In this document: positions 1 to 64,000 of the stretch, in pieces
Numbering within the stretch: the stretch's first letter is position 1
Layout of the letters: every line of letters begins with the position of its first letter
Origin: an uncultured Clostridia bacterium
GTDB taxonomy: Bacteria; Bacillota; Clostridia; Christensenellales; CAG-917
Direction of reading: 5' to 3'
Length of the DNA stretch: 64,000 bases
Assembly: GCA_944332995.1 (NCBI GenBank)
Contig: CALVKR010000001.1
Span: 62,001-126,000 of the forward strand
Notes under the pieces: model-generated
What the model was told of the DNA's origin: nothing
The model's input: the letters and a program-made list of their open reading frames with translations, nothing else
Databases searched by the model: none
Position numbers and translations under genes: made by a program

Positions 1-381
1 GCCGTTTTCCAAAAGGTATTTTCTCAGTTCTACGTTTTTGGTATTGGGCGAAAGTACATAGTTTTTGACTCTCGACGGCGCATTGGTCAATATGTTTATT
101 ATCTCGAGTCCGCCCATACCGGCAATAACGACGTTATCTATACCGTCAAGCTCCACGCCGCTAAGTCCGTCCGTGCAAACGGCCTCAATTTCAACCCCAC
201 AGCTTTTGGCAAGCTCTATCGCCTTATTCAGGCTCGGTTCGCTTATGTCCGTCGCCACCACTCTCTTAAAGCCGTCCAGCTTAGCCTTGACGCATAATTT
301 GCCGTGGTCGCAGCCGACGTCGCAAAGTCCGTCGCCTATAAGGTGAGAATATATTTCGTTTAATCTATATGTCAACAACAT
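1..381 (-). CDS. trmK: TrmK-like tRNA (adenine-N1)-methyltransferase, partial (3' end outside window)
   Basis: This is the first 127 codons of a class I SAM-dependent methyltransferase; the gene runs off base 1. The translation shows a SAM-binding motif I (DVGCDHGKL), an acidic ATDIS segment and a GMGG motif, the pattern of the TrmK family that methylates N1 of A22 in tRNA. The ATG at 379-381 lies inside the end of rpoD (10-base overlap), so the two are probably translationally coupled. TrmK directly after rpoD is the usual Bacillota arrangement. Function is inferred from motif plus context; the C-terminal half is not visible. Confidence 0.85.
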
Positions 382-1424
382 TCAAAATCTTTGAGCCTTT
401 TGAGCCTGTTTGGGTGACGCAGTTTTCTCAGCGCCTTTGCCTCAATCTGTCTTATTCTCTCACGGGTGACGTTAAACTCTTTGCCCACTTCCTCGAGCGT
501 TCTCGGGTGCGAGTCGTCAAGTCCGTAACGAAGACGAAGCACCTTTTCCTCACGGGGAGTCAGAGTATTCAACACCTGAATGAGCTGTTCTTTAAGCATA
601 TTGCTTTCCGCCACTTCGGCAGGCGACAAAGCGGAGTTATCCTCAATAAAATCTCCGAGATGGCTGTCCTCTTCCTCACCGATAGGAGTTTCAAGCGACA
701 CGGGGTCTTGCGCTATCTTTTGAATATCCCTTACCCTCTCGACGGAATATCCCACCTGCTCCGCTATTTCCTCGGGAGAAGGCTCTCTGCCGAGTTTTTG
801 CAAAAGCTGACGGGTTGCCCTCACCTGCTTGTTTATAGTTTCATACATATGAACGGGAATCCTTATCGTCCTCGCCTGGTCGGCAATAGCTCTCGTGATA
901 GCCTGGCGTATCCACCACGTGGCATAGGTCGAAAATTTAAAGCCTTTGGTATAGTCGAATTTTTCCACCGCTTTCATAAGTCCGAGGTTGCCCTCTTGAA
1001 TCAAATCAAGAAATTGCATACCTCTGCCGACGTATCTTTTGGCAATCGACACGACAAGCCTTAAATTGGCTTCGGACAAGGTAGCTTTCGCCATCTCGTC
1101 GCCCTGTTCCATGAGCTTGGCAAGTTCAACTTCTTTTTCAGCGGAAAGAAGCGGCACCTTGCCGATATCTTTTAGATACATCTTTACGCTGTCGTCCGCC
1201 GAGCCCTCAATCATCTGGTCGAGCTCTTCCGCTTTCTCCGTTTCCTGAGCAACGACGTTTATGCCCTGGTCGTGCAAAGCGTTAAAGACAGTCTGCAAGT
1301 CTTCCTCGTTTGCCTTGACGTGCAAAAGTTTAGACATAACCTCGTCTTCGGAAATCGAGCCCGCCTCTTTGGCGAGAGCGATGAGTTTGTCAATTTCAAT
1401 TTGCAATAGTTCATCTCTTTCCAT
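372..1424 (-). CDS. rpoD: Primary RNA polymerase sigma factor (sigma-70/SigA)
   Basis: A 350-residue housekeeping sigma factor. A region 1.1-like segment covers about residues 1-75 and region 1.2 starts at DDSVKMYL (77). Region 2, with the core-binding and -10-melting helices ([13 protein letters not shown], 164-176), lies at about 118-188. Region 3 runs to about 275 and region 4, with the -35-reading helix ([20 protein letters not shown]), at 290-338. The length is typical of a Gram-positive SigA. It follows dnaG after a 14-base gap and overlaps trmK, forming the dnaG-rpoD operon. The promoters seen in this window (TTGACA-like -35, TATAAT-like -10) fit recognition by this factor. Confidence 0.97.
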
Positions 1425-1438
1425 ACAATGGATTCCTC

Positions 1439-3202
1439 CTACCTCTTGTCCTCTATATCGGATGCTCTTAATTTTCTTTGCAAAGCGACTATTTGCTGAA
1501 TAAGGTTTGATTTTTTAGCCATATCAGTTTCGTCTTCATACGTTTTCGTCAACTGCGCTATCCTCTCCGTAAGATAGGCGTTGGCAAGTTTTAACGCACA
1601 ATCGGCATAAAATCTTTCTTCAACGCGTTCGTCGCTGAGATTTTCATAATTGTTTATAACGGAGTTCATTTCGTCCGACTCCTCGACGTGGTCGAAAAGC
1701 AGACCTATCGTTACCGCTTCGCCGTTATCCTTTCTCGACTTGACAAAGTCGAAAATCTCTTTATGTATTTCCGATTTAAACCACTCTCTGTCAAGTAAAG
1801 ATATGTCGGCGTATTCTTTGTTTTTTAGCATGGCGTTTAAAACAAATCTTGCCGCCTTCAAATCGACGTCGCAAATTTCAAGAGAGGAATTTTTTACGGA
1901 TATTTCCTTTTCCTCAACGGGAGATACCATCTGTTCGTAAAGGGAATCCGTCGAAAGTCCGCACTTTTTTGAAACAAGTTCGACGTAAACGCCCCTCTGC
2001 GCCTCGTCTTTGATTTCCGATAATATTTTTACCGCTCCCGAGGCATATTTCGCCCTGCCGCTGACAGAGCGCATGTCAACGCCGTTTTCTATCTGAAGCA
2101 ATTTATAATCGTATGCCGGCATTGCATCCTTAAGCAACTTAAAAAACGCTTCCGTGCCATCCTTTCTCATCATATCGTCCGGGTCGTATCCGTCAGGCAA
2201 AGTGATGACTTTTACATCCATATCCGCATTCAAAAGAGGGTCGATATTCCTTATCGCCGCCTTTCTGCCTGCCTCATCGCCGTCGTAACATACGTACACG
2301 TTGGGACAAAGTCTTTTAAGCTGCCTTGCCTGACCGTCGGTAAGAGCGGTGCCCATTCCCGCAACGGCGTTTTTTATGCCGTGGGCGCCGAGAGATATGA
2401 CGTCCATATATCCTTCGACTAAAATTATATAATCTAATAAGGTGTCCTGCTTGAATTTTTTTACGAAATTTACGCCGTAAATAGTTTTGCTTTTATCAAA
2501 AAAGACAGTGTTGACACTGTTTTTATATTTACCTACGTCCTTCTCTCCGTGATATATTCTTCCGCCGAAAGCTACAATTTTGCCCATTTGATTGAATATG
2601 GGCACGATAATTCTGTTTGCGTAAAAATCTCTGCCGTAAGAGCAAACGCCGCAGGTTTCCATTTCTTTTTCGGAAAAGCCCTTGCTGTTCAGATAGTTTA
2701 TAACGCCCTTTTCGCTGTCGGAAAGGCCTATACCGTAAGTCTTGAGCGTTTCGTCGTCAAGAGCTCTGTCGTGCAGATAGCGCATTGCGTCCTTGCCTCT
2801 GACGGGGTCTCTTAACACACGGTAATAATATCTGCCTGCCTCGGTGAGCAAATTTAAAAGTCGCTCGTTTCTGGATTTATCTTTATCTACTAAAACAGAA
2901 CTGAACTCGGGAAGAATCATTCCCACCTTATCAGCCAAAACCTTGCAGGCGTCGATAAAATCGACGCTTTCCATTTCCATGACAAATTTAATGACGTCGC
3001 CCGACACGCCGCAACCGAAACAGTGATAATACTGCTCGTTTTCGTTTACGCAAAAAGAAGCCGTCTTTTCATGGTGAAACGGACAGCAACCGAAATATTT
3101 GCCGCCTTTTTTTTGAAGTGGTATGTATCGCGATATAATTTCTACGATATCGCACTTATATTTTAATTCCTCTAACCAATTAGAATCGAAACCTCTGTTC
3201 AT
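1439..3202 (-). CDS. dnaG: DNA primase DnaG
   Basis: A 587-residue primase that makes RNA primers at the replication fork. The start was set at the ATG at 3200-3202 (MNRGF...), which has AAAGGAA about 8 bases upstream; the open frame runs 31 codons further but that extension lacks family features. An N-terminal CHC2 zinc finger is visible (C40, H43, C61, C64). A TOPRIM catalytic core follows at about 250-325, with VEGYMD and the metal-binding CYDGDEAGR segment, and then a helicase-interacting C-terminal region. It is the first gene of the dnaG-rpoD-trmK unit, divergent from the ylbJ-like gene. Confidence 0.96.
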
Positions 3203-3460
3203 CTCGGTTCCTTTGTATGAAGTGTTTACACTATTTAATACGACAAAAACGCAAATTTTCCTAAAATAAATTTTTAATTTCATCACAAATGTCAAATTTT
3301 ATTCATATAATATCTTTTTGCTGTTATATTTCAATCAAATTTATTATTTTTAAAAACCAAAAGCGAGGGATTGTGCCGATTAACATAAGGCACAAAAAAG
3401 GCAAATTGCATCGACAATGATTAAAAGCATAGCAAAAAAATTTTTGCATATAGATTTTAT
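3203..3460. promoter_or_regulatory. Divergent intergenic region between dnaG and ylbJ-like gene
   Basis: About 260 bases of AT-rich DNA that must hold promoters for both directions. On the minus strand a TTGACA (complement at 3289-3294) is a plausible -35 for dnaG, but its -10 is weak. A small inverted repeat, TTGTGCC/GGCACAA, lies at about 3371-3394 without a T-tract in the right place. No strong promoter can be assigned for the plus-strand gene. Confidence 0.3.
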
Positions 3461-4414
3461 GTGATTAAAAATAAAGCGATAGACGTAAAAAGTATAATTT
3501 TTATCCTATTGACGGTTGCGGTTTTGGTAGTATTGCTGATAAGTCCGTCGGTATATATACAATCTACGGTAAACGGGCTTAACATATTTGCGCTGTCCGT
3601 CCTGCCCTCTCTCTTTCCGTTTATGTTTTTTTCCACAGTCCTTACAAATCTCGGTACGCCTCTGTTTTTGAGCAAGCTGTCGTTCACAAAAAAACTTTAC
3701 AACGCACCGCCAATCTCCTCCTACGTTCTTTTCATGAGCCTGCTGTGCGGATATCCCGTCGGAGCGAAAATCCTTGACGATTTATATATGAAAGGATATA
3801 TAGACAGCTCCGACGTGAAAAAATGCGCCTCGTTCACTTCCACTTCAGGTCCTCTGTTTATACTCGGAACGATGGGCTCCGCCATTTTAAACGATATCAG
3901 ATTGTCGGTATTCGTATTGCTTGCGCACTACCTGTCCGCTTTTTTAAACGGATTTATCTACCGTGGAAAAACGAAGAAAGAATACAAATCGGTAAATTTG
4001 ACTCTCAACGTAAAGGACGCTCTCGACGATTCCATAAAGTCATCAACAGTGACTATGCTCAACCTTTGCGGATATATAGTCGTATTTAACCTTATCATCG
4101 ACGTGCTTTTAAATTTGAACGTCATCGGCTTTATAGAAAATCTTTCACACTCATCAGGCATTGTCGAGGCACTCCTCTGCGGAATGGTGGAAATGACGAG
4201 AGGCACGATTATGGTGTCTAAACTGACCCTGCCGGCTTTTGCAAAATGCGGCATGCTAAGTTTTATTATCTCGTTTTCGGGACTAGGCATTATATTTCAG
4301 ACGCTTTCCTTTGTCGGTGAATGCAAAGTCAGAAAAAGCGCCGTAATTTTGGAAAAATTTACTCAAAGCATAATTGCCGCAATATTGGGCGTTTTATTGG
4401 GGCTTATGAACTGA
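3461..4414 (+). CDS. ylbJ: YlbJ-like sporulation integral membrane protein (nucleoside-recognition/Gate fold)
   Basis: A 317-residue, very hydrophobic protein with about eight predicted membrane segments. The pair GYPVGAK (97-103) and TSGPLFILGTMG (128-139) matches the pore-like Gate domain of YlbJ, a sporulation membrane protein of Bacillus needed for mature spores. It is shorter than Bacillus YlbJ (about 400 residues). The start is a GTG at 3461 with no clear Shine-Dalgarno; the ATG two bases upstream is followed at once by a stop. It stands alone, divergent from dnaG. With gpr at 15741 it supports a spore-forming host. Family assignment is by motif; the transported ligand is unknown. Confidence 0.75.
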   Translation: MIKNKAIDVKSIIFILLTVAVLVVLLISPSVYIQSTVNGLNIFALSVLPSLFPFMFFSTVLTNLGTPLFLSKLSFTKKLYNAPPISSYVLFMSLLCGYPVGAKILDDLYMKGYIDSSDVKKCASFTSTSGPLFILGTMGSAILNDIRLSVFVLLAHYLSAFLNGFIYRGKTKKEYKSVNLTLNVKDALDDSIKSSTVTMLNLCGYIVVFNLIIDVLLNLNVIGFIENLSHSSGIVEALLCGMVEMTRGTIMVSKLTLPAFAKCGMLSFIISFSGLGIIFQTLSFVGECKVRKSAVILEKFTQSIIAAILGVLLGLMN

Positions 4415-4603
4415 TTGAAAATTTAAAAAATCTTTTAATATGGCTGGCGGTATGCTTTATTAAAATCACAAGCCGTATGAATAATTTGCCCCTGTTTTAT
4501 GCGCCTTTTCGGCAATAATTCTCCGCCGTAAATAACTGTGCGACAATTTAAATATTTTATATTAGAATTCGACATAATTTTACTTAATATGACATAAATT
4601 TTG

Positions 4604-4650
4604 TTTTTCACCTATTTTTCACCATTTTTTCACCTATTTTTCACCATTTT
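4604..4650 (+). repeat. Four phased 11-bp direct repeats (TTTTTCACCWA), candidate operator
   Basis: TCACC occurs at 4608, 4619, 4630 and 4641, exactly 11 bases apart, each preceded by a T-run. The array ends 11 bases upstream of a consensus -35 (TTGACT, 4662-4667). The spacing places each copy on one face of the helix, as for an activator or repressor array. Three GACATA words (4571, 4591, 4651) flank it. Confidence 0.7.
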
Positions 4651-4661
4651 GACATATTCTT

Positions 4662-4691
4662 TTGACTTTATTTGGCAAACATTCATATAAT
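4662..4691 (+). promoter_or_regulatory. Sigma-A type promoter of the sigma-region-4-like gene
   Basis: TTGACT (4662-4667) and TATAAT (4686-4691) are separated by 18 bases, and the start codon lies 40 bases downstream of the -10. The phased repeats end just upstream. Confidence 0.75.
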
Positions 4692-4730
4692 CAAGGCACT
4701 TGCAATTATTTTTTCCCCTCTGGAGGATTT

Positions 4731-5222
4731 ATGAATCAAATTTCATGGAGCAACACTGTAATTGTTGCATATTCTGCATTGCCGCAAATAGTAAAAACAA
4801 TCGATTTCGGTGTAAAGAGCCGAATTGACAGCGGATTCGGTTCTAAACATTTGAGAATCGGCATATCCACCGAAGACCTTTTGCTTCAAATAATTCAGCT
4901 TAACGAAGACAAAAGAAAACTGTGCAACCTAAAGTTTATCGTTGACAACGCACTTTCCACCCTGAAGAATACGGATTCGGAATTTATAAATCTAAGATAC
5001 TTCAAAAAAATGACGTTTCAGGCGATAGCCGACCAAACCGGCGTTTGTATAAGAACGATTTTCAGACGGCATATTAAGGCGGTAAAAAATTTTTGCAATG
5101 CATTGGAAACATTGGGATACGGCGAACAATGGCTGGAAAAGGAATACGGCAACATTGACGTACTCAAAGCAATAAAAAAGAGAATAGAGCAAACAAATTA
5201 TCTGACGTTCGGCGAGCTGTAA
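4731..5222 (+). CDS. Sigma-factor-region-4-like helix-turn-helix protein, unknown target
   Basis: A 163-residue soluble protein. The start at 4731 is preceded by TGGAGGATTT; the open frame extends further upstream across the promoter, which is not credible coding. The segment YFKKMTFQAIADQTGVCIRT (about residues 87-106) resembles the sigma region 4 helix-turn-helix, followed by a basic helix. No sigma region 2 is visible, so it is not a full sigma factor; it could be a phage-type transcription activator or a small regulator. It is a single gene behind an unusual four-repeat operator and may regulate itself. Only the DNA-binding inference is supported. Confidence 0.6.
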   Translation: MNQISWSNTVIVAYSALPQIVKTIDFGVKSRIDSGFGSKHLRIGISTEDLLLQIIQLNEDKRKLCNLKFIVDNALSTLKNTDSEFINLRYFKKMTFQAIADQTGVCIRTIFRRHIKAVKNFCNALETLGYGEQWLEKEYGNIDVLKAIKKRIEQTNYLTFGEL

Positions 5223-5573
5223 GGTATCTATAAAAACATACGTCCGAAACCGAACGCATTGACGCATTTATACTTTATTCGTTAAACAAATTTAATGTAC
5301 TAAAGCAAAATAAATACTTAAAACTCAAAAACGCAAACACCTAAACACCTAAGAGCCTAAATACATAAACGCTTAATCATTTTATATCATAATTAAATTT
5401 TAACAAAAAAAATAAAACAGATAAAAAATACAAAAGAAAAATCGAAAAATAAATTGCAATAAAATAAAAACGGCAAAACTTACGTTTTACCGTTTTTTAT
5501 TTTACTTTAACCCTAACACAGCAAAGGGCACAGCTCATTAAAATGCAATTTTTATCGTTGTGCGCAAGATATA
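5223..5573. terminator. Intergenic spacer with bidirectional terminator (stem about 5467-5498)
   Basis: Strongly AT-rich. A stem pairing AAAACGGCAAAAC with GTTTTACCGTTTT (one mismatch, 4-base loop TTAC) is flanked by A- and T-runs, so it can end both the plus-strand regulator and the minus-strand operon beginning at rluA-like. At 5319-5375 there are loose repeats of the words AAACRC and CCTAAA. No gene is seen. Confidence 0.6.
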
Positions 5574-6374
5574 TCAGGCAAACTTTTTCATGTAGTTTAC
5601 GTATTGAGCAAAAACTATACCCGGTTCTTCGAGGTCTTTGTTCCAACGCTTTACCCACTCTAAAGTGAAAAAGCCGTCGTAACCGTTTTTGAGCAAGGTC
5701 AAAATTGCGGTATCGAGAGGAATATCGCCCGAGCCCATCATCTTATACTGAGGTGCGCAACCTGAAATGACGCTGTCTTTAAGGTGAACGTATTTAATGC
5801 GTTCGCCGAGATTGTCGATGGTTTCGGTTATCTTTTCGTCGCCAAACCTGTAAGGATGATGCACGTCCCAAAGAGCGCCGCAAGCGCCGCCCACTTCGTC
5901 AAGGACGTTGGCAAGTTTTTTGGTGTCTACCATAAGACCGCTCGATTCCAACAAAACGGTAACTCCCTTCCCTTCGGCATAACCGACAACCTTTTCCATT
6001 TGAGATTTTAAAAGCTCGACGTCGCCGCCGTCACAATATGTTTTGTCGGTAGACAAAACTCTGACGAAAGGCACGCCCATGGATTTTGCAAGGTCGATAT
6101 ATTCCTTTGCCTCGGCAACTGCCTCGTCTTTCGTTCCGTGCATGGCAAGAGTTGCCGCCGACGTAAACATAGATATTTCAATGCCGAGCCTTTTGAGTTC
6201 CTGCTTGGTCTGTTCCTTATCTTCTGTGAAGGCTTTCATGGAGGGAGCATAAATATCTCTTGCAACTCCCCTGATTTCCACGCCTTTGTAGCCGAGATCT
6301 TTTGCTGTAGTAAAAATTTCTTTTAGGTCCCAATTCGGGCAACCCAATGTAGAAAACGCTAATTTCATATTCAC
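5574..6374 (-). CDS. Sugar phosphate isomerase/epimerase-like TIM barrel protein
   Basis: A 266-residue protein of the xylose-isomerase-like TIM barrel family (AP endonuclease 2 fold). Visible hallmarks are the first strand (LAFSTLGCPNW), GYKGVEIRG, a central LLESSG strand, GALWDVHHPYR with metal-site histidine and aspartate residues, VHLKDS and the final GFFTLEW strand. Such proteins usually isomerise or epimerise sugars or inositol derivatives using a divalent metal. It lies 5 bases after the acyl-CoA synthetase gene and is last in that operon. Substrate unknown. Confidence 0.85.
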   Translation of the reverse strand: MNMKLAFSTLGCPNWDLKEIFTTAKDLGYKGVEIRGVARDIYAPSMKAFTEDKEQTKQELKRLGIEISMFTSAATLAMHGTKDEAVAEAKEYIDLAKSMGVPFVRVLSTDKTYCDGGDVELLKSQMEKVVGYAEGKGVTVLLESSGLMVDTKKLANVLDEVGGACGALWDVHHPYRFGDEKITETIDNLGERIKYVHLKDSVISGCAPQYKMMGSGDIPLDTAILTLLKNGYDGFFTLEWVKRWNKDLEEPGIVFAQYVNYMKKFA

Positions 6375-6379
6375 ACTCC

Positions 6380-8038
6380 TTATGCCGTTTCGATTTTTGC
6401 GGCTTCCTGCAAATTGAGGATTTCGATTGCTTCTTCACGCAGCTTGAATTTTTGAATTTTTCCGCTTGCCGTGACCGGGAAAGCGTCGACAAATCTGATA
6501 TAAGTCGGCACTTTGTGTTTTGCCATATTCGCCTTTATGAGATCTTTAACTTCCTGCTCCGTCATGGTTTCGCCCTGCTTTAATATGATGACAGCCATGA
6601 CTTCCTCGCCGTATTCCTTTGACGGAACGCCGATGACCTGAACGTCGGATATTTTAGGACAGGTATATAAAAATTCCTCTATCTCTTTGGGGTAGATATT
6701 TTCGCCGCCCCTTATAATCATATCCTTAAGACGTCCGACAACCTTGTAGTAGCCGTCTTTATCGACGGTGCAAAGGTCGCCCGTGTGGAGCCAGCCGTCT
6801 TTATCAATCGCCTGAGCGGTGGCTTCCGGCATTTTGTAGTATCCCTTCATAATGTTGTAACCTCTCGCACAGAATTCGCCGGGAGTATCGGGACCGAGAG
6901 TTTCGCCCGTTTCGGGGTCGATTATCTTACATTCCACGCCGTCAAACGCTCTGCCGACTGTGGAAACACGTTGTTCTATCGTGTCTTTCGTCGTAGTCAT
7001 CGTGCAACCCGGAGAAGCCTCGGTTTGTCCGAAAACGATAACGATATCTTTCATGTTCATCTCGTCCACCACCTGTTGCATAACCTTTATGGGGCAAGGC
7101 GAACCTGCCATAATTCCCGTCCTGAGCGACGAGAAATCGTATTTGTTAAACTCGGGGTGCTCGAGCATTGCGATAAACATTGTCGGGACACCGTGAACGG
7201 CGGTGCACTCTTCGTTCATTATAGCGTCCATAACTTTTTTGGGGCTGTAAGGAAGCGGAACCATTGAGGTGCCGTGAGTTATGCAAGCCATAATGGCGAG
7301 CACAAGTCCGAAACAATGGAAGAAAGGCACGCAAATGCAAAGTTTATCGTGTTCGGTGAACGCCATACCGTCGCCGATTGATTTTCCGTTGTTTAAGATA
7401 TTATAATGCGTGAGCATGACGCCTTTGGGAAATCCCGTCGTGCCAGAAGTATACTGAATGTTTATGACGTCGTCGGGTTTAAGAGACGCTATCCTCTTTT
7501 TATATTCTGCGTCAGAAACCTTTGAGGCATAATCCTTTATCGACTTGAAATTCATAAAGCCTTTTGGGGTATTGTCGCCTGCATAGATTATCCTTTCGAT
7601 AAACGGCATCGACTTCGAGCTGACCTCGCCCTCTTTTGAATTGCAAAGGTTCGGGAAAAGCTCGTTTACTATGTCGACGTAGCTGACTTCCTTTGTTCCG
7701 TCCATCATGACGAGGAATTTTGTATCCGACTGATTGAGCAGATATTCAAGCTCGAAAATTTTGTAGTTTGTGTTTACCGTAACCAAAATAGCGCCGATTT
7801 TTGTGGAAGCAAACAAAGTGAGCATCCACTCGGACGTATTCTTTGCCCAGATGGCGATTTTATCGCCCTTTTGAACGCCGAGAGCCATAAGACCTTTTGC
7901 GTACTCATCCGTTTCCTTGTCAAACTCCTCCCACGTTCTTTCATAATTTTCAAGGGGGAATTTACAAGCTAAATTGGTAGGATATTTTTTTGCCAAATCG
8001 TTTATAACTTCACCAAGTGTCTTGTTTATAAATTCCAT
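6380..8038 (-). CDS. AMP-binding acyl-CoA synthetase (fatty-acid-CoA ligase type)
   Basis: A 552-residue ANL-superfamily enzyme that activates a carboxylic acid as an acyl-AMP and transfers it to CoA. The phosphate loop YTSGTTGFPKG is at 196-206. The A5 motif (GQTEAS), GWLHTGDL, the hinge region GRLKDMIIRGGENIYP and the C-terminal catalytic lysine segment (ASGKIQKFKLRE) are all present. The length suits a medium- or long-chain acyl ligase. It sits between the RluA-like gene (21-base gap) and the TIM-barrel gene. Chain-length preference cannot be read from the sequence. Confidence 0.93.
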   Translation of the reverse strand: MEFINKTLGEVINDLAKKYPTNLACKFPLENYERTWEEFDKETDEYAKGLMALGVQKGDKIAIWAKNTSEWMLTLFASTKIGAILVTVNTNYKIFELEYLLNQSDTKFLVMMDGTKEVSYVDIVNELFPNLCNSKEGEVSSKSMPFIERIIYAGDNTPKGFMNFKSIKDYASKVSDAEYKKRIASLKPDDVINIQYTSGTTGFPKGVMLTHYNILNNGKSIGDGMAFTEHDKLCICVPFFHCFGLVLAIMACITHGTSMVPLPYSPKKVMDAIMNEECTAVHGVPTMFIAMLEHPEFNKYDFSSLRTGIMAGSPCPIKVMQQVVDEMNMKDIVIVFGQTEASPGCTMTTTKDTIEQRVSTVGRAFDGVECKIIDPETGETLGPDTPGEFCARGYNIMKGYYKMPEATAQAIDKDGWLHTGDLCTVDKDGYYKVVGRLKDMIIRGGENIYPKEIEEFLYTCPKISDVQVIGVPSKEYGEEVMAVIILKQGETMTEQEVKDLIKANMAKHKVPTYIRFVDAFPVTASGKIQKFKLREEAIEILNLQEAAKIETA

Positions 8039-8059
8039 ATTTAACTCCGTATTGAATCT

Positions 8060-8782
8060 CTAATCGTATATATTGTTGTTTTTTACGGACAATCTCATAA
8101 ATTGTTCGATGTTGAATAAGTTCCACAGCGGCTTATCCTCGGGCGGATAAACCTTAAATACCAGCCTTTCTCCGCTGACGGGATGATTAAACTTTAACTC
8201 CACTGCCCAAAGGCATAGCGGGATTTTTATCTTTTCCTCGCCGTAACGGAAATCGCCTGCAATGGGATTGCCCATACCTGCCATCTGCACTCTTATCTGA
8301 TGACCTCTGCCTGTCACGAGATTGACGGCAAGCAAGCTGTAATTTTGTTTTGTATCCAATATTTTATAATCGAGCTCGGCATACTTTGCGCCTTCGGTAA
8401 GGGCGGGAACGATTTTCACGTTGTTTGTTTTAGAATCCTTTTTCAAGTGGCAAATAAGTTTTTTTTGCTTATCCTTAGGTATACCGCAAACGATAGCGAA
8501 ATACTTTTTTTCCACTTCCCCGTCTTTAACCTGCTGACACAATCTCGACGCCGCTTTGCTCGTTTTAGCAAAAACCATAACGCCGCCCGTGGGACGGTCT
8601 AGTCGATGCACCAGACCTAGGTATGCGTCGCCGCTTTTATTATATTTTTCGACGAGATATTGCTTTAAAAGAGTAAGCAAATCCTCGTCTCCCGATTCGT
8701 CCTTCTGAACGGGGAGATTTTGAGGCTTCGTTACCACCAGAATGTGATTATCTTCAAACAATATCTTAACGTCTTCTCTCAT
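8060..8782 (-). CDS. RluA-family pseudouridine synthase
   Basis: A 240-residue RNA pseudouridine synthase. The catalytic motif HRLDRPTGG lies at 59-67 with catalytic Asp62, and the later motif LVTGRGHQIRVQMA is present. It lacks the N-terminal S4 domain of RluC/RluD, so it resembles the short RluA-type or YjbO-like enzymes acting on rRNA or tRNA. It is the first gene of a three-gene run with the acyl-CoA synthetase and the isomerase-like gene. Start at the ATG at 8780-8782. Confidence 0.9.
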   Translation of the reverse strand: MREDVKILFEDNHILVVTKPQNLPVQKDESGDEDLLTLLKQYLVEKYNKSGDAYLGLVHRLDRPTGGVMVFAKTSKAASRLCQQVKDGEVEKKYFAIVCGIPKDKQKKLICHLKKDSKTNNVKIVPALTEGAKYAELDYKILDTKQNYSLLAVNLVTGRGHQIRVQMAGMGNPIAGDFRYGEEKIKIPLCLWAVELKFNHPVSGERLVFKVYPPEDKPLWNLFNIEQFMRLSVKNNNIYD

Positions 8783-8860
8783 ATAAGCTCCGTCTTACGA
8801 CAACTTTTTAATATGTATTGATTTTTTTTGATAAATATTTTATATAACTATTTTATTTTC

Positions 8861-9721
8861 CTATCTTTTTCCGAAAGTGGCAAATGCCGTGCAACCTTGC
8901 GGAAGAACGATGCCCTCGGAAGTTTTAAGCCCTATTTCGTCGGAATCTATCTCACACTTGGGCAAAGTGAGAGTTAAAATGTTTTTCATAACCGTCGGCT
9001 GAAGCCCGGTAGTATATGAATTGAGGCAAACAAAGAGCGGTTCGTCACTTAGGAGTTTTGCGACAAGTTCGATAAGGTCGCAAACGGAATCTTCTATCTT
9101 CCACTTTTCGCCGTTAGGTCCCCTTCCGAAACTCGGAGGGTCCAAAATTATGGCGTCGTAGCGTTTGCCTCGTCTTAATTCCCTTTCGCAGAATTTGAAG
9201 CAGTCGTCTATAATATATCTGACAGGCGCTTTCTCAAGCCCTGAAAGACGGACGTTTTCACCGCATCTCTCTACCATAGCTTTTGCCGAATCCACATGGC
9301 AAACCGAAGCTCCTGCGCTAAGACAAGCCACGGTTGCGGCTCCCGTATATCCGAAAAGGTTGAGGACGGATATGTTCCTTCCCGCCCCCTTTATGAGATC
9401 TATCATTCTCGCCCAATTTACCGCCTGTTCGGGGAAAAGCCCCGTATGCTTAAAGCCCATAAGTTTTAACTTAAACTTTAAGTTTCGCCAGCCTATGAAA
9501 AATTCTTCGGGCGTGTCTTTTAAATAATCCCAATATCCACCGCCGGTGGAACTGCGCTTATAGACGGCGTTTATTCCCTTATAGCTTCTGAGCGGCTTGG
9601 AGGGTTTCCAGATGACCTGAGGGTCCGGCCGTATAAGCAAAAGATTGCCCCATCTTTCGAGTTTTTCGCCGTTTCCGGTCGCTATTACTTCAAAATCTTT
9701 CCATTCGTCGGAATATTTCAT
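8861..9721 (-). CDS. RlmI/RlmK-like SAM-dependent rRNA methyltransferase
   Basis: A 286-residue class I methyltransferase of the COG1092 type (23S rRNA cytosine methyltransferase-like). SAM motif I is NLFGYTGAATVA and the catalytic motif IV is ILDPPSFGRG. It lacks the N-terminal PUA domain of full-length RlmI. The ATG at 9719-9721 overlaps the ileS stop codon in an ATGA junction; the longer upstream reading frame is internal to ileS. This points to translational coupling with ileS. The target base is not proven. Confidence 0.85.
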   Translation of the reverse strand: MKYSDEWKDFEVIATGNGEKLERWGNLLLIRPDPQVIWKPSKPLRSYKGINAVYKRSSTGGGYWDYLKDTPEEFFIGWRNLKFKLKLMGFKHTGLFPEQAVNWARMIDLIKGAGRNISVLNLFGYTGAATVACLSAGASVCHVDSAKAMVERCGENVRLSGLEKAPVRYIIDDCFKFCERELRRGKRYDAIILDPPSFGRGPNGEKWKIEDSVCDLIELVAKLLSDEPLFVCLNSYTTGLQPTVMKNILTLTLPKCEIDSDEIGLKTSEGIVLPQGCTAFATFGKR

Positions 9722-12700
9722 TTCTTCTTGACCGATAAAGTAACGGCGTTGCCGTTTATATCCCACTCTTTCGTATATCCGTCGACTGTTTCACAAGCGT
9801 CCAAAGCGAGAACGTCTTTTAAATATTTTTTCTCGTCAAGCACCTGCTTGGCAAGTCCTTCCGCTTTATATCCTACCGAGATGTGGTCGGTAACTTCAAA
9901 TCCCGCCTCTTTACGCATCGTCTGAATTTTTGAAACGATTTCTCTTAGCACGCCCTCTTTAATGAGTTCGTCGTTTAATTCGGTATCCAAAATTACGGTG
10001 ACCGAGCCGTCGGTTTCCGAAGAGTATCCCTCTTTCGTCTTGACGGATATGAGAAGGTCGGATTCGGCAAATTCTACGTCCGAGCCGTCGATTTTCGTTT
10101 TATAAACTCCGCCGTCCCTTACCGCTTCGACTACTTCCTTGCCGTTGCAGGAAGATAAGAATTGCCTTATTCCTCCGAGCAATTTTCCGTATTTGGGTCC
10201 GAGCGTCTTGAGCTGCGGCTTTAACTCGTAGGTTATATAATCGGCGCTGTTGTCGGAAATGACGCACTCTTTGACATTCAGTTCGTCCTCTATAAGACCT
10301 TTCAGCTCGACGGGCAAATCCTTATGTCCGTTATACATAAGTTTTGAAAGCGGCTGTCTGTTTTTGATGTTCGACTTAGCTCTTGCGCTTCTGCCCAAGA
10401 CGACGACTTTTAAAACGTCTTCCATACCCTTTTCAAGTTCGGAATTTATATACGTTTTATCCGATACGGGGAAAGAAGCAAGGTGCACGCTGAGCGGAGC
10501 GTCCTTTTCAAACGGACGGACGAGATTTTGATAAATGGATTCCGCCATAAAAGGAGTATAAGGCGCAATGACGAAAGACAGAGTCTTGAGCACGGAATAG
10601 AGCGTCGTATAAGCTGCGGCTTTATCGTCCGTCATATCGCTGCCCCAAAATCTTTCTCTCGAACGGCGAACGTACCAATTTGAAAGCTCGTCCACAAACT
10701 CGCCGATTTCCCTTGCAGTTTCCGTTATCTTATATTCGTTAAGTCCGTTGTCGACAAAATCGATAAGGCTGTTGAGTTTTGAAAGTATCCACTTATCCAT
10801 TATGGATAGCTTTTGATTTTTAAGGCTGTATTTCGTCGGGTCGAATTTATCGATTTCGGCATAGAGTACGAAGAAAGCGTAGGTATTCCAAAGCGTGCCC
10901 AAAAACTTTCTTTGTCCTTCCGAAACAGCTTCGGGATAGAATCTCGACGGAAGCCACGGCGCACTCGAGGTGTAGAAATGCCAACGGGTGGCGTCGGCGC
11001 CCTGCTTGTCGAGCACCGTCCACGGGTCGACGACGTTGCCTTTGTGTTTAGACATTTTTATGCCGTCTTTATCGTTGACGTGTCCGAGCACTATACAGTT
11101 TTTAAACGGCGATTTTCCGAACGCCAAAGTAGATACGGCAAGCAAGGTATAAAACCAACCTCTTGTCTGGTCTACCGCCTCGCTTATGAAATCGGCAGGA
11201 AAATATTGCTTGAACTTGTCGGCGTTTTCAAAAGGATAATGCCATTGAGCAAACGGCATAGAGCCGCTGTCAAGCCAGCAATCGCACACTTCAGGCACTC
11301 TGATCATTTTACCGCCGCATTCGCAGTCCCACGTTACGGCGTCGATATAAGGACGGTGAAGCTCGATATCCTCTTTCATACCCGAAAGTTTTTTGAGTTC
11401 CTCTCTGCTTCCTATAACGTGCTTTTTGCCGCACTTGTCGCATATCCAGATAGGCAATGGCGTTCCCCAATATCTCTCACGGGATATACCCCAGTCTATG
11501 ACGTTTTCGAGGAAGTTGCCCATTCTGCCCGTTCCGATTGTAGGAGGCATCCAGTTGACCGAAGCGTTCGATTTCAAAAGAGCCTCTTTGACTTCCGTCA
11601 TTTTTATAAACCAGCTCGAGCGAGCGTAGTATAAAAGCGGAGTGTCGCATCTCCAACAGAAGGGATAGGAGTGCGTGAACATAAGTTCTTTAAAAAGAAG
11701 TCCTCTGTCCGAAAGATTTTTTATGATAAGTTTGTCGGCGTCCTTAGCAAAAAGCGAAGTGAATTCGCCCGAGCCCTCGACAAACTTTCCTCTTTCGTCA
11801 ACTTGCTGAACAAAAGGAAGTTTGTAACGCTTGCCGACGTTGGCGTCGTCCTCACCGAATGCGGGGGCGATATGAACGATACCCGAGCCGTCGGTAAGAG
11901 TGACGTAACCGTCGCAAGTGATATAGAACGCCTCTCCCTCTTTGACTTTGGCAAAGTCGAAAAGAGGAACGTATTTGCTGAATTCGTACTGCTTGCCCTT
12001 TTTCGTTTCCACTTTTTCATAACTGTCGAAAAGCGAGTCGATAAGAGCGTCCGCCAAAATATAATACTCGTCGCCCACCTTGATTTTGGTATAGTCCTCT
12101 TTGGGGTTCATACAAAGAGCGACGTTTGACGGCAAAGTCCACGGAGTCGTCGTCCAGGCGAGGAAATAGGTGTTGTCCTGTCCTACCGCCTTGAATTTGA
12201 CGAATATAGACGTTTCGGTAACGTCTTTATATCCCTGTGCCACTTCGTGAGAAGAAAGCGCCGTTCCGCAACGGGGGCAATAAGGCACTATCTTATGACC
12301 TTTATACAAAAGTCCCTTTTCGTCTACTGTCTTTAAAAACCACCAGACCGATTCGATATAGCTGTCGTGATAGGTAACGTAAGGATTTTTCATATCCGCC
12401 CAATAGCCTATACGGTCGCTCATCTTTTCCCATTCCGACTGATATTTAAAAACCGACTCTTTACATTTTTTTATAAAAGGCTCAATGCCGTATTTTTCAA
12501 TCTCCGGCTTTCCGTCTATGCCGAGCTGTTTTTCCACCTCCAGCTCAACAGGCAAGCCGTGGGTATCCCAGCCCGCTTTTCTCAATACGTTGTAGCCCTT
12601 CATCGTCTTATAACGAGGAATGATATCCTTCATGACACGGGTGAGAATATGACCTATGTGCGGCTTACCGTTAGCCGTAGGAGGTCCGTCATAAAAAGTG

Positions 12701-12834
12701 AAAGTCTTTTTGCCTTCGTTTAAAGCAACGCTCTTTTCAAAAATCTCGTTTTCTTTCCAGAAAGCGAGTATCTCTTTTTCTCTCTCGACAAAATCGAGAT
12801 TCGTGTCAACAGGTCTGTACATATAAATCCTCAA
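9718..12834 (-). CDS. ileS: Isoleucyl-tRNA synthetase, type 2 (long, KMSKH)
   Basis: A 1038-residue class I aminoacyl-tRNA synthetase that charges tRNA-Ile. The HIGH motif is intact (59-62) and the second signature reads KMSKH near residue 600. An editing domain with the WTTTPWTLPSN stretch is present. The length, the KMSKH motif and the C-terminal layout fit the eukaryote-like type 2 IleRS, which as a class is less sensitive to mupirocin than the usual bacterial form. MYRPVDTN at codon 5 is an alternative start. No T-box leader is visible upstream, unlike many Bacillota ileS genes. Confidence 0.95.
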   Translation of the reverse strand: MRIYMYRPVDTNLDFVEREKEILAFWKENEIFEKSVALNEGKKTFTFYDGPPTANGKPHIGHILTRVMKDIIPRYKTMKGYNVLRKAGWDTHGLPVELEVEKQLGIDGKPEIEKYGIEPFIKKCKESVFKYQSEWEKMSDRIGYWADMKNPYVTYHDSYIESVWWFLKTVDEKGLLYKGHKIVPYCPRCGTALSSHEVAQGYKDVTETSIFVKFKAVGQDNTYFLAWTTTPWTLPSNVALCMNPKEDYTKIKVGDEYYILADALIDSLFDSYEKVETKKGKQYEFSKYVPLFDFAKVKEGEAFYITCDGYVTLTDGSGIVHIAPAFGEDDANVGKRYKLPFVQQVDERGKFVEGSGEFTSLFAKDADKLIIKNLSDRGLLFKELMFTHSYPFCWRCDTPLLYYARSSWFIKMTEVKEALLKSNASVNWMPPTIGTGRMGNFLENVIDWGISRERYWGTPLPIWICDKCGKKHVIGSREELKKLSGMKEDIELHRPYIDAVTWDCECGGKMIRVPEVCDCWLDSGSMPFAQWHYPFENADKFKQYFPADFISEAVDQTRGWFYTLLAVSTLAFGKSPFKNCIVLGHVNDKDGIKMSKHKGNVVDPWTVLDKQGADATRWHFYTSSAPWLPSRFYPEAVSEGQRKFLGTLWNTYAFFVLYAEIDKFDPTKYSLKNQKLSIMDKWILSKLNSLIDFVDNGLNEYKITETAREIGEFVDELSNWYVRRSRERFWGSDMTDDKAAAYTTLYSVLKTLSFVIAPYTPFMAESIYQNLVRPFEKDAPLSVHLASFPVSDKTYINSELEKGMEDVLKVVVLGRSARAKSNIKNRQPLSKLMYNGHKDLPVELKGLIEDELNVKECVISDNSADYITYELKPQLKTLGPKYGKLLGGIRQFLSSCNGKEVVEAVRDGGVYKTKIDGSDVEFAESDLLISVKTKEGYSSETDGSVTVILDTELNDELIKEGVLREIVSKIQTMRKEAGFEVTDHISVGYKAEGLAKQVLDEKKYLKDVLALDACETVDGYTKEWDINGNAVTLSVKKK

Positions 12835-12859
12835 TTATAATTTGATATTATTATTGTTT

Positions 12860-12889
12860 ATTATAATTTCATAAATTAAAAAAAGTCAA
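12860..12889 (-). promoter_or_regulatory. Promoter of ileS
   Basis: On the minus strand TTGACT (complement at 12884-12889) and TATAAT (12860-12865) are separated by 18 bases, about 25 bases upstream of the ileS start. The short leader leaves no room for a T-box. Confidence 0.7.
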
Positions 12890-12993
12890 ACGAATACAAA
12901 TTGTTTTAACAAATTGTTTTTGCAAAAAAAAGCGAAACCATTTAAAACGCATTTCTTAGAAAATTATTTTTATATACCGCTCTATGCTCGATA

Positions 12994-13367
12994 TATTCAA
13001 AAACACCCTGCCTTAAGAAGTGTTTTTGAATACCGCTTTGCACTCGATATATTCAAAAACACCCTGCCTTGAGAAGTGTTTTTGAATACCGTTTTTGCAC
13101 TCGATATATTCAAAAACACCCTGCCTTAAGAAGTGTTTTTGAATACCGTGCAGCCTCGATATATTCAAAAACACCCTGCCTTAAGAAGTGTTTTTGAATA
13201 CCGCTTTATGCTCGATATATTCAAAAACACCCTGCCATGCAGAGTGTTTTTGAATACCGTGCAGCCTCGATATATTCAAAAACACCCTGCCTTAAGAAGT
13301 GTTTTTGAATACCGCTTTATGCTCGATATATTCAAAAACACCCTGCCATGCAGAGTGTTTTTGAATA
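12994..13367 (-). repeat. Seven tandem 55-57-bp hairpin units at the 3' end of SRP RNA
   Basis: Seven copies of an inverted repeat with 13-bp arms TATTCAAAAACAC / GTGTTTTTGAATA begin at 12994, 13050, 13107, 13162, 13218, 13273 and 13329. The 13-base centres are of two kinds: one containing CTTAAG, and one (units 5 and 7) whose CCTGC/GCAGA extends the stem. The dimer 13146-13256 is repeated perfectly at 13257-13367 (111 bp). Spacers alternate between CCGCTTTATGCTCGATA-type and CCGTGCAGCCTCGATA; the latter copies the last bases of the SRP RNA. The first unit after SRP RNA may act as its terminator. Confidence 0.9.
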
Positions 13368-13634
13368 CCGTGCAGCCTCGATCGATACGAACTACCGAAG
13401 CGGAAACTGTGCAGGTAACTCCCTCAAAGCTTCCTTGTGGCACACGCTAAAATCTGCTTAGTGCTGCTGCGGTCAAGCTCTGACACGGTTCACAGCATAG
13501 CATTGCACAAGACCTTGTTATCAACGTCCCTTGCACAGCGCAACCTTCCATAGATCGCACCTCAATCGGCATTCGACACCGCTGTAGCGGATTGCGGTTT
13601 ACAGGGCACCGCTAGCTCCCCGTCTAGCACGGCT
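13367..13634 (-). ncRNA. ffs: Signal recognition particle RNA (large bacterial type, with Alu domain)
   Basis: About 268 bases. The 5' part matches the Alu domain of Bacillus scRNA almost base for base (GCCGTGCTAGACGGGGAG, then AGCGGTGCCCTGTA and GCAATCCGCT). The 5' GCCGTGC pairs with the 3' GCACGGT, closing the molecule. The S-domain core GTCAG ... AGCAGC is recognised at about 13461-13487. With Ffh the RNA targets membrane proteins to the Sec machinery. The apical loop between GTCAG and AGCAGC reads AGCTTGACCGC rather than a GGAA-capped hairpin. The gene lies between ileS and pdxK. Confidence 0.95.
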
Positions 13635-13639
13635 ACTGT

Positions 13640-13668
13640 ATTTTATCATACGGCAAGAGTTATTGCAA
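13640..13668 (-). promoter_or_regulatory. Promoter of SRP RNA gene
   Basis: On the minus strand TTGCAA (13663-13668) and TAAAAT (complement at 13640-13645) are 17 bases apart. Transcription would start close to the paired 5' end of SRP RNA. Confidence 0.75.
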
Positions 13669-13690
13669 GCACTTTTTTTGTTAATAAAAT

Positions 13691-13719
13691 TTGCTAAATG
13701 TCAAAAATAGTGCTAAAAT
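13691..13719 (+). promoter_or_regulatory. Promoter of pdxK, placing the transcript start at the ATG
   Basis: TTGCTA (13691-13696) and TAAAAT (13714-13719) with a 17-base spacer. The ATG at 13726 is only 6 bases after the -10, so the transcript would begin at or next to the start codon. No Shine-Dalgarno is visible, consistent with a leaderless mRNA. Confidence 0.55.
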
Positions 13720-13725
13720 ACGGCT

Positions 13726-14535
13726 ATGAATAAGCGTATATTAACTGTGCAAGATTTTTCATCTATAGGACGTTGCTCGCTCACGAGCGCCATTCCCGTC
13801 CTTTTTGCGGCGGGACACGAGGCTGTTGCGCTTCCCACCGCCCTTTATTCCACTCAAACGGCTATCCCCGATTTCACTTTCAAAGACCTCAGCGATTTTA
13901 TTTTGCCCGCCTACAATCATTTCAAAAAGTTAGGCATTAAATTCGATTGCCTATACACGGGTTTTTTGGGCACGATTAGCGCCGTCGATTCTGCAATAGA
14001 AATTGCTTCCGATTTAAAATCGAAGGGCACGCTCATTGCAATCGATCCTGCCATGGCGGACAACGGCAGCTTATACGCCGTATTCGACAACGAATACTAC
14101 AAAAAAATGCTCTCTCTCGTAAAACTTGCCGACATACTCATGCCAAACTTTACCGAGGGCAAAATGCTTTCCGGCATCAAAGAGGATTTACTCCCGACTA
14201 AAGAAAGTGCCGTTTCGATTTTAAAAAATCTCAAAAAACAGGGCTTTGAAAAAGTCGTGCTTTCAGGCATATCCGACAAGGATAAATGCGGAACCGCCAC
14301 TCTGTATAACGGAGAAATAACTTTTCAATTTAACAAACGCTTTGACCTTAACATTCACGGCGCAGGCGACGTGTTATCCGGCGTATTTTTGGCGACTCTG
14401 TTAAAAGGCGAAGATTTTTGCGCTTCCGTTCAAAAGGCTGTCGATTTCGTGCATGACTGTATTGACGTTACCGTCAAAGAGGGACACAACCTTAAATACG
14501 GGCTCGTCATCGAACGATTTTTAAGCTATCTTTAA
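13726..14535 (+). CDS. pdxK: Pyridoxamine/pyridoxal kinase (PfkB/ribokinase fold)
   Basis: A 269-residue ribokinase-fold kinase of the PdxK/PdxY type, which phosphorylates pyridoxal-family vitamers to feed the PLP cofactor pool. The N-terminus VQDFSSIGRCSLT matches the pyridoxamine kinase signature, DPAMADNG contains the substrate/metal region, and HGAGDVLSG near residue 210 carries the catalytic Asp and anion hole. Complete in length. It is divergent from SRP RNA and monocistronic. A hairpin AAGCTAT/ATAGCTT overlaps its stop codon. Confidence 0.9.
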   Translation: MNKRILTVQDFSSIGRCSLTSAIPVLFAAGHEAVALPTALYSTQTAIPDFTFKDLSDFILPAYNHFKKLGIKFDCLYTGFLGTISAVDSAIEIASDLKSKGTLIAIDPAMADNGSLYAVFDNEYYKKMLSLVKLADILMPNFTEGKMLSGIKEDLLPTKESAVSILKNLKKQGFEKVVLSGISDKDKCGTATLYNGEITFQFNKRFDLNIHGAGDVLSGVFLATLLKGEDFCASVQKAVDFVHDCIDVTVKEGHNLKYGLVIERFLSYL

Positions 14536-14953
14536 AAATAGCTTATTAGTCGCATATCTTAGCTTTTACCCCTTTAAACTAAATTCCGCCAAGAGGTATA
14601 GCGACGCAAAGAAGTATAGCACGCCCCGATAAACGGGTAAATATTGATTTTTTAAAATTATATGCTTTTGTTTTAAGACATTATCTATAGGCTTTAAACG
14701 CCGAATAATCTTCTGTTCTAAGATATTATCTATCGGCTTTAAACGCCGAGTAATCTTTCATTTTAAGACATTATCTATAGGCTTTAAAACGCCGAATAAT
14801 CTTTTGTTTTAAGACATTATCTATAGGCTTTAAAATGCCGAATAATCGAAGATAAAATTTATATTTTATCTTTTTTTTATTGTATTTTATAAAAATTTGA
14901 CCGATTTTTGATTTTCGAGTAAATTTTACGGCGCTCAATTCATAACTTGAATT
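14536..14953. repeat. Intergenic spacer with four 45-46-bp tandem repeats (14671-14850)
   Basis: Four copies of a unit beginning TTTTAAGACATTATCTATAG start at 14671, 14716, 14761 and 14807. Each holds GGC-TTTAAAC-GCC and an outer ATTAT/ATAAT pair, so each can fold as a small hairpin. Unit 2 is the most diverged. The rest of the spacer is AT-rich. A TTGACC / TAAATT pair (14897-14925, 17-base spacer) is a possible promoter for the downstream murI. No gene is seen. Confidence 0.8.
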
Positions 14954-15628
14954 ATGAGAATCGGCGTTTATGACAGCGGAATAGGCGGACTTACAACCCT
15001 GTCGAGATTGATTTTGTCTTTTCCCGACTGCGACTATCTCTATTTTGCCGATAACGACCTTTTCCCTTTCGGACAAAAAAACTCTGAATTGTTAAAGAAA
15101 AATCTGTTGCAAAAAATTAAAGTTATTAAAAAAGAAACGGATTTAATTGTCGTAGGCTGTTATACAGCCTCGTCGCTCGTCGGTGACAGCATAAAGGACG
15201 TTTACACCTTAAAACCGTATATCGACAAAAATACGTTGCTTATAGCGACCCCCAATACGATAAACAACGTTAAACCGGATTGTATGACAGGCAATACTCC
15301 CGACCTTGCCGGCATTATACAATATTGTTACACCGCAAATAAAGAGTGCTCGGCAATAGACGATTATTTATACCAAACGCTCGGCTGTTATTACGGAGTG
15401 GATACCGTGTCGCTAGGTTGCACGCATTATAATTTCGTGAAGGATAAAATACAAAACCTGTTGTGCCCTAAACGAATTGTCGACGGCAACGACGAGCTCA
15501 TCTATAAACTTGCTTTTGCCGTTAAACCGTCCGAAAGCCGAGGAAAGGTAAGTTTTTCCTTCAGCGGAGAAGAACAGACGGCAATTTACGCCGAATTGCT
15601 AAAAAGACTTATCAATAAAAAAATTTAG
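14954..15628 (+). CDS. murI: Glutamate racemase-like protein, divergent
   Basis: A 224-residue Asp/Glu racemase family protein, expected to supply D-glutamate for peptidoglycan. DSGIGG (7-12), PFG (38-40) and both catalytic cysteines (C69 in GCYTASS, C156 in LGCTHY) are present. It differs from standard MurI in length (about 40 residues short) and in the first active-site motif, where CNTA is replaced by CYTA. It could be a specialised or relaxed racemase rather than the essential one. It stands between two unrelated genes. Confidence 0.75.
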   Translation: MRIGVYDSGIGGLTTLSRLILSFPDCDYLYFADNDLFPFGQKNSELLKKNLLQKIKVIKKETDLIVVGCYTASSLVGDSIKDVYTLKPYIDKNTLLIATPNTINNVKPDCMTGNTPDLAGIIQYCYTANKECSAIDDYLYQTLGCYYGVDTVSLGCTHYNFVKDKIQNLLCPKRIVDGNDELIYKLAFAVKPSESRGKVSFSFSGEEQTAIYAELLKRLINKKI

Positions 15629-15740
15629 CAATCAGCGGCTATTTCTATTTGCGGTGATTTTAAAAATTTTGATTTAATATGGGCTTGTTTATTAAATTTA
15701 TTATAATCCGACAATTATAATGCGACAAACGGACAACTGC

Positions 15741-16622
15741 TCACTCCTGACAATTTCCGAACGCAAAGTCTATAGCTTTAGCTATCATCTCCGCCGTTTG
15801 CTCGACAACAAAATCGATGTCTTTGGGCGTAACGTATTTTGCAGATTGACTGAGCACCATTTGCCCGTATCTTTTCATGTCGACGCTCCTGCCTGCCTTG
15901 CTTTCGTATGCGCTCAGAAAATCGAAAATCAATCCGCTTGTTTTCAATACCAAAGGAACGCCTATCGCAATCACGGGGATATTTAAACTTTCCTTTGAGA
16001 TATCTCCCGTTTCAACTCCGACACCCCCTCCCGGCTTTATACCCGCATCGGAAAGCTGAAAGCTGTTGTTTATTCTGCCCACGCTCAAAGTACAAAGCGT
16101 ATCACAAACAATTACTAGGTCAGGCTTTATTTTTTCACAAATTCCCTCAACAAACTCGCTGGAGTTAATGCCCGTTTTAGATAAAACCTCTGGCACCGCT
16201 CGGCAGACGGCAATTTTGTTTTTATCTTTGTTATGGCGCCGGAGCCTTTTAGATTCCAAAACGTTTTGCACGACGTATTCACGCCCTCTGGTCACCGTTA
16301 TTTTTGACGCCACGATTGGGCCAAGCCTGTCGCACTCGAAACTGCTGTTGCCGAGCCCCACGACAAGCACGGTTTCAAGTTTTATACAGCTTTTTGCAAG
16401 AGATAATATATCCATGCCGAAACTTTTTATAAAATCAGCACGGCAATCCGCAAGCGCTTTTTTCAAATCGTAGGTTATATAAATGCCTGCCTTTGAAACG
16501 CTATCGGTATTGCCGTTTTTAATTTCCGTTACGCTTTTAACGGCAAACTTTAAATCCGATTTAACCGACTGCGTTTTTTTATCCTTTTCAAATCCGTCTA
16601 TGGCGCATTGAATATATTCCAT
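15741..16622 (-). CDS. gpr: Germination protease GPR (spore protease)
   Basis: A 293-residue aspartic-type protease that degrades small acid-soluble spore proteins during germination. Recognisable stretches are VVGLGN followed by DRLGP, KPDLVIVCDTL, SDAGIKPGGGVG and VIAIGVPLVL. The family is made as a zymogen cleaved in the forespore. It is divergent from rpsT, the same neighbourhood as in many Bacillota. Slightly shorter than Bacillus GPR (about 370). It is the strongest evidence that the host makes endospores. Confidence 0.9.
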   Translation of the reverse strand: MEYIQCAIDGFEKDKKTQSVKSDLKFAVKSVTEIKNGNTDSVSKAGIYITYDLKKALADCRADFIKSFGMDILSLAKSCIKLETVLVVGLGNSSFECDRLGPIVASKITVTRGREYVVQNVLESKRLRRHNKDKNKIAVCRAVPEVLSKTGINSSEFVEGICEKIKPDLVIVCDTLCTLSVGRINNSFQLSDAGIKPGGGVGVETGDISKESLNIPVIAIGVPLVLKTSGLIFDFLSAYESKAGRSVDMKRYGQMVLSQSAKYVTPKDIDFVVEQTAEMIAKAIDFAFGNCQE

Positions 16623-16664
16623 AATTTTATTATTTTTTATTTAAAAAAAACAATGCGAAATTTG

Positions 16665-16693
16665 TTGCAAAAAATATTTTCTTATGATATTAT
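16665..16693 (+). promoter_or_regulatory. Promoter of rpsT
   Basis: TTGCAA (16665-16670) and TATTAT (16688-16693) with a 17-base spacer, 39 bases before the ATG, which is preceded by AAAGGAG. Confidence 0.7.
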
Positions 16694-16732
16694 CTTATGA
16701 GTGAAAATTAAGGTATCTTAAAGGAGAAAAAA

Positions 16733-17011
16733 ATGCCTAACATTAAATCAGCGAAAAAAAGAGTTCGTGTTTCGGCAAGACAAAACGCAGAAAACGTTCA
16801 GAAAAAATCAAGAGTTAAAAACGCAATCAAAAAATACAATGCAGCCATCGCCGCAAAGGATTTGGAGCTTGCCGAAAAACTTTTGCCTGAAACCGTAAGC
16901 GTCATCGATAAAGCAAGATATGACGGTGTTTACGCCGACAATACCTGCTCGAGAAAAGTTGCCACCATTTCAAGAGCGCTTTCAAACCTCAAAGCAGAAT
17001 TGGGTAAATAA
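16733..17011 (+). CDS. rpsT: 30S ribosomal protein S20
   Basis: A 92-residue, lysine-rich helical protein that binds the 5' domain of 16S rRNA. The MPNIKSAKKRVRVSARQNAE start and the SxIDKARYDGVYADN and NTCSRKVATISR segments are typical for S20. AAAGGAG lies 7 bases upstream of the ATG. It has its own promoter and terminator. Confidence 0.96.
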   Translation: MPNIKSAKKRVRVSARQNAENVQKKSRVKNAIKKYNAAIAAKDLELAEKLLPETVSVIDKARYDGVYADNTCSRKVATISRALSNLKAELGK

Positions 17012-17030
17012 TTTATCACGAATTTTTCGT

Positions 17031-17054
17031 GCCTGCCTTTCGGCAGGCTTTTTT
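17031..17054 (+). terminator. rpsT intrinsic terminator
   Basis: Stem GCCTGCC / GGCAGGC with a 4-base loop, followed by six T residues; a second small hairpin (CACGAA/TTCGTG) precedes it at 17018. Confidence 0.9.
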
Positions 17055-17692
17055 CATATAGAAACTATCATACTTTAACTTAGTTTTGGCTATTAGCCTA
17101 TTTGGTTATAAATATTTATGTTTTTACCTGCCTTTGAAATATGTAATATATTTCGTCACACATCCCTCTTTAACACTCTTCAAACCTGTCTTTATTCTTA
17201 AATCTATCCTATCTTTGTTCTTATACCTCCCCTATCTTTGCTCACATTTCCCTCACATCTTTGGACATATACCTCGCATATCTTTGACCTAAAGCCTTTA
17301 CCCGTTTTTGGATAGGCATAACGGTTTTTCAACATAATAATGCAATAGTCAGAACACCATTTGAAACCGTCATATCAGTTGCGCCTTTGCCGTTTCCGTC
17401 AAACGGTTTTAAAATTTAAAAAGACGCAAACAGCCGTTTGCGTCTTTTATTTAAACTGAGTATTTTATTTAAACAAAATCTTTTATTTAAACTGAGAATT
17501 TTATTTAAGCAAAATCTTTCATTTAAACAAAGTTTTTTATTTAAACAAAGTTTTTTATTTAAACAAAATATTTTGTTTAAACAAAGTCTTGTATTTTAAA
17601 CAAGTATGTCAATATAAATATGCCATAAAATTTTTGTGCGGTTTATACCTATTATTATTTGTGAATGGCAATCGCACATTTAAAACATGGTG
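17055..17692. repeat. Gene-free spacer with terminator and nine 18-bp tandem repeats
   Basis: A bidirectional terminator, AAGACGCAAAC / GTTTGCGTCTT, lies at 17421-17446 and probably serves the WG-repeat gene on the minus strand. From 17445 to about 17606 there are nine 18-bp units of the form TTTTATTTAAACAAARTC, each containing the palindrome TTTAAA. The stretch 17055-17400 is pyrimidine-rich with no coding signal. Confidence 0.8.
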
Positions 17693-18604
17693 CTATTTGG
17701 CGTTCCATTTTACGTCACCCTTAATATCGACAACGCCCCACTTGCCGTCCTTTTTAACTCTTGCCACTCCGCCCTCAAAAGGTGTGGCGGCGTCAAAATC
17801 GAAACCGATGACGAGATTGTTTTTCTTGTCGATATAACCGCATTTTCCGTCTTTGACGACAACTGCATATCCTTCCGAAAAACTCAAAGCGGATTCGTAT
17901 TCAAACGGAATAACAACGTTGTTTTTATCGTCGATAAATCCGCACTTTTCGTCGAGTTCTACGCAGGCAAGACCCTCTTTGAAAGAGAATACTTCATCAT
18001 AGCGAGGCTCTATGACGTTTTTTTCGCCGTCATAAAATCCCCACTTTGAGCCTCTTTGCACCTTTCTCCACTCGGACGGCGGATACGGCACCGAAGATAT
18101 CGCCTTGGCTTCGGCATGGTCGTATTTCGGTCTGCCCTCGCCCTGTCTTAACTTTCCGCTGAGAGTGAAAAATTTTCTGTTGGGCAAAACTTCGGCAGGC
18201 TCTTTAGAGTGCTTTTGCTCACTCTTTTTCTCCTGTCCGACAGAGGATTTTGCATTTTGTTTTTGTTTGCCCTGTTCTTTGGAGGACTGCTGCGATTCCT
18301 TCGACGGCTTTTGAGGCGCAGGAAGCGAAGCGAAACAAAATCCTTTGGCTTTAAGCGCCTTCGATATTTCGATAAGGTGCTTTTTGCCGAAATTCTGAAT
18401 TCTATACATATCCTTTTCCGTCTTGACGACAAGATCGGAACACGTTTTAAAATTGTTCTTTTTGAGTAAAGCGCAAGTAACCTCGCTCAAAGACAAATCG
18501 TCTATTGAAACAGATTTGGCTTTTTGCTCCATCTGAGCGTCAAACAAGTTTTGAGGTTTTTGAGGTTTACTCTCTTTTTTATAGTAAAATTTACGTTTAG
18601 CCAT
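17693..18604 (-). CDS. Alpha-CTD-like HhH domain plus WG-repeat protein
   Basis: A 303-residue protein. The start was set at MAKRK (18602-18604), with AAAGGAG upstream; the longer frame has no signal. An N-terminal part (about 35-95) resembles the helix-hairpin-helix C-terminal domain of RNA polymerase alpha (IDDLSLSE ... FKTCSDLV ... IQNFGKKHL). A low-complexity K/Q/S linker follows. The C-terminal 125 residues carry three WG-type repeats (KWGFYDG, KCGFIDD, KCGYIDK, KWGVVDI). The alpha-CTD similarity suggests DNA or polymerase contact; WG repeats are a protein-interaction fold. Function unknown. Monocistronic. Confidence 0.7.
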   Translation of the reverse strand: MAKRKFYYKKESKPQKPQNLFDAQMEQKAKSVSIDDLSLSEVTCALLKKNNFKTCSDLVVKTEKDMYRIQNFGKKHLIEISKALKAKGFCFASLPAPQKPSKESQQSSKEQGKQKQNAKSSVGQEKKSEQKHSKEPAEVLPNRKFFTLSGKLRQGEGRPKYDHAEAKAISSVPYPPSEWRKVQRGSKWGFYDGEKNVIEPRYDEVFSFKEGLACVELDEKCGFIDDKNNVVIPFEYESALSFSEGYAVVVKDGKCGYIDKKNNLVIGFDFDAATPFEGGVARVKKDGKWGVVDIKGDVKWNAK

Positions 18605-18732
18605 ATTAACTCCTTTTGATATTATATCAAATAGCAACTAAAAAGGCAATAAAAGAATTTTATATATTTCAAAATACGTCACGGCAAAGATTCAATATAC
18701 CCACGATACGGGCTACTTATTTTGATAGTTTA

Positions 18733-18761
18733 TTGACTTATTTATAAATTTAATCTATTAT
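18733..18761 (+). promoter_or_regulatory. Promoter of the SH3-type surface protein gene
   Basis: TTGACT (18733-18738) and TATTAT (18756-18761) with a 17-base spacer, 19 bases before the start; AAAAAGGTG serves as ribosome-binding site. Confidence 0.65.
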
Positions 18762-18780
18762 TATATAAAAAGGTGAATAT

Positions 18781-21150
18781 ATGAATTTGACCAAGAAATC
18801 GGGTATTGTTATATTTGTTTTTATGCTTTTGACGGCAGCAATCGCACTGCTTTCTTTTTCGACTGCCACGGTTGCATATGCCGCCGAAACCGACAACTAT
18901 GAAATAATATATCCGACAAGCGACTACATACAGCTGACAGCTCCCACCGCATATTTTTATGACGGAACGCATTATGTATACGATTCGTCCAAAATCGTTG
19001 CCTTGGGCGACACAACTGCTTTTTACCCGGTAGAGTGCGACGTAAAACAGTTTGTTAAGTCAGGCGATTATTTTATCATAAACACAGGCTCGTCATTTAA
19101 AAAACTTTCCCTTACCACAGGCGCATTGGAGGACGTTGTCCTCGATGCGGTGACGACGGAATATATTTTATATACCTACGGCGAATTTTCCCGACTTTTA
19201 GCAATAAACAACGTAACAGGCGAAGTTGTAGCTTTCGACGATTCTCTCCTGCCTGTCAAATCGCAGACTGTTTCCTACCTCGCAAACAGCTATACCTACT
19301 GTCGGCAAAACTATATCTATTCCGTTTCGATAAATTTTACCGTTGAAACAGGCTTAAAATTTTACGTTTATAAAACGGATATTTCCGACTTTTCCTGCCA
19401 ATCGCTATTTGAAATTAGCGCACACGGCAGGGTTTTTGTTGGCAATAAAATAGCCGTACTTCAAGGCGACGAGCTGTTCTTCTACGACGAAAGCGGCACG
19501 GAATACGGCTCTTTGAAAATCACCTCTGCCTTTGACGCCTTTGCCGACGAAAACGGTTTTTATCTTTTTAACTATGACGAAAACAAAATCGACGTATACG
19601 CCACGCAATCGGAAATAGAACACAAAAAGACGATAAGTCAAACGTGTATGTCAAATCAGCCAAACGACGCTATAGAAGTTGACGGCACTCTGTATTTTAC
19701 CGATTCAAACGGTTTAAATATAATAAAGGACGGCAAGGCGGAAATTGTGGAAGCGTCAAACGCTACGTCGGTATGCTATGTTCAGGGTCAGGTATGTTAC
19801 GCCGCAGGAAACCTCGTATATTTTGGCAACGAAAGTTATAATCTCGACTCCCCCGTGCTGTCCGTTGACGCCGACGACGATACAATATATGCGTTGACAC
19901 AAAACGGCATCTACACTATAAAGGACGAAAAGCTGAATCTTTTCACGGCTCTGTCTAACGGCAGAAAGATAGTCGCAAACAGCGAAGGTAGCCTTGTTTA
20001 CGTATTGACCGACACGGAGATTAAAGCGTTCACCAAGGAAAAAACCCCGGTTGCCTTTCCTTTTAACGGAAACTGCTCGCTCATTTCCGATTTTGACGTC
20101 GACTATGTGGGCAACCTTGTCACGGTTACCTATGACGGAGTTTTAAGTAAATATGTCAGAAAGGTATCGTCATTTGAAAAAGAGGGCGAAATAACGCTTA
20201 ATCTCGAACACTATCAAACGGGAAACGTTTCGTCCGTCTTTATCACCGAAGACGGCAGACTGATTTTTACTTCCGACAAATCGTTTGCAGGTAAATGCTC
20301 GCATTTTGAATTTACCACAAAGGAAACGTTTGAAACCGTTCCCGCTCCTACACCGCAATGTGCCGATACGACGAAAACAAATAAAACCACCCTGTTTTAT
20401 TTGAATCCCAACAACTTTGAATACGTAGAGGAATTGCCGCAGGATACTCGAGTGATAAAACTTGCCACTTTGGACGATACCTTCTCATACGTATTAAAAG
20501 GCGGCACGTTCGGATATATAAAAACCGAAGACCTTGCGTTAATTCCCGACTATGATGGCGGTTTAGGGCTAAAAGTGTTACATTCAAAGGCTACGTTATA
20601 CAACTACCCGGATACTTCCGCCGACAGCATAGAAGTGCCTAAAAACACAAAACTTACCGTTTGCGGAGAAAGCTACTTTAATTTGATAACTTATTATAAG
20701 GTGGAATATGATTCTAAAAAATATTTCGTGAAGGTATCGGAAGTGGCGCTCGACGCTCCTACCGCACTCACCAACGAACCTACCGAATACGGCAGAGCAA
20801 AAGCGGATAAGATAGGACAAAAAGTCAATCTTTACGCCCTGCCCGATTCCGATTCTTCGGTGATAGACAAACTCATCGACGGAAAGGAACTGACGGTTTT
20901 TTCAAAACAGGTTAACGGCTTTTACAAGGTGCAGATAGGAACTCAAATAGGCTATATCAAGGCGTCACAGGTGAAATTCGGCGGATTGACCAATGCCCAG
21001 ATAATTGCCATAGTCTGCGTTTCCGTCGCACTCGTTGTCGGCATAGTGATATTTATCGTGACAACCAGGCTTAAAAAGAAAAAAGACGGCGACGATAACA
21101 AAAAAAGCTCGGGAAAACTTAAAAAGACAAAAAATTTCACCGAGGACTGA
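18781..21150 (+). CDS. Secreted membrane-anchored protein with propeller-like repeats and C-terminal SH3-type domains
   Basis: A 789-residue exported protein. An N-terminal signal peptide (about 1-36, ending AYAAE) is followed by about 500 residues rich in short beta-strand repeats of the type DGTLYFTD and DDTIYAL, which suggest a beta-propeller. Two SH3-like segments lie near 600-740 (KVLHSKATLYNYPD; GQKVNLYALPDSDSSV). A membrane helix at about 745-768 and a lysine-rich cytoplasmic tail complete it. SH3-type domains often bind cell-wall peptides. No enzyme motif is seen. It is a single gene. Confidence 0.65.
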   Translation: MNLTKKSGIVIFVFMLLTAAIALLSFSTATVAYAAETDNYEIIYPTSDYIQLTAPTAYFYDGTHYVYDSSKIVALGDTTAFYPVECDVKQFVKSGDYFIINTGSSFKKLSLTTGALEDVVLDAVTTEYILYTYGEFSRLLAINNVTGEVVAFDDSLLPVKSQTVSYLANSYTYCRQNYIYSVSINFTVETGLKFYVYKTDISDFSCQSLFEISAHGRVFVGNKIAVLQGDELFFYDESGTEYGSLKITSAFDAFADENGFYLFNYDENKIDVYATQSEIEHKKTISQTCMSNQPNDAIEVDGTLYFTDSNGLNIIKDGKAEIVEASNATSVCYVQGQVCYAAGNLVYFGNESYNLDSPVLSVDADDDTIYALTQNGIYTIKDEKLNLFTALSNGRKIVANSEGSLVYVLTDTEIKAFTKEKTPVAFPFNGNCSLISDFDVDYVGNLVTVTYDGVLSKYVRKVSSFEKEGEITLNLEHYQTGNVSSVFITEDGRLIFTSDKSFAGKCSHFEFTTKETFETVPAPTPQCADTTKTNKTTLFYLNPNNFEYVEELPQDTRVIKLATLDDTFSYVLKGGTFGYIKTEDLALIPDYDGGLGLKVLHSKATLYNYPDTSADSIEVPKNTKLTVCGESYFNLITYYKVEYDSKKYFVKVSEVALDAPTALTNEPTEYGRAKADKIGQKVNLYALPDSDSSVIDKLIDGKELTVFSKQVNGFYKVQIGTQIGYIKASQVKFGGLTNAQIIAIVCVSVALVVGIVIFIVTTRLKKKKDGDDNKKSSGKLKKTKNFTED

Positions 21151-21496
21151 TTTTAAACTTTTCTTATTTTATGTTTAAATTTACGGCGCATTAAATTTAA
21201 AACTCTTTGAATTTAGTATCTATCAAATTTGCCGTGCGTCGTATAAAAGCTCGCTGAGTTTAAACCCGTATATTTGCGCCGTAGTTATACATATAATATT
21301 TTCTAAGAGAATTTACAATCAAAAACCTATACGCATTAATTTATATAATATACCGTTAAATCAAAAGCCAAAAAAAGTCGCCATAAGGCGACTTTTTTAG
21401 TTTATTATTTCAAATATATGCTTAAAATTAAAATATAACAAATTGAAAACTCTATCAAACCGATAATTGACGAAATCAAACCGATAATTGACGAAA
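21151..21496. terminator. Spacer with bidirectional terminator (21371-21398)
   Basis: A perfect stem AAAAAAGTCGCC / GGCGACTTTTTT with loop ATAA separates two convergent genes and can end transcription from both sides. A short direct repeat (AAATCAAACCGATAATTGACG) follows near 21450-21500. Nothing else is seen. Confidence 0.9.
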
Positions 21497-22636
21497 TCAC
21501 GATAAAGAATATTCTTTGAGTAATTTGTCAAGTTTTTCCTTCTTCAACCGCCTGTTTGTTTCTTTCGTCTTTTTTATTTTGTTGGCATTAACTGCCGCCC
21601 AGATAATACCGACAATCAGCAAATAACCACCGGGGACGGCAAAAAGATAAAACATTTCAAAAAATACGCTCAATAAGGCTGCGCCTATCAAAAACAGGAT
21701 AAGCGGAACAAAGAGAAGCGGTCCGAAAACTTTTGCCGTTTGTTTTTTGATATTTTTTGAAACGTCATCTTTTGGCGAATAATCGAGATGCGGGACGTTG
21801 TCGAACGAGCAACCCCTTATACAATAATTTTGTTCCCCTACGGAATATGGCAAAACGTAGTCGAGCTTTGAAACGTTATATATTTTTTTAACGGTGTGAG
21901 TTGCCGTATATCTGAAATTTGCTACATGGTCGCCCGGCAAAGAATTCTGACATTGACTTGCGGCGATATCCTCGCCTGCCGATATGGCACTGCTTAGCAT
22001 ATCTTCCGTGGCGCTAAACGGCGTAACTGCGTAGGTTAAACTGTTCAGCGGAACACAAGAGTTGTAGCTGTAAATATCTTTAAAATGCTTTTCCTCTGTC
22101 GATACGTCGTATATTCCATCATTGTCGTCTATTTTGCAAAAAGTTGAAATATCTCCGCCAAAATATGTAGAACTTATCGGATGCCAATCGGTCACCACTC
22201 TCGTGCGAGCAACCTGTCTGTAATTGGGCTTACCGTTGACGTAATAAGTTTCCGTTTCGTAATAGGTTTCCGTCCTGTCATAACCTATATCGGCAGAATA
22301 TGACAGCGCATAATCAGCCTCGATGACGCCAAACGTCGACACTTCCTCGTATGCAGGAGCAAAATTGGCGTTGACGGTATTAACGGAAGTGAATTCGTCG
22401 GTATACAGTTTTACAAAAGAGGACTTAATAAAGTCCATTATCTCTCCGTTTTTCGGCAAGGCCAAAAAAATCTGCCTCTCGTCTGTAACGATTTTAGTTA
22501 CTATATTATTCTTTTTAGAATTATCCCTCTCGACGTTAAAAACCGAACCGCAATGATGACACTTGCAAGTATAAGATGTCATCAACAATAAATCGTTTGA
22601 CCCGCAATTCGGGCAGTTAAATTGGGAATTGTTCAT
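21497..22636 (-). CDS. Zinc-ribbon protein with C-terminal membrane segments, unknown function
   Basis: A 379-residue protein. An N-terminal zinc ribbon is clear (C8, C11, C26, C29). A long middle region (about 45-300) is rich in Tyr, Ser and Thr with no recognised fold. Two membrane helices at about 312-360 precede a charged lysine-rich tail. The layout resembles zinc-ribbon membrane proteins common in Clostridia. The PH-like gene 22731-23258 lies 94 bases upstream on the same strand and may be co-transcribed. Function unknown. Confidence 0.6.
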   Translation of the reverse strand: MNNSQFNCPNCGSNDLLLMTSYTCKCHHCGSVFNVERDNSKKNNIVTKIVTDERQIFLALPKNGEIMDFIKSSFVKLYTDEFTSVNTVNANFAPAYEEVSTFGVIEADYALSYSADIGYDRTETYYETETYYVNGKPNYRQVARTRVVTDWHPISSTYFGGDISTFCKIDDNDGIYDVSTEEKHFKDIYSYNSCVPLNSLTYAVTPFSATEDMLSSAISAGEDIAASQCQNSLPGDHVANFRYTATHTVKKIYNVSKLDYVLPYSVGEQNYCIRGCSFDNVPHLDYSPKDDVSKNIKKQTAKVFGPLLFVPLILFLIGAALLSVFFEMFYLFAVPGGYLLIVGIIWAAVNANKIKKTKETNRRLKKEKLDKLLKEYSLS

Positions 22637-22730
22637 ATTTTCCTCGGATAGTTTTATATCTATAATTAAAAATAAAAATGCAATAGCATTTTTATTTTTT
22701 TTAGGCTAATTTGTTTTGAATACAAAATAA

Positions 22731-23258
22731 TCACAAACCTAACTTTTCAATTAAATTGTTATATAGCTTCTCCGTTTTCTCTACGGTATCGAGGTTTAAA
22801 ACGATATATGCGCCGTCGCAGTTTATCGTTATATATCTCGGGACGCTGTTATATACAAACAATTTATATCTTCCGTAAGACGAGTTGGAATACGTTCCTT
22901 CCGAAACTCTGTATAAATCCGTCCCCATAATTTTTGAACCTTTGTCATAATTGCTTGACAATTCCACCGTTTTAATGTTTTTAAGCAAAACAGAATAAGT
23001 GGTCATGGACGACTTTATGACAAGACTTTCACCTTCATAGTAAACGTCGATATTACCGGCTAAAAACAAGACCAAAACGACGGTTATCAAAATCAAAAGT
23101 AACACAACCCAAAGGACAAACTTTTCCGTTTGTACAGCGGAAACCCTTTTAGAAGTAGAACATTCCATTCCGTCTGATACAGCTTCTATATCGGCAGATA
23201 TCTCCCTGCCTCTCCTCTTTTTAGGAGTTTGATTTTCTTGACCGTCTATCTCTTTCAT
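22731..23258 (-). CDS. Single-pass membrane protein with bacterial PH-like domain
   Basis: A 175-residue protein. A charged N-terminus is followed by one membrane helix at about 50-68. The C-terminal 105 residues have the strand pattern and motif spacing of bacterial PH (bPH) domains: a GESLVIKS strand, YSVLLKNIKTVEL, SYGRYKLFVYN and a final VEKTEKLYNNLIEKL helix. Such domains occur in membrane-associated proteins of unknown role. The family call is by pattern, not by search. Confidence 0.55.
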   Translation of the reverse strand: MKEIDGQENQTPKKRRGREISADIEAVSDGMECSTSKRVSAVQTEKFVLWVVLLLILITVVLVLFLAGNIDVYYEGESLVIKSSMTTYSVLLKNIKTVELSSNYDKGSKIMGTDLYRVSEGTYSNSSYGRYKLFVYNSVPRYITINCDGAYIVLNLDTVEKTEKLYNNLIEKLGL

Positions 23259-23568
23259 AATTACCTCGAAATGATTTTAACACAACCGATATCAAAAAAT
23301 CAATATCTTTTCAATTTTAATGCAATTATTTATGTTATTTAGCAAACAGCCTCATTTATCCGCAAATGATATAAATAAATGTATGCGCTTTAAATTATAA
23401 TAAGCAATTAAGGTCTGTTGCTTTTTACTTTTTTTTTGAAACCGAATTCATTTAAAAAAATCTTTTATTGAATCTTAATAAAAACACAATGCCATGCAAA
23501 GCTAAGGATTTCAAAGGGCAAAAACGCAAAATAAAAGGGCGATTTCTCGCCCTTTTATTTCAGATTGA
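23259..23568. terminator. Spacer with intrinsic terminator (23530-23559)
   Basis: A near-perfect stem AATAAAAGGGCGA / TCGCCCTTTTATT with loop TTTC sits just downstream of the coiled-coil gene on the minus strand. The rest (23259-23529) is AT-rich and should hold the promoter of the PH-like gene; none stands out. Confidence 0.85.
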
Positions 23569-25491
23569 TTAGTTGTTGGTATTGGAGTTTGCGCCTCGGA
23601 AAACGAGTTTCGGGACGGAGTATACAAGCTGTATAACTCTGCCCTTTCCCGCCTTGATGGATTTGATTGAATCAAGTTCAAATTCATTAGCGGTTACTAC
23701 GAGTTTTATGTCGTTGAGCGTGGCTTTACCTTTGACGAACAATTCGTTTACGTCCTGTTCAATAAGTCCCTTTTTCTTGAGCGATGCGATATCCACCGTT
23801 CCGCCCGTGGGGAATGCTTTTACGATTTGCGACATTGTAAGCGTTGCGTTTTTGATTTTAGAAGGTCTTTTGATTTCTCTAAGCGTCATAGAAAAATCTT
23901 TCTTTTCCTCTTTATCCTGCACCGCTTTTAAATTCTTTTCAGCGTTCTCCTTGGCTTTTTGCAATTCCTTAATCAGCTTTTCGTCTTCGCTATTTTTTTT
24001 TTGCTCAGCACTGTCTGCCGATTTTTTTGCGGAATTAGCCTGCTTTTGAGATTTCTCGTTTAAAAGGTCGTTCTTTGCTTTTAACTCTGCGGTTGCGTCC
24101 TTTTTAGTTTTTTTTTCAGCAGGAATTACTTCTTTACTTTGTTTTTTTTTATCTTCTGCTTTAGGAGCTTCGGCAACGGGCTTATCTGCTTTTTTAGGAG
24201 CAATCTTTTTGTCCGTTACGCCGACTGCCGAGATTTTTTCCGCCTGTTTTCTTGCGTTTTCAAAGATAGCTTCACGAGCCTTTTCGTCTGCGATTCTCTC
24301 TCTTTCTATCTCAGCCTGACGCATTTTACGACGGCGCTGTTCTTCTTCTTTAACCTTATTGATTTCCGCAAGCCTTTCTCTATTGTCTTCTTCTTCTAAG
24401 CGAAGTTCAGCCATTCTTTCTGCGTGACGCTCCAAAGCCTTTTTGCGTTCCGCTTCGATAGCAGCCTTGGTCTTAGCGGCTCTTTCTTTTTCCTCGATAC
24501 GAGCTTGCTTTTCTTCTTCGGCTTTAATTCTTTGACGTTCTTTTTCGTCAGCCTTTATCCTTGCGTTAATTTCAGCTCTTTGACGTGCTCTCGTTTCTGC
24601 GATTTCCTTTTGCTCCGCTTGATACTCGAGATGACGCTGTCTGTCCGCTTCCCTTTGCTTCTTCAAAACGTCTGCGATTTGAGCTTGAATTTTCTTTTCC
24701 TGTTCTGCCTTTGCCTTAGCGTTAGAAGAAACTCTGAGCTGTCTTTCCTTTTCCGTTTCTTCCTTAAACTTTTGAAGCCTGCTGTTTAAAGCCTTATCTC
24801 TTTCGGCTTTTTTGCGTTGCTCCTCTTTTTCATTGGCAGCCTTTTCTTTTTCATGCTCGACGGCTTGATGATGTGCTTCAGCCATAAGAGCGTCCATAAG
24901 TTTTTCGTGGTCTTTTTGCACTTTAGCTTTTTCCATCTCTCTTTCTTTGTGCAACATGGCCTGTTCTTTTGCGTTTTCTATCTGGAATTTTTCAATATCG
25001 CGCCTTTTTTGTTGGAGATTTAAATAATACTGCTTTTCTCTTTCAGCATTTTCAATTCTCTGATTTTCAAGACTTGCAAGCATATTGGTAATGCTCGCTC
25101 TGGCTTCCATCTTTCTTTCATACTTTTGCTTAGCGCGCATTTCGGCAAGTTCTTGCATACGAGCCTTATATCTGATTTTGGCTTCTTCCTCAAGTTGACG
25201 GCGTTGCTCCTCTTGAGCCTGCTGCTCTTGACGGCGAATTTCCTCCTCTTGTCTGCGCTTTTCCTGCTCGGCAATATATTTAGCCCTTTCCTTTTCTCTC
25301 TCTATGCGCTTTTTCTCTTCAACTTCGGCGTCATGCGCTCTTTTAGCCTCAAACTTAAGTCTTTCGGCTTCTTCTCTTTGCCTGACGTTGCCGAACGAAT
25401 TAGCGATCGTCATTTGTTCTCTGTTCGAAGCCTTAGCCAAACAACGGTCATTAAGCACGATATTATCGTATGAACTCTTATTTTTGCCCAT
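23569..25491 (-). CDS. Long charged coiled-coil protein with C-terminal ribosomal-L15-like domain
   Basis: A 640-residue soluble protein. Residues about 30-420 are a continuous, extremely charged E/K/R/Q/A heptad region, predicted to be a single long helix or coiled coil. A lysine-rich linker follows. The last 95 residues differ: TGGTVDIASLKKKGLIEQDV ... KGKATL ... LVVTANEFELDSIKSIKAGKG resembles the C-terminal core of ribosomal protein L15 (uL15). That similarity is my reading by eye and needs a profile search. Nothing else recognisable. It may be a scaffold. Monocistronic, with a terminator immediately after. Confidence 0.6.
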   Translation of the reverse strand: MGKNKSSYDNIVLNDRCLAKASNREQMTIANSFGNVRQREEAERLKFEAKRAHDAEVEEKKRIEREKERAKYIAEQEKRRQEEEIRRQEQQAQEEQRRQLEEEAKIRYKARMQELAEMRAKQKYERKMEARASITNMLASLENQRIENAEREKQYYLNLQQKRRDIEKFQIENAKEQAMLHKEREMEKAKVQKDHEKLMDALMAEAHHQAVEHEKEKAANEKEEQRKKAERDKALNSRLQKFKEETEKERQLRVSSNAKAKAEQEKKIQAQIADVLKKQREADRQRHLEYQAEQKEIAETRARQRAEINARIKADEKERQRIKAEEEKQARIEEKERAAKTKAAIEAERKKALERHAERMAELRLEEEDNRERLAEINKVKEEEQRRRKMRQAEIERERIADEKAREAIFENARKQAEKISAVGVTDKKIAPKKADKPVAEAPKAEDKKKQSKEVIPAEKKTKKDATAELKAKNDLLNEKSQKQANSAKKSADSAEQKKNSEDEKLIKELQKAKENAEKNLKAVQDKEEKKDFSMTLREIKRPSKIKNATLTMSQIVKAFPTGGTVDIASLKKKGLIEQDVNELFVKGKATLNDIKLVVTANEFELDSIKSIKAGKGRVIQLVYSVPKLVFRGANSNTNN

Positions 25492-25916
25492 GTTTTCCTC
25501 CTAACACCACATCAACGTAGAAAATTTATAGCGATTTAGTAAAATGCTACTATATTTATTTATATAATAACAAATAAAACACAAAAATTCAATACCTAAT
25601 TTTAAAATTTTTTCAAATATTTCAAAAAACGACCCAATTGGAAATAATTAACAAATAAACGACTGTTTTTTGTCAAAATCCTCAATCTTATGTTTAATTT
25701 TTCAACCTAAAAACATATCGACATTTCAAAATGTAATTGCTCGCTCTCAACTGCCCACTCCCCCGTGAGTTTAAAATTGCACCAACCGATAATCAATCCG
25801 ATAATCAATTTAAAATCAAAACATTTTTTCAATCAGAAGTTTTGCCTTTCCGCCCGATAAAAAAACCGAACCTTCCGGTTCGGTTTTGGTGGATAAATAG
25901 TAACGTAAAACGAATA
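25492..25916. terminator. Gene-free spacer; terminator at 25862-25887
   Basis: A perfect hairpin AAAACCGAACC / GGTTCGGTTTT with loop TTCC lies between the coiled-coil gene and the end of the 346-residue gene. Its sequence context suits termination of the minus-strand restriction cassette. The remainder is AT-rich with no coding signal; the promoter of the coiled-coil gene should lie at 25500-25640. Confidence 0.85.
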
Positions 25917-26957
25917 TTAAAAGGGCAAGTCGTTTTCATTTTTTTGATTGTAATTTTCTTCTGGCAAATTTTTAGAATAACTTACTTTCAGTAGAAAAAG
26001 CAAAGCATAGATTCTATTATATAAATATTCAATAAAAACATTATCGTTTATCGGTTCTCGAACTTTTTTTGAACTACTAATATACTCATTATGCCGTATA
26101 TCGAAATATTCATTAACTATCTTTTGAATTTCTTCTACTTCAGTTTTTACAACAGAATACATTTTTGATGTTTCTTTAGCAATTAAATTTGCACATTTTT
26201 GTTCGATTTGTTTTCCTTTTGTGCATTCATTTTTAATCAAAGATAAAATATATTGCAAACTATCAGTAATATAGTTTAAGGCTGTATGTTTATCCAATTT
26301 TTCAGAACCTAAAATTTTTTCTTCAGACCAAATGATTTTTCTTTCAAGCATTTGGTAATTTAGTATTCGAGTATTCTCATTTGTTGATTTATATCCCTTT
26401 TTAGTCAATTTGCCATTAGCCAATTTGTATGGTATAGAAAACTTTGAAAAATACTTATTAACGTTTATAGTATACTCATAACGATTTTCGACAAACTCAT
26501 GATAAAACAGTTCAATAAACATTTTTAAATCGGACACACTAATGTATTCTTTGTCAAACTGTCCATCGTAATTGACCCCATACGCCTTTGTAAATTCCAT
26601 AGGCATATCTATATCTAAATAATATGTACCATTATCCCAGTTATCATATCTTATATAGTAATCCTTTAGAATTTTAAGATATGGCAATTCTCGTTCCGTC
26701 CATAATTTGAAACTATTCCAAAACTTTTTTAAAGGCTCAAGTTCCTTTATTTTTTTATTTTTTTCACGCTCAATTTCATCTTGCAACAATAAACATTTAC
26801 TGATAGCAGATAATTCTTCACTCCAAATATAATGATCATCATATGAAAGGATGATTTCTTGAATTTGCTCTAAATAGTACTTTAATTCAGCATAAGAAAG
26901 GGTATTATGGTTTTTAATCTTTTCGAGGTAAGCATTAAAACTTTTTTTATCTTGCAA
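25917..26957 (-). CDS. Unknown protein adjacent to the DpnII cassette
   Basis: A 346-residue soluble, mostly helical protein that I do not recognise. It is rich in Lys, Glu, Tyr and Ile. A central strand-rich segment (NGTYYLDIDMPMEF) interrupts the helices. The C-terminal helical part contains DIRHNEYI, reminiscent of but not matching the RxxxxH motif of HEPN RNases. It lies 68 bases downstream of the DpnA-like methyltransferase on the same strand, so it may be an accessory defence gene or simply a neighbour. Confidence 0.55.
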   Translation of the reverse strand: MQDKKSFNAYLEKIKNHNTLSYAELKYYLEQIQEIILSYDDHYIWSEELSAISKCLLLQDEIEREKNKKIKELEPLKKFWNSFKLWTERELPYLKILKDYYIRYDNWDNGTYYLDIDMPMEFTKAYGVNYDGQFDKEYISVSDLKMFIELFYHEFVENRYEYTINVNKYFSKFSIPYKLANGKLTKKGYKSTNENTRILNYQMLERKIIWSEEKILGSEKLDKHTALNYITDSLQYILSLIKNECTKGKQIEQKCANLIAKETSKMYSVVKTEVEEIQKIVNEYFDIRHNEYISSSKKVREPINDNVFIEYLYNRIYALLFLLKVSYSKNLPEENYNQKNENDLPF

Positions 26958-27025
26958 GGCTGATAATAAGTCTATAAGCCTTGCAAGTTCGGTATTGAGT
27001 ATGTTCTCTATATATATTCCTACTT

Positions 27026-27766
27026 TTATAACTTTTCAAACACAAACAAGTATTCGTGAGCGAGTAAAAGAAAATTAAATTTTATGCTATTTGTTTTCCA
27101 ATAGCCCGTTGCTTTGCAGTTGTGTTGTTCCTTAATTATAATTTCTTTCGTCTTGAAGCCTGCCATTTCAAAAATACGCATTGTTTCAAAAGCAAGTGGC
27201 TGAACCATACCTTTTTTACGTGTATCACCCATAAGAATAGCACAGAATTTATCCTTTTTCAGCACACGATAAAATTCGTCAGCCACTTTTCCCATTTCAA
27301 ACAAAAAATCTTTTGTCTTTAAAAGCGAAAGATCGCCGTCAATATTTTCGCTATAATGAATAATATCTGCATAAGGCGGATGAGCGCAGATAAGGTCAAC
27401 GGAATTGTTATCAAGCGGCAATTTTCTTACGTCTGCAACGTCAATTTGAGTGGTAGCAGTGGTATCAAACTCAAATTCGCATTTATTGCGGCTTAACTCT
27501 ACCGCACGGGGATTTATATCAAAACCGATAAAGTTCCTATTAGTAAGTTTAGCCTCGACAGCGGTTGTCCCGCCACCTACAAAAGGATCTAAAACGGTAT
27601 CGCCTTCTTGCGAATAGCGTAAAATTACATTTCGAGGAATGTACGGCGACCAATTACCACGATATTTCGCGTCATGTGTTGCCCATTTACCGCGATCGGG
27701 AAACGACCATACTGTATTCGTTTCCAGTTCAAAATTTTCGGGTTGTAGAGGAATTTTTTTCGCCAT
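27026..27766 (-). CDS. DpnA-like beta-class DNA methyltransferase
   Basis: A 246-residue DNA amino-methyltransferase. Motif IV (AHPPY) comes after motif I (VLDPFVGGGTT) with the target-recognition region between or after, as in N4-cytosine/N6-adenine enzymes. The catalytic tetrapeptide reads HPPY rather than DPPY. In the DpnII system of Streptococcus pneumoniae the second methyltransferase, DpnA, is of this kind and can act on single-stranded GATC DNA; the same role is inferred here. The ATG at 27764-27766 follows the REase stop directly; a TTG at 27775 is less likely. Confidence 0.8.
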   Translation of the reverse strand: MAKKIPLQPENFELETNTVWSFPDRGKWATHDAKYRGNWSPYIPRNVILRYSQEGDTVLDPFVGGGTTAVEAKLTNRNFIGFDINPRAVELSRNKCEFEFDTTATTQIDVADVRKLPLDNNSVDLICAHPPYADIIHYSENIDGDLSLLKTKDFLFEMGKVADEFYRVLKKDKFCAILMGDTRKKGMVQPLAFETMRIFEMAGFKTKEIIIKEQHNCKATGYWKTNSIKFNFLLLAHEYLFVFEKL

Positions 27767-27767
27767 A

Positions 27768-28631
27768 TCAATCAAACAACCTTTCGATCATGCCGTTTTC
27801 CAAATCGGCGATACAGTACATATTATCTAAAACGTCAAAAGTTTCTTCTAAATTGTGGCGAGCAGATTTCCAACCGTCAGCTCCATCCGTAAACCACACG
27901 AAAGCAAAGCCGTCAATTTCTTTAGCCTCTAAAGCAATTGTTTTGTAACTGCGCGCGGTTTCGTTAAGTTTTGAACCTCCGCCTGTATAAAAATTTGTTT
28001 CTATTGCATATATTGTTTTGCCTTTCTTAACAACAAAATCAAAACGTTTTTCGGCTTTACCTTGATTAGAAATGCCTGATAAATCAATATCCCATTTCCT
28101 TTCGATCGCAGACAGCTTCATTTCCTTAAAATATGTCTCGCCTTTAATAAGACCTGCTTTAATAAGATAATCTTCTACAAGATTTTCCATTAAATGACCG
28201 CCACGATTTTTGCGACCATTGCTGTCCAAACCTACCTCTACGCCTGTAACATAATCTACCAGATTGCTTATAACGTGCGTTGAAATTAAATCAAACAAGC
28301 CTGTTTTATGCATGAACATTATGTATTCGTTTGTAGTGTAATTGGGCTTGTAAAAATTAAAAAGATATTCTCCATCTCCGTCAATAGCATAAATTTCGCG
28401 GCCGCGAACGGCAAGCAAAATGGGAATACACTTCAACACTTGTGGATAATCATTTATCAGTTTATTAAAATCGTGTTCTATATTTTTCGATCCGATAAGC
28501 GAGTTGAGTATATTCAATTCAACTTTTATATTTTCGATATTGCCATAAACTTTTTCAAAATCAACATAATAACCGTAATCGCAAATGCTTGATTTGAAAG
28601 TTTTAAGCCATTCATTAAAATTTCTTTTCAT
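27768..28631 (-). CDS. DpnII-type restriction endonuclease (GATC)
   Basis: A 287-residue Type II endonuclease of the DpnII/MboI family. The catalytic core is visible near residues 195-225: KRFDFVVKKGKTIYAIETNF followed by YTGGGSKLNETARSYK, the PD-(D/E)XK-like D...E-T-N pattern of this family. The start was set at MKRNF (28629-28631) with AAGGAG upstream. It lies between the two methyltransferases, 14 bases after the first. Specificity for GATC is inferred from the family and from the DpnM-like partner. Confidence 0.88.
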   Translation of the reverse strand: MKRNFNEWLKTFKSSICDYGYYVDFEKVYGNIENIKVELNILNSLIGSKNIEHDFNKLINDYPQVLKCIPILLAVRGREIYAIDGDGEYLFNFYKPNYTTNEYIMFMHKTGLFDLISTHVISNLVDYVTGVEVGLDSNGRKNRGGHLMENLVEDYLIKAGLIKGETYFKEMKLSAIERKWDIDLSGISNQGKAEKRFDFVVKKGKTIYAIETNFYTGGGSKLNETARSYKTIALEAKEIDGFAFVWFTDGADGWKSARHNLEETFDVLDNMYCIADLENGMIERLFD

Positions 28632-28644
28632 AGAATTCTTCTCC

Positions 28645-29712
28645 TTAATTGCAAATAAGCAATTCATTTATTTTCCCGCGACTGTCGGCTTTACTGTTAA
28701 TCATACGGGTTGCTGATACACGCTTAATTTGATATGCCTTATAGAGTTCATCGAAAAATGCATCGTCTGGATTGACGTTTTTCGGATCGGAATTGCTTAA
28801 AACTATTTTTGCGCCGCTTGCATTGATTTCGTCTATAAATCTTGCAAGCCTAATTTGATCATCATCGTCAAACACGTCGGAATTATAGGAAGTAAACGCT
28901 GATGTTTCAGAAATAGGACGATACGGGGGATCAAGATACACAAACGTATTTTGATCAATAAACGATTTTGACAATGAATAATCGCCACATACGATAGTAA
29001 CGTTTTGCAATGCTTCATGTATATTACGCAAATTTTCATCGTCGCAAATAGTCGGGTTTTTATACGCACCCATAGGAACGTTAAATTGTCCTTTCCTGTT
29101 TACGCGATAAAGTCCGTTAAAACAAGTTTTATTTAAGAAAATAAACTGTGCCGCTTTTTCCGTTGCCGTTTCTTCGGTTAATGTCGTTGAATTAAATCTT
29201 TCACGAACGGTATAGTAGAAATATTTTCTGCCGTTTTCATCCATAGGTAAAAACAGCATTTGCATTTCGCTAAGTTTTGCAATCAAATTATCCACATCAT
29301 TTTTTACGGCTTGATATGCATTTATAAGTTCAGCATTTATATCACTGATATACAATTCTTCGAAATCGTATTTTGAAAGTAAGCTGAAAAACAGTGCACC
29401 ACCGCCAACCATAGGTTCGGCATATTTTGTCAAAACTTTTTCGCCATCTGTAGGGAGCATTTTTTCGATTTGTTCGATAAGTTGACTTTTTCCTCCTACC
29501 CATTTTACAAAAGGTTTAAGAATAATCGTTTTTGATTTTTCGTAACGAACAGTTCTTTTATCAATAGGTTTCTCGGCATTTGACGGAATAATCCACATAT
29601 TGCCGACCATCATTGCCCCATAGATACGTTTCTCTGAACAGAGAATAGCCACACGCCTTTGTGAGATATTCCATTTTTCTGCAGCTTCTTTAGCTGAAAT
29701 ATAGCTTAGCAT
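28645..29712 (-). CDS. DpnM-like D12-class adenine methyltransferase with N-terminal HTH domain
   Basis: A 355-residue protein. Residues about 65-355 are a D12-class N6-adenine methyltransferase: VKWVGGKSQ, the SAM-binding AEPMVGGGALFF and the catalytic YLDPPY are all present, as in Dam and DpnM, which modify GATC. The first 60 residues form an extra helix-turn-helix (YISAKEAAEKWNISQRRVAI) of the MerR/excisionase-like type, not part of classical DpnM. This domain could bind the operon promoter and autoregulate the cassette. First gene of the three-gene operon. Confidence 0.88.
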   Translation of the reverse strand: MLSYISAKEAAEKWNISQRRVAILCSEKRIYGAMMVGNMWIIPSNAEKPIDKRTVRYEKSKTIILKPFVKWVGGKSQLIEQIEKMLPTDGEKVLTKYAEPMVGGGALFFSLLSKYDFEELYISDINAELINAYQAVKNDVDNLIAKLSEMQMLFLPMDENGRKYFYYTVRERFNSTTLTEETATEKAAQFIFLNKTCFNGLYRVNRKGQFNVPMGAYKNPTICDDENLRNIHEALQNVTIVCGDYSLSKSFIDQNTFVYLDPPYRPISETSAFTSYNSDVFDDDDQIRLARFIDEINASGAKIVLSNSDPKNVNPDDAFFDELYKAYQIKRVSATRMINSKADSRGKINELLICN

Positions 29713-29741
29713 ATCCTTGCTCCTTGAAATTTTCTGTTTCT

Positions 29742-29770
29742 ATTATATTCTAAAACGCGAACAATAGCAA
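29742..29770 (-). promoter_or_regulatory. Promoter of the DpnII-type cassette
   Basis: On the minus strand TTGCTA (complement at 29765-29770) and TATAAT (complement at 29742-29747) are 17 bases apart, 30 bases upstream of the methyltransferase start, which has AAGGAG before it. Confidence 0.7.
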
Positions 29771-29827
29771 GCGATTTCTTGTCGGTAAATTAAAACTGCC
29801 AATGTGTTTTTTGCGTTTTGGCATTTT

Positions 29828-29989
29828 GGCGGGTGCTTGAATAAACGAGCGGCTCGGCTACGCCTCGCCGTTCAAGCAACCGCCATAACAACAACGGAAC
29901 AAGGCGGAACTCAAAGCGCACGGAAACGGGCGGTCGCCGCTGAACCGCTTGGCGATCCGCCCTTATTCTCCGTGCAGCTATTTTGAGTT
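29828..29989. repeat. Two large GC-rich palindromic elements between tRNA-Ala and the DpnII cassette
   Basis: Element 1 (29828-29884) pairs GGCGG-TGCTTGAA with TTCAAGCA-CCGCC around a GC-rich core. Element 2 (29908-29989) stacks four paired blocks: AACTCAAA/TTTGAGTT, GCACGGA/TCCGTGC, GGGCGG/CCGCCC and TCGCC/GGCGA. The composition is far more GC-rich than both flanks. They could be a structured RNA or a mobile palindromic repeat marking the cassette boundary. Confidence 0.6.
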
Positions 29990-30103
29990 TTAACGCATTA
30001 TTGTTTTCTGTCGGTATTTGTATATCGTCGGTTTTTCTTTGAATAACGCCAAAATACTGTCGGAAAAGTATCTGATAAGAGTAGGTCTGCAACAAAAAAA
30101 GAA

Positions 30104-30145
30104 AAACCTAAAACTGTTCTCTCAAAAGGAGTTCGTTTTAGGTTT
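30104..30145 (-). terminator. tRNA-Ala terminator
   Basis: On the minus strand AAACCTAAAAC pairs with GTTTTAGGTTT, followed by TTTCTTTTTTT, immediately downstream of the tRNA. Confidence 0.8.
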
Positions 30146-30149
30146 GGAC

Positions 30150-30225
30150 TGGTGGAGATAACGAGATTCGAACTCGTGACCTTTGCGATGCGAACGCAAC
30201 GCTCTACCATCTGAGCTATATCCCC
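30150..30225 (-). tRNA. tRNA-Ala (anticodon CGC)
   Basis: A 76-base cloverleaf on the minus strand beginning GGGGATATAGCTC. The anticodon stem TTGCG/CGCAA encloses the loop TTCGCAT (anticodon CGC, codon GCG). The T-arm is ACGAG-TTCGAAT-CTCGT and the 3' CCA is encoded. A TATAAT (complement at 30249-30254) and a small hairpin AGTCGC/GCGACT lie just upstream. Confidence 0.95.
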
Positions 30226-30351
30226 GTATAACAGTCGCCTTAGCGACTATTATAATATATGTTTTTTTTGATTTTAGCAAGCGTTTAAAGCCACAATTTT
30301 AAATTTTAGAGCAACTTGCCAAGCCATAATACATCGCCTTGATAATGCATA

Positions 30352-32046
30352 TCAGTCGGCACTGTTATCTTTTGTTTTGCGTTTGTTTTTCGTCAAAATG
30401 AAAGTCAAAACAACTGCGACAGCAGCCACCGTCATGATTGAACCGACAGTTATTGCCGTTATTTTTATTTCGTCGCTTACCGCATTGACGTTTTGCGGAC
30501 GTCCGCTACCGTTGACGTCGGATAGGACGAGTTCCGCATCCGTTTTGGCAACGTAGTTTGGGACAACCTCGTCTATATATGCAAGTCCGGTAAGATAAGC
30601 CGGGCAATAGCCGTTTATGCTGTCAACCGAATCGTTGAGGAGCGGACCGTGCTTTACGCCGTATACGAGAAGGCAGTTTGAAGAGTCGAGCGGTTGTCCG
30701 CAAGAAGCGCTGTAAGCCGGGACGGTGCCGTCGCCGAGACCTCTGAAGATACCCGTTTCATAATCTCTTATAAAAACTTTGCCGTTGCCCTGCCCGCCTG
30801 TAACGCCGATATAGTTTGAGAAAATCGAACCGGATGCGTCAATTTCCGTTTTGTCTTGATCGGTATAGTCTTCGGATACCGTATCCTCGCCGACAAGGTG
30901 TGACCTGTTGACGGTAAACTTGCCTACGCCGATGACGTATTGAGTGGGAACGAGCTGCGAAACGTGCACTTTTTGCTCGGAGTTTGAGTCCTCAACCCAC
31001 ACTCCGTTTTTGCTGTCGTAACTTGCATTGACGAAAAACGCATCTTGATATGCTTCAAGATTTTTGATGAAATCTTTCACTTCGCCGTCCGAGCCTTTGA
31101 CCCACGATTGCGTCAGAAGGCTATCCATAAACTGCGAATACGTGGCAGGCTGACCGTTTATAAAGATGGGCGAATCGCCCTCGCCGTAAAGCTCGAAAAA
31201 TTCTTTTGTAGGCAAAAGCTCGTAAACGGACGGGATAAGCCTTGCGACTTCCGCAAGATTGAAATCCATACCCATACCCTTAAACAAATCCTTTACGAAA
31301 GCAAGCGCCTCCTCGCTGAAAAGGTTTGTAACGGCGTCCATGGAGCCGAGGAGCGGTGCGCCGAAAGGCATGAACAGTTCAACCCTGCTTCTGTTTGCTG
31401 CGTCTTTGAGATAATTTGAAACGACGATGCCGCCCATTGAATGGGTATAAAACTGAACCTTGCTCCAGCCGCATTTATCGATAAATTCTTCGAGATGACG
31501 AGCAGATTCGACGTTGGATTGTCTCCAATCGTATTGCCAGACCACTACGTCGTATTGCTCGCGGTATTTTGCGTATAAATCTTTATAAAGATAGCCCATA
31601 CCGCCGAAAGCGTCGGTAGGATTTTCGCTCGACATATTGGCAACTCGGACGGTGGTATTGGGAACGCCGTTGTCGTCGCAGCCCATATACTTGATGAGCA
31701 AATCCTGAAGCAATCTCTGTTTTTCCTTGTCGTAGTCGGAGTTATTGTAAGTATTGCCCTCGTACTTGGCGTCGAGTGCGGATAAATTGTCGTCAAATTC
31801 GCCAACTAAATTTAAAAATCCTTTGGGCGACCAGATAGCCTCGTCCGTTTCGGCATTGAACAGAGCGCTTGCCATAAGCCCGGGAATCAATATCATTGCC
31901 TTATCTTTTGTCGGCGTAAAATTTTCCTCATACACGGCACCCTTTGCGGAAGAATCCGCACTGCCGTCGCATGCCGAAAAAATAAAAACGGAACATGACA
32001 AAATAAATACTAAAATTAAAACGGTAAATGCTTTTGTGAACTTCAT
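30352..32046 (-). CDS. LCAT-like alpha/beta-hydrolase lipoprotein
   Basis: A 564-residue exported protein. A signal sequence ends in a lipobox (FSAC, Cys26). The alpha/beta-hydrolase core resembles lecithin:cholesterol acyltransferase and related phospholipases: oxyanion-region PGLMAS (55-60), YDWR (172-175) and nucleophile elbow HSMGG (Ser203). A later GDGTVP and KHGPLL supply plausible acid and histidine residues. A membrane helix near the C-terminus (about 527-550) with a KNKRK tail gives a second anchor. It probably acts on lipids or acyl chains at the cell surface; substrate unknown. Monocistronic. Confidence 0.75.
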   Translation of the reverse strand: MKFTKAFTVLILVFILSCSVFIFSACDGSADSSAKGAVYEENFTPTKDKAMILIPGLMASALFNAETDEAIWSPKGFLNLVGEFDDNLSALDAKYEGNTYNNSDYDKEKQRLLQDLLIKYMGCDDNGVPNTTVRVANMSSENPTDAFGGMGYLYKDLYAKYREQYDVVVWQYDWRQSNVESARHLEEFIDKCGWSKVQFYTHSMGGIVVSNYLKDAANRSRVELFMPFGAPLLGSMDAVTNLFSEEALAFVKDLFKGMGMDFNLAEVARLIPSVYELLPTKEFFELYGEGDSPIFINGQPATYSQFMDSLLTQSWVKGSDGEVKDFIKNLEAYQDAFFVNASYDSKNGVWVEDSNSEQKVHVSQLVPTQYVIGVGKFTVNRSHLVGEDTVSEDYTDQDKTEIDASGSIFSNYIGVTGGQGNGKVFIRDYETGIFRGLGDGTVPAYSASCGQPLDSSNCLLVYGVKHGPLLNDSVDSINGYCPAYLTGLAYIDEVVPNYVAKTDAELVLSDVNGSGRPQNVNAVSDEIKITAITVGSIMTVAAVAVVLTFILTKNKRKTKDNSAD

Positions 32047-32070
32047 AAATCCCCCTTATCACAAATAAAC

Positions 32071-32099
32071 AAAAAAGCCGACACTGTGCCGACTTTTTG
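32071..32099 (-). terminator. rpsU terminator
   Basis: An inverted repeat AAAGTCGGCAC/GTGTCGGCTTT (with wobble pairs) followed on the minus strand by TTTTTT, 8 bases after the rpsU stop codon. Confidence 0.8.
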
Positions 32100-32106
32100 A
32101 CAGCGA

Positions 32107-32286
32107 TTACGCTTTATACATTCTCTTTCTTGCGGCTTCCGCTTTCTTCTTGCGTTTAACGCTCGGTTTTTCGTAAGCCTCTCTTTTTTTCAAATCGGCG
32201 ATGATACCGTCACGTCCCACCTTTCTCTTGAAACGGCGGAGTGCGCTGTCTAAACTTTCGTTTTCTCCAACTTTGACCGTTGACAT
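32107..32286 (-). CDS. rpsU: 30S ribosomal protein S21
   Basis: A 59-residue, very basic protein. The translation [20 protein letters not shown], then [22 protein letters not shown] and a lysine/arginine tail, is a standard S21. It lies downstream of hinT by about 220 bases, the usual position at the end of the hrcA-dnaK-prmA-rsmE-mtaB cluster in Bacillota, and it is not in the dnaG-rpoD operon. An AGGTG ribosome-binding site precedes the ATG at 32284-32286. Confidence 0.95.
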
Positions 32287-32509
32287 GCTGTATTCACCTC
32301 CCGAATTGAAATTTTAGCCTTTTGCTACCAAATAATTATACTCTGTTTAAAAATTTTGTCAACCGATATTGCACGTCATATAAATTAAAATAAACTGCGC
32401 CGATTTTTCCTAAACCGCCCTATACCTTTCTTTACTTTGCAACAATTTCAGGTTAAAGCGTTTGGACAAAAACTCATGATGCGCAAAAAGCAAACATATA
32501 CGGACACAG

Positions 32510-32851
32510 TTAAGCCATTTTCTCGGACAGCTTCTCGCCGCCCAAAATGTGGATATGTAAATGTTCTACGCTTTGGCATGCGTCGGCGCCTTTGTTGGAT
32601 ACAAGCCTGAAGCCTCCCTGAAGTCCGAGCTCGTCCACCATACCCGACAGCTTTTTAAGACAGCGTGCAAGAGTTACCGCCTGCTCGTCCGTCATTTCGA
32701 CGATATTGGCAAAGTGCTCTTTGAGTATAAGTAAATAGTGAATCTTTGCCTGAGGTGCGATATCCTTAAATATCAGCATTTCGTCGTCTTCGTAAACCTT
32801 TGCAGAGGGAATTTCACCTTTGATTATTTTGCAAAAAAGACAGTTTTCCAT
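32510..32851 (-). CDS. hinT: HIT-family nucleotide hydrolase (HinT type)
   Basis: A 113-residue histidine-triad protein. N-terminal CLFCKIIKGEIP holds a zinc-binding-type CxxC, and the catalytic triad reads HLHIHILGG near the C-terminus. HinT proteins hydrolyse nucleoside phosphoramidates such as aminoacyl-AMP. It follows mtaB by 3 bases. Complete in length. Confidence 0.93.
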   Translation of the reverse strand: MENCLFCKIIKGEIPSAKVYEDDEMLIFKDIAPQAKIHYLLILKEHFANIVEMTDEQAVTLARCLKKLSGMVDELGLQGGFRLVSNKGADACQSVEHLHIHILGGEKLSEKMA

Positions 32852-32854
32852 ATA

Positions 32855-34111
32855 TTACTCCTTTACCGTCACGCCGTCTGAAAATAGTTTATCCGGCGTT
32901 ACCGTTTTGATTTCGTTGTGTCTTGCTCCTTTAGAGTAAACGGTGATATAGTTTTTGGAATGTCCGCTCATATACCCGTTTGACTCGCTCTCGAACAGCA
33001 CCTCGAGCGGTCTGCCCAAAAATGAGGAATTGTATTTATCTTTAAGTTTGCGCTTGAGGGCGCTTGCTTCAGATTGTCTTTTTGCCAACACCTTTGAGTC
33101 GAGCGGTTTTAACTTATACGCCTCAGTCCCCTTTCTCGGCGAAAAAGTGAAGACGTGCATATCGGCAAACGCAACTTTATCTGCAAACTCAAGGCTGTCG
33201 GCAAAATCTTTATCCGTTTCCGTGGGATATCCGACGATAAGGTCGGTAGTTATAGCCGCTTCGGGAAAATAGCTTCTTATCTTTTCAACGGCGGAAAAAT
33301 ATTCGCTTGAGGTGTAGTGTCTGTTCATTTCCCTTAAAACTTTATCCGAGCCGCTTTGAAGGGATAAATGAAAATGATCGCAAAAACCGCCCAGATTTTT
33401 TGCGGCATATAAAAGTCGGTCGTCAACGACGTTTACCTCGAGCGAACCTAACCTGACTCTTATGTCATACGGCTTTAAGGCGTCAAGCAATAAGGCAAGG
33501 TCGAGATTTATATCAGAGCCGTAAGCGGAAAGATTTATGCCGGTCAGCACTATCTCCTTTGCCGACTTTGCCACTTGCGACACTTCGTTTAATATATTTT
33601 CAAGGCTTCTGCTTCTCGGTTTTCCTCTCAGATACGGCACTAGGCAATAGTTGCAAAAATTGTCGCACCCGTCCTGAACCTTGATAAAATGCCTTGTCTT
33701 GAAAGTGGAGGCAACTCCCGTTTCCTCGAAAACTTTTGCCGTCGGAAAACTGTATTGACATTCATTCGCATTGCTTTTTAACGGCAGGGAGTCAAAGTCG
33801 CACACGGCGATTTTGTTTGCCGTCCCTAAAATGCAATCGGCGCCTTTATCCGCAAACTGTTTGGGATTATTTTGCGAAGCGCAACCGACAACAAAAATTT
33901 TTGCGTCGGGATTGAGAGATTTTGCCCTCTGCATAATCTGCCTCGATTTGCGCTCTGCTTCGGCGGTGACGGCGCAGGTATTTATAACGTATACGTCCGC
34001 CCTTTCCATTTTATCCGTGACGGCATATCCCTTTTTTAAAAATCCGGCGATTATTGAATCGGAATCGTATTGATTTACCTTACAGCCTAAAGTGTATACG
34101 ACGACTTTCAT
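32855..34111 (-). CDS. mtaB: tRNA t6A37 methylthiotransferase MtaB
   Basis: A 418-residue radical-SAM enzyme that adds a methylthio group to t6A at position 37 of tRNA. The N-terminal UPF0004 domain begins VVYTLGCKVNQYDS with its cluster cysteines, the radical-SAM motif is CDNFCNYCLVPYLRG (CxxxCxxC), and a C-terminal TRAM domain ends the protein. The KVNQYDS form marks it as MtaB rather than MiaB. It overlaps rsmE by 4 bases. Confidence 0.93.
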   Translation of the reverse strand: MKVVVYTLGCKVNQYDSDSIIAGFLKKGYAVTDKMERADVYVINTCAVTAEAERKSRQIMQRAKSLNPDAKIFVVGCASQNNPKQFADKGADCILGTANKIAVCDFDSLPLKSNANECQYSFPTAKVFEETGVASTFKTRHFIKVQDGCDNFCNYCLVPYLRGKPRSRSLENILNEVSQVAKSAKEIVLTGINLSAYGSDINLDLALLLDALKPYDIRVRLGSLEVNVVDDRLLYAAKNLGGFCDHFHLSLQSGSDKVLREMNRHYTSSEYFSAVEKIRSYFPEAAITTDLIVGYPTETDKDFADSLEFADKVAFADMHVFTFSPRKGTEAYKLKPLDSKVLAKRQSEASALKRKLKDKYNSSFLGRPLEVLFESESNGYMSGHSKNYITVYSKGARHNEIKTVTPDKLFSDGVTVKE

Positions 34112-34842
34112 ATGCGAAACGCTCCGAGTTTATATAGAATGAGAGCCGTTGAAACGACGGAAGCGGTATCTGCCCTTAGTATTCTCTTGCCGAGCGAAAG
34201 CACGCAAAATCCTGCGTTTGACGCTTTTTCCGCTTCATCGGGCGTGAAACCGCCTTCGCTACCCACCACTACGGCGGTATCGCCGCTCACGGGCGAAAAG
34301 CCGTCTATCGAGTTTTCCGCTTCGTCCTCGTAAAAAAAGCATTTGTTTTTATATCCTGCCGAAAGTGTTAAAACGTCGTCGAAAGTAACGGCGTCCGTCA
34401 CTTCGGTTATGAGCGACGAGCCGCACTGCTTTGCCGATTCAAAGGAAATTTTGTTTGCCCTGTCTATGTTGAATTTTTTTTCTACCGTGTTTCTCGATAT
34501 ATACGGAACGATTTTTTTAACGCCGAGCTCAACGCATTTTTGAATGACGTAGTCTGTTTTACCTCCTTTCAACAGTCCTGCAAAAAGCGTAACGTCGTAT
34601 AGCGTATCGTCCGTCTTTTTTGATAAATCTATTTTTGCAACGGCGTATTTGTCCGAAACGGTTACGAGGGTGCAATAGTGTTCATAGCCGTCGTTAAAGC
34701 ACACGATGATTTTAAACCCGGCCTTTAACCTGAGAACCTTTTTTAAATGCAAAAACTCGTCGCCGTTTATGGTGACTAAATCGTTTTGCCTGTTTGACGG
34801 TTCGATAAAAAAACGTCTGATTTCCACTTTATATTTCCTCAA
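34108..34842 (-). CDS. rsmE: 16S rRNA (uracil-1498-N3)-methyltransferase RsmE
   Basis: A 244-residue SPOUT-class methyltransferase. An N-terminal PUA-like part (about 8-75) is followed by the trefoil-knot domain with KCVELGVKKIVP, ERANKISFESAKQC-type and VVGSEGGFTPDEAE motifs and a final LGKRILRADTA. It methylates U1498 of 16S rRNA. It is separated from prmA by a hairpin but overlaps mtaB by 4 bases. Confidence 0.93.
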   Translation of the reverse strand: MRKYKVEIRRFFIEPSNRQNDLVTINGDEFLHLKKVLRLKAGFKIIVCFNDGYEHYCTLVTVSDKYAVAKIDLSKKTDDTLYDVTLFAGLLKGGKTDYVIQKCVELGVKKIVPYISRNTVEKKFNIDRANKISFESAKQCGSSLITEVTDAVTFDDVLTLSAGYKNKCFFYEDEAENSIDGFSPVSGDTAVVVGSEGGFTPDEAEKASNAGFCVLSLGKRILRADTASVVSTALILYKLGAFRI

Positions 34843-34892
34843 TAAATAATTTTAACCGGTCGGCAGTATGCCTACCTGTGGCAATGCAAAAA

Positions 34893-34947
34893 ATAAAAGC
34901 GATTACCCATTCATTATAACGCATGACGTTTAGTTAGGCAATCGCTT
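34893..34947 (-). terminator. Long-loop hairpin between prmA and rsmE
   Basis: AAAAGCGATT pairs with AATCGCTTTT across a loop of about 33 bases, followed on the minus strand by TATTTTTTG. It can end or attenuate transcription of the hrcA-prmA operon before rsmE. Confidence 0.55.
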
Positions 34948-34999
34948 TTACGTTTTAGTCCCTTAATTTTAAAGGAGTATTTATGCAAATTTTATCAAA

Positions 35000-35893
35000 T
35001 CATATTTTTTGAAATTTAAACGCTCTCCAGTCTTTCAGGCTCATTTTATCGACGAGTTTTAAGCCCAGGCCGAGATATCTTGTTAAAACCTCGTCTTCTC
35101 TCGAGTCGATAATGCCCGATACGATAAGGTATCCGCCGTCGGAAATATGGTCGCAGATTCCGTCTGAAAGTTTTGATAATATGTCGGCTGTCAGGTTTGC
35201 AAACACGACGTCGCCTATCACCTGTTTGTCGGAAAGCAAATCTCTTTCTTCCACAGTTACGTCAACTCCGTTGAGTTTTGCGTGACGGGCGGAACTTTCG
35301 ACGCACATGGGGTCTATATCGCACAGATATGCGCTTTTTGCTCCGCAGATTTTTGCCGCTATGCCGAGTATACCGCTTCCGCAGCCTACGTCCACGACAG
35401 CCTTTCCGCCAACGTCGCCCATCATATCCAGACACATTTTAGTCGTTTCGTGTTCCCCCGTTCCGAAAGCGTGCCCGGGTTCGATAAGCAATATCCTTTC
35501 GCCCTCGGCTTTAGCGTATTCTATCCACGACGGAACGACGGTAACGCTTTTTGTGTGAACGGGTTTGAAATATTTTTTCCATTCCGTAGTCCAGTCGACG
35601 TCGTCGATTTCCTTTACCTCTATATCAGCGGAAAGGTTGAGGCTTTTTAACGCAGTGTCAAGTCTTTTTAAAAACTCCGATTCGTCACCCTCGAGAACGG
35701 TTTTGACGAATACGTCGTCGCCTGCGTTTATAACCTCGTCGTCGACGTAATCCCAATTTTTAGAGCTTGAGAGAACGTCGACAACGTCCTGTTTGTCAAC
35801 GACTTCCACGCCGTCCGCCCCTGCCATAAACATAGCGGAGCTTATAAGCTCAAAATTGTCGTGATTTGTTTTTATGCTTATCTCTTTTTTCAT
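35000..35893 (-). CDS. prmA: Ribosomal protein L11 methyltransferase PrmA
   Basis: A 297-residue SAM-dependent enzyme that trimethylates ribosomal protein L11. Motif I is VDVGCGSGILGIAA; GTGEHETT and the active-site NLTADIL are present, and the N-terminal substrate-binding part is complete. It follows dnaJ by 38 bases, the common Bacillota order. Confidence 0.94.
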   Translation of the reverse strand: MKKEISIKTNHDNFELISSAMFMAGADGVEVVDKQDVVDVLSSSKNWDYVDDEVINAGDDVFVKTVLEGDESEFLKRLDTALKSLNLSADIEVKEIDDVDWTTEWKKYFKPVHTKSVTVVPSWIEYAKAEGERILLIEPGHAFGTGEHETTKMCLDMMGDVGGKAVVDVGCGSGILGIAAKICGAKSAYLCDIDPMCVESSARHAKLNGVDVTVEERDLLSDKQVIGDVVFANLTADILSKLSDGICDHISDGGYLIVSGIIDSREDEVLTRYLGLGLKLVDKMSLKDWRAFKFQKI

Positions 35894-35931
35894 ATCTTTC
35901 CGAAATGGGCAGAACTCAATTGCCCGCCTGA

Positions 35932-37083
35932 TTACAGTTTATCCTTATAAGCCTTCTGCATGGGGAACTGCTTGACTTCCGACGTTTCCTGAAGTTTTTT
36001 CAAAAGTTCCTTTTGCTCTTTACTGAGCGACTTGGGCACTTCCACGGTAACAGTTACGATGAGGTCACCGTTTGTAGTCTTTTTAAGCTGTTTAATGCCC
36101 TGTCCCTTGATTTTAAACACGGCGCCCGACTGAGTGCCCGAAGGGATTTCAAGCTCGCAGGGTTTGTTGAGCGTGGGCACCGATATGGTGCAACCCAAAG
36201 CCGCGTCAAACATGGATACAGGCACGTTTAAAAGCAAGTCGTAGTCCCGGCGAGTGAAATATTTATGCGGTCTCACTTTTATCTGTGCGATAAGAGCGCC
36301 GTTTGCACCGCCGTTTACGCCGTGGTTGCCCTCGCCGGCATAATTGATGCGCTGTCCGTCGTCGATACCGGCAGGAATATTTATCACGATTTCCTTCGTG
36401 ACTTCTTTTCTCGCTTTACCGCCGCACGTCGGACACACCTCGGAAATAATCTTTCCTTTGCCACCGCACTGAGGACAGGTTACCACCTGCGATATCTGAC
36501 CGAAAGGAGTTCTCTGCGTCTGATGAATCTGTCCCGAGCCGTTACAATGAGGACACACTTTAAACGCCGTGCCACCCTTTGCGCCCGTACCTTTACAATC
36601 GGGGCAGTTTTCGATACGCTTTATCGAAACAGTCTTTTTACAGCCGAAAGCCGCTTCTTCAAACGAAAGAGATACGCCTATAAGTATATCCTGACCTCGT
36701 CTTGGGGAATTGGCGTTTCTCGTCCTCGAACCGCCCATAGAGCCGAAGCCGCCGAAAATGCTCGAGAAAATATCGTCGAAACCGAATCCCTCTCCACCGC
36801 CGAAACCGCTAAAGGCGCCGTTAAAACCGCCGAATCCGGATTGCTGAGGATTTTCATCCCCGAAGCGGTCGTACATTTCCTTCTTTTTGGGATCGGACAA
36901 AACTTCATAGGCGTGGTTGATTTCTTTGAATTTTTCTTCCGCCTTCTTCTTTTCCTCCGCCGTGGCGTTGGCGTATACGTCGGGGTGATATTTTTTGGCC
37001 ATTTTGCGGAAAGCGGATTTAATTTCGTCCGCAGACGCATTCTTTTCGATGCCTAATATTTTATAATAGTCCTTTGCTGCCAT
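35932..37083 (-). CDS. dnaJ: Chaperone DnaJ (Hsp40)
   Basis: A 383-residue type I J-protein. The J domain (1-70) contains the HPD motif (YHPDVYANAT). A Gly/Phe-rich region follows. Four CxxCxGxG zinc repeats (CPDCKGTG, CPHCNGSG, CPQCGGKG, CPTCGGKA) lie at about 145-215, with the C-terminal substrate domains after. It delivers unfolded clients to DnaK and stimulates its ATPase. Located 57 bases after dnaK in the CIRCE-controlled operon. Confidence 0.97.
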   Translation of the reverse strand: MAAKDYYKILGIEKNASADEIKSAFRKMAKKYHPDVYANATAEEKKKAEEKFKEINHAYEVLSDPKKKEMYDRFGDENPQQSGFGGFNGAFSGFGGGEGFGFDDIFSSIFGGFGSMGGSRTRNANSPRRGQDILIGVSLSFEEAAFGCKKTVSIKRIENCPDCKGTGAKGGTAFKVCPHCNGSGQIHQTQRTPFGQISQVVTCPQCGGKGKIISEVCPTCGGKARKEVTKEIVINIPAGIDDGQRINYAGEGNHGVNGGANGALIAQIKVRPHKYFTRRDYDLLLNVPVSMFDAALGCTISVPTLNKPCELEIPSGTQSGAVFKIKGQGIKQLKKTTNGDLIVTVTVEVPKSLSKEQKELLKKLQETSEVKQFPMQKAYKDKL

Positions 37084-37140
37084 ATTGCACCTCGGTTTAA
37101 AGCCCGCAAAAGCGGGCTTTAAGGTTTATGTTTGTTTAAT

Positions 37141-38997
37141 TTAGTTTACCGTTCCGTCGGCGGAGTCGTCAACAGTTCCGTCAAAGCCGTCCTGACCGCC
37201 GCTCTGAGCGTTGGGGTCAAATCCTGCCGCTTTCGCAGCGTCGGCTGCCGCCTGAGGATTTTCCTGATAGAATTTCGTGAAAATCGGGTCGCTCGCTTTG
37301 CTGAGCTTTTCGACGGCTTCCTTGACTTTTTCGACGTCTTCCGCTTTTGCGATTTCTTCCGTTGCCGTCTTAGAGGCTTCTTCCAAAGTCTTTTTGTCGT
37401 CTTCGGAAATCTTGTCGCCGTTGTCACGAACGAATTTCTCTATCGTAAAGGTAAGCTGTTCCGCACCGTTTTTGGCGTCCACCAATTCCTTACGCTTTTT
37501 ATCTTCCTCGGCGTATTTTTCCGCATCTTTGATAGCGGCGTCGATATCGTCTTTAGTGAGGTTGCTTGAAGCGGTTAAAGTGATTGATTGCTCTTTATTC
37601 GTGCCCTTGTCTACCGCCTTGACGGAAACGATTCCGTTTGCGTCGATATCAAAGGTAACTTCGATCTGAGGAACTCCTCTGGGTGCCGGAGCGATACCGA
37701 CAAGCTGGAAGTTGCCGAGCGTCTTATTGTCTTTAGCCATAGGTCTTTCACCCTGCAAGACGTGAATGTCAACCGCCGTCTGATGGTCTGCCGCTGTCGA
37801 GAAGATTTGCGACTTGCTCGTAGGAATGGTTGTGTTACGTTCGATAAGTTTTGTAAACACACCGCCCAAGGTTTCGATACCGAGCGAAAGAGGAGTTACG
37901 TCCAAAAGGAGCATATCCTTTACTTCGCCTGCCAAAACGCCTGCCTGAATTGCGGCACCGATTGCGACGCATTCGTCGGGGTTGATGCCCTTATAAGGCT
38001 CTTTGCCGGTGATTTTTTTGACTGCGTCGTAGACAGCCGGAATTCTCGTCGAACCGCCTACCATAATGACTTTGGCGATGTCGCTATATTTTAATCCTGC
38101 GTCCTTCATAGCCTGTTCCATAGGACCGATGGTCTTTTGGACAAGGTCTTCGGTGAGGCTGTCGAATTTAGCTCTTGTGAGCTCCATGTCGAGGTGTTTG
38201 GGTGCACCGTTCGCCATAGCGATAAACGGCAAGTTGATTTTGGTCTTTGTCACGCCGCTGAGGTCGATTTTGGCTTTCTCTGCCGCCTCTTTGATACGTT
38301 GCATTGCCATTTTGTCGCCGGAAAGGTCGATGCCCTCCGCCTTTTTGAATTCGTCGACAATGTAGTCCATGATTTTTTTGTCGAAGTCGTCGCCGCCGAG
38401 TCTGTTGTTTCCGCTTGTAGCCAAAACTTCGAATACGCCGTCGCCGAGTTCGAGAATGGATACGTCGAACGTGCCGCCACCGAGGTCGTAAATCAAAACC
38501 TTTTGCTGCTTGTTTTCGTCTTTGTCTATGCCGTAAGCAAGCGCAGCGGCGGTAGGCTCGTTGATGATACGCAATACTTCAAGTCCCGCTATCTTGCCCG
38601 CGTCTTTGGTCGCCTGTCTTTGAGCGTCGCTGAAGTATGCGGGAACGGTGATAACCGCCTGTGTGACTTTGCCGTTGAGATATTTCTCCGCATCGTTTTT
38701 AAGTTTTGTCAAAATCATTGCACTTATCTCTTGCGGAGTATATTCCTTTCCTTCGATTTTGATTTTTCTATCCGAGCCCATGTCCCTCTTTATCGAGATA
38801 ACGGTGTGGTCGGGGTTTGCGACGGCCTGACGCTTTGCAACGTCGCCGACGAGTCTTTCGCCGTCTTTAGAAAAAGCTACGACGGAAGGGGTCGTTCTCA
38901 TACCTTCGGCGTTGACGATAACGGTAGGCTCGCCGCCTTCCATAACCGCCACGCATGAGTTTGTTGTTCCAAGGTCAATACCGATAATTTTTCCCAT
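37141..38997 (-). CDS. dnaK: Chaperone DnaK (Hsp70)
   Basis: A 618-residue Hsp70. The ATPase domain starts [13 protein letters not shown] and carries [23 protein letters not shown] and [10 protein letters not shown]; the linker reads [13 protein letters not shown], followed by the substrate-binding and lid regions. It lacks the eukaryote/proteobacterial 24-residue insert, as is usual in Gram-positives. It works with GrpE and DnaJ encoded on either side. Compare the distant Hsp70-like protein at 51443. Confidence 0.98.
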
Positions 38998-39028
38998 AGT
39001 TCTATTCTCCTTAAAAATTATATTTTTT

Positions 39029-39619
39029 TTAACCGGCGACTTTTACCATTGCGTATCTCAATACGCTGTCGCCCTTTATATAGCCCTTTAACAGGACCTG
39101 CAAGACTTTGCCTTTCATTTCCTCGTTTTCCTCTCTCATGACAGCCGTCATTTTGTTCGGATCGAAATCGTCGCCTTCTTTGACTTCAATTTCCTTTACG
39201 TCGTATTTTGAAAGTATCGCCTTTAGCTGCTGTTCGATAAGGTCAAAACCTTTAATCGAATCGTCGCCGTTTATCATTTCTTTTGCTCTGTCAAGATTGT
39301 CGATAACTTCAAGTATCTTTTCGAGCACCGAGCACTCGCCCAAAATTCTCATTTCCGTCGATATACTCTCGTTTCTCTTTTTATAGTTATCGAAATCCGC
39401 TCTCAGTCTCAGCGCCGTGTTTTTGTTTTCTTCGGCAAGCGCTATGTTTTTACCAAGCTCCGTTTCCAAAAACTCAACGTATTCTTCAGGCGTCATATCC
39501 TCTTTTGAAACGCCCTCTTTTTTCTCGTCGTCCGCCGAGGCTGTTTCCTCTATCTTTTCTTCTGTCGATTGAGGTTCGTCTAAGGTTTGCTCTTTTTCTT
39601 TTTTATTCTTTTCGCTCAT
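39029..39619 (-). CDS. grpE: Nucleotide exchange factor GrpE
   Basis: A 196-residue DnaK nucleotide exchange factor. An acidic, disordered N-terminus of about 45 residues is followed by the long helix ([12 protein letters not shown]) and the C-terminal beta-domain. It overlaps the end of hrcA by 17 bases and is 31 bases ahead of dnaK. Confidence 0.95.
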
Positions 39620-40643
39620 CTATATCCTCCGTCTGTGTGTCGTCGAAAACGCTTTCAAGCGATTTCTTAATTCCGTCCAATACGGAAGCGACTTTTTTAT
39701 AATCCATTCTTTCAGGTCCTATGACTCCTGCCTGACCTATCACCTGCCCGTTTATCTTGTACTCTGCGGTGACTATAGCGCATTTGTCAATCCCCTCGCC
39801 CCCGATTTTCATTGAAAATTCGATGTTGTCGTCGGGAGTTACCAGTCTTTCAAGCGAATCGCTGTCCGACATAATCTCGAGGAAATTTTTCACGTCGCTA
39901 GGATTTTCGTTATAATCCAAAACCTTTAAAGCTCCCTCAACGTGAACGGATTTCCGTTTTTCAAGGCAATAGCTTTCAAGTATGGATATGATTTCATCGA
40001 AAACCGTTTTATATCCCTCAATACTCTTGCCTATCTTTTTAAGCTCACTGTCAAGATTTATCGACGAAACCTTTTTGCCCTGAAACACTTTGTCGAGCAA
40101 ATCGCTTGCCGCCTCTATGCCCGCCTGCTTGACGTCGTCGGGAATTTCTATCGCCTTGTCGGTGATGATACCGCAATTTGTGACGATGAGCACAAGCGCA
40201 AGTCCGTTTTGAAGTCCTACGAGTTTGATTTCCTCAATCACCACGTCCTCGTTGTTGTTGGCAACAAATACCGTCGTGTAGTTTGTCTGGTCGCTTATTA
40301 TCTTTGCCGCCTCAACCGAAAGACTCTCTATGCTCGTTACCTGCTTTGAAAACCTTTCCGTCATAGACGTAAGGTCTTGCTCGGTAAACTCGTGATTTTC
40401 AAACGCCCTTTGACAATACAGCTTGTATGCCTCGGGTTTCGGAACTCTGCCTGCCGACGTGTGCGGCTTGTCGATATATCCGAGCGCCTCTAAGGCGTTG
40501 AGCTCCGACCTGATTGTTGCGGAACTGACTTCGGGCATATACTTCGATTGAATATCTCCGCTCGAAACCGGCTCCGCCGATTTGATATAATCGTCGACGA
40601 GAGCGTTTAGTATTTTTTCCTTTCTGTCTGAAAGTTTTGTCAT
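39603..40643 (-). CDS. hrcA: Heat-inducible transcription repressor HrcA
   Basis: A 346-residue repressor that binds CIRCE operators and is kept active by GroEL. The start was set at MTKLSDRKEK (40641-40643), preceded by GGAGGAGA; the frame extends 17 codons further without family similarity. An N-terminal winged helix (VSSGDIQ ... SSATIRSELNALEALGYIDK) and the GAF-like C-terminal part are present. First gene of the hrcA-grpE-dnaK-dnaJ-prmA operon, with a CIRCE just upstream. Confidence 0.95.
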   Translation of the reverse strand: MTKLSDRKEKILNALVDDYIKSAEPVSSGDIQSKYMPEVSSATIRSELNALEALGYIDKPHTSAGRVPKPEAYKLYCQRAFENHEFTEQDLTSMTERFSKQVTSIESLSVEAAKIISDQTNYTTVFVANNNEDVVIEEIKLVGLQNGLALVLIVTNCGIITDKAIEIPDDVKQAGIEAASDLLDKVFQGKKVSSINLDSELKKIGKSIEGYKTVFDEIISILESYCLEKRKSVHVEGALKVLDYNENPSDVKNFLEIMSDSDSLERLVTPDDNIEFSMKIGGEGIDKCAIVTAEYKINGQVIGQAGVIGPERMDYKKVASVLDGIKKSLESVFDDTQTEDIDERKE

Positions 40644-40710
40644 ACTCTTACTCTCCTCCGGGCAAACACCTCGGCATTTGTCCGTTTTTGGCACTCTTGA
40701 GGCTCGTTTG

Positions 40711-40737
40711 TTAGCAATCTACTGCCTTGACTGCTAA
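40711..40737 (-). promoter_or_regulatory. CIRCE operator
   Basis: TTAGCAATC-N9-GACTGCTAA, a 9-9-9 inverted repeat matching the CIRCE consensus (TTAGCACTC-N9-GAGTGCTAA) at all but one position per arm. It directly follows the hrcA -10 box, so bound HrcA would block transcription initiation. Confidence 0.9.
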
Positions 40738-40738
40738 T

Positions 40739-40767
40739 AATATATTACCGATTTTACCGTTTGTCAA
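40739..40767 (-). promoter_or_regulatory. Promoter of the hrcA-dnaK operon
   Basis: On the minus strand TTGACA (complement at 40762-40767) and TATATT (complement at 40739-40744) are separated by 17 bases; the CIRCE begins 2 bases downstream. Confidence 0.85.
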
Positions 40768-40789
40768 CTGTTTTTAGCAATTTTTTTTA

Positions 40790-41790
40790 AAATTTTTATA
40801 TAAATTTTTCTACAAATTTTCGACAAAATGCTTTATATTCGAAAAATAGCATTAAACGCCACCTTAAAGCCACTCTTAGCAGAACAGAAATGCTTTAAAT
40901 TTATACCGTTGTCGGCTATGACAAGGTAGAATGTTTCAGGCAAATGCACAGCATAAGACAAAACCGCAATTTGTATGCAATTCGGCCTGTATGTGCAACC
41001 GCAGACTATAGCCAACTCGGTCTATAATTCAGCCTATTGTTCAACCGCAACGTATAACCGCTTCGCTCTTTAATTCAGCTTAATGTGCAACTGCAACGTA
41101 TAACCGCCCCGCTCTTTAATTCAGCCTGTATGTGTAACTGCAAAGTATAACCGCCCCGCTCTTTAATTCAGCCTGTATGAGCAACCGCAACGTATAGCCA
41201 CTCGGTCTATAATTCGGCCTGCATGTGCTACCGCAACGTATAACCGCCCCGGTATAATTCTTCGGAATGCGCTGTGTTTCGTCAATGAAGTTGCAATAGA
41301 CTACCGTGGGCATATAATGCAGTCTATCCTTATACCGCAGGCTAATATCACCACTATGTCGGCATGGGGTAAATTTATCTTTGCGTTTTAGGATAAAATA
41401 AAAAACTTAGCATTATATGCTAAGCCTGAAACTTTAAAAATCATTGCTTGAAAATCAATGCAAAACTATAAATTTTAAAAAACTGAAACGAGATTTTACA
41501 AACCTGAGGTTTTAACCATACCTGCAAAATTTAATATAAAATCCGATATTATTTATATACCTTACGCTTATGTTAAACTTTACCGTTCCTATAATGGGTT
41601 CCGTTCTTATAAGTCTTCCGTTCCTATAAAGTCTTCAGTTCTTATAATGCTTCCGTCCTTATAAGAGTTGAGTTATTATCTATAATTGCGTTATTATCAA
41701 ACGATGCGCCGTTATTTAACCTCTCGCAGTTATATAATCTTCCGTTTTGATATAACAACTTTTATAAAAAATTCCGATTTGAGAAATTTT
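40790..41790. repeat. 1-kb gene-free spacer with two tandem-repeat arrays
   Basis: Six units of 46-47 bp (start CAACCGCAACGTATAACCGC) begin at 40996, 41042, 41088, 41135, 41182 and 41228; the last is truncated. A second array has the word CCGTTCYTATAA at 41583, 41601, 41618, 41636 and 41653, a period of 17-18 bp, with diverged copies to about 41755. Short open frames in the arrays are by-products of the repeats. No gene or terminator is evident. Confidence 0.85.
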
Positions 41791-42885
41791 TCAGATTTTA
41801 TTCATTATATTTGCTAAAGCCTCATCTGCCGAACGGGTATTTTGAGCTATGATATCGTCGTCTGTAAACACGAAGTCACAGCCGTTACTGCGGCATTTGA
41901 CGTAAAAAGTTCCCAAAAACTTTTGTAGCGTATCGCTTGCTCTGCCATCGGATATCCTTAAATACTCGAAAAAGTCTTTCTTTAAATGCGAAGTCATTTT
42001 GTTCTTGCCTGCCCTGTTTACGAAAAACAGAAACAGAGTGCCTTTAGAGCCCTTTGCGTCTTTATCCTCTTCCCAGCGTTTGAAATATTCTTCAATATTT
42101 TTTATGTCCGACAAAGGTTTTGTGGTAATGCGAGCATTCCACTCGTCGTCAAAATATATCATGACCGAGGATATCTTTTTATCGCTCGCCAAAAGCGGAC
42201 AAATTTCCGAGTAGCTTTCGCAAAATTCAGCCTTTGTCATTTTAATCATACCGAATCTTGGCGGTCTGAAGTCGCTTGAACACTCCTTTAAGATGTCGTA
42301 CGGTTTACCGCTCGTCTTATCCTCAATGACGTCAAACGACGAAGTCAATCCGTAAACGCTTTTGATATAATCCCTTTCAAAACGCATCGTTTCGGCGTTG
42401 CCGGCCTTGAGTTTACCTATTATATTGAGAAAATCGGAAGCCGCTCTCGTTTTAAGTTTTAGATAAAAATCGTTTTGGTATCCGTCTATCCCCTTTTCAA
42501 CAGAAACGCTCTCGAGCTTTGATTTATACAGCAATTTAAAATAAAATCCTGCATATCTGAGCCTCTCCGATTCGCTCCTGTTACGTTCCATATAGTCTTT
42601 TTGATAATAAAATCCTATCCTCCAAACGGCGGACGGATGCCCGAGGTTGGCGGCATAAATGCAAAGAGAGGTCGCCTGTTCGATATACTTTTTATAATCC
42701 TTTCTCGATTCCGCCTTAAGGGCGTTGAGGTAAAAAAGTTCGGAGAGCTTGAAAATCTCGTCGTTTTCCCTCGTTATCTTAAAATCCGCATCGAAAATCG
42801 GACTCTTACATTTAGGGCAGACCAAAGAGCCGTCAAACAGAGTCAACACTTCGTCAAATTCTTTTTTGCATTTTTGACATTTCAT
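41791..42885 (-). CDS. Zinc-ribbon protein, last gene of the Hsp70/SNF2 operon
   Basis: A 364-residue soluble protein. An N-terminal zinc ribbon is clear (C3, C6, C23, C26). A helical middle part (about 45-150, with YIEQATSLCIYAANLGHPSA) resembles a Sel1/TPR-like repeat. The C-terminal half is mixed alpha/beta without a recognised family. It starts 12 bases after the MBG-repeat gene and is probably the last gene of the five-gene unit. No catalytic motif is seen; role unknown. Confidence 0.65.
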   Translation of the reverse strand: MKCQKCKKEFDEVLTLFDGSLVCPKCKSPIFDADFKITRENDEIFKLSELFYLNALKAESRKDYKKYIEQATSLCIYAANLGHPSAVWRIGFYYQKDYMERNRSESERLRYAGFYFKLLYKSKLESVSVEKGIDGYQNDFYLKLKTRAASDFLNIIGKLKAGNAETMRFERDYIKSVYGLTSSFDVIEDKTSGKPYDILKECSSDFRPPRFGMIKMTKAEFCESYSEICPLLASDKKISSVMIYFDDEWNARITTKPLSDIKNIEEYFKRWEEDKDAKGSKGTLFLFFVNRAGKNKMTSHLKKDFFEYLRISDGRASDTLQKFLGTFYVKCRSNGCDFVFTDDDIIAQNTRSADEALANIMNKI

Positions 42886-42897
42886 ATCTCGCCCTCC

Positions 42898-45800
42898 TTA
42901 AGCCTCGTATACGCTGAACGATTTTTCCGTTTCGCAGGACGCTGCAATTTTGAAATTCGCCCCTGCCGATACGCTCACTTTATATTCGCCTGCCTCGGTA
43001 ATTTCCTCTACCGTATATCCTTCGGCGTCTGTAATTTTATAGACAAGCGTGCCTTGCGCCGAACCGTCGTCGGCGGTTGCCAAAGGATAAAGTATCTCGT
43101 CGCCCAGCGTAAAGGAGGATTTATCTTCCCATACGATGACGATTTCTTTTTGCATTATCTCAAACATGACGGAGGAATCGGCAAGAGCATAATTTCCCCC
43201 CTGTCCCGAAGCTGTTGCGGAATAATTTCCGGCATCAGTCTTTCCACCGCTGACGCTGAGGACGATTTTTCCGTCATTGCCAACGCCGTTAATATACGCC
43301 GTCGGAGTGTGAGGCTGACCGTCATATACAAAACTGAGATTTTCCCACACCACATTTACGGTTAGCGGCGAAATATCGTAGCTTTGCGACAGAGAACAGG
43401 TTATCAGATAATTTGCGTTGGGATTTTGCGCCGTTGCGACATGATTGCCTGCATCTTTTGCCGCTCCCGTCACAGGCATTGTTATTTTACCGTCGCTGCC
43501 CACGCCGATATACGAAGCGGACGGAAGTTGCGACAAGCCGTTATACGTCATGGTGAGATTTTGCCAATCGAGCGAATTTATCTGATATTGGGCTATAACA
43601 AACTCGGACAATTTGGTCGATTCGCTTATGACATAGTTTTGATTGTCTATCTGCGCGGTTGCGGTATAACTGCCTGCATTTATCTTTTCACCGCTGACGG
43701 CGACGTTTACCGTATCGCCCGATACGACTCCCTCTCCTGCCTCGGCAGACGGCTTTTGAGCCAAACCGTTATAGGTGAGCGAAAGGTCCGACCATACGAG
43801 CTCGACGGTTTTGGCATTTATCGAATATGCCGCCGTGGGATTTGAAAGCGTATAGTTGGCATTTGAACAGCCTGCCGTAGCGGTATAATTTCCGACGTTG
43901 ATTTCTCCTGCCGAAACGGTAAGGGATATCACACCGTCCGCACCTACGCCGTTTATCGATGCCGAAGGAGTCTTTGCCGTCTTATCGTAGACAAAGGAAG
44001 TTTCTGCCCACTGAACGGTAACGGATAAAGGCAGAATGTTGAATGTCATAGTTTTGTTTTGGTCTATCGTATAATTGCCGTCGGATATCGAAGCGGTTGC
44101 GCTATAGCCGTTTCCGACAAAAGTTTGCTCGCCCGATACCGTAACCTCGACGATGTCGCCATCACATACGTTTTTGAGCGTTGCGACGGGTTTTTGCGGA
44201 TATCCCGAATAGACGAGCGAGGTTTTAGACCACTCTACCAAAACGGGTTTGGGCAAAATTTCAAACGATTTTTGAGTGCCGGTGAGCGTATAATTGTTGT
44301 TTGAAACGGAAGCGGTTGCGGTGTGCGAGCCTGAGTCCGTCGCTCCGCCCGTGACGGTCAACACGATAACGCCGTCCAAGCCCACTCCGTTGATAGTTGC
44401 CGAAGGCTGTTGTTTTGTCTTGTTGTAAACGAAACTGTCGCCCGACCAAACGACCGCTATCTCATATTTAGTTATCTCAAACTCGGTGGTTTTTGACGAC
44501 TGCGAAAGCGTGTAGTTGGCGTCGGTTATGTTTGCGGCAGCCTGCCACGTTCCGACGTTTTTTTGTCCGCCGCTTACGCTCACGTTTACCGTATCGCCTT
44601 CGACTGTTCCGCTAAGCGTAGCCTTGGGCGACTGAGCGTATCCGTTGTAGACCATAGACAGACCGCTCCACACGACGGTCAATTCTTTAGGCAGAACGGT
44701 AAACTGCGTCTGAATGCCTGTCAACGAATAGTTTAAATTGTCGCTGACCGCCGTTGCAATATACTCCCCGGCATCTGACTGTCCGCCGTCGACTCTGACC
44801 GACACCGTGCCGTCCGTTCCAACGCCGTTAAAAGAAGCCGTGGGAGTCTTTATCGCTCCGTCGTATACGAACGAGAGATTTTGCCAATTTACCTCAGCCG
44901 TAGCGGGTAAAATTTCAAACGACCTCGATGACGTAGATGAAGTTATCCGATAATAATCTGCGCACTCGCCCGTAAGCGTAGCCTTTGAAACGTATTCGCC
45001 TGCATTGACAACGGAATTTAAGCTGAGAGAAACGGTTACCGTATCGCCGTTTATAATGTCCTTTGCGTCGCCCGATGCGCTGACCGACTTTTCCGTGCTG
45101 TCGTATATCTCGGCATCAGGAATATCCCATATAAGGTCAAGCGTCTTTTTGTTTACCGTGATATTTACCGTTCTCGTCGCATAAGACGTTAGCGACGAAA
45201 GCGACGACGAAGACGTGACGGTGAGAGTGTAAACGCCGGAATCGCTGACAGGCGAAATGTTGTTTTTGGTGTATTCTCCGCCCGACCAGACTTCCGAGCC
45301 GTTAAACGACCAATTAAATGTCAGGTCCATATTGTCGGAAGCGGCAACAGCGCTTCCCGTCAATATCAAGTCGTCGCCGTATACGTATGCCTGGCTGTTA
45401 GACGATATGGCGTTGACGGTGGGTTTTTCCATTTCCCATTCGGGATACAATATAATTTTCGAGTCCTTGCCCGAAGAATTCAGCACCGCTTTAAAGTCTA
45501 TCAAATCTGTCTTTTCCGAGCTGTCCACCGTATATAGGAAGGAATATGTAAAGCCGTCTCTCGATGGTAAAGAATTTATTAAATCAAGACAGTTGTAAAC
45601 GGTAACGAAACGGTATTGATATTTTTTGGCGTTATATACCGTGGTTTTATAACTTTCGTCCGTTTCGTATAAGTCGTCGTTATCTTCCGCTATCGAAACG
45701 GCGTATACGCTGTCAAAAACGATACTCACCGAAACGTCGTTTTTGGGCGTTGCCGATTGTATTGCGTCAAGCGAGCTTTTGGACAATATCTTTGCGTCGG

Positions 45801-46845
45801 CGTTTTCGTAGCACCATACGAGGTCGTCCGTGTCGGCGGCATCCGAGTGCGACATATAACTTGTCGAATAGAGTTTTGTCAAGTCAAACCCTTCGTCCGT
45901 TTTAGCCGTAAGCGTGGGAAGATATTCTCCCCTTGCCTCGGCGGCAGATTCGAGAGTATATTCAAACGACAGATAGTTTTCGTTTTCCGCAACAAAAGGA
46001 ATAATACCGTTTGCAAAATTTAAATAGCCTTCTTGATTAAAGAAAACGGCAAGGTCGTAAAACTCGTCCTTTAAACCGTCGACACTGTCTCGAAGCGTAA
46101 CGAGAGTAAATCCGTCTTTAATTTCGGTGAGAACGCTGTAATTGACGTACTCGGCATCCGACGTGTTGACTGTCGCAGAATTGACTTTCGTGAATATCTC
46201 GCAGTTTATTTTAGAAACAGTCTTTCCGTTGAACGTTTCCTCAATAACGACGCTGTCGCCCCTGCCGTCCATAACGGAATCGGCGATATAGCTGTCCGTT
46301 TCGGCGTCGTATACGTAGGATACGGGTCTTATTCCGATGAAGCCCTGCCCTAAAAATCCTTTTGAGAATACAAATACCGAATATAATACGCTGACTAATG
46401 CAAATACGATTAAAACGATAAGCGCAAATATGCTAAGGGACTTGCCGAATTTTGCGCCTGCCAAAGACCCGAATAAAACCGTTACGCTTGAAAAGGCGTG
46501 GCATATTCCCCAAAGCACGACGGCGGTTATCGTGATAATAGTTCCCTCCGCAATTAAAAACAGTATCAAAACTGTGCCTGCCATAAGGATAAGATTGACT
46601 ATCGAATAGAATAATCCGTAAGAGAATCCGTATTTAAGCCTGAAATTTGTAAAAAACGCCACGACGAAAAAGGAAATGTCTAAAGCCGCCATAAGTGAAG
46701 GCAATATGAAATATATACCGTCGATGCCTGCAACGATGAGGGATACGATAACGAAAAAATTAGTCACGAAAGATATAGCCGCCGCTATATACAATTTGAC
46801 CTTTGAGCTTGTAAGCTGTTTTTCGGTAAACGATTTAGTTTCCAT
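42898..46845 (-). CDS. Giant membrane protein with about ten MBG/Ig-like repeats
   Basis: A 1315-residue protein. The N-terminus (about 15-165) has four or five membrane helices. A region with a LIDFKAVLN and ILYPEWE repeat-like segment and an Ig-like domain follows (about 430-560). The rest is about ten tandem repeats of roughly 72 residues with the pattern VxWxxLSFVYDGxxxxPxA, then NYTATA and a closing strand, the MBG-type bacterial surface fold. No sortase motif is seen; anchoring is by the N-terminal helices. It lies 3 bases after the zinc-finger gene and 12 before the last gene, so it belongs to the operon although its repeats should face outside. Confidence 0.75.
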   Translation of the reverse strand: METKSFTEKQLTSSKVKLYIAAAISFVTNFFVIVSLIVAGIDGIYFILPSLMAALDISFFVVAFFTNFRLKYGFSYGLFYSIVNLILMAGTVLILFLIAEGTIITITAVVLWGICHAFSSVTVLFGSLAGAKFGKSLSIFALIVLIVFALVSVLYSVFVFSKGFLGQGFIGIRPVSYVYDAETDSYIADSVMDGRGDSVVIEETFNGKTVSKINCEIFTKVNSATVNTSDAEYVNYSVLTEIKDGFTLVTLRDSVDGLKDEFYDLAVFFNQEGYLNFANGIIPFVAENENYLSFEYTLESAAEARGEYLPTLTAKTDEGFDLTKLYSTSYMSHSDAADTDDLVWCYENADAKILSKSSLDAIQSATPKNDVSVSIVFDSVYAVSIAEDNDDLYETDESYKTTVYNAKKYQYRFVTVYNCLDLINSLPSRDGFTYSFLYTVDSSEKTDLIDFKAVLNSSGKDSKIILYPEWEMEKPTVNAISSNSQAYVYGDDLILTGSAVAASDNMDLTFNWSFNGSEVWSGGEYTKNNISPVSDSGVYTLTVTSSSSLSSLTSYATRTVNITVNKKTLDLIWDIPDAEIYDSTEKSVSASGDAKDIINGDTVTVSLSLNSVVNAGEYVSKATLTGECADYYRITSSTSSRSFEILPATAEVNWQNLSFVYDGAIKTPTASFNGVGTDGTVSVRVDGGQSDAGEYIATAVSDNLNYSLTGIQTQFTVLPKELTVVWSGLSMVYNGYAQSPKATLSGTVEGDTVNVSVSGGQKNVGTWQAAANITDANYTLSQSSKTTEFEITKYEIAVVWSGDSFVYNKTKQQPSATINGVGLDGVIVLTVTGGATDSGSHTATASVSNNNYTLTGTQKSFEILPKPVLVEWSKTSLVYSGYPQKPVATLKNVCDGDIVEVTVSGEQTFVGNGYSATASISDGNYTIDQNKTMTFNILPLSVTVQWAETSFVYDKTAKTPSASINGVGADGVISLTVSAGEINVGNYTATAGCSNANYTLSNPTAAYSINAKTVELVWSDLSLTYNGLAQKPSAEAGEGVVSGDTVNVAVSGEKINAGSYTATAQIDNQNYVISESTKLSEFVIAQYQINSLDWQNLTMTYNGLSQLPSASYIGVGSDGKITMPVTGAAKDAGNHVATAQNPNANYLITCSLSQSYDISPLTVNVVWENLSFVYDGQPHTPTAYINGVGNDGKIVLSVSGGKTDAGNYSATASGQGGNYALADSSVMFEIMQKEIVIVWEDKSSFTLGDEILYPLATADDGSAQGTLVYKITDAEGYTVEEITEAGEYKVSVSAGANFKIAASCETEKSFSVYEA

Positions 46846-46848
46846 AGG

Positions 46849-48468
46849 CTATGACCTCACTTTTTTGGGCGGTCTTACAAATCCTTTTTTCATTGCGTCG
46901 AGTTTGTTGAAAATCCATTTATCACTGCCTATAACAAATACGATGATTTCCTCGTCGGAAAAACAGTATTTCCGTTTCGTCGCACTCCAAACTCTGACGT
47001 TCAAAGGCAAAAGCTGCGAATATTTGCGGTATTCACGCTGTGCGTCTGCGAGCGTATCGGCAGAAAGTTTGACGGATTTAAGACAGGTAGGACACAAATT
47101 GTCGTCAGGTTCCGACGACGTGAACCGCCTTCCGCAAACGGAGCAAACCTTGGTGTTTTCCTTTTTGTCTAAAACTATATCGCAGTTTCTCTTGGATATG
47201 ACTAAATCTTTAGTCCATACCCTTTCGCCGTTGTCTAACGTGAATATCACTTCGGGATAGGGGCAATCTTTGCACTTGTAGGCGTTAATATTGTCCACTC
47301 TCACGGCTGACGACATACATTTAGTCTTTATACAACCTGCCATGCCTGCCCTGACGTTTTGCGGACAGACTATCTGCATATGGTGCGACGAGAACACTCC
47401 GCCGTTTAATATGGCGGCTATAGTTTCGTCGTCAAGACCGAGATTTCCGTCTTTTAAATCTATGTAGGCAACTTTTTGCTCGTCGCCGACAAAATATGAA
47501 ATTTTGTTGTTTTCGATAATATTTTCTCCGCAGGAAAGGCACTGCAAAGTGAGATTGTCGTTCAATCCCACGCTTATCCTGTATCTCGGCGAATTGCCCT
47601 CGTATACGTCAAAAGCAAAAGTCTTTAAATAGACGTGCGAGATTGCCTTTACCTGAACGTCGGTAACGAACAGCACGACGTCCTCGTGTTTAGAATTGAA
47701 CAACAGATTTTTTATTGTCGTTTCCGACGGCGAATAATACAGATAATCGGCAAAATTGAAATTTTGCTCGCCGTCACCGACGCATGCCTGCAATGCGTTT
47801 AATGCGGAATCGATTATTTCTTCCGCTCCCTGCACACCCTTTACGGTGGGAGCGGATACGTCGACTTCCTTTAAAAATCTCTCTATATCGCCCGCCACGT
47901 TCTTTTTGACGGCTGTAAGTCTGTTTTTGACAGATTTAAAATAGACCTTACCGAGACACGGCACGGGAGCGCCTGTTCCGCCGTGCATCTTAAGACAGAG
48001 CGACACCCCGAAATATTCCTCGAGTTTTCTTTCGGGAAGCGGTTTGATATCGAATTTGTCTGCGCTAAGTTGCGGCAGGAAGTTTGATACAATCTTCTCT
48101 AAAACCGTTTTCGGCTGAAATCCGTAATCTTTGTCAATGGGCGCATATTCGATAACGGGATATTTTTTGTGGAAAAGTTTTGCCACTTCCGAAACGAGCT
48201 CTATCCATTTAGAGCCGGTATCCGCAACCTGCTTGCCCCCTTTGATTCCCTCAAACCAGCTTGCACCCGATTCGGTCATACGGGCAAAAGAGGATATCTC
48301 CTTTTCGCCGCCGTCCATAATAAACTCGGTATCGCCGTATACGATTTTATCGCCGTCGGGATATACGGAGAGTTTTTCTTTTAACACCGTGCCGAAAGAC
48401 GACTTCAATAAAGTCGTTACGTTATCGAATGAGCGTTTATAACCTTTTTCGACGTAAACGGTTGTCAT
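46849..48468 (-). CDS. Multi-zinc-finger protein of unknown function, operon partner of the SNF2 helicase
   Basis: A 539-residue soluble protein. The first 300 residues show no recognised domain. The C-terminal half holds zinc-ribbon knuckles: C310/C313, C368/C379/C384, C399/C402 and C442/C445/C459/C462. The last ribbon (VCSVCGRRF ... CPTC) is a classic treble-clef pair. It overlaps the SNF2 gene by 4 bases (ATGA junction), so the two products are likely made together. The cysteine style resembles the tail of the SNF2 protein, which suggests a physical partner. Confidence 0.65.
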   Translation of the reverse strand: MTTVYVEKGYKRSFDNVTTLLKSSFGTVLKEKLSVYPDGDKIVYGDTEFIMDGGEKEISSFARMTESGASWFEGIKGGKQVADTGSKWIELVSEVAKLFHKKYPVIEYAPIDKDYGFQPKTVLEKIVSNFLPQLSADKFDIKPLPERKLEEYFGVSLCLKMHGGTGAPVPCLGKVYFKSVKNRLTAVKKNVAGDIERFLKEVDVSAPTVKGVQGAEEIIDSALNALQACVGDGEQNFNFADYLYYSPSETTIKNLLFNSKHEDVVLFVTDVQVKAISHVYLKTFAFDVYEGNSPRYRISVGLNDNLTLQCLSCGENIIENNKISYFVGDEQKVAYIDLKDGNLGLDDETIAAILNGGVFSSHHMQIVCPQNVRAGMAGCIKTKCMSSAVRVDNINAYKCKDCPYPEVIFTLDNGERVWTKDLVISKRNCDIVLDKKENTKVCSVCGRRFTSSEPDDNLCPTCLKSVKLSADTLADAQREYRKYSQLLPLNVRVWSATKRKYCFSDEEIIVFVIGSDKWIFNKLDAMKKGFVRPPKKVRS

Positions 48469-51308
48469 CTTACCTCCGTATCGTTTTCAAGTATTTTCTG
48501 AATGGCGGCGACGTTTTTGGCTTCCTTTCTAAGGCTCTCGCAAAAAGCCTTTTCGTCGTGGCGGAATTCCCAAAGCTCGCTGATGTAGGTAGCAAACGTC
48601 TTTGAATGTATCTCTTTTATCTTATCTCCGCACACAGGACATACCGCCTCCCAATTGTCGTCGAAAGACAAAACGTGGGGCTTTGGCGTGCACATTGCAT
48701 ACGGACAGGTCGAACATCCCTCAATAGCCTTGGCAGGCTCGTCGTAAGGGATATAACGGCACTTGTCCATACAGTCGAGATTGCAATTTGAACATATATC
48801 GATAAGGTCGATATCGTGAATTTGCGGCTCGTCTTTAAGCGCTCTTACGAGCGGACAGCCGATATCTTCAAGCCGCTGACAGTGCATGACGGCGCATCTT
48901 TTCGTGCAGAAAAGATTTCTGTCGTGGGCATTGTTGCCCATAACTCCTTTACCGTTTTTGCTGTTGGATATGCACTCGTATCCCCTCGCGGTTCTTATAA
49001 AAGCGGATTCGCAAGTGGGACATTTGAAGTCTTTGACGGATATCTGCTCCATTTTAGTGCCACGAGTCTTTTTGAGGTAATAATCCTGAGTGCAGGCTCC
49101 CGTTGCCGTGCAGTAAAGCTCGTCGCTGTCTTTGCGCTTGTATATTTCATATTCGTCCTCGCTGAACAGTTTGACGTTTCCGCAACCGGGGACGGGACAC
49201 CTTACAGCCACCATTTTTTCGCTGTTGCTTCCTGCGATAATGGTAGCGTCGCCGCTGTCCGTCGTCATAAGACCGATTCTTGTAAAATACGCAGTGACGT
49301 ATCCCTCGAGCGCTTTCATATCGGCAAAGGAATATACCGTTACGTCGTTTGATTGTCCTATACGGTAAACCCTGCCTATCCTCTGGCTCATCTCGACGGG
49401 GTCGTGCGTAACCTCGAAGTTGATAATTATATTTCCGCTTTGCAGGTTGGCGCCCTCGGTATAACATTCGTCGTGCACCAATAAGATAGCGTCGCTTTTT
49501 TTGTCGAACTCTTTAATGACTTCGTCCTTATTCAAATGCGTTCCGACTAAAATTCTGTCTTTGAATTTGTCCTTTATAGAATTATATACCCTCTCTTTAA
49601 GAGTGGATTTTCCGTCGTAATCGTAAAATACGATAACTCTTTCGTTTGCGTGCCTGTTTAAAAGACGGACGAGCAGATACAGTTTATATTCGTTTACGTT
49701 TCTGTTTTTGTCGTAAAATACGAACTTATCGTCCGCTTCTTCGGGCGAGGCGGCAAACTGTTCCCAATAATAGGACGTTGCGCCTATTCTTTTTACGCCG
49801 TTAAAGGTAAAATTATCCTCACTGACGCCCATAGCTTTAAATATCCTGTTATCGAAAAGCATCTGCGCATAAGCGTAGGCGTTTTTCTTGTTGGTTTGCT
49901 TGTATTTTGCCGCATATTCTCTGAGCGACATGGTTTTGCCGTCAAATTCAAGCAAGATATCTCCGCCTTTCAAAGAGGCGTTTATCGTTTCGTCGTTTAA
50001 ACCTTTGACGCTAATTGCCGAAAGCGGATTATCCGACGGCGCAAGATAATAATTTACAATCTTTTTGTTTATCCTGCGGCTGTTTGACTGTCTTATCATT
50101 ATCGAACGCAAAACACCGTTGTGGTAGGCGTTTGCCACGATTTTGGATATCTCGTTTCGGCGCAAAAAGTCCGCCTCGACGAACTCGTCAACGGCAGGCC
50201 ACTTTTCTGCGTCCGAAAGAGCCTCAAACTGTTCGGGTCTGCCCTGACAGATATTTTTATCTTTTAAAAAACGGTAAAAATCGTTTTTGTATTTTTCAAA
50301 TTTGGTCACGGTGTCTATCTTAACCTTCTTGATAAACTCCATAACCGTCGTTGCCCTGTGGCAGATAAAGTTTTTATAATAGTTTTGTTCTTTGAGATAC
50401 TCCTCGGACCTGTTGTCGTCGCCCTCTTTTAAGAAGTCGTCGGGATTGCCGCCCTTGCAACGGATAAAATACCAAAGCCTGAACATGTTTGCGAGGTTGC
50501 CTGAATGAGGCGTGGCGCTGAGGAGCAGACAGTAAGTCGTACCGAAACTCTTTTTTAAAGCCATCATTGACGAGAGCAGATAGAGAGCGTTTGCTCCCAA
50601 TCCCTGTTCCTCGCAAAGATGGTGAGCCTCGTCCACCACTATGACGTCGAAAAGCACGTCGTTTGAATATTTTCCTGCGCCCTTCCATTTGACGAAGTTT
50701 TCGTAAGTTACGATTATCGCTTTTTTCGGACGGAATATTCGCTTGCCGTTAAGATTCAAAATTTCAAATTCTTCCTCTTGGGTGAATATCGAATTGAGGT
50801 CGTCGTTTGCGACAAAAAGTTTTCCTTTGCCGAAGCCGAATTTCATTTCAATAACGTCTATCCAGCTTGAAAGCACCTGCTCGGGAACGACGATAAGCAT
50901 ATTTTTGATAACGCCTCTGAGAGCAAGCTCGCTTAGCACCACTCCGGCTTCAAAAGTTTTGCCGCTTCCCACAACGTCAGCTAAAAGTCCGAAGCCTCTT
51001 AACACCTTCAAAAAGTCCTCTGCCGCCCTCTTTTGATGTTCGTTGATGACGTCCACCCTCTCATGAACGGTTTTGTCGTATTTAATTCCGTATTCGCCTG
51101 TTGAGGAAGTCATTTTATAATTTGACAGGTCGTTTTTCAGCATGCCGAAATCGTCATAGCGGTCAAGCTCGTCTATGAGTGGGGAAAGGCGTTGAATTTC
51201 CGTGCTGAAAGGCACCACGTCATTCCCGAAGTTTGACCTTTGGGTATGCTTGGCGTCCTCGCTGAAAGCGCCGCTTTCAAATTTAATTTTAAATTTTTCC
51301 TCTTCCAT
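48465..51308 (-). CDS. SNF2-family helicase with cysteine-rich zinc-finger tail
   Basis: A 947-residue superfamily 2 ATPase. Walker A is DVVGSGKT (111-118), the Walker B box DEAH (226-229), motif III LLSATPHSG (262-270) and motif VI QRIGRVYRIGQ (642-652), giving a complete SNF2/RapA-like motor for moving along or remodelling DNA. Residues about 704-893 contain about 20 cysteines in CxxC-like pairs, suggesting four or more zinc sites. No nuclease motif is seen. Second gene of the operon, after the Hsp70-like ATPase. RapA-like and DISARM DrmD helicases are relatives, but the tail is distinct. Confidence 0.85.
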   Translation of the reverse strand: MEEEKFKIKFESGAFSEDAKHTQRSNFGNDVVPFSTEIQRLSPLIDELDRYDDFGMLKNDLSNYKMTSSTGEYGIKYDKTVHERVDVINEHQKRAAEDFLKVLRGFGLLADVVGSGKTFEAGVVLSELALRGVIKNMLIVVPEQVLSSWIDVIEMKFGFGKGKLFVANDDLNSIFTQEEEFEILNLNGKRIFRPKKAIIVTYENFVKWKGAGKYSNDVLFDVIVVDEAHHLCEEQGLGANALYLLSSMMALKKSFGTTYCLLLSATPHSGNLANMFRLWYFIRCKGGNPDDFLKEGDDNRSEEYLKEQNYYKNFICHRATTVMEFIKKVKIDTVTKFEKYKNDFYRFLKDKNICQGRPEQFEALSDAEKWPAVDEFVEADFLRRNEISKIVANAYHNGVLRSIMIRQSNSRRINKKIVNYYLAPSDNPLSAISVKGLNDETINASLKGGDILLEFDGKTMSLREYAAKYKQTNKKNAYAYAQMLFDNRIFKAMGVSEDNFTFNGVKRIGATSYYWEQFAASPEEADDKFVFYDKNRNVNEYKLYLLVRLLNRHANERVIVFYDYDGKSTLKERVYNSIKDKFKDRILVGTHLNKDEVIKEFDKKSDAILLVHDECYTEGANLQSGNIIINFEVTHDPVEMSQRIGRVYRIGQSNDVTVYSFADMKALEGYVTAYFTRIGLMTTDSGDATIIAGSNSEKMVAVRCPVPGCGNVKLFSEDEYEIYKRKDSDELYCTATGACTQDYYLKKTRGTKMEQISVKDFKCPTCESAFIRTARGYECISNSKNGKGVMGNNAHDRNLFCTKRCAVMHCQRLEDIGCPLVRALKDEPQIHDIDLIDICSNCNLDCMDKCRYIPYDEPAKAIEGCSTCPYAMCTPKPHVLSFDDNWEAVCPVCGDKIKEIHSKTFATYISELWEFRHDEKAFCESLRKEAKNVAAIQKILENDTEVR

Positions 51309-51442
51309 TTTCCCTCTTAGGCGTGTAGTTTCCGTGCAGTGCCCGTCCCTGTTTTAAAATCAATCTAAACAAAGGGATACTTTTGGTATTTTGTTTCTTC
51401 AAATTCGATTCCCTTTTCTTTTTACAGTAGTTTAACAAGGCG

Positions 51443-53407
51443 TCAGCCCATTCTCGTGTTAAACGACTTGACACTGAGAAAATATATGCTCAGTTCCTTT
51501 CCCAAAACTCTGCCTTCATATCCGTTTACGCAGGATATATCAAAAAGATAACGGTGGCAACTTTCGCATATTTCAATAGTCGGCGTCGCCCTGCCGTTTT
51601 TATCGACTTTGATACCCTCTTTAAACATAACGTTTTTCTGGAAAGTAACGGGCGTTATTTTCAAAACTCTAGTGCCTTTATACCATAATCCTATCTGAGA
51701 GTTTGCCTCTCCTCCGCTTACCGTTTCAAGCCCGAGGTCGTGAGCGCAGTTTCTTCTCTTTATCGAGCCTTTATCTCCGAGCACCACCGCTTTTTTGCCG
51801 TCGTAATCTATATTCTTAAACTTCCTTTGCGACGGTGGTAAATCGGCGTCGGCGGCAATTTCGTCAGAATTGACCACAAGCGAATATATTTCCTCGTCGT
51901 CGACGGTTGCGGAAAGCAAGGATATTTCCGTCGTATAAAAATCGCTTCCGTCGGGCGGTAAAATCGAGCCTCTTTCCGCAAAAATTTTGAGCGACTTGTT
52001 TGCGGTATTGCCCGTCCATGTTCCGTATGAAAGGCTGAGCATCGTTTTGATTTCGATATCTTTAAGCGCAACGATTGCTCCGCCTATTGCCGCCGAATAA
52101 CTTGCGTCCTCGTTATCTTTCAAATCGAATTCGTCTTTGGGCGCATTGGTAGCGACGGTAAGAATTTTTTTTGTCGGGCAAAATTTTGCGGCTTCGCTTT
52201 CGATATAACCAAAGAGCGAATAGGTTTCGACGAGTCCGCCGGACAATACCACCTTTTTGACCTTATCGTTGATAGGCCGTTTTAGCTCGTCTATCACATA
52301 TCTTGATATCTTCTTTACTACGTCGAGCGTTGCCGATTGAAATTCCGACAAAGTAAGGTTTTTCTGCAAAACAACTTCCCTGTATATCGAAAGCGGAACG
52401 CCCTTAGGGAAATAATTTCCGCCCTTGTAGCTGAGCGCCACCTTTGACTTTTTTATCTCTTTCATCAAAAGATACTGTTTTGCAAAAACGCTGTTTTCGT
52501 ATATATGTCCGTCTTTTCCGGCACTCGGGGTGCCGACGGTTTCCCTCTCTTTAATTGAGTCTTCGATATAATCGTAAATTGCCTCGTCGACGTTAAGACC
52601 GCCAAGCTCTATCGGTTCGCTGTGTCCGTCTACGCCGTCGATAAGCACTCCGTATCTTGAACTGAACGTAGCCTGGGCAACGGATATGTCTTCCTCGCCC
52701 ATATCGAAAACCAAAAAACTTTCGTCGGGTTTTATCATTTTAAGCTCGGCGGCAAAGAGGCTTATAGCCTTTGTCGAGTTTAATACTTTCACGACCGAGC
52801 CTTCGCCGAAAGCGTTTTCAACAAGCCTTTTTAGCTCGTCGACGTATTCTCCGCCCACCTTGGGAGGGTGAACGACCGCTATATCCAAACCGTAAAACTT
52901 TAGTCCTCTTTTTTGCTCGAGTGCCTTGACTCTGCTGTCGACGACGCCCTCGACGTATTTAAAAAACTCCTCGCATACCTTGGACGGCGTATAGTCTAAA
53001 ACGGTAAAAGTGCGGTTTTTATCCACCATTTCACCGCCGAAATCTTCTATAAGAGAACGTCTTATGGGAAAGAAAAATTTTGGAAAATGATTTTTTTTCC
53101 AATAATAATTTTTGTTTGAAACGGTAACTTGCTCGTTCTCCTTTTCGGATAGCAAGGAAAGCAAAGTTTTTATTTTGACGACGGTAACGTACGATTCGTT
53201 AGAACTTTTGTTGACTGCCGAACCGTATATCCAACTGCCTTTTTTTTTGTCGAAAAAAGCAACGGCTGGAATGGCAACGCTTGTCAGATAATTGCTGTCG
53301 CTGAGTTTACCGAAGCAAAAATCGGAGTCCGACGCTCCCGTCCGATACGCAAAAGAAATTTTGAGCATATCGCTCCCTAAATCCAATCCGATAAACAATT
53401 TCGACAC
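51443..53407 (-). CDS. Hsp70/actin-like ATPase, divergent
   Basis: A 654-residue Hsp70-superfamily protein. The actin-like core shows phosphate-1 GLDLGSDML (7-15), phosphate-2 FDMGEEDISV (234-243) and adenosine motif VVLSGGLVE (386-394), with NSTKAISLF in place of NEPTAAAL. A beta-rich C-terminal part (about 455-654) resembles a substrate-binding domain but lacks the DnaK lid. GTG start at 53405-53407, preceded by AAGGAG. It is the first gene of the operon, 134 bases before the SNF2 gene. It is distinct from the housekeeping DnaK at 37141. Probably a dedicated chaperone or switch of this system; inference only. Confidence 0.8.
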   Translation of the reverse strand: MSKLFIGLDLGSDMLKISFAYRTGASDSDFCFGKLSDSNYLTSVAIPAVAFFDKKKGSWIYGSAVNKSSNESYVTVVKIKTLLSLLSEKENEQVTVSNKNYYWKKNHFPKFFFPIRRSLIEDFGGEMVDKNRTFTVLDYTPSKVCEEFFKYVEGVVDSRVKALEQKRGLKFYGLDIAVVHPPKVGGEYVDELKRLVENAFGEGSVVKVLNSTKAISLFAAELKMIKPDESFLVFDMGEEDISVAQATFSSRYGVLIDGVDGHSEPIELGGLNVDEAIYDYIEDSIKERETVGTPSAGKDGHIYENSVFAKQYLLMKEIKKSKVALSYKGGNYFPKGVPLSIYREVVLQKNLTLSEFQSATLDVVKKISRYVIDELKRPINDKVKKVVLSGGLVETYSLFGYIESEAAKFCPTKKILTVATNAPKDEFDLKDNEDASYSAAIGGAIVALKDIEIKTMLSLSYGTWTGNTANKSLKIFAERGSILPPDGSDFYTTEISLLSATVDDEEIYSLVVNSDEIAADADLPPSQRKFKNIDYDGKKAVVLGDKGSIKRRNCAHDLGLETVSGGEANSQIGLWYKGTRVLKITPVTFQKNVMFKEGIKVDKNGRATPTIEICESCHRYLFDISCVNGYEGRVLGKELSIYFLSVKSFNTRMG

Positions 53408-54120
53408 GTTTTACTCTCCTTATTCAAATACTAACATTTTTATTTATAAATTTCAATAGGTTTTCAAAAAATTTTTACAAATTATCATATTATTTTTTAC
53501 AGTTATTGTAAATGAAAAGTATCGACGCTATCTGCCTTAAAACGAAATAAAATACTTGAAATATTATAAACATTACTTTAGCTTATATGCGCTTTTCCCA
53601 AGTCGCCACGCTTTTTACTAAGCATACCCTCCACTCTTTGCATAAGCCGTGCCCGTCGCAGACGGTTCCTCAACGCTCCGAATGCGGTTTTTTTCACTTA
53701 GGAATATGACCGGCTATTTGCCTGTTGTGCTACCCTCGCTTTTTTACAAATTATATGCTCCGTCCCTTTTCTTAAGCCGTGCCCGTCGCAGACGGCTCCT
53801 CAACGCTTCGAATATGGTTTCTTTTTTTCACTTAGGAATATGACCGGCTATTTGCCTGTTGTGCTACCCTCGCTTTTTTACAAGTTATACGCTCCGTTCT
53901 TGGCATAAGCCGTGCCCGTCGCAGACGGTCCTCGTTTTTGCCTCAATAACTTTTGTATATAAATTATACTCTGCCTTTTATAAAACGCCTTAGTGCCAAA
54001 AGGATTGCTTTTATGAAAGTGCCGTCATAATACAGACAGTGCCATAAAAATTAAAAAATAAAGTTAAATTTTGTTGTCAAACAGATTTTAATTTGATATA
54101 ATGACAAAGCTTTAAAAAAT
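53408..54120. repeat. Promoter region of the Hsp70/SNF2 operon and a 130-bp tandem repeat
   Basis: On the minus strand TTGAAA (complement at 53451-53456) and TAGTAT (53428-53433) are 17 bases apart just before the GTG. Between 53643 and 53937 two and a quarter copies of a unit of about 130 bp occur (starts 53643, 53773, 53906), beginning AAGCCGTGCCCGTCGCAGAC and containing ATATGACCGGCTATTTGCC. Within it CCGTC-GCA-GACGG forms a small hairpin. The copies are over 90 percent alike by eye. Possible non-coding RNA or repeat family; no gene seen. Confidence 0.7.
54074..54102 (+). promoter_or_regulatory. Promoter of tRNA-Thr
   Basis: TTGTCA (54074-54079) and TATAAT (54097-54102) with a 17-base spacer, 18 bases before the tRNA. 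Confidence 0.75.
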
Positions 54121-54196
54121 GCTGATGTGGCTCAGTTGGTAGAGCGATTCACTCGTAATGAATAGGTCGGGGGTTCAAGTCCCCCCATCAGCTCCA
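54121..54196 (+). tRNA. tRNA-Thr (anticodon CGT)
   Basis: A 76-base cloverleaf: acceptor GCTGATG/CATCAGC, D-arm GCTC/GAGC, anticodon loop CTCGTAA (anticodon CGT, codon ACG), T-arm GGGGG-TTCAAGT-CCCCC, encoded CCA. Confidence 0.96.
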
Positions 54197-54231
54197 AAAA
54201 GGGAACGGAGATAACTCTGTTCCCTTTTTTA
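54197..54231 (+). terminator. tRNA-Thr terminator
   Basis: GGGAACGGAG / CTCTGTTCCC stem with loop ATAA and a run of T residues, directly after the tRNA. Short repeats of ACTCTTTCGTTTGAG follow to about 54302. Confidence 0.85.
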
Positions 54232-54408
54232 TTTTCTTTTACTCTTTCGTTTGAGTTTACCTTTCGTTCGAGCTACTCTTTCGTTTGAGCTACTCTTTCG
54301 GTTTAATATGCAAAAAACAAAACCAACGCATTTTTTAACGGCGTTTAATTTCAAGTCGCTTAGCCTGCCCTGCCGTCAATTAAAGTTATCTCTTTACAAC
54401 ACAGCGCT

Positions 54409-54684
54409 TTAAATGAGGAAAAATAGTAAAAGCGTTATTGCTATATGAAGAATGATGCTTAGTATTTCCGCAACGTGAAAATACCACTTTCTGACCTTAT
54501 GCAGGGCTATAAACATGCCAAGATACCCGCCCACGGCACCGCCTATGGCGGAAAGTCCGAGCAATACAGCTTCGGGAATACGCCAAGCGCCGTTTTGCGC
54601 CTTTATCTTGTCTGCGACAAAAGCTATAAACGTAATAAGCGACAATATTCCGAGATATGTTAAAAAAATGACGTATGCGCTCAT
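54409..54684 (-). CDS. DUF1294 small membrane protein
   Basis: A 91-residue protein with three or four membrane helices. The pattern DKxKAQNGAWRIPEAVLLGLSAIGG and GMFIALHKVRKWYF is the hallmark of DUF1294. Function unknown. It overlaps the PAP2 gene by 4 bases (ATGA) and is probably co-translated with it. Confidence 0.85.
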   Translation of the reverse strand: MSAYVIFLTYLGILSLITFIAFVADKIKAQNGAWRIPEAVLLGLSAIGGAVGGYLGMFIALHKVRKWYFHVAEILSIILHIAITLLLFFLI

Positions 54685-55739
54685 TCGGCTTTATCCTCGG
54701 CGGCGTCCGCTTCCGCACCATCGGACTTATCTCCGCCCGACTGACTTTTTTTGAAACACTTGAAATGTTTAAACCCGTCCACAAACATTTCCTTTCCGAG
54801 CATTGCCGCAACAAAGGCAATCGTTCCGCCCATGAGGACGTCGGACATATAGTGCGCTCCGACAAGGATACGGCTTATCGCCACGAATGCAGTATATCCT
54901 ATCGTGCCGACGTAAAAAAGCACTTTTATCCAAGGCTTATTCAGCTTGTCAAAGAGAGACGGCAGACAGAGCAGTGAATATATGACTGCGGCGGAAAAAG
55001 TGTGCCCCGACGGGAAAGATTTACAGCTGTCGTCCACAAAATCGAGGACGTTTCTCTTTCCGTTTATCTGATACCACGGTGTATAACCGGAAAAATCACC
55101 AAGATAATTCATTGTTCTGAAGCGCATTCTTCCGACAGGACTTTTGATGACTTCGATGAGCAGATAAAATATCGCCGTGAATATCATGACGAGAGCGAGC
55201 CTCAACAGCTTTCTGTGCGTCTTTTCGTCAAAGTTTTTCCAAGCCAAAATCAACAGCACCGAAAGCGGAAGCGCAACGAATACCTCAAGCGCAACAACGT
55301 ATCCGTTGTGCTTATAGTCCTCGTTGCCCATATGCTCGAATACGTATTTAAACGTTTCGGATATGAAAAAATAAAATCCGACTACAACAACAATGGCGCA
55401 GACAATCATCAAAAACACGCTTATGGCGTTTTTACCCTTATCCGATATCTTCATTTTAAGCTGTTTTAAAGCAGGAACGTTCCAAAAAAGGATAACGCCC
55501 GAAAAAGCTATGACAAACCATATGGGCGTAGCTCCGAACGCTTCAAAAAACAGACCGAATCCGTTTGACGAATAATACTCCCCTTCGGCAAGACTGCCGT
55601 TTGTCATGATTTTGCTTATCTCTAAATCATATACGCTTGCAAGCGCAAGAAGCGTTGCAAATATCGCAACAAATGCGAATACGGCTATCAGCGTAACAGC
55701 TTTGAGCTTGCCGTTGCTCTTTTCAAGTTCCTCTGTCAT
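54681..55739 (-). CDS. PAP2-family membrane phosphatase
   Basis: A 352-residue protein with about seven membrane helices. The phosphatidic acid phosphatase signature is present: KSPVGRMRFR (motif 1), SFPSGHT (motif 2, catalytic His) and SRILVGAHYMSD (motif 3). It dephosphorylates lipid phosphates or undecaprenyl diphosphate at the membrane outer face. The acidic C-terminal tail (GGDKSDGAEADAAEDKAE) is unusual. First gene of a two-gene operon with the DUF1294 gene. Confidence 0.88.
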   Translation of the reverse strand: MTEELEKSNGKLKAVTLIAVFAFVAIFATLLALASVYDLEISKIMTNGSLAEGEYYSSNGFGLFFEAFGATPIWFVIAFSGVILFWNVPALKQLKMKISDKGKNAISVFLMIVCAIVVVVGFYFFISETFKYVFEHMGNEDYKHNGYVVALEVFVALPLSVLLILAWKNFDEKTHRKLLRLALVMIFTAIFYLLIEVIKSPVGRMRFRTMNYLGDFSGYTPWYQINGKRNVLDFVDDSCKSFPSGHTFSAAVIYSLLCLPSLFDKLNKPWIKVLFYVGTIGYTAFVAISRILVGAHYMSDVLMGGTIAFVAAMLGKEMFVDGFKHFKCFKKSQSGGDKSDGAEADAAEDKAE

Positions 55740-56254
55740 AATATCCTCCCTGTTTTTATGATATCATAGATTTTTTTGTGTTTCAATAGAAAATTGAAAT
55801 TGACGGTTTTTCAAAAAATACATTTTGTAAAAAAATACATATCGTTTTTACGTGCTTTTTGAGCAATTTTGCTTTCTGTCCTGCCTGCCGCCGATTTGTT
55901 ACCTTTTCAAATTTTAAAAACCGCTTTGCTTAAATCCTGCCGGCTTTGTATTTGCCGCCGTATTCCGTGCAGAAATTCCGTTTGTAAAGACATACCCTGC
56001 CTTTATAAACATATCTCGCTTTGCTAATTCAAAAAACTAAAAGCCATATCCTACCAAAATTTATGCTATATCCTGCCTTGGTAAAAAATACATTGCCGCA
56101 ATACCGCAATTTAAGCAATGTCCTGCCTATGTTAAAACGAATATCCTGCCTTATCTCAATGAAATTTTCTCCTTTACCAAGAAAAATGCTGTCATATCGA
56201 AAGCCGAGCGGAAAAAATTTTCCATAAAAAAACAATCTTTTTTTTATTTGGGTA
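55740..56254. other. Gene-free AT-rich spacer with scattered CCTGCC words
   Basis: About 500 bases between the PAP2 gene and the 6S-like RNA. From 55880 to 56160 the words ATCCTGCC or TCCTGCC recur irregularly (for example near 55876, 55935, 56073, 56109 and 56147) without a fixed period, so this looks like a decayed repeat. Short frames here show no coding signs. The PAP2 promoter should lie near 55750-55830. Confidence 0.4.
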
Positions 56255-56283
56255 TTGCATATCGCCCCTTTAGGGGGTATAAT
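56255..56283 (+). promoter_or_regulatory. Promoter of the 6S-like RNA
   Basis: TTGCAT (56255-56260) and TATAAT (56278-56283) with a 17-base spacer; the transcript would start near 56290. Confidence 0.75.
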
Positions 56284-56289
56284 ATAGAC

Positions 56290-56522
56290 AGTCCTGCAAA
56301 GTCGTATTGATACACTATCTTTGAACCACAAATTTTAAAAAAAGGGATGACGGGTTCGAGCCTTCAATGTCAGGCCTCATCATATCAGTGGAAGACAGCG
56401 ATGCAGACAGTCATTTACCCACCCTGTACACACAGGTTTAAAATTTGTATCTTACGACGGTGTGGGATGTGTAGCAAAACAATCAACTAAAAAGGGCTTG
56501 CCATACGGCAAGTCTTTTTTTT
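56290..56522 (+). ncRNA. Structured non-coding RNA, probably 6S RNA-like
   Basis: A promoter, a terminator and no open frame define a transcript of about 230 bases. It closes on itself: TCCTGCA with TGTGGGA (two wobbles), then GTCGTA with TACGAC, then a strongly asymmetric bulge (about 21 bases on the 5' side, 4 on the 3' side), then a perfect 12-bp stem ACAAATTTTAAA with TTTAAAATTTGT, and an apical region of about 100 bases. A long hairpin with a large central bubble is the architecture of 6S RNA, which binds RNA polymerase holoenzyme. The identity is inferred from shape, not a sequence match. Confidence 0.5.
56494..56522 (+). terminator. Terminator of the 6S-like RNA
   Basis: GGCTTGCC / GGCAAGTC stem with loop ATAC and eight T residues. 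Confidence 0.9.
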
Positions 56523-56782
56523 GCGTTTATTCCTTGTAATGGTTGTCTTAAAATATTTTCGTTTTTTAAATAGTGCAATTGACAGTGAAGCTGTCTGCCC
56601 TTTTTCGGTTAAACGCCATTGATTCGCATATTGTAGCGGTTTGGATTTTAACTTATATATTTTTAATAATACCTATGTAGCGTTCTTCTCTTTTTTTTGC
56701 GGAGCATCTTATAATAATTACTATAAATTCCCTGCGCACTTATTTTAGTTTTTAAAACGCAAAAAAAATGTATTAAATTCAC

Positions 56783-56811
56783 TTGCCGAAAAATAAAAGA
56801 TATGGTATATT
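56783..56811 (+). promoter_or_regulatory. Promoter of tRNA-Glu
   Basis: TTGCCG (56783-56788) and TATATT (56806-56811) with a 17-base spacer, 17 bases upstream of the tRNA. Confidence 0.65.
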
Positions 56812-56828
56812 TTTTCTTGCCTTGATAT

Positions 56829-56903
56829 GCCCTCGTGGTCAAGAGGTTAAGACGTAGCCCTCTCACGGCTGAGTCTGGGGTTCGATTCCCCACGGGGGTA
56901 CCA
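56829..56903 (+). tRNA. tRNA-Glu (anticodon CTC)
   Basis: A 75-base cloverleaf: acceptor GCCCTCG, anticodon stem TAGCC/GGCTG with loop CTCTCAC (anticodon CTC, codon GAG), T-arm TGGGG-TTCGATT-CCCCA, encoded CCA. The recombinase reading frame on the opposite strand runs straight through it, so this tRNA is the likely integration point of the mobile element. Confidence 0.93.
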
Positions 56904-56907
56904 ACGC

Positions 56908-56950
56908 AAATATCACTCGGAACATTGCATTCCTGAGTGATATTTTTGTT
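56908..56950 (+). terminator. tRNA-Glu terminator or attachment-site palindrome
   Basis: AAATATCACTCGGAA pairs with TTCCTGAGTGATATTT around a 7-base loop, followed by TTGTTTT. It ends tRNA transcription but also lies inside the recombinase reading frame, so it may be part of the attachment site. Confidence 0.65.
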
Positions 56951-58025
56951 TTCTGATGTTTCCATTAACCCGTATTTTTCCAAATCAGCATTTGTGATTG
57001 ACATTTCAGCAATAGAACCCTCATAAGGTAAAATGTTAATAAAGGTTTCAACTCGGTCACTATAAACAACCACACGATTAAGTAAAGTGGTTATAATTGT
57101 TCTTCGGTCTTCAATTTTTCCGCTTTGCAATAATTTCAAAACCTTGCAGTAAGAACGGCGAATTTGGTCTTTCGTTACAAATTCAGTCAGTCCCATACTT
57201 GTTTCGTTTTTAAGATTTGCAAGTATTTTTATCTTTTCATTAGTGAGTGAATCCAACTCTGCCTCAAACATTTCAGTATATTTTCCTGTTTCAGCAACAA
57301 CTTTTGTCAAATTAGAAATTTTACGCTCAACATCTTTCAAATTATTTTGAAGCGTTTTAATAATTTGGCTGTTGTCATTCCTTTCTTTATAAAATTCTAC
57401 AAAGCGGTCAAGTATACTTGCGACAAACTCTCCACTTTTTACAACTTTTTCAATTTCTTTTATTACAAAATCTTCAATGGCTTCTTTACGAATAGAAATC
57501 ATTTTACAATTATCATTATCACGCCCGCAACGATAATAGTGATAAGGTTGTCCATTCTTGTAGTGAGTAGAACCCGTAAATTGTGCTCCACAATTTCCAC
57601 AAACAATTTTACCAGTCAAAAGATAATCAACCAGCGAACGAACATTTGGCTTATGTTTGCGAGCGTTTAACATTTGTTGCACCTTGTCAAAGTCTTCTTT
57701 TTCAATTATTTTTGGCAGTCCACCCTCGTTTCGTATTACTTCCAAGTCCATATAATTAACTTGTTTACCTTTATTATACTCTAAAATATAAACACCAGTA
57801 TAACGCTCATTTCTTAATATTTTATCAATATGAGTTGCGTTAAAATCTCCGCCCCTTGCATTCTTATAGCCGAGTTCTTTTAATCGTGCCAAAATATCAT
57901 TTCTGCTTGCCCCAGCCAAGAACATATCAAAAATTAGTTTTACAGCAATTGAGCGTTGTGGGTGGAGCGTGTAAGTGTTTACCACTTTTGAAGATTTTCC
58001 GTCCTTGCTATGCTTTTTAATAGGA

Positions 58026-58544
58026 TTACCATATTCGTCTAACTTTGGTGTCAACATATAACCATAGGTGCAACTGCCAACGCTTATTCCATTTTTTACA
58101 TTTTTCAACCATTCCACCCAGCACACCACGAGCAAGATTTTTGACATAGTATTCATTAAATTGTTCAAAGATGCCTTCAATAAGTTTTCCCTCTGGTGTG
58201 TTTTCAATTCTTTCAATTACTGAAAAAACTGACACTCCGTTATCTCGCAACAATTGTTTAGCTGCTGCACCTTCATATACACTGCGTGAAAATCTATCAA
58301 GTTTCCAAACTAAAACTGTGCTAAAATTTTTCTTTTTACTATCAAAAAGCATTCTTTGAAATTCTGGTCTATTATTGTTAGTGGCTGAAAATCCGTGGTC
58401 AATATACCAGTCAATTATTGTTATTCCGTTTTCATCAGCATATTTTTGAATTTCGCATTGTTGGTGGTCTAAACTTTCTTTGCGCTGCTTATCGGTTGAA
58501 ACTCTACAATAGCCAACCGCAAAATTTTCTTTATTTTTAATCAT
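58026..58544 (-). CDS. Serine recombinase, N-terminal catalytic part (frameshifted)
   Basis: The first about 150 of 172 codons form a resolvase/invertase catalytic domain: GYCRVSTDKQRKESLDHQ with the nucleophile serine at 16, IDHGFSATNNNRPEFQRML and LVWKLDRFSRSVYEG. The frame is diverted after VEKCKK by a run of six A residues (minus strand). With five, it would read CKNGISVGSCTYGY and join the downstream frame smoothly. The ATG at 58542-58544 has AAAGGAGG upstream. The break may be an inactivating mutation, slippage-dependent expression or a sequencing error. Confidence 0.85.
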   Translation of the reverse strand: MIKNKENFAVGYCRVSTDKQRKESLDHQQCEIQKYADENGITIIDWYIDHGFSATNNNRPEFQRMLFDSKKKNFSTVLVWKLDRFSRSVYEGAAAKQLLRDNGVSVFSVIERIENTPEGKLIEGIFEQFNEYYVKNLARGVLGGMVEKCKKWNKRWQLHLWLYVDTKVRRIW

Positions 58545-58719
58545 TTGATTTTCCTCCTTTGAATTTATCTTTTTGTTCGTTTTCCAACTCCTTCATTATT
58601 AGTTCGAATAGAGGGAAAAGCCTTGTCTTTTCTTCCTTTTTGCCTGAATTACAGGTTAAGGTATAATATTTTTGTTTATAATTTAAGTTTTGCTTTACAG
58701 CAATGGAACGAATTTCCAT
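58537..58719 (-). CDS. Small element-borne protein, unknown
   Basis: A 60-residue, lysine- and glutamate-rich protein starting MEIRSIAV at 58717-58719 (an upstream TTG would add five residues). Its stop overlaps the recombinase start by 8 bases, typical of small accessory genes ahead of serine recombinases. No family is recognised and the ribosome-binding site is weak. Confidence 0.5.
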   Translation of the reverse strand: MEIRSIAVKQNLNYKQKYYTLTCNSGKKEEKTRLFPLFELIMKELENEQKDKFKGGKSND

Positions 58720-58809
58720 TTTTTTATTTCGCAAAATTTAACTTGCAATTTTATTAAAGCACATTAAAAATAATAATGGAACCTTATAAAACACAATTTT
58801 CAATTTTGC

Positions 58810-59616
58810 TCAAACCTCCTTAATAAATTTTTTAATTATAATTTTTTTGTCAATACTATTCCTTACTTTTTGAGTGGTCGGGTCATAGTATTGATGCAAT
58901 TTTACATATACTTCACAGTCTTCACTATTTTGCAACGCAGAATATTCTTCAGGTGTAAGCAAAATGTTTTTACTTTTTGCCCTTGGCAAATTTGGACTAA
59001 TATAAATCGGTCTTGCACTTTTCGGGTATCTTGTAAACTTTTCGCTGTTTCCAATTTCCAAATCGTGCTTAATGTTTGTTAGATAATCACAAAGACCAAA
59101 ATGGTCAGTCACCTGTTTCATATCAACCAAACCCCAGCCCCACATTTTACAAAAGTCTTCACAAGTCAAGTCAATATTGTTGCAATCAAAAACCAAAATA
59201 CAATGTATATGGAAAAAGCCATTTTCTTGCAACTCAATAAATCTGGCAGTCCCAATATAGTGATTTTTTACTCTTTCACGAACCTCGCCAATAAAATGCT
59301 TAAACCTTTTGCTAACTTTGTTATAAATGTTATACTTTTCTTCGCTTATTGTAAGTGAAACAAAACGACAATTTTGGTCAATCAAGTCCAGTTCAAAAAG
59401 TCTGTCAAAATTGCGATTTAATGTTCGTTTATAAGCAATTTTGGTCATATGTTCTTTGCGATTTACGGACGGACACCGACCTCGCATTTTAATGGGACTT
59501 GTAGCACCATTTATAACCTTTTTGCACACAATTGCTTTGCGACCATTTGAGTATGTAATTTCTTTGGCTGGTATTGCGTATTTAACACTGCCAGTCAATG
59601 CATCTTTTGTAATCAT
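58810..59616 (-). CDS. HUH-type replication initiator (rolling-circle Rep-like)
   Basis: A 268-residue protein. The three rolling-circle motifs are visible in order: RFVSLTIS (84-91), the metal-binding HIHCILVF with H136 and H138 after a hydrophobic strand, and GLCDYLTNIKHD with Tyr178 as the likely nicking residue and Lys183. Such enzymes nick a double-strand origin and start rolling-circle replication of plasmids or integrative elements. A strong AAAGGAGG lies upstream of the ATG. The element therefore has both an integrase and a Rep gene. The origin is not identified, but 59910-60080 is a candidate. Confidence 0.7.
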   Translation of the reverse strand: MITKDALTGSVKYAIPAKEITYSNGRKAIVCKKVINGATSPIKMRGRCPSVNRKEHMTKIAYKRTLNRNFDRLFELDLIDQNCRFVSLTISEEKYNIYNKVSKRFKHFIGEVRERVKNHYIGTARFIELQENGFFHIHCILVFDCNNIDLTCEDFCKMWGWGLVDMKQVTDHFGLCDYLTNIKHDLEIGNSEKFTRYPKSARPIYISPNLPRAKSKNILLTPEEYSALQNSEDCEVYVKLHQYYDPTTQKVRNSIDKKIIIKKFIKEV

Positions 59617-59909
59617 TATAAACCTCCTTTTATCTTCATTTGTTTATCTACATTATTGTTTTACTCACAAAAAAATTTCTCATTCCGTTTTACTACCAAA
59701 ATTTTATAAAATTTCTTAAATTTGCTTATTTTTAGTCAAAAAAAGCGGTCACACCGCTTTTTGTTTTTTGAAAGCAAACATACAAATCTTGTTTTTCTAC
59801 GCCTTATAAACGAATTGTCGGGCTTGTAAAACATAATACAAAAGGAAATTTTAGTAGATAATCTTTGCAAATGATTTCTTTTTTGCAGTCAATGTGCTAT
59901 AATAATTTT
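59617..59909. terminator. Divergent spacer with terminator (59740-59762)
   Basis: AAAAAGCGGT-CAC-ACCGCTTTTT lies between the Rep gene start and the structured leader. The spacer is AT-rich. A TATAAT preceded by TGC (59898-59903) forms an extended -10 promoter that would start transcription at about 59910. Confidence 0.7.
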
Positions 59910-60090
59910 GCGACCTACAACTGAATATTTTTTATTTTTTCTGCACGGGAATAATTTTGTTTTGGCTATCCGCTGTAAACCCACCGCCCTGTGTGGAAAG
60001 TTGTAGGTCGCGCTCAACGAGGGTTTAGGCTGTAGCACTGTGCCGCTCTCGTTTGAGGGTGGCACTTTTATTTTGTGCCAACTTTTAATG
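59910..60090 (+). ncRNA. Structured leader or small RNA ahead of the PD-(D/E)XK gene
   Basis: The predicted transcript begins exactly at a perfect 13-bp stem arm GCGACCTACAACT, which pairs with AGTTGTAGGTCGC at 59999-60011. A second stem, CTCAACGAG (60013-60021) with CTCGTTTGAG (60048-60057, one bulge), and a third, TGGCAC (60060-60065) with GTGCCA (60075-60080), follow. Inside the first stem CCAC/GTGG can pair. It may be a regulatory RNA, an RNA antitoxin or the replication origin for the Rep protein. Confidence 0.55.
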
Positions 60091-60107
60091 ATATTTAAGG
60101 AGTAAAA

Positions 60108-61253
60108 ATGGCACAAATTCCAACCGAAGAAGAATTGCAAAACTTTGCTTTGAATTTTGAAAATAAAATCGTTCGTCCGCTCGTTTCAGCCGGTTTTAAT
60201 AAATACAATATATTTGACATTTTGAATATCGGCCGACAAGAATTAAGGCACAGCGACTTTTTGGCATTTCTTTTAGATCCAAGCAAAAGCGGTCAAATTG
60301 GAGAGCAATTTTTAAGAAATTTTATAACTTTGCTTGCAAAAAATATTGCGTCAGACCTCAATTTTTTTGATATGCTATACGGAAATATTGATAAAGTCAA
60401 TGTTTATCGTGAGGTTGCAGTAAAAGACGGGCGAATTGATATTCTTTTTGATTTTGAGATTACAAGAGATAAAACTCAAAAAATAGTTGTTGCTATTGAA
60501 AACAAAGTTGATTCTGACCAACACGACAATCAACTTGAAAAATATAAAAATTTTCTTTGCAGTGGAAAGTATAAAGACCATAAAAAAGTTATGCTGTATC
60601 TTACCCCAAACAAAGCGGGTTCGGGCTATGTTGATTGGCTTGAAATTGACTATAAATTTATTTTTGATGTTTTACAAAAAGTCAACATTGACAACGCCGA
60701 CAATACAATAAAAACACTTGTTGAAGATTACAAAAAGGTATTAGGGAGAGAGTTTAATATGAATAGTGAAATTGAATTGAAAAAACAAGCATTGGAAATT
60801 TACAAAAACAATAGAAAAGTTTTAGATTTTATTTTCGAAAGCAAGCCAAATTGGATACAAGAAACCTCAAAAGTTATATGCAAATTGCTTGAACAAAAAG
60901 GTGGAACCATTGTGACTGAAAATAAGGACAAACAACTTATTCCAACAGCAAATAGAGGGCAAGTAAATTTGATGTTTAGAATAAAAGACCTTGCTTCATA
61001 CCCAACCCACTATTTTCAAATTTGCGTAAATGAAATGTCTTTATTATTTATTAAAAATTCCACTCAAAATCAATGTCCAAAACAATGGCTGTTTGGCAGT
61101 AAACAAGATTCATTTGAGGCAGTGGAAAAATATCAACATCTTATGTTTGCCGACAACAACTCAATTTTAGAGGAAGAGTGCAAACAAATGATTGACAAAA
61201 TGTTTGAGCCAAAAGGTGTTGTTTCAATAGCCCTTGAAACATTAAAAAATTAA
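60108..61253 (+). CDS. PD-(D/E)XK nuclease-family protein
   Basis: A 381-residue protein. The N-terminal helix with RHSDFLAFLL (47-56) and the catalytic centre E102, D111 (GRIDILFDF), E131 and K133 (AIENK) followed by QLEKY (142-146) match the PDDEXK_4-type family, seen in many defence islands. The C-terminal 200 residues are of unknown fold. TAAGGAG precedes the ATG. It is the first of three plus-strand genes inside the mobile element. A nuclease with an unknown target is the safest call. Confidence 0.8.
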   Translation: MAQIPTEEELQNFALNFENKIVRPLVSAGFNKYNIFDILNIGRQELRHSDFLAFLLDPSKSGQIGEQFLRNFITLLAKNIASDLNFFDMLYGNIDKVNVYREVAVKDGRIDILFDFEITRDKTQKIVVAIENKVDSDQHDNQLEKYKNFLCSGKYKDHKKVMLYLTPNKAGSGYVDWLEIDYKFIFDVLQKVNIDNADNTIKTLVEDYKKVLGREFNMNSEIELKKQALEIYKNNRKVLDFIFESKPNWIQETSKVICKLLEQKGGTIVTENKDKQLIPTANRGQVNLMFRIKDLASYPTHYFQICVNEMSLLFIKNSTQNQCPKQWLFGSKQDSFEAVEKYQHLMFADNNSILEEECKQMIDKMFEPKGVVSIALETLKN

Positions 61254-61262
61254 GGAGTTAAA

Positions 61263-61439
61263 ATGAAAAAGTTTGAGATAAAATTTCGTATAGTTCCAAA
61301 CTCGTTTCTCGGCATTTTGACGATGACAGAAAACCAAATAATAGTTTCTGCATATAATGAAATTTTTGCCAAAAATCAGGTAAAGAAAATGTTTGCTGGT
61401 CAAAATGTTCAAATATTGTCTTGCAAAGAAGTAAAATAA
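61263..61439 (+). CDS. Small protein of the PD-(D/E)XK operon
   Basis: A 58-residue basic protein. AAGGAG lies 6 bases before the ATG at 61263, and the gene starts 9 bases after the nuclease stop. The sequence (MKKFEIKFRIVPN ... SAYNEIFAKNQV) shows alternating strand and helix but no known family. Spacing and ribosome-binding site make it likely to be real. It could be a partner of the nuclease. Confidence 0.6.
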   Translation: MKKFEIKFRIVPNSFLGILTMTENQIIVSAYNEIFAKNQVKKMFAGQNVQILSCKEVK

Positions 61440-61519
61440 ACATTTTATTTGAAATTAACCCAAATAGATTGGACTAATTTTGAAAAATCAGATTTAATTG
61501 AATTAAAGGAGATAAAACT

Positions 61520-62059
61520 ATGCAATCAAAATATACTTTGCCAAAGACTATTGAACTTATTAAATCTGCAAATATTTCAGTGATTTTTGGCGGAAACAGT
61601 AAAATTTGTGATATTCATTCTGCCAACATTGTCAGTTATTATTTTCAAAATTATGAATGTTTTAACGCAGAAAACCCAAGCGAAACAATAAATAAAGTCA
61701 AAAAGTTGTTGGCACAATATGCACTTGAACACAACTCTAAATTAGAATTGTTGCAAATTGATTTAAGCAAAATTTCACAAAATTATAACAGTGAAAATTT
61801 ATATAAATTGCTGTTGGAATTAAACGAATTGTCTAAACTAAACAATTTCAAAATCATTGTGAACTTTACAACTGAAAATGACACTTTAATTTCAAATGTT
61901 TATTCAAATTTCACACCCGAACAGCAACAGCAAATTCTCTTTTTAAGATTAAGCAATACAAAACCAATAAAACTTGTTGTTGAAACGGGCAAGCATAAAG
62001 GCAAAAGTATAAACTATAAAGTCCGCACTGAATTAAATTTTATGGAAGAAATTGATTAA
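61520..62059 (+). CDS. Unknown 179-residue protein of the PD-(D/E)XK operon
   Basis: A soluble alpha/beta protein I do not recognise. AAAGGAG precedes the ATG. An N-terminal half with a VIFGGNSKICDIHSANIVSY strand and a helical centre is followed by a DLSKISQNYN ... IIVNFTTEND segment that resembles a Rossmann-like strand order. The C-terminus is basic. It ends the plus-strand cluster, followed by a terminator. Function unknown; it is carried by the element and may belong to the same defence or maintenance unit. Confidence 0.55.
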   Translation: MQSKYTLPKTIELIKSANISVIFGGNSKICDIHSANIVSYYFQNYECFNAENPSETINKVKKLLAQYALEHNSKLELLQIDLSKISQNYNSENLYKLLLELNELSKLNNFKIIVNFTTENDTLISNVYSNFTPEQQQQILFLRLSNTKPIKLVVETGKHKGKSINYKVRTELNFMEEID

Positions 62060-62145
62060 AACAATATAAAACCACAAACTAAAAATTGTAAACCCGTATA
62101 ACGCAGTGTGTCAGTTTTAACGAAACACATACGAACTATAACCCG

Positions 62146-62172
62146 AAAGAGTGGTCGCAAAGACCACTCTTT
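62146..62172 (+). terminator. Convergent terminator
   Basis: AAAGAGTGGTC-GCAAA-GACCACTCTTT with flanking A- and T-runs ends both the 179-residue gene and the minus-strand 226-residue gene. Confidence 0.9.
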
Positions 62173-62210
62173 TTTAATTAAAACCACCTTAAAATGTCAA
62201 GAGGAACAAA

Positions 62211-62891
62211 CTAAAATAAATATTCTTCTTCACTTTCACTTTTTTCAATAAAGCCAAAAATGTCTTCCGTGATTTCCTCATAGTCCTTAATAAGTTTTTG
62301 TTCTTCAAAAGGACTTTTCTTTTCCAACTCAATTAAAGTTTTAACGCAAGCATAAAGCCATTTTACTCTTTGCAAATTAAATTGATACATTTTAACAAAC
62401 CGAGATTCTTCTTTTCGTGCATACTTATTGAGATTAAACCGATATTGAAAAATCAAGTCCATCTCCTCTAAAATTTTAATGCTATTTTCTTTTGCTTTCC
62501 TTCCAATTAACCATTTGTCCCAAATACTTGGTGAAACATAAAAAGATGCTTTCATATTAAATTTTTCAGCAGAAAGATAATAATGATGAGATAATAAAGA
62601 AAAAACTCTGGTCAGACTTAAAGCACTTTGCTTGTTTTGTTGACTTTTGTGATATTTGTTTAAGTAAAGGAAAAAGAATTTTTCTAACGCTGGTGGTGTA
62701 ATTAAAAATTCTGCTGTTGGCTCTTGCATATTAAGTAAAGCATTTTTAACTATTTTGTGCATTCCTTCTTTCTTCTTAAATTGTTCCCAATAAATTTTCT
62801 TTTTCTCAAAAAATTGTTTTCTGCTTATTGCAGCCTCTCGGCTGATAATGCTGACACCTTGTTTCCTAACAATATTATTTTCAATACTCAT
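62211..62891 (-). CDS. Unknown helical protein of the mobile element
   Basis: A 226-residue, helical, lysine-rich protein with no recognised family. AGGAGTTAATT precedes the ATG. Residues about 85-165 have an aromatic-rich pattern (SLLSHHYYLSAEKFNMKAS), and the C-terminus is acidic. Its position beyond the terminator and its AT-rich codon use match the element rather than the flanking chromosome. Possibly a replication or regulatory accessory. Confidence 0.55.
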   Translation of the reverse strand: MSIENNIVRKQGVSIISREAAISRKQFFEKKKIYWEQFKKKEGMHKIVKNALLNMQEPTAEFLITPPALEKFFFLYLNKYHKSQQNKQSALSLTRVFSLLSHHYYLSAEKFNMKASFYVSPSIWDKWLIGRKAKENSIKILEEMDLIFQYRFNLNKYARKEESRFVKMYQFNLQRVKWLYACVKTLIELEKKSPFEEQKLIKDYEEITEDIFGFIEKSESEEEYLF

Positions 62892-63782
62892 AATTAACTC
62901 CTAACATATAAAATAAAATTTCTACCCCTTTGACGACAACCTTATAATCAAGTATGAAAAACTTAATTTGCAACACGCAAATCAGTTCTTGCAACAACGG
63001 AGCGTAAAACAAAGAACGCCCACAAAATTTGTTTTTTATCAAAGTGTTGCATTTCGGTTGACAAATAAGGTAAAAGTCTGTTATTATCAAAAATAACAAA
63101 GGGTTTTATCGTTTTTTCAATTCCGAGTGAAGAAACGGTCGGACTACCAAAAAAAACCGACGACAAGTCGGTTTTTTATTTTGCAGTTTTTTGACAAAAT
63201 AGAATTTTTAGATTTTAGACAAAACGTAAATTTTTCTTTAAGATAAAACGCAAATTTTTTCATTAAGATAAATCGTAAACTTAATATTTAAGACAAAACA
63301 TAAATTTTTAGATATAATCAAGCTCCGCTTACATTAGACAAGCTATATTTAAATTTAAAAGGAAATATCACGGGATTGCTTTAAATGCCAAAAAATTTTT
63401 ATACCTGCTTTGTATCCACCGCCACTTCTTTTGAGATATTTTTTAAATGCTTTCACCACAATCTATAATTTTAAAAATCCTTCTGTATTTATCAAAGGGA
63501 TAACAACTGTAAAAACGGACAATTAAGCATATAATTTTATAAAAAAAATTGAAAATTTGTAAAAAAATTTTTAACAGACGTTATGGAAACAATTTCCTAA
63601 AACTAACGTATTGACTTTATATTATATATATGTATAATTGATAATATTAAAAACCATATATTGAAATATCTTTAAACGAAAGATAATTTTTAATTTTTGG
63701 CGACATTGAACAAAAGCGTTAAATTATTTTTCGTTTAAAGACGGATAATATCGGTTTTTAAATACAACTCACGGAGGAAAAT
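62892..63782. repeat. Element end region: terminator, 25-bp repeats and phosphoesterase leader
   Basis: A hairpin AAAAAACCGAC / GTCGGTTTTTT lies at 63151-63177. From 63188 to 63312 there are five copies of a 25-bp unit (TTAAGATAAAACGYAAATTTT-type). The promoter of the next gene (63611-63638) follows, and its leader contains the inverted repeat TCTTTAAACGAAA (63669-63681) / TTTCGTTTAAAGA (63729-63741). No convincing gene; small frames on the minus strand at 62881-63166 lack start signals. The right element boundary is probably near 63180. Confidence 0.6.
63611..63638 (+). promoter_or_regulatory. Promoter of the metallophosphoesterase gene
   Basis: TTGACT (63611-63616) and TATAAT (63633-63638) with a 16-base spacer. 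The start codon is 145 bases downstream, leaving room for the inverted repeat in the leader. Confidence 0.75.
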
Positions 63783-64000
63783 ATGAGCAAAACTTTAATA
63801 AAGAATCTGCCTATCGTCCTTGCCGTATTTTTAGCGCTTACCCTCGTCTTTTTGGTAGGCTTTACGGTAAGCACGCAAACGGCGTTTGCCAGCGAGGATT
63901 CGCTGACCGGAATTTCCGAAACGCTTACGATAGCGCAGCTTAGCGATATTCACTACTTCTCGCTTGATTATTGCTATGCGCACTATATCGATAAAAACGG
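63783..64000 (+). CDS. Secreted metallophosphoesterase, partial (3' end outside window)
   Basis: The first 72 codons. A signal sequence (about 1-38, ending TAFASED) is followed by LTIAQLSDIHYF, the DxH motif that opens the calcineurin-like phosphoesterase fold. CGGAGGAAAAT precedes the ATG at 63783. It is probably an exported or surface phosphatase; metal ligands beyond the first motif lie outside the window. Confidence 0.8.
   Translation, partial: MSKTLIKNLPIVLAVFLALTLVFLVGFTVSTQTAFASEDSLTGISETLTIAQLSDIHYFSLDYCYAHYIDKN

Follow-up and report, generated by a model that had tools for sequence, protein, structure and literature searches.

A seven-unit array of terminator-type hairpins at the 3' end of an SRP RNA gene, probably grown by local tandem amplification

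How does an RNA gene come to be followed by a row of hairpins interspersed with copies of its own last bases, and does such a row matter to the cell? The question is raised by a locus within a window of 64,000 nucleotides, the whole stretch of DNA that we analysed, which is part of contig C1 of the draft genome (1.54 Mb, 12 contigs; G000) of an uncultured Clostridia bacterium (GTDB lineage Christensenellales; CAG-917). Most bacteria cannot do without SRP RNA, whose gene is single-copy in this genome. The gene (13368-13632, minus strand) is of the large bacterial type, spanning positions 1-256 of the Rfam model RF01854 (Bacteria_large_SRP) at full length with 173.8 bits against a gathering score of 60; when SRP-derived repeats were sought elsewhere in the genome, the sole match at E < 0.1 was the gene itself. 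Co-directional with it lies ileS, encoding isoleucine--tRNA ligase (9718-12834, minus strand; TIGR00392, 971.4 bits, cut-off 621.4), and the array occupies the space between the two. A promoter-like site, TTGACT-18-TATAAT (11/12 consensus; 12860-12889, minus strand), separates the array from ileS, in a region where nine such sites were seen against 2.6 expected. Upstream of SRP RNA is a divergent, pyridoxamine kinase-like gene (13726-14535, plus strand), which scored 211.1 bits with NF005491, under the cut-off of 231. A search with this kinase returned ten loci, the best 59% identical, all from genomes already compared and thus providing no independent cases. We dismissed the plus-strand open reading frame 13133-13450 as a coding gene; it is a mechanical frame running through the repeats. 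As a separate observation, an unverified faecal phage record (MT835484.1, 34896-35113; L277) contains a stretch that matches 217 nt of the window's SRP RNA at 75% identity, and represents either a phage-borne SRP RNA or host contamination.

The array begins at the first base past the SRP RNA 3' end. As the initial annotation had proposed, it contains seven units: pattern search and TRF located seven terminator-type 39-nt palindromes on the minus strand between 12994 and 13367, with a period of 55-57 bp, the RF01854 match ending at 13368. Each unit has the form TATTCAAAAACAC-N13-GTGTTTTTGAATA. TRF described the interval 12967-13382 with periods of 56 (7.2 copies) and 111 (3.7 copies), and ATTCAAAAACAC, with up to one mismatch, occurs 14 times in the window, always inside the array (chance expectation 1.2). 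The minus strand of 12967-13632, a stretch that takes in SRP RNA itself, folds 14.3 standard deviations below dinucleotide shuffles, none of 20 shuffles being as stable. The hairpins, all on the minus strand, fall into two types. Hairpin 1 (13329-13367), directly at the SRP 3' end, and hairpin 3 (13218-13256) are identical in sequence and fully paired, at -23.2 kcal/mol. The other five have lost the GC-rich top of the stem and reach -14.0 kcal/mol: hairpin 2 (13273-13311), the identical hairpins 4 (13162-13200), 5 (13107-13145) and 7 (12994-13032), and hairpin 6 (13050-13088), which is one base off hairpin 2. Hairpin 7 is the final unit and is followed by a degenerate tail down to 12967. All differences between hairpins are at positions 15-18 and 20 of the 39; the outer 13-bp stem is identical in 7/7 units, which is partly an effect of recency and of a search pattern that fixed this stem. 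Relaxing the pattern to three mismatches between the arms brought up no extra unit, only arms pairing in reverse across spacers.

The spacers, 16-18 nt long, differ in their middle only. In the direction of SRP transcription, with A, B and C denoting spacers, the order is SRP end, h1, B, h2, A, h1, B, h2, A, h2, C, h2', C', h2, B'. Spacer A includes the final 15 nt of SRP RNA, so that the exact 15-mer ATCGAGGCTGCACGG occurs three times, with sense starts at 13382 (the gene), 13271 and 13160 (two spacers). The initial annotation had several spacers reproducing the last 16 bases of SRP RNA; exact copies of the gene end do exist, but they comprise 15 bases, the 16th being different, and are confined to 2/7 spacers. 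The remaining five spacers, of B and C types, have in common with A only TATCGAG and CGG. Likewise, GCACGG, the part able to pair with the SRP 5' end, is kept in 2/7 spacers, and TATCGA is present both before and after the module of SRP end and hairpin.

The repeat structure carries a record of how the array may have grown. A 111-bp dimer had been described as perfectly repeated; it is exact, but it is part of a longer exact repeat of 140 nt at an offset of 111, the longest in the array, whose copies lie at 13243-13382 and 13132-13271 on the minus strand (read 13382-13243 and 13271-13132). The first copy starts within the SRP gene's own last 15 nt, indicating that the latest duplication or exchange involved the SRP gene itself. 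The units are thus head-to-tail and homogenised stepwise, as in a minisatellite, with TRF periods of 56 and 111 and the 140-nt repeat. Taken with the 15-mer in two spacers, the 140-nt repeat bears out the earlier proposal of a recent duplication of the SRP 3' terminus together with its hairpin, and at the level of sequence these features support an origin of the array by tandem duplication. Growth would have proceeded by slipped replication or unequal crossing-over, possibly at a hairpin flanked by short repeats (TATCGA), beginning with steps of 55-57 bp and ending with a dimer of 111 bp whose exact repeat extends into the functional SRP gene.

We also looked for comparable structures outside the locus. 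In 464 kb of own sequence (the window plus 400 kb partly picked around RNA genes), other arrays with a period of at least 25 exist, many of them coding-looking or AT-rich, and no other hairpin array of equal strength was found there. Four further tandem arrays lie in the window, at 14665-14847 (45 bp), 17443-17607 (18/36 bp), 40979-41248 (46 bp) and 53636-53933 (134 bp), none with a tie to an RNA gene here. The SRP array is not a CRISPR array: its spacers are 16-18 nt and recur, as opposed to unique spacers of phage size.

Could the hairpins serve in termination? A scan for consensus terminators called none in the region, since the U-run is itself paired, to the A-run on the 5' side, and lies inside the 3' arm of the stem rather than after it. 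By eye, hairpin 1 reads CACUCUGC-AUG-GCAGGGUG, followed by UUUUUGAAUA. Hairpins flanked by A and U runs can act as terminators in both directions. In relatives, too, a hairpin immediately follows SRP RNA, so hairpin 1 sits at the terminator's place and is presumed to be the original SRP terminator. RNA polymerase leaving SRP RNA would then stop at hairpin 1; hairpins 2-7, if active, would be back-up two-way terminators shielding ileS from leak-through, with ileS presumably transcribed from the promoter-like site that precedes it. As a general cause of such arrays, protection of a co-directional gene is unsupported: in nine array-bearing genomes a crude longest-ORF test placed the next gene convergent in five, co-directional in two (G000 and G007) and unclear in two. 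Nor, judging from the sequences, should selection for a terminator bank have given five of seven hairpins without a stem top. Since the neighbour is convergent in 5/9 genomes and most hairpins here have decayed, the extra copies are probably close to neutral and retained as harmless.

To place the array among its relatives, we compared SRP loci across the family and beyond. The initial annotation had asked how copy number compares in related strains, and it does differ: the only congener compared, G001, has one hairpin after SRP RNA against seven here, unrelated in sequence to the palindrome of the window, although its SRP RNA is identical at 245/266 aligned positions. SRP RNA was found in 35 of 43 genomes of the family, and downstream copies of its 3' end are present at 10 of the 33 testable loci. 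This figure combines a test in which copies were sought of the terminal 100 nt of the RNA together with the next 45 nt (8/30 positive) with three further loci examined with a different query and cut-off (positive in G006 and G018, negative in G004); G019 and G041, whose sequence ends within 2 nt of the SRP gene, are left out. Outside the family, 2 of 80 loci, hand-chosen for spread over 20 families, were positive, both from family f17, and one of these (G173) repeats the terminator only. Fisher's test for 8/30 against 2/80 gives p = 0.0004, uncorrected for relatedness or for the choice of the 80.

The copies are diverse in extent. They start at about position 171-173 of SRP RNA in G006, G007, G011 and G042, at 189 in G018, at 220-223 in G012, G014, G020 and G025, and 15 nt from the end in G000; these varied start positions point to repeated independent events. 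G012, G014, G020, G025 and G006 have an inverted copy of the SRP 3' strand past the terminator. At loci L038, L039, L040, L042 and L044 such an inverted copy is followed by a direct one, and together they make up a large quasi-palindrome, potentially folding as a long rod. In G012 (-25.4 and -25.4 kcal/mol) and G025 (-28.3 and -28.0 kcal/mol) the copied hairpins differ in sequence yet stay fully paired, and for this reason may still be in use.

Other stable RNA genes of the family were searched with the same test. Downstream 3'-end copies occur at 13/30 tmRNA loci, where most of them begin within the T-loop, 18-21 nt before the end of the RNA; RNase P RNA was positive at 2/30, both matches being limited to the terminator. 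Among 65 distinct tRNA and tmRNA genes, a biased set in that most were included because a query matched there, 29 had copies by a mismatch test, at least one of them (L206 tRNA-Val) merely a neighbouring tRNA gene. Also on L206, a tRNA-Arg gene (3008-3084) is followed by two repeats, 85-88% identical, of a 32-34-nt part of its terminator region, neither of which includes the tRNA end. In nearly all tRNA and tmRNA copies the first base is the C of the T-loop TTC, and most copies are preceded by a conserved insert of about 50 nt, of which one type ends in GCTCCGCTGTAAGG and another has CGCTATTCCGTCGC...GCTCCTTA. Of 395 genomes from the order, 53 contain the latter pattern, the reversed control being zero in all. 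The window's genome has it at four places, none on contig C1 and none at SRP RNA. By eye, 3'-end units follow tRNA-Ser, tRNA-Ala and tRNA-Leu, three out of 12 tRNA genes located in the analysed part of this genome; the mismatch test catches Ser and Leu only. Up to four units stand in tandem, at one tRNA-Cys.

The tRNA and tmRNA units measure about 130-330 bp and consist of a 3'-end copy from the T-loop onward, the terminator, a partial inverted T-arm and then the hairpin insert of about 50 nt, as at tRNA loci L262, L249, L250, L254, L247, L283 and L284, at tmRNA loci L083, L075 and L063, and in G000 at L200, L213 and L215; no gene was seen inside them. As read from these sequences, the conserved insert and the T-loop start suggest a tiny, undescribed site-specific element. 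Just two genes of the phage-integrase family are present in the window's genome, and one is most similar to Xer recombinases but falls below every curated cut-off. One of the two, on contig C8 (49101-49577; L279), lies about 5 kb from tmRNA (C8:43867-44223); a second tmRNA 3' end was not found in C8:30001-50000.

In our view the array in the window most probably arose, with a chance of about two in three, when the final 15 nt of SRP RNA together with its own 39-nt terminator palindrome were recently amplified in tandem on the spot, the extra copies serving at most as near-neutral back-up. The T-loop findings raise a different reading, in which a site-specific mini element built the array by accretion, each insertion adding a gene 3' end and a terminator. 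Units at tRNA-Ser, tRNA-Ala and tRNA-Leu of the same genome and the 13/30 tmRNA loci whose copies mostly begin 18-21 nt from the 3' end speak for it, as does the SRP RNA of G346 in family f17, where about 50 nt of the same type as the tRNA/tmRNA T-loop insert lie between two copies of the SRP 3' end and terminator (L131, 1-623). In the window, however, the 55-57-bp units consist of SRP end and hairpin alone, without this insert, the SRP copies of the family start at varied positions rather than at one, and a 55-bp circle is an implausible recombination substrate. Thus, even given that prophages insert into pneumococcal ffs (PMC8637289), we regard accretion of such an element as an unlikely origin of this array. 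Somewhat less likely still is a selected role in RNA, whereby a run-on string of hairpins would tune 3'-end formation of SRP RNA, or stability, or else be a binding site for some protein or nuclease. The invariant outer stem would agree with such a role, its identity being in part due to recency, and so would the higher frequency of SRP-end copies in the family than outside it; against this, the SRP end able to pair with the 5' end survives in so few spacers, hairpin tops have decayed in most units, the congener lacks an array and 23/33 family loci lack copies.

Two further readings were weighed. The genome is a draft, and in G042 the SRP duplication flanks an N gap, so a metagenome assembly might have inflated or scrambled the copy number; but the differences between units are ordered (A, B and C spacers, two hairpin types), the array lies deep within a contig of 290,778 bp, and similar arrays are found in other assemblies, which leaves an artefact very improbable. 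We give least credence to a dispersed palindromic repeat family of the REP or MITE kind that landed by chance behind SRP RNA. The presence of a 39-nt palindrome in tandem speaks for it, but the stem pattern with up to three mismatches matched the 1.54-Mb genome at seven places, all in the array (reversed control, 0), and the exact pattern had no match in genome and viral collections from which close records of the own genome were possibly left out, so these brought no second strain to light.

Local tandem amplification, the preferred reading, joins kinds of event that are familiar in themselves, tandem duplication being known and double terminators likewise. In arrangements of the rrnB T1-T2 type, a strongly transcribed stable RNA gene is followed by at least two hairpin terminators; the SRP array is similar in having several hairpins behind a stable RNA gene, and differs in having seven near-identical, tandem-duplicated copies that include the RNA end, with the U-run inside the stem. 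Minisatellites, or VNTR, have homogenised head-to-tail copies whose number varies between relatives, as is the case here; in the SRP array, unlike these, what is repeated is a functional gene end, with one exchange extending into the gene proper. A further parallel is given by the repeats of integrative elements. Dehalococcoides ssrA islands show RNA-gene 3'-end copies in a row and insertion in the T-loop (PMC3146451), and tRNA gene fragments left by integration are widespread (PMC9897764). As here, 3'-end copies are lined up downstream and, at tRNA and tmRNA genes, start in the T-loop; those repeats mark kilobase islands, many with an integrase (PMC3146451, PMC9897764), whereas here a unit takes up 55-57 bp at SRP RNA or about 130-330 bp at tRNA and tmRNA genes, and none was seen to contain a gene. 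The ffs gene of S. pneumoniae is a prophage attachment site (PPH015), again with an SRP RNA gene as insertion target and a repeated core; it is of the small type and receives a whole prophage, with no array described (PMC8637289). In literature of partial coverage, with most subscription papers outside it, we found neither SRP 3'-end/terminator arrays nor the tRNA mini element reported. The differences from known repeats at RNA-gene ends are the minute size of the unit and the absence of a gene within it.

By itself, the SRP array is probably of little consequence, and the wider tRNA/tmRNA pattern is the more promising lead. A tentative extension, which we hold to be doubtful, is that an undescribed process in the order keeps adding short modules (an RNA 3' end and terminator, with or without the T-loop insert of about 50 nt) behind SRP RNA, tmRNA and tRNA genes; it would be driven by minute elements without an integrase, mobilised by a host recombinase, and the array of the window would be one of its compact end products. 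In this lineage, RNase P RNA is followed by copies of its own end less often than are SRP RNA, tmRNA and some tRNA genes. Because exchanges with the array extend into the 3' end of SRP RNA, the final bases of that gene can be rewritten by the array. The lineage offers a testable case of gene-end accretion by something far smaller than known integrative elements.

Follow-up and report, generated by a model that had tools for sequence, protein, structure and literature searches.

A mobile Hsp70–SNF2–surface protein operon of gut Clostridia as the core of a predicted anti-invader system

Five adjoining genes of an uncultured gut Clostridia bacterium, here named A to E, probably constitute the core of a horizontally mobile, order-restricted system against invaders, most likely phages; the full form of the operon comprises ten genes. 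The operon lies on the minus strand at 41791–53407 of the window, that is, the whole 64,000-nucleotide stretch presented; this copy is a shortened form of an operon with the order A-B-C-D-E-F-G1-I-G2-H. In the papers we found, this predicted system is previously undescribed, and the operon lacks the features by which DISARM, BREX, Zorya and CoCoNuT were tested.

An earlier note, made from the letters of the DNA, had described five packed genes, and all five open reading frames were re-found intact at their coordinates on the minus strand, with intergenic spacings of 134 (A/B), −4 (B/C), 3 (C/D) and 12 (D/E) bases. Gene A starts with GTG, preceded by an AAGGAG-type ribosome site, and a purine-rich Shine–Dalgarno-like stretch is found at four of the five starts, that of D being weak. 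Upstream of A, at 53428..53512 on the minus strand, are two promoter-like sites (TTTACA-17-TATGAT, and TTGAAA-17-TAGTAT with an extended TG), which are matches to the consensus only.

The order A-B-C-D is kept in 33 genomes from several families, the window included, the exceptions being contig ends; this set combines loci obtained by scanning the genomes of 84,980 species with the gene B alignment and those from whole-genome searches. The scan yielded 26 B-family loci, which stand apart from every other SNF2 protein: the E values jump from 4e-138 to 3e-18. When 151 genomes of the order were surveyed, A, B and the N-terminus of D were each present in the identical eight; were the three independent, such a set would arise with a chance of about 2e-13, a figure that is no formal test because A, B and D are physically linked, and in view of relatedness and sequence weights. 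The transmembrane (TM) and ectodomain part of D never occurred without A and B in this survey and, within the family, matches to C were confined to operon-carrying genomes. Together with the conserved neighbourhood in the 33 genomes, this lends weight to the joint function proposed in the earlier note, as do the helicase-nuclease and AAA+ ATPase genes, related to PADLOC defence models, that relatives add to the operon. Neither the singly occurring homologues nor the named system that would speak against that proposal emerged from the neighbourhood and profile results.

The distribution is patchy, at about 5% of the order's genomes surveyed (8/151), and the operon seems confined to a single order of gut Clostridia. 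Gene B in a class sample of 391 genomes and gene A in a phylum sample of 398 matched no genome but the window's own; gene A was not found in phages or in viral contigs, nor gene C in plasmids, among which gene B matched only generic SNF2 proteins. Homologues come mainly from metagenome-assembled genomes, in which contig ends hide some neighbours. Transfer between classes, as suggested by the labels 'Bacilli' and 'Acholeplasmatales' on two loci (L059 and L061), was considered and rejected: the DnaK fragment of L061 matches that of the window at 76%, as near as other members of the order, which makes the Acholeplasmatales label doubtful, and the L059 genome gave no DnaK match. The Acholeplasmatales-labelled genome carries its operon on two contigs (L061 and L196).

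Clustering of the flanks and profile searches identified the downstream genes. F (about 500 AA, coiled coil) directly follows E in 21 loci, and is succeeded in the full order by G1 (about 640 AA, with an invariant HExxH), I (about 1500 AA), G2 (about 250 AA) and H (about 384 AA, an AAA+ ATPase by profile; PADLOC IetA 1.7e-29). Gene I of relatives has the domain content of the PDC-S37/Hhe helicase-nucleases, with DUF4011, AAA_11, AAA_12 and a restriction-endonuclease domain (REase_MTES_1575), and matches the corresponding PADLOC models at 1e-120 (PDC-S37) and 1e-49 (Hhe). The complete ten genes were seen in seven loci (L188–L194), and F-G2-H without the intervening G1-I in seven loci. One of the latter, L059, has an AAA_11/AAA_12/REase helicase gene (2–3013, plus strand) upstream of A and not downstream of G1, and the I gene can thus change place. 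An initial impression that F was missing from the window's family proved to be an artefact of single-sequence BLAST, as profiles found F, G1 and I in relatives.

The five-gene system of the earlier note is upheld in that the five genes are intact and have conserved neighbours; it does not hold as a complete unit, being the five-gene form of a ten-gene one. Where relatives have F-G1-I-G2-H, the window has a non-coding stretch of about 1.1 kb that bears repeats and lies between E and hrcA (40695..41790, minus strand), and no remnants of F to H were found in this DNA. The window genome gave no DUF4011 helicase gene and, in a search run without a positive control, no F. No locus other than the window copy was found to have E but lack F, and one relative (G035) has an A–D copy without E and F, all of which could be read as signs that the window operon has been cut down from the ten-gene system to a remnant that no longer works and persists only briefly. 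We find this somewhat doubtful, given that all five long reading frames are open (4 kb in D alone), that the SNF2 motifs and zinc ligands are intact and that the GC content of A–D is close to that of the adjoining dnaK operon, features which together show no sign of decay. Nor does the GC content give any sign of a recent foreign origin. A second kind of shortened operon was observed in another genome (L057/L022), where a DegV gene follows D and both E and F are missing.

Gene A (51443..53407, minus strand; 654 AA) encodes the divergent Hsp70-like ATPase of the earlier note, with a DnaK-type nucleotide-binding domain and a C-terminal beta domain. Its match to the Pfam HSP70 profile is under the cut-off (E 0.0014), but the AlphaFold2 model (mean pLDDT 84; alignment of 21 homologues) is predicted to share the nucleotide-binding fold of the Hsp70 superfamily, matching DnaK and BiP with Z scores of 27–29.5 and a Foldseek value of 1.9e-21; the beta domain aligned less tightly (469 residues with 7kru). 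The predicted model finishes in beta strands and is without the helical lid (SBD-alpha). Aligned to the window's own DnaK by hhalign, A gives an E value of 3.5e-4 across residues 5–410, and it is no recent-duplication paralogue of the adjoining dnaK. The phosphate-2 loop reads DMGEED in the window protein versus DLGGGT in DnaK, and G-E-E/N is found at this position in 20 of the 21 homologues, such that the canonical loop and catalytic residues of Hsp70 are missing. ATP hydrolysis by A may hence be weak or absent, by the reasoning applied to the Hsp70s of CoCoNuT systems (PMC11090510).

The zinc-tailed SNF2 protein is encoded by gene B (48465..51308, minus strand; 947 AA), in which motifs I, II, III, V and VI of the SNF2 ATPases are all intact, and in which a tail of about 240 AA carries 19 Cys, each kept in at least 10 of 11 homologues. 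The profiles that come nearest to B, those of BrxH, DrmD, DpdE and RapA, all score far under their curated cut-offs (DrmD 111 bits of 610, RapA 101 of 576, DpdE 95 of 500), and the closest relative of the motor in the PDB is RapA (1e-24). RapA, the best-characterized SNF2 relative of B, recycles RNA polymerase and is no defence protein. The two cysteine-rich partners proposed for A and B were borne out by residue conservation. Gene C (46849..48468, minus strand; 539 AA), which encodes a zinc-binding protein and overlaps B by four bases, has an N-terminal alpha/beta part and a Cys-rich C-terminal half, with 12 Cys and 2 His kept in at least 19 of 22 homologues; its structure model (pLDDT 77.5) had no Foldseek match at E ≤ 0.001. 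We considered whether C could be a detached C-terminal domain of RapA, since the top four VIA matches were all RapA, but their Z of 6.0 lies below the best Z of 7–8 typical of chance, and hhalign of C to E. coli RapA gave nothing, leaving the kinship without sequence support. Gene E (41791..42885, minus strand; 364 AA), the final gene of the window copy, has an N-terminal zinc ribbon and a helical middle; C3, C6, C23 and C26 are invariant in five homologues, and the zinc-ribbon profile match is under the cut-off.

Gene D (42898..46845, minus strand; 1315 AA) encodes a membrane protein for which the outward MBG repeats suggested from the sequence were likewise predicted. Five TM helices are predicted at residues 20–160, with positively charged inside loops, and this charge pattern places the C-terminus on the outside. 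Nearly every D homologue with an intact N-terminus is predicted to have five such helices, one pair scoring six. The helices are followed by a conserved ectodomain (about 161–480), an Ig-like region and eight MBG-like repeats of 72–76 AA each at 654–1240 (Pfam MBG_3 4.9e-10); no LPxTG is present. Five comparisons, made within two groups of closely related genomes, show D to be the fastest-evolving part of the operon, at 59–67% identity versus 81–92% for A, B, C and E. Such rapid change is commonplace among surface proteins of any kind.

With respect to known systems, A, C, D, E and F matched no defence model (PADLOC-DB of 2023), and in the open-access literature we found no paper linking Hsp70, SNF2 and an MBG surface protein, absences that are no proof. 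The closest defence-associated SNF2 profiles to B, namely DISARM DrmD, BREX BrxH and DpdE, differ from it in that B scores far below their thresholds, has a different tail with its 19 conserved Cys, and is accompanied by none of their partner genes: the operon holds neither DrmA/DrmB nor a methylase, and its proteins gave no matches to the BREX core (PglZ, BrxA-C, PglX). RapA, for its part, has no zinc tail, stands alone and is without such operon partners. CoCoNuTs (Type III-A and Hsp70-McrB fusions) are multi-gene conflict operons and resemble the present one in that their Hsp70 NBD/SBD domains have degenerate ATP sites, as well as in their coiled-coil proteins and, in some extensions, a SpoVK/CDC48-type AAA+ ATPase (PMC11090510). 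The operon is unlike them in having no McrB GTPase (NxD), McrC homologue, HEPN RNase or TerY-P, and in being built around an SNF2 motor and a surface membrane protein. Zorya resembles the proposed arrangement in that a complex anchored in the membrane, and bearing an outside domain, is coupled to a helicase/nuclease within the cell; protection by Zorya requires binding of ZorB to peptidoglycan (PMC11890865). The MotAB-like pair ZorA/ZorB had no matches among the operon proteins, D being of a 5-TM/MBG type, and Zorya is without Hsp70 and zinc proteins. The claim that the operon fits no known system accordingly holds for its parts, while Zorya sets a precedent, in its logic and not in its components, for linking a complex in the envelope to a helicase. 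The PDC-S37/Hhe helicase-nucleases and IetA, to which I and H of the ten-gene operon show matches, figure in PADLOC as single genes or in other pairs not linked to Hsp70-SNF2-MBG, and are absent from the window copy. That the operon belongs to a named system (CoCoNuT, DISARM, BREX, Zorya or DpdE/dpd) which the models fail to name would accord with the profile scores of B and with the degenerate Hsp70s of CoCoNuTs, but the distance of B from every cut-off and the missing McrB/McrC, DrmA/B, methylase, PglZ and ZorA/B make it highly improbable.

A role in defence is favoured by the kept order of A-B-C-D, the identical pattern of A, B and D across genomes, the patchiness and the relocation described below; by the downstream F-G1-I-G2-H cassette of relatives, whose I and H match PADLOC defence models; and by the profile neighbours of B (BrxH, DrmD, DpdE, RapA), the rapid evolution of D and the change from GGGT to GEE(D/x) in A. 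Sensing at the envelope and action on DNA, as the earlier note proposed, are plausible in light of the predicted topology of D, the SNF2 motor and the additional helicase-nuclease of the full form. From these features we infer a possible division of labour. D would anchor the complex in the membrane, its fast-evolving ectodomain reporting an envelope disturbance or an outside ligand, and A, with its altered and probably weak ATPase site, might act as a conformational gate or adaptor and not as a folding chaperone. C and E could serve as zinc-bearing connectors, and B, a motor with a zinc tail, may load on DNA and translocate along it or strip proteins off. In ten-gene operons, I, which joins an SF1 helicase to a restriction-endonuclease domain, would destroy nucleic acid, with G1, a predicted HExxH metallopeptidase, and the AAA+ ATPase H contributing activating, remodelling or processing steps. 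The five-gene form of the window, being without I, might block invaders by DNA translocation or remodelling alone, or may have lost its effector.

A bolder reading, which we hold less likely than not, is a ten-gene immune system leading from envelope to genome: the 5-TM surface protein would be the sensor, and its signal would pass by way of a gating Hsp70 and zinc adaptors to the SNF2 motor and helicase-nuclease. This system would also exist in a reduced five-gene form, and would be the first in which an outward-facing MBG protein of the surface, together with an Hsp70, is coupled to a DNA motor. If the operon does serve defence, uncultured gut Clostridia harbour an undescribed system in which a route from surface to DNA can be recognized and an Hsp70 has a task other than folding, and its five- and ten-gene forms offer a natural experiment on the sensing and killing parts. 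If not, why a surface protein and an SNF2 motor are strictly conserved together still calls for a biological explanation.

The surroundings of the operon bear on both its mobility and its role. On the 5′ side are a tRNA-Thr and two genes that, by their sequence, we take to be DUF1294-like and PAP2-like; on the 3′ side, beyond the 1.1 kb of repeat-bearing DNA, is a complete heat-shock operon, hrcA-grpE-dnaK-dnaJ (35932–40694). The slot between PAP2 and hrcA is present without the operon in several relatives, including one (G027) in which the PAP2-like gene lies close to hrcA and the operon resides on another contig, and the operon has therefore moved. This relocation against synteny and the presence in 8 of 151 genomes amount to a patchy, mobile distribution, as is expected of a defence system. 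Against defence speak the apparent restriction to one order, as most defence systems cross phyla, the lack of a recognized nuclease in the window copy, and flanks that, where examined, appear to hold mostly housekeeping or carbohydrate genes and no defence island; in a partial survey, ten flanking proteins were mostly housekeeping, and one neighbour was an I-like helicase. The heat-shock neighbourhood invites a different explanation, namely a surface or stress module with D as adhesin or envelope protein, A as a dedicated chaperone, and B and C as a RapA-like transcription-recovery pair regulating or supporting D. The large MBG/Ig architecture of D, the RapA kinship of the B motor (1e-24) and the weak RapA matches of the C model (Z 6) would fit such a module, but relatives do not have the operon next to dnaK, the likeness of C to RapA has no counterpart in sequence, the D N-terminus is never found without A and B in the survey, and ten-gene loci bring in a helicase-nuclease as well as an AAA+ ATPase, both near to defence models; we regard this explanation as unlikely and prefer the anti-invader reading.

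Degenerate direct repeats lie on both sides of the operon, at 53600–53990 and 40900–41320 (for example CCGTCTGCGACGGGCACGGCTTA three times and GCAACGTATAACCG three times). Further along the window, at 56663–58544, serine-recombinase-like reading frames in two frames (517 and 172 AA) overlap at their 3′ end a tRNA-Glu (56829–56903), and the DNA beyond is much lower in GC (0.31), a combination suggestive of one end of an integrated element.
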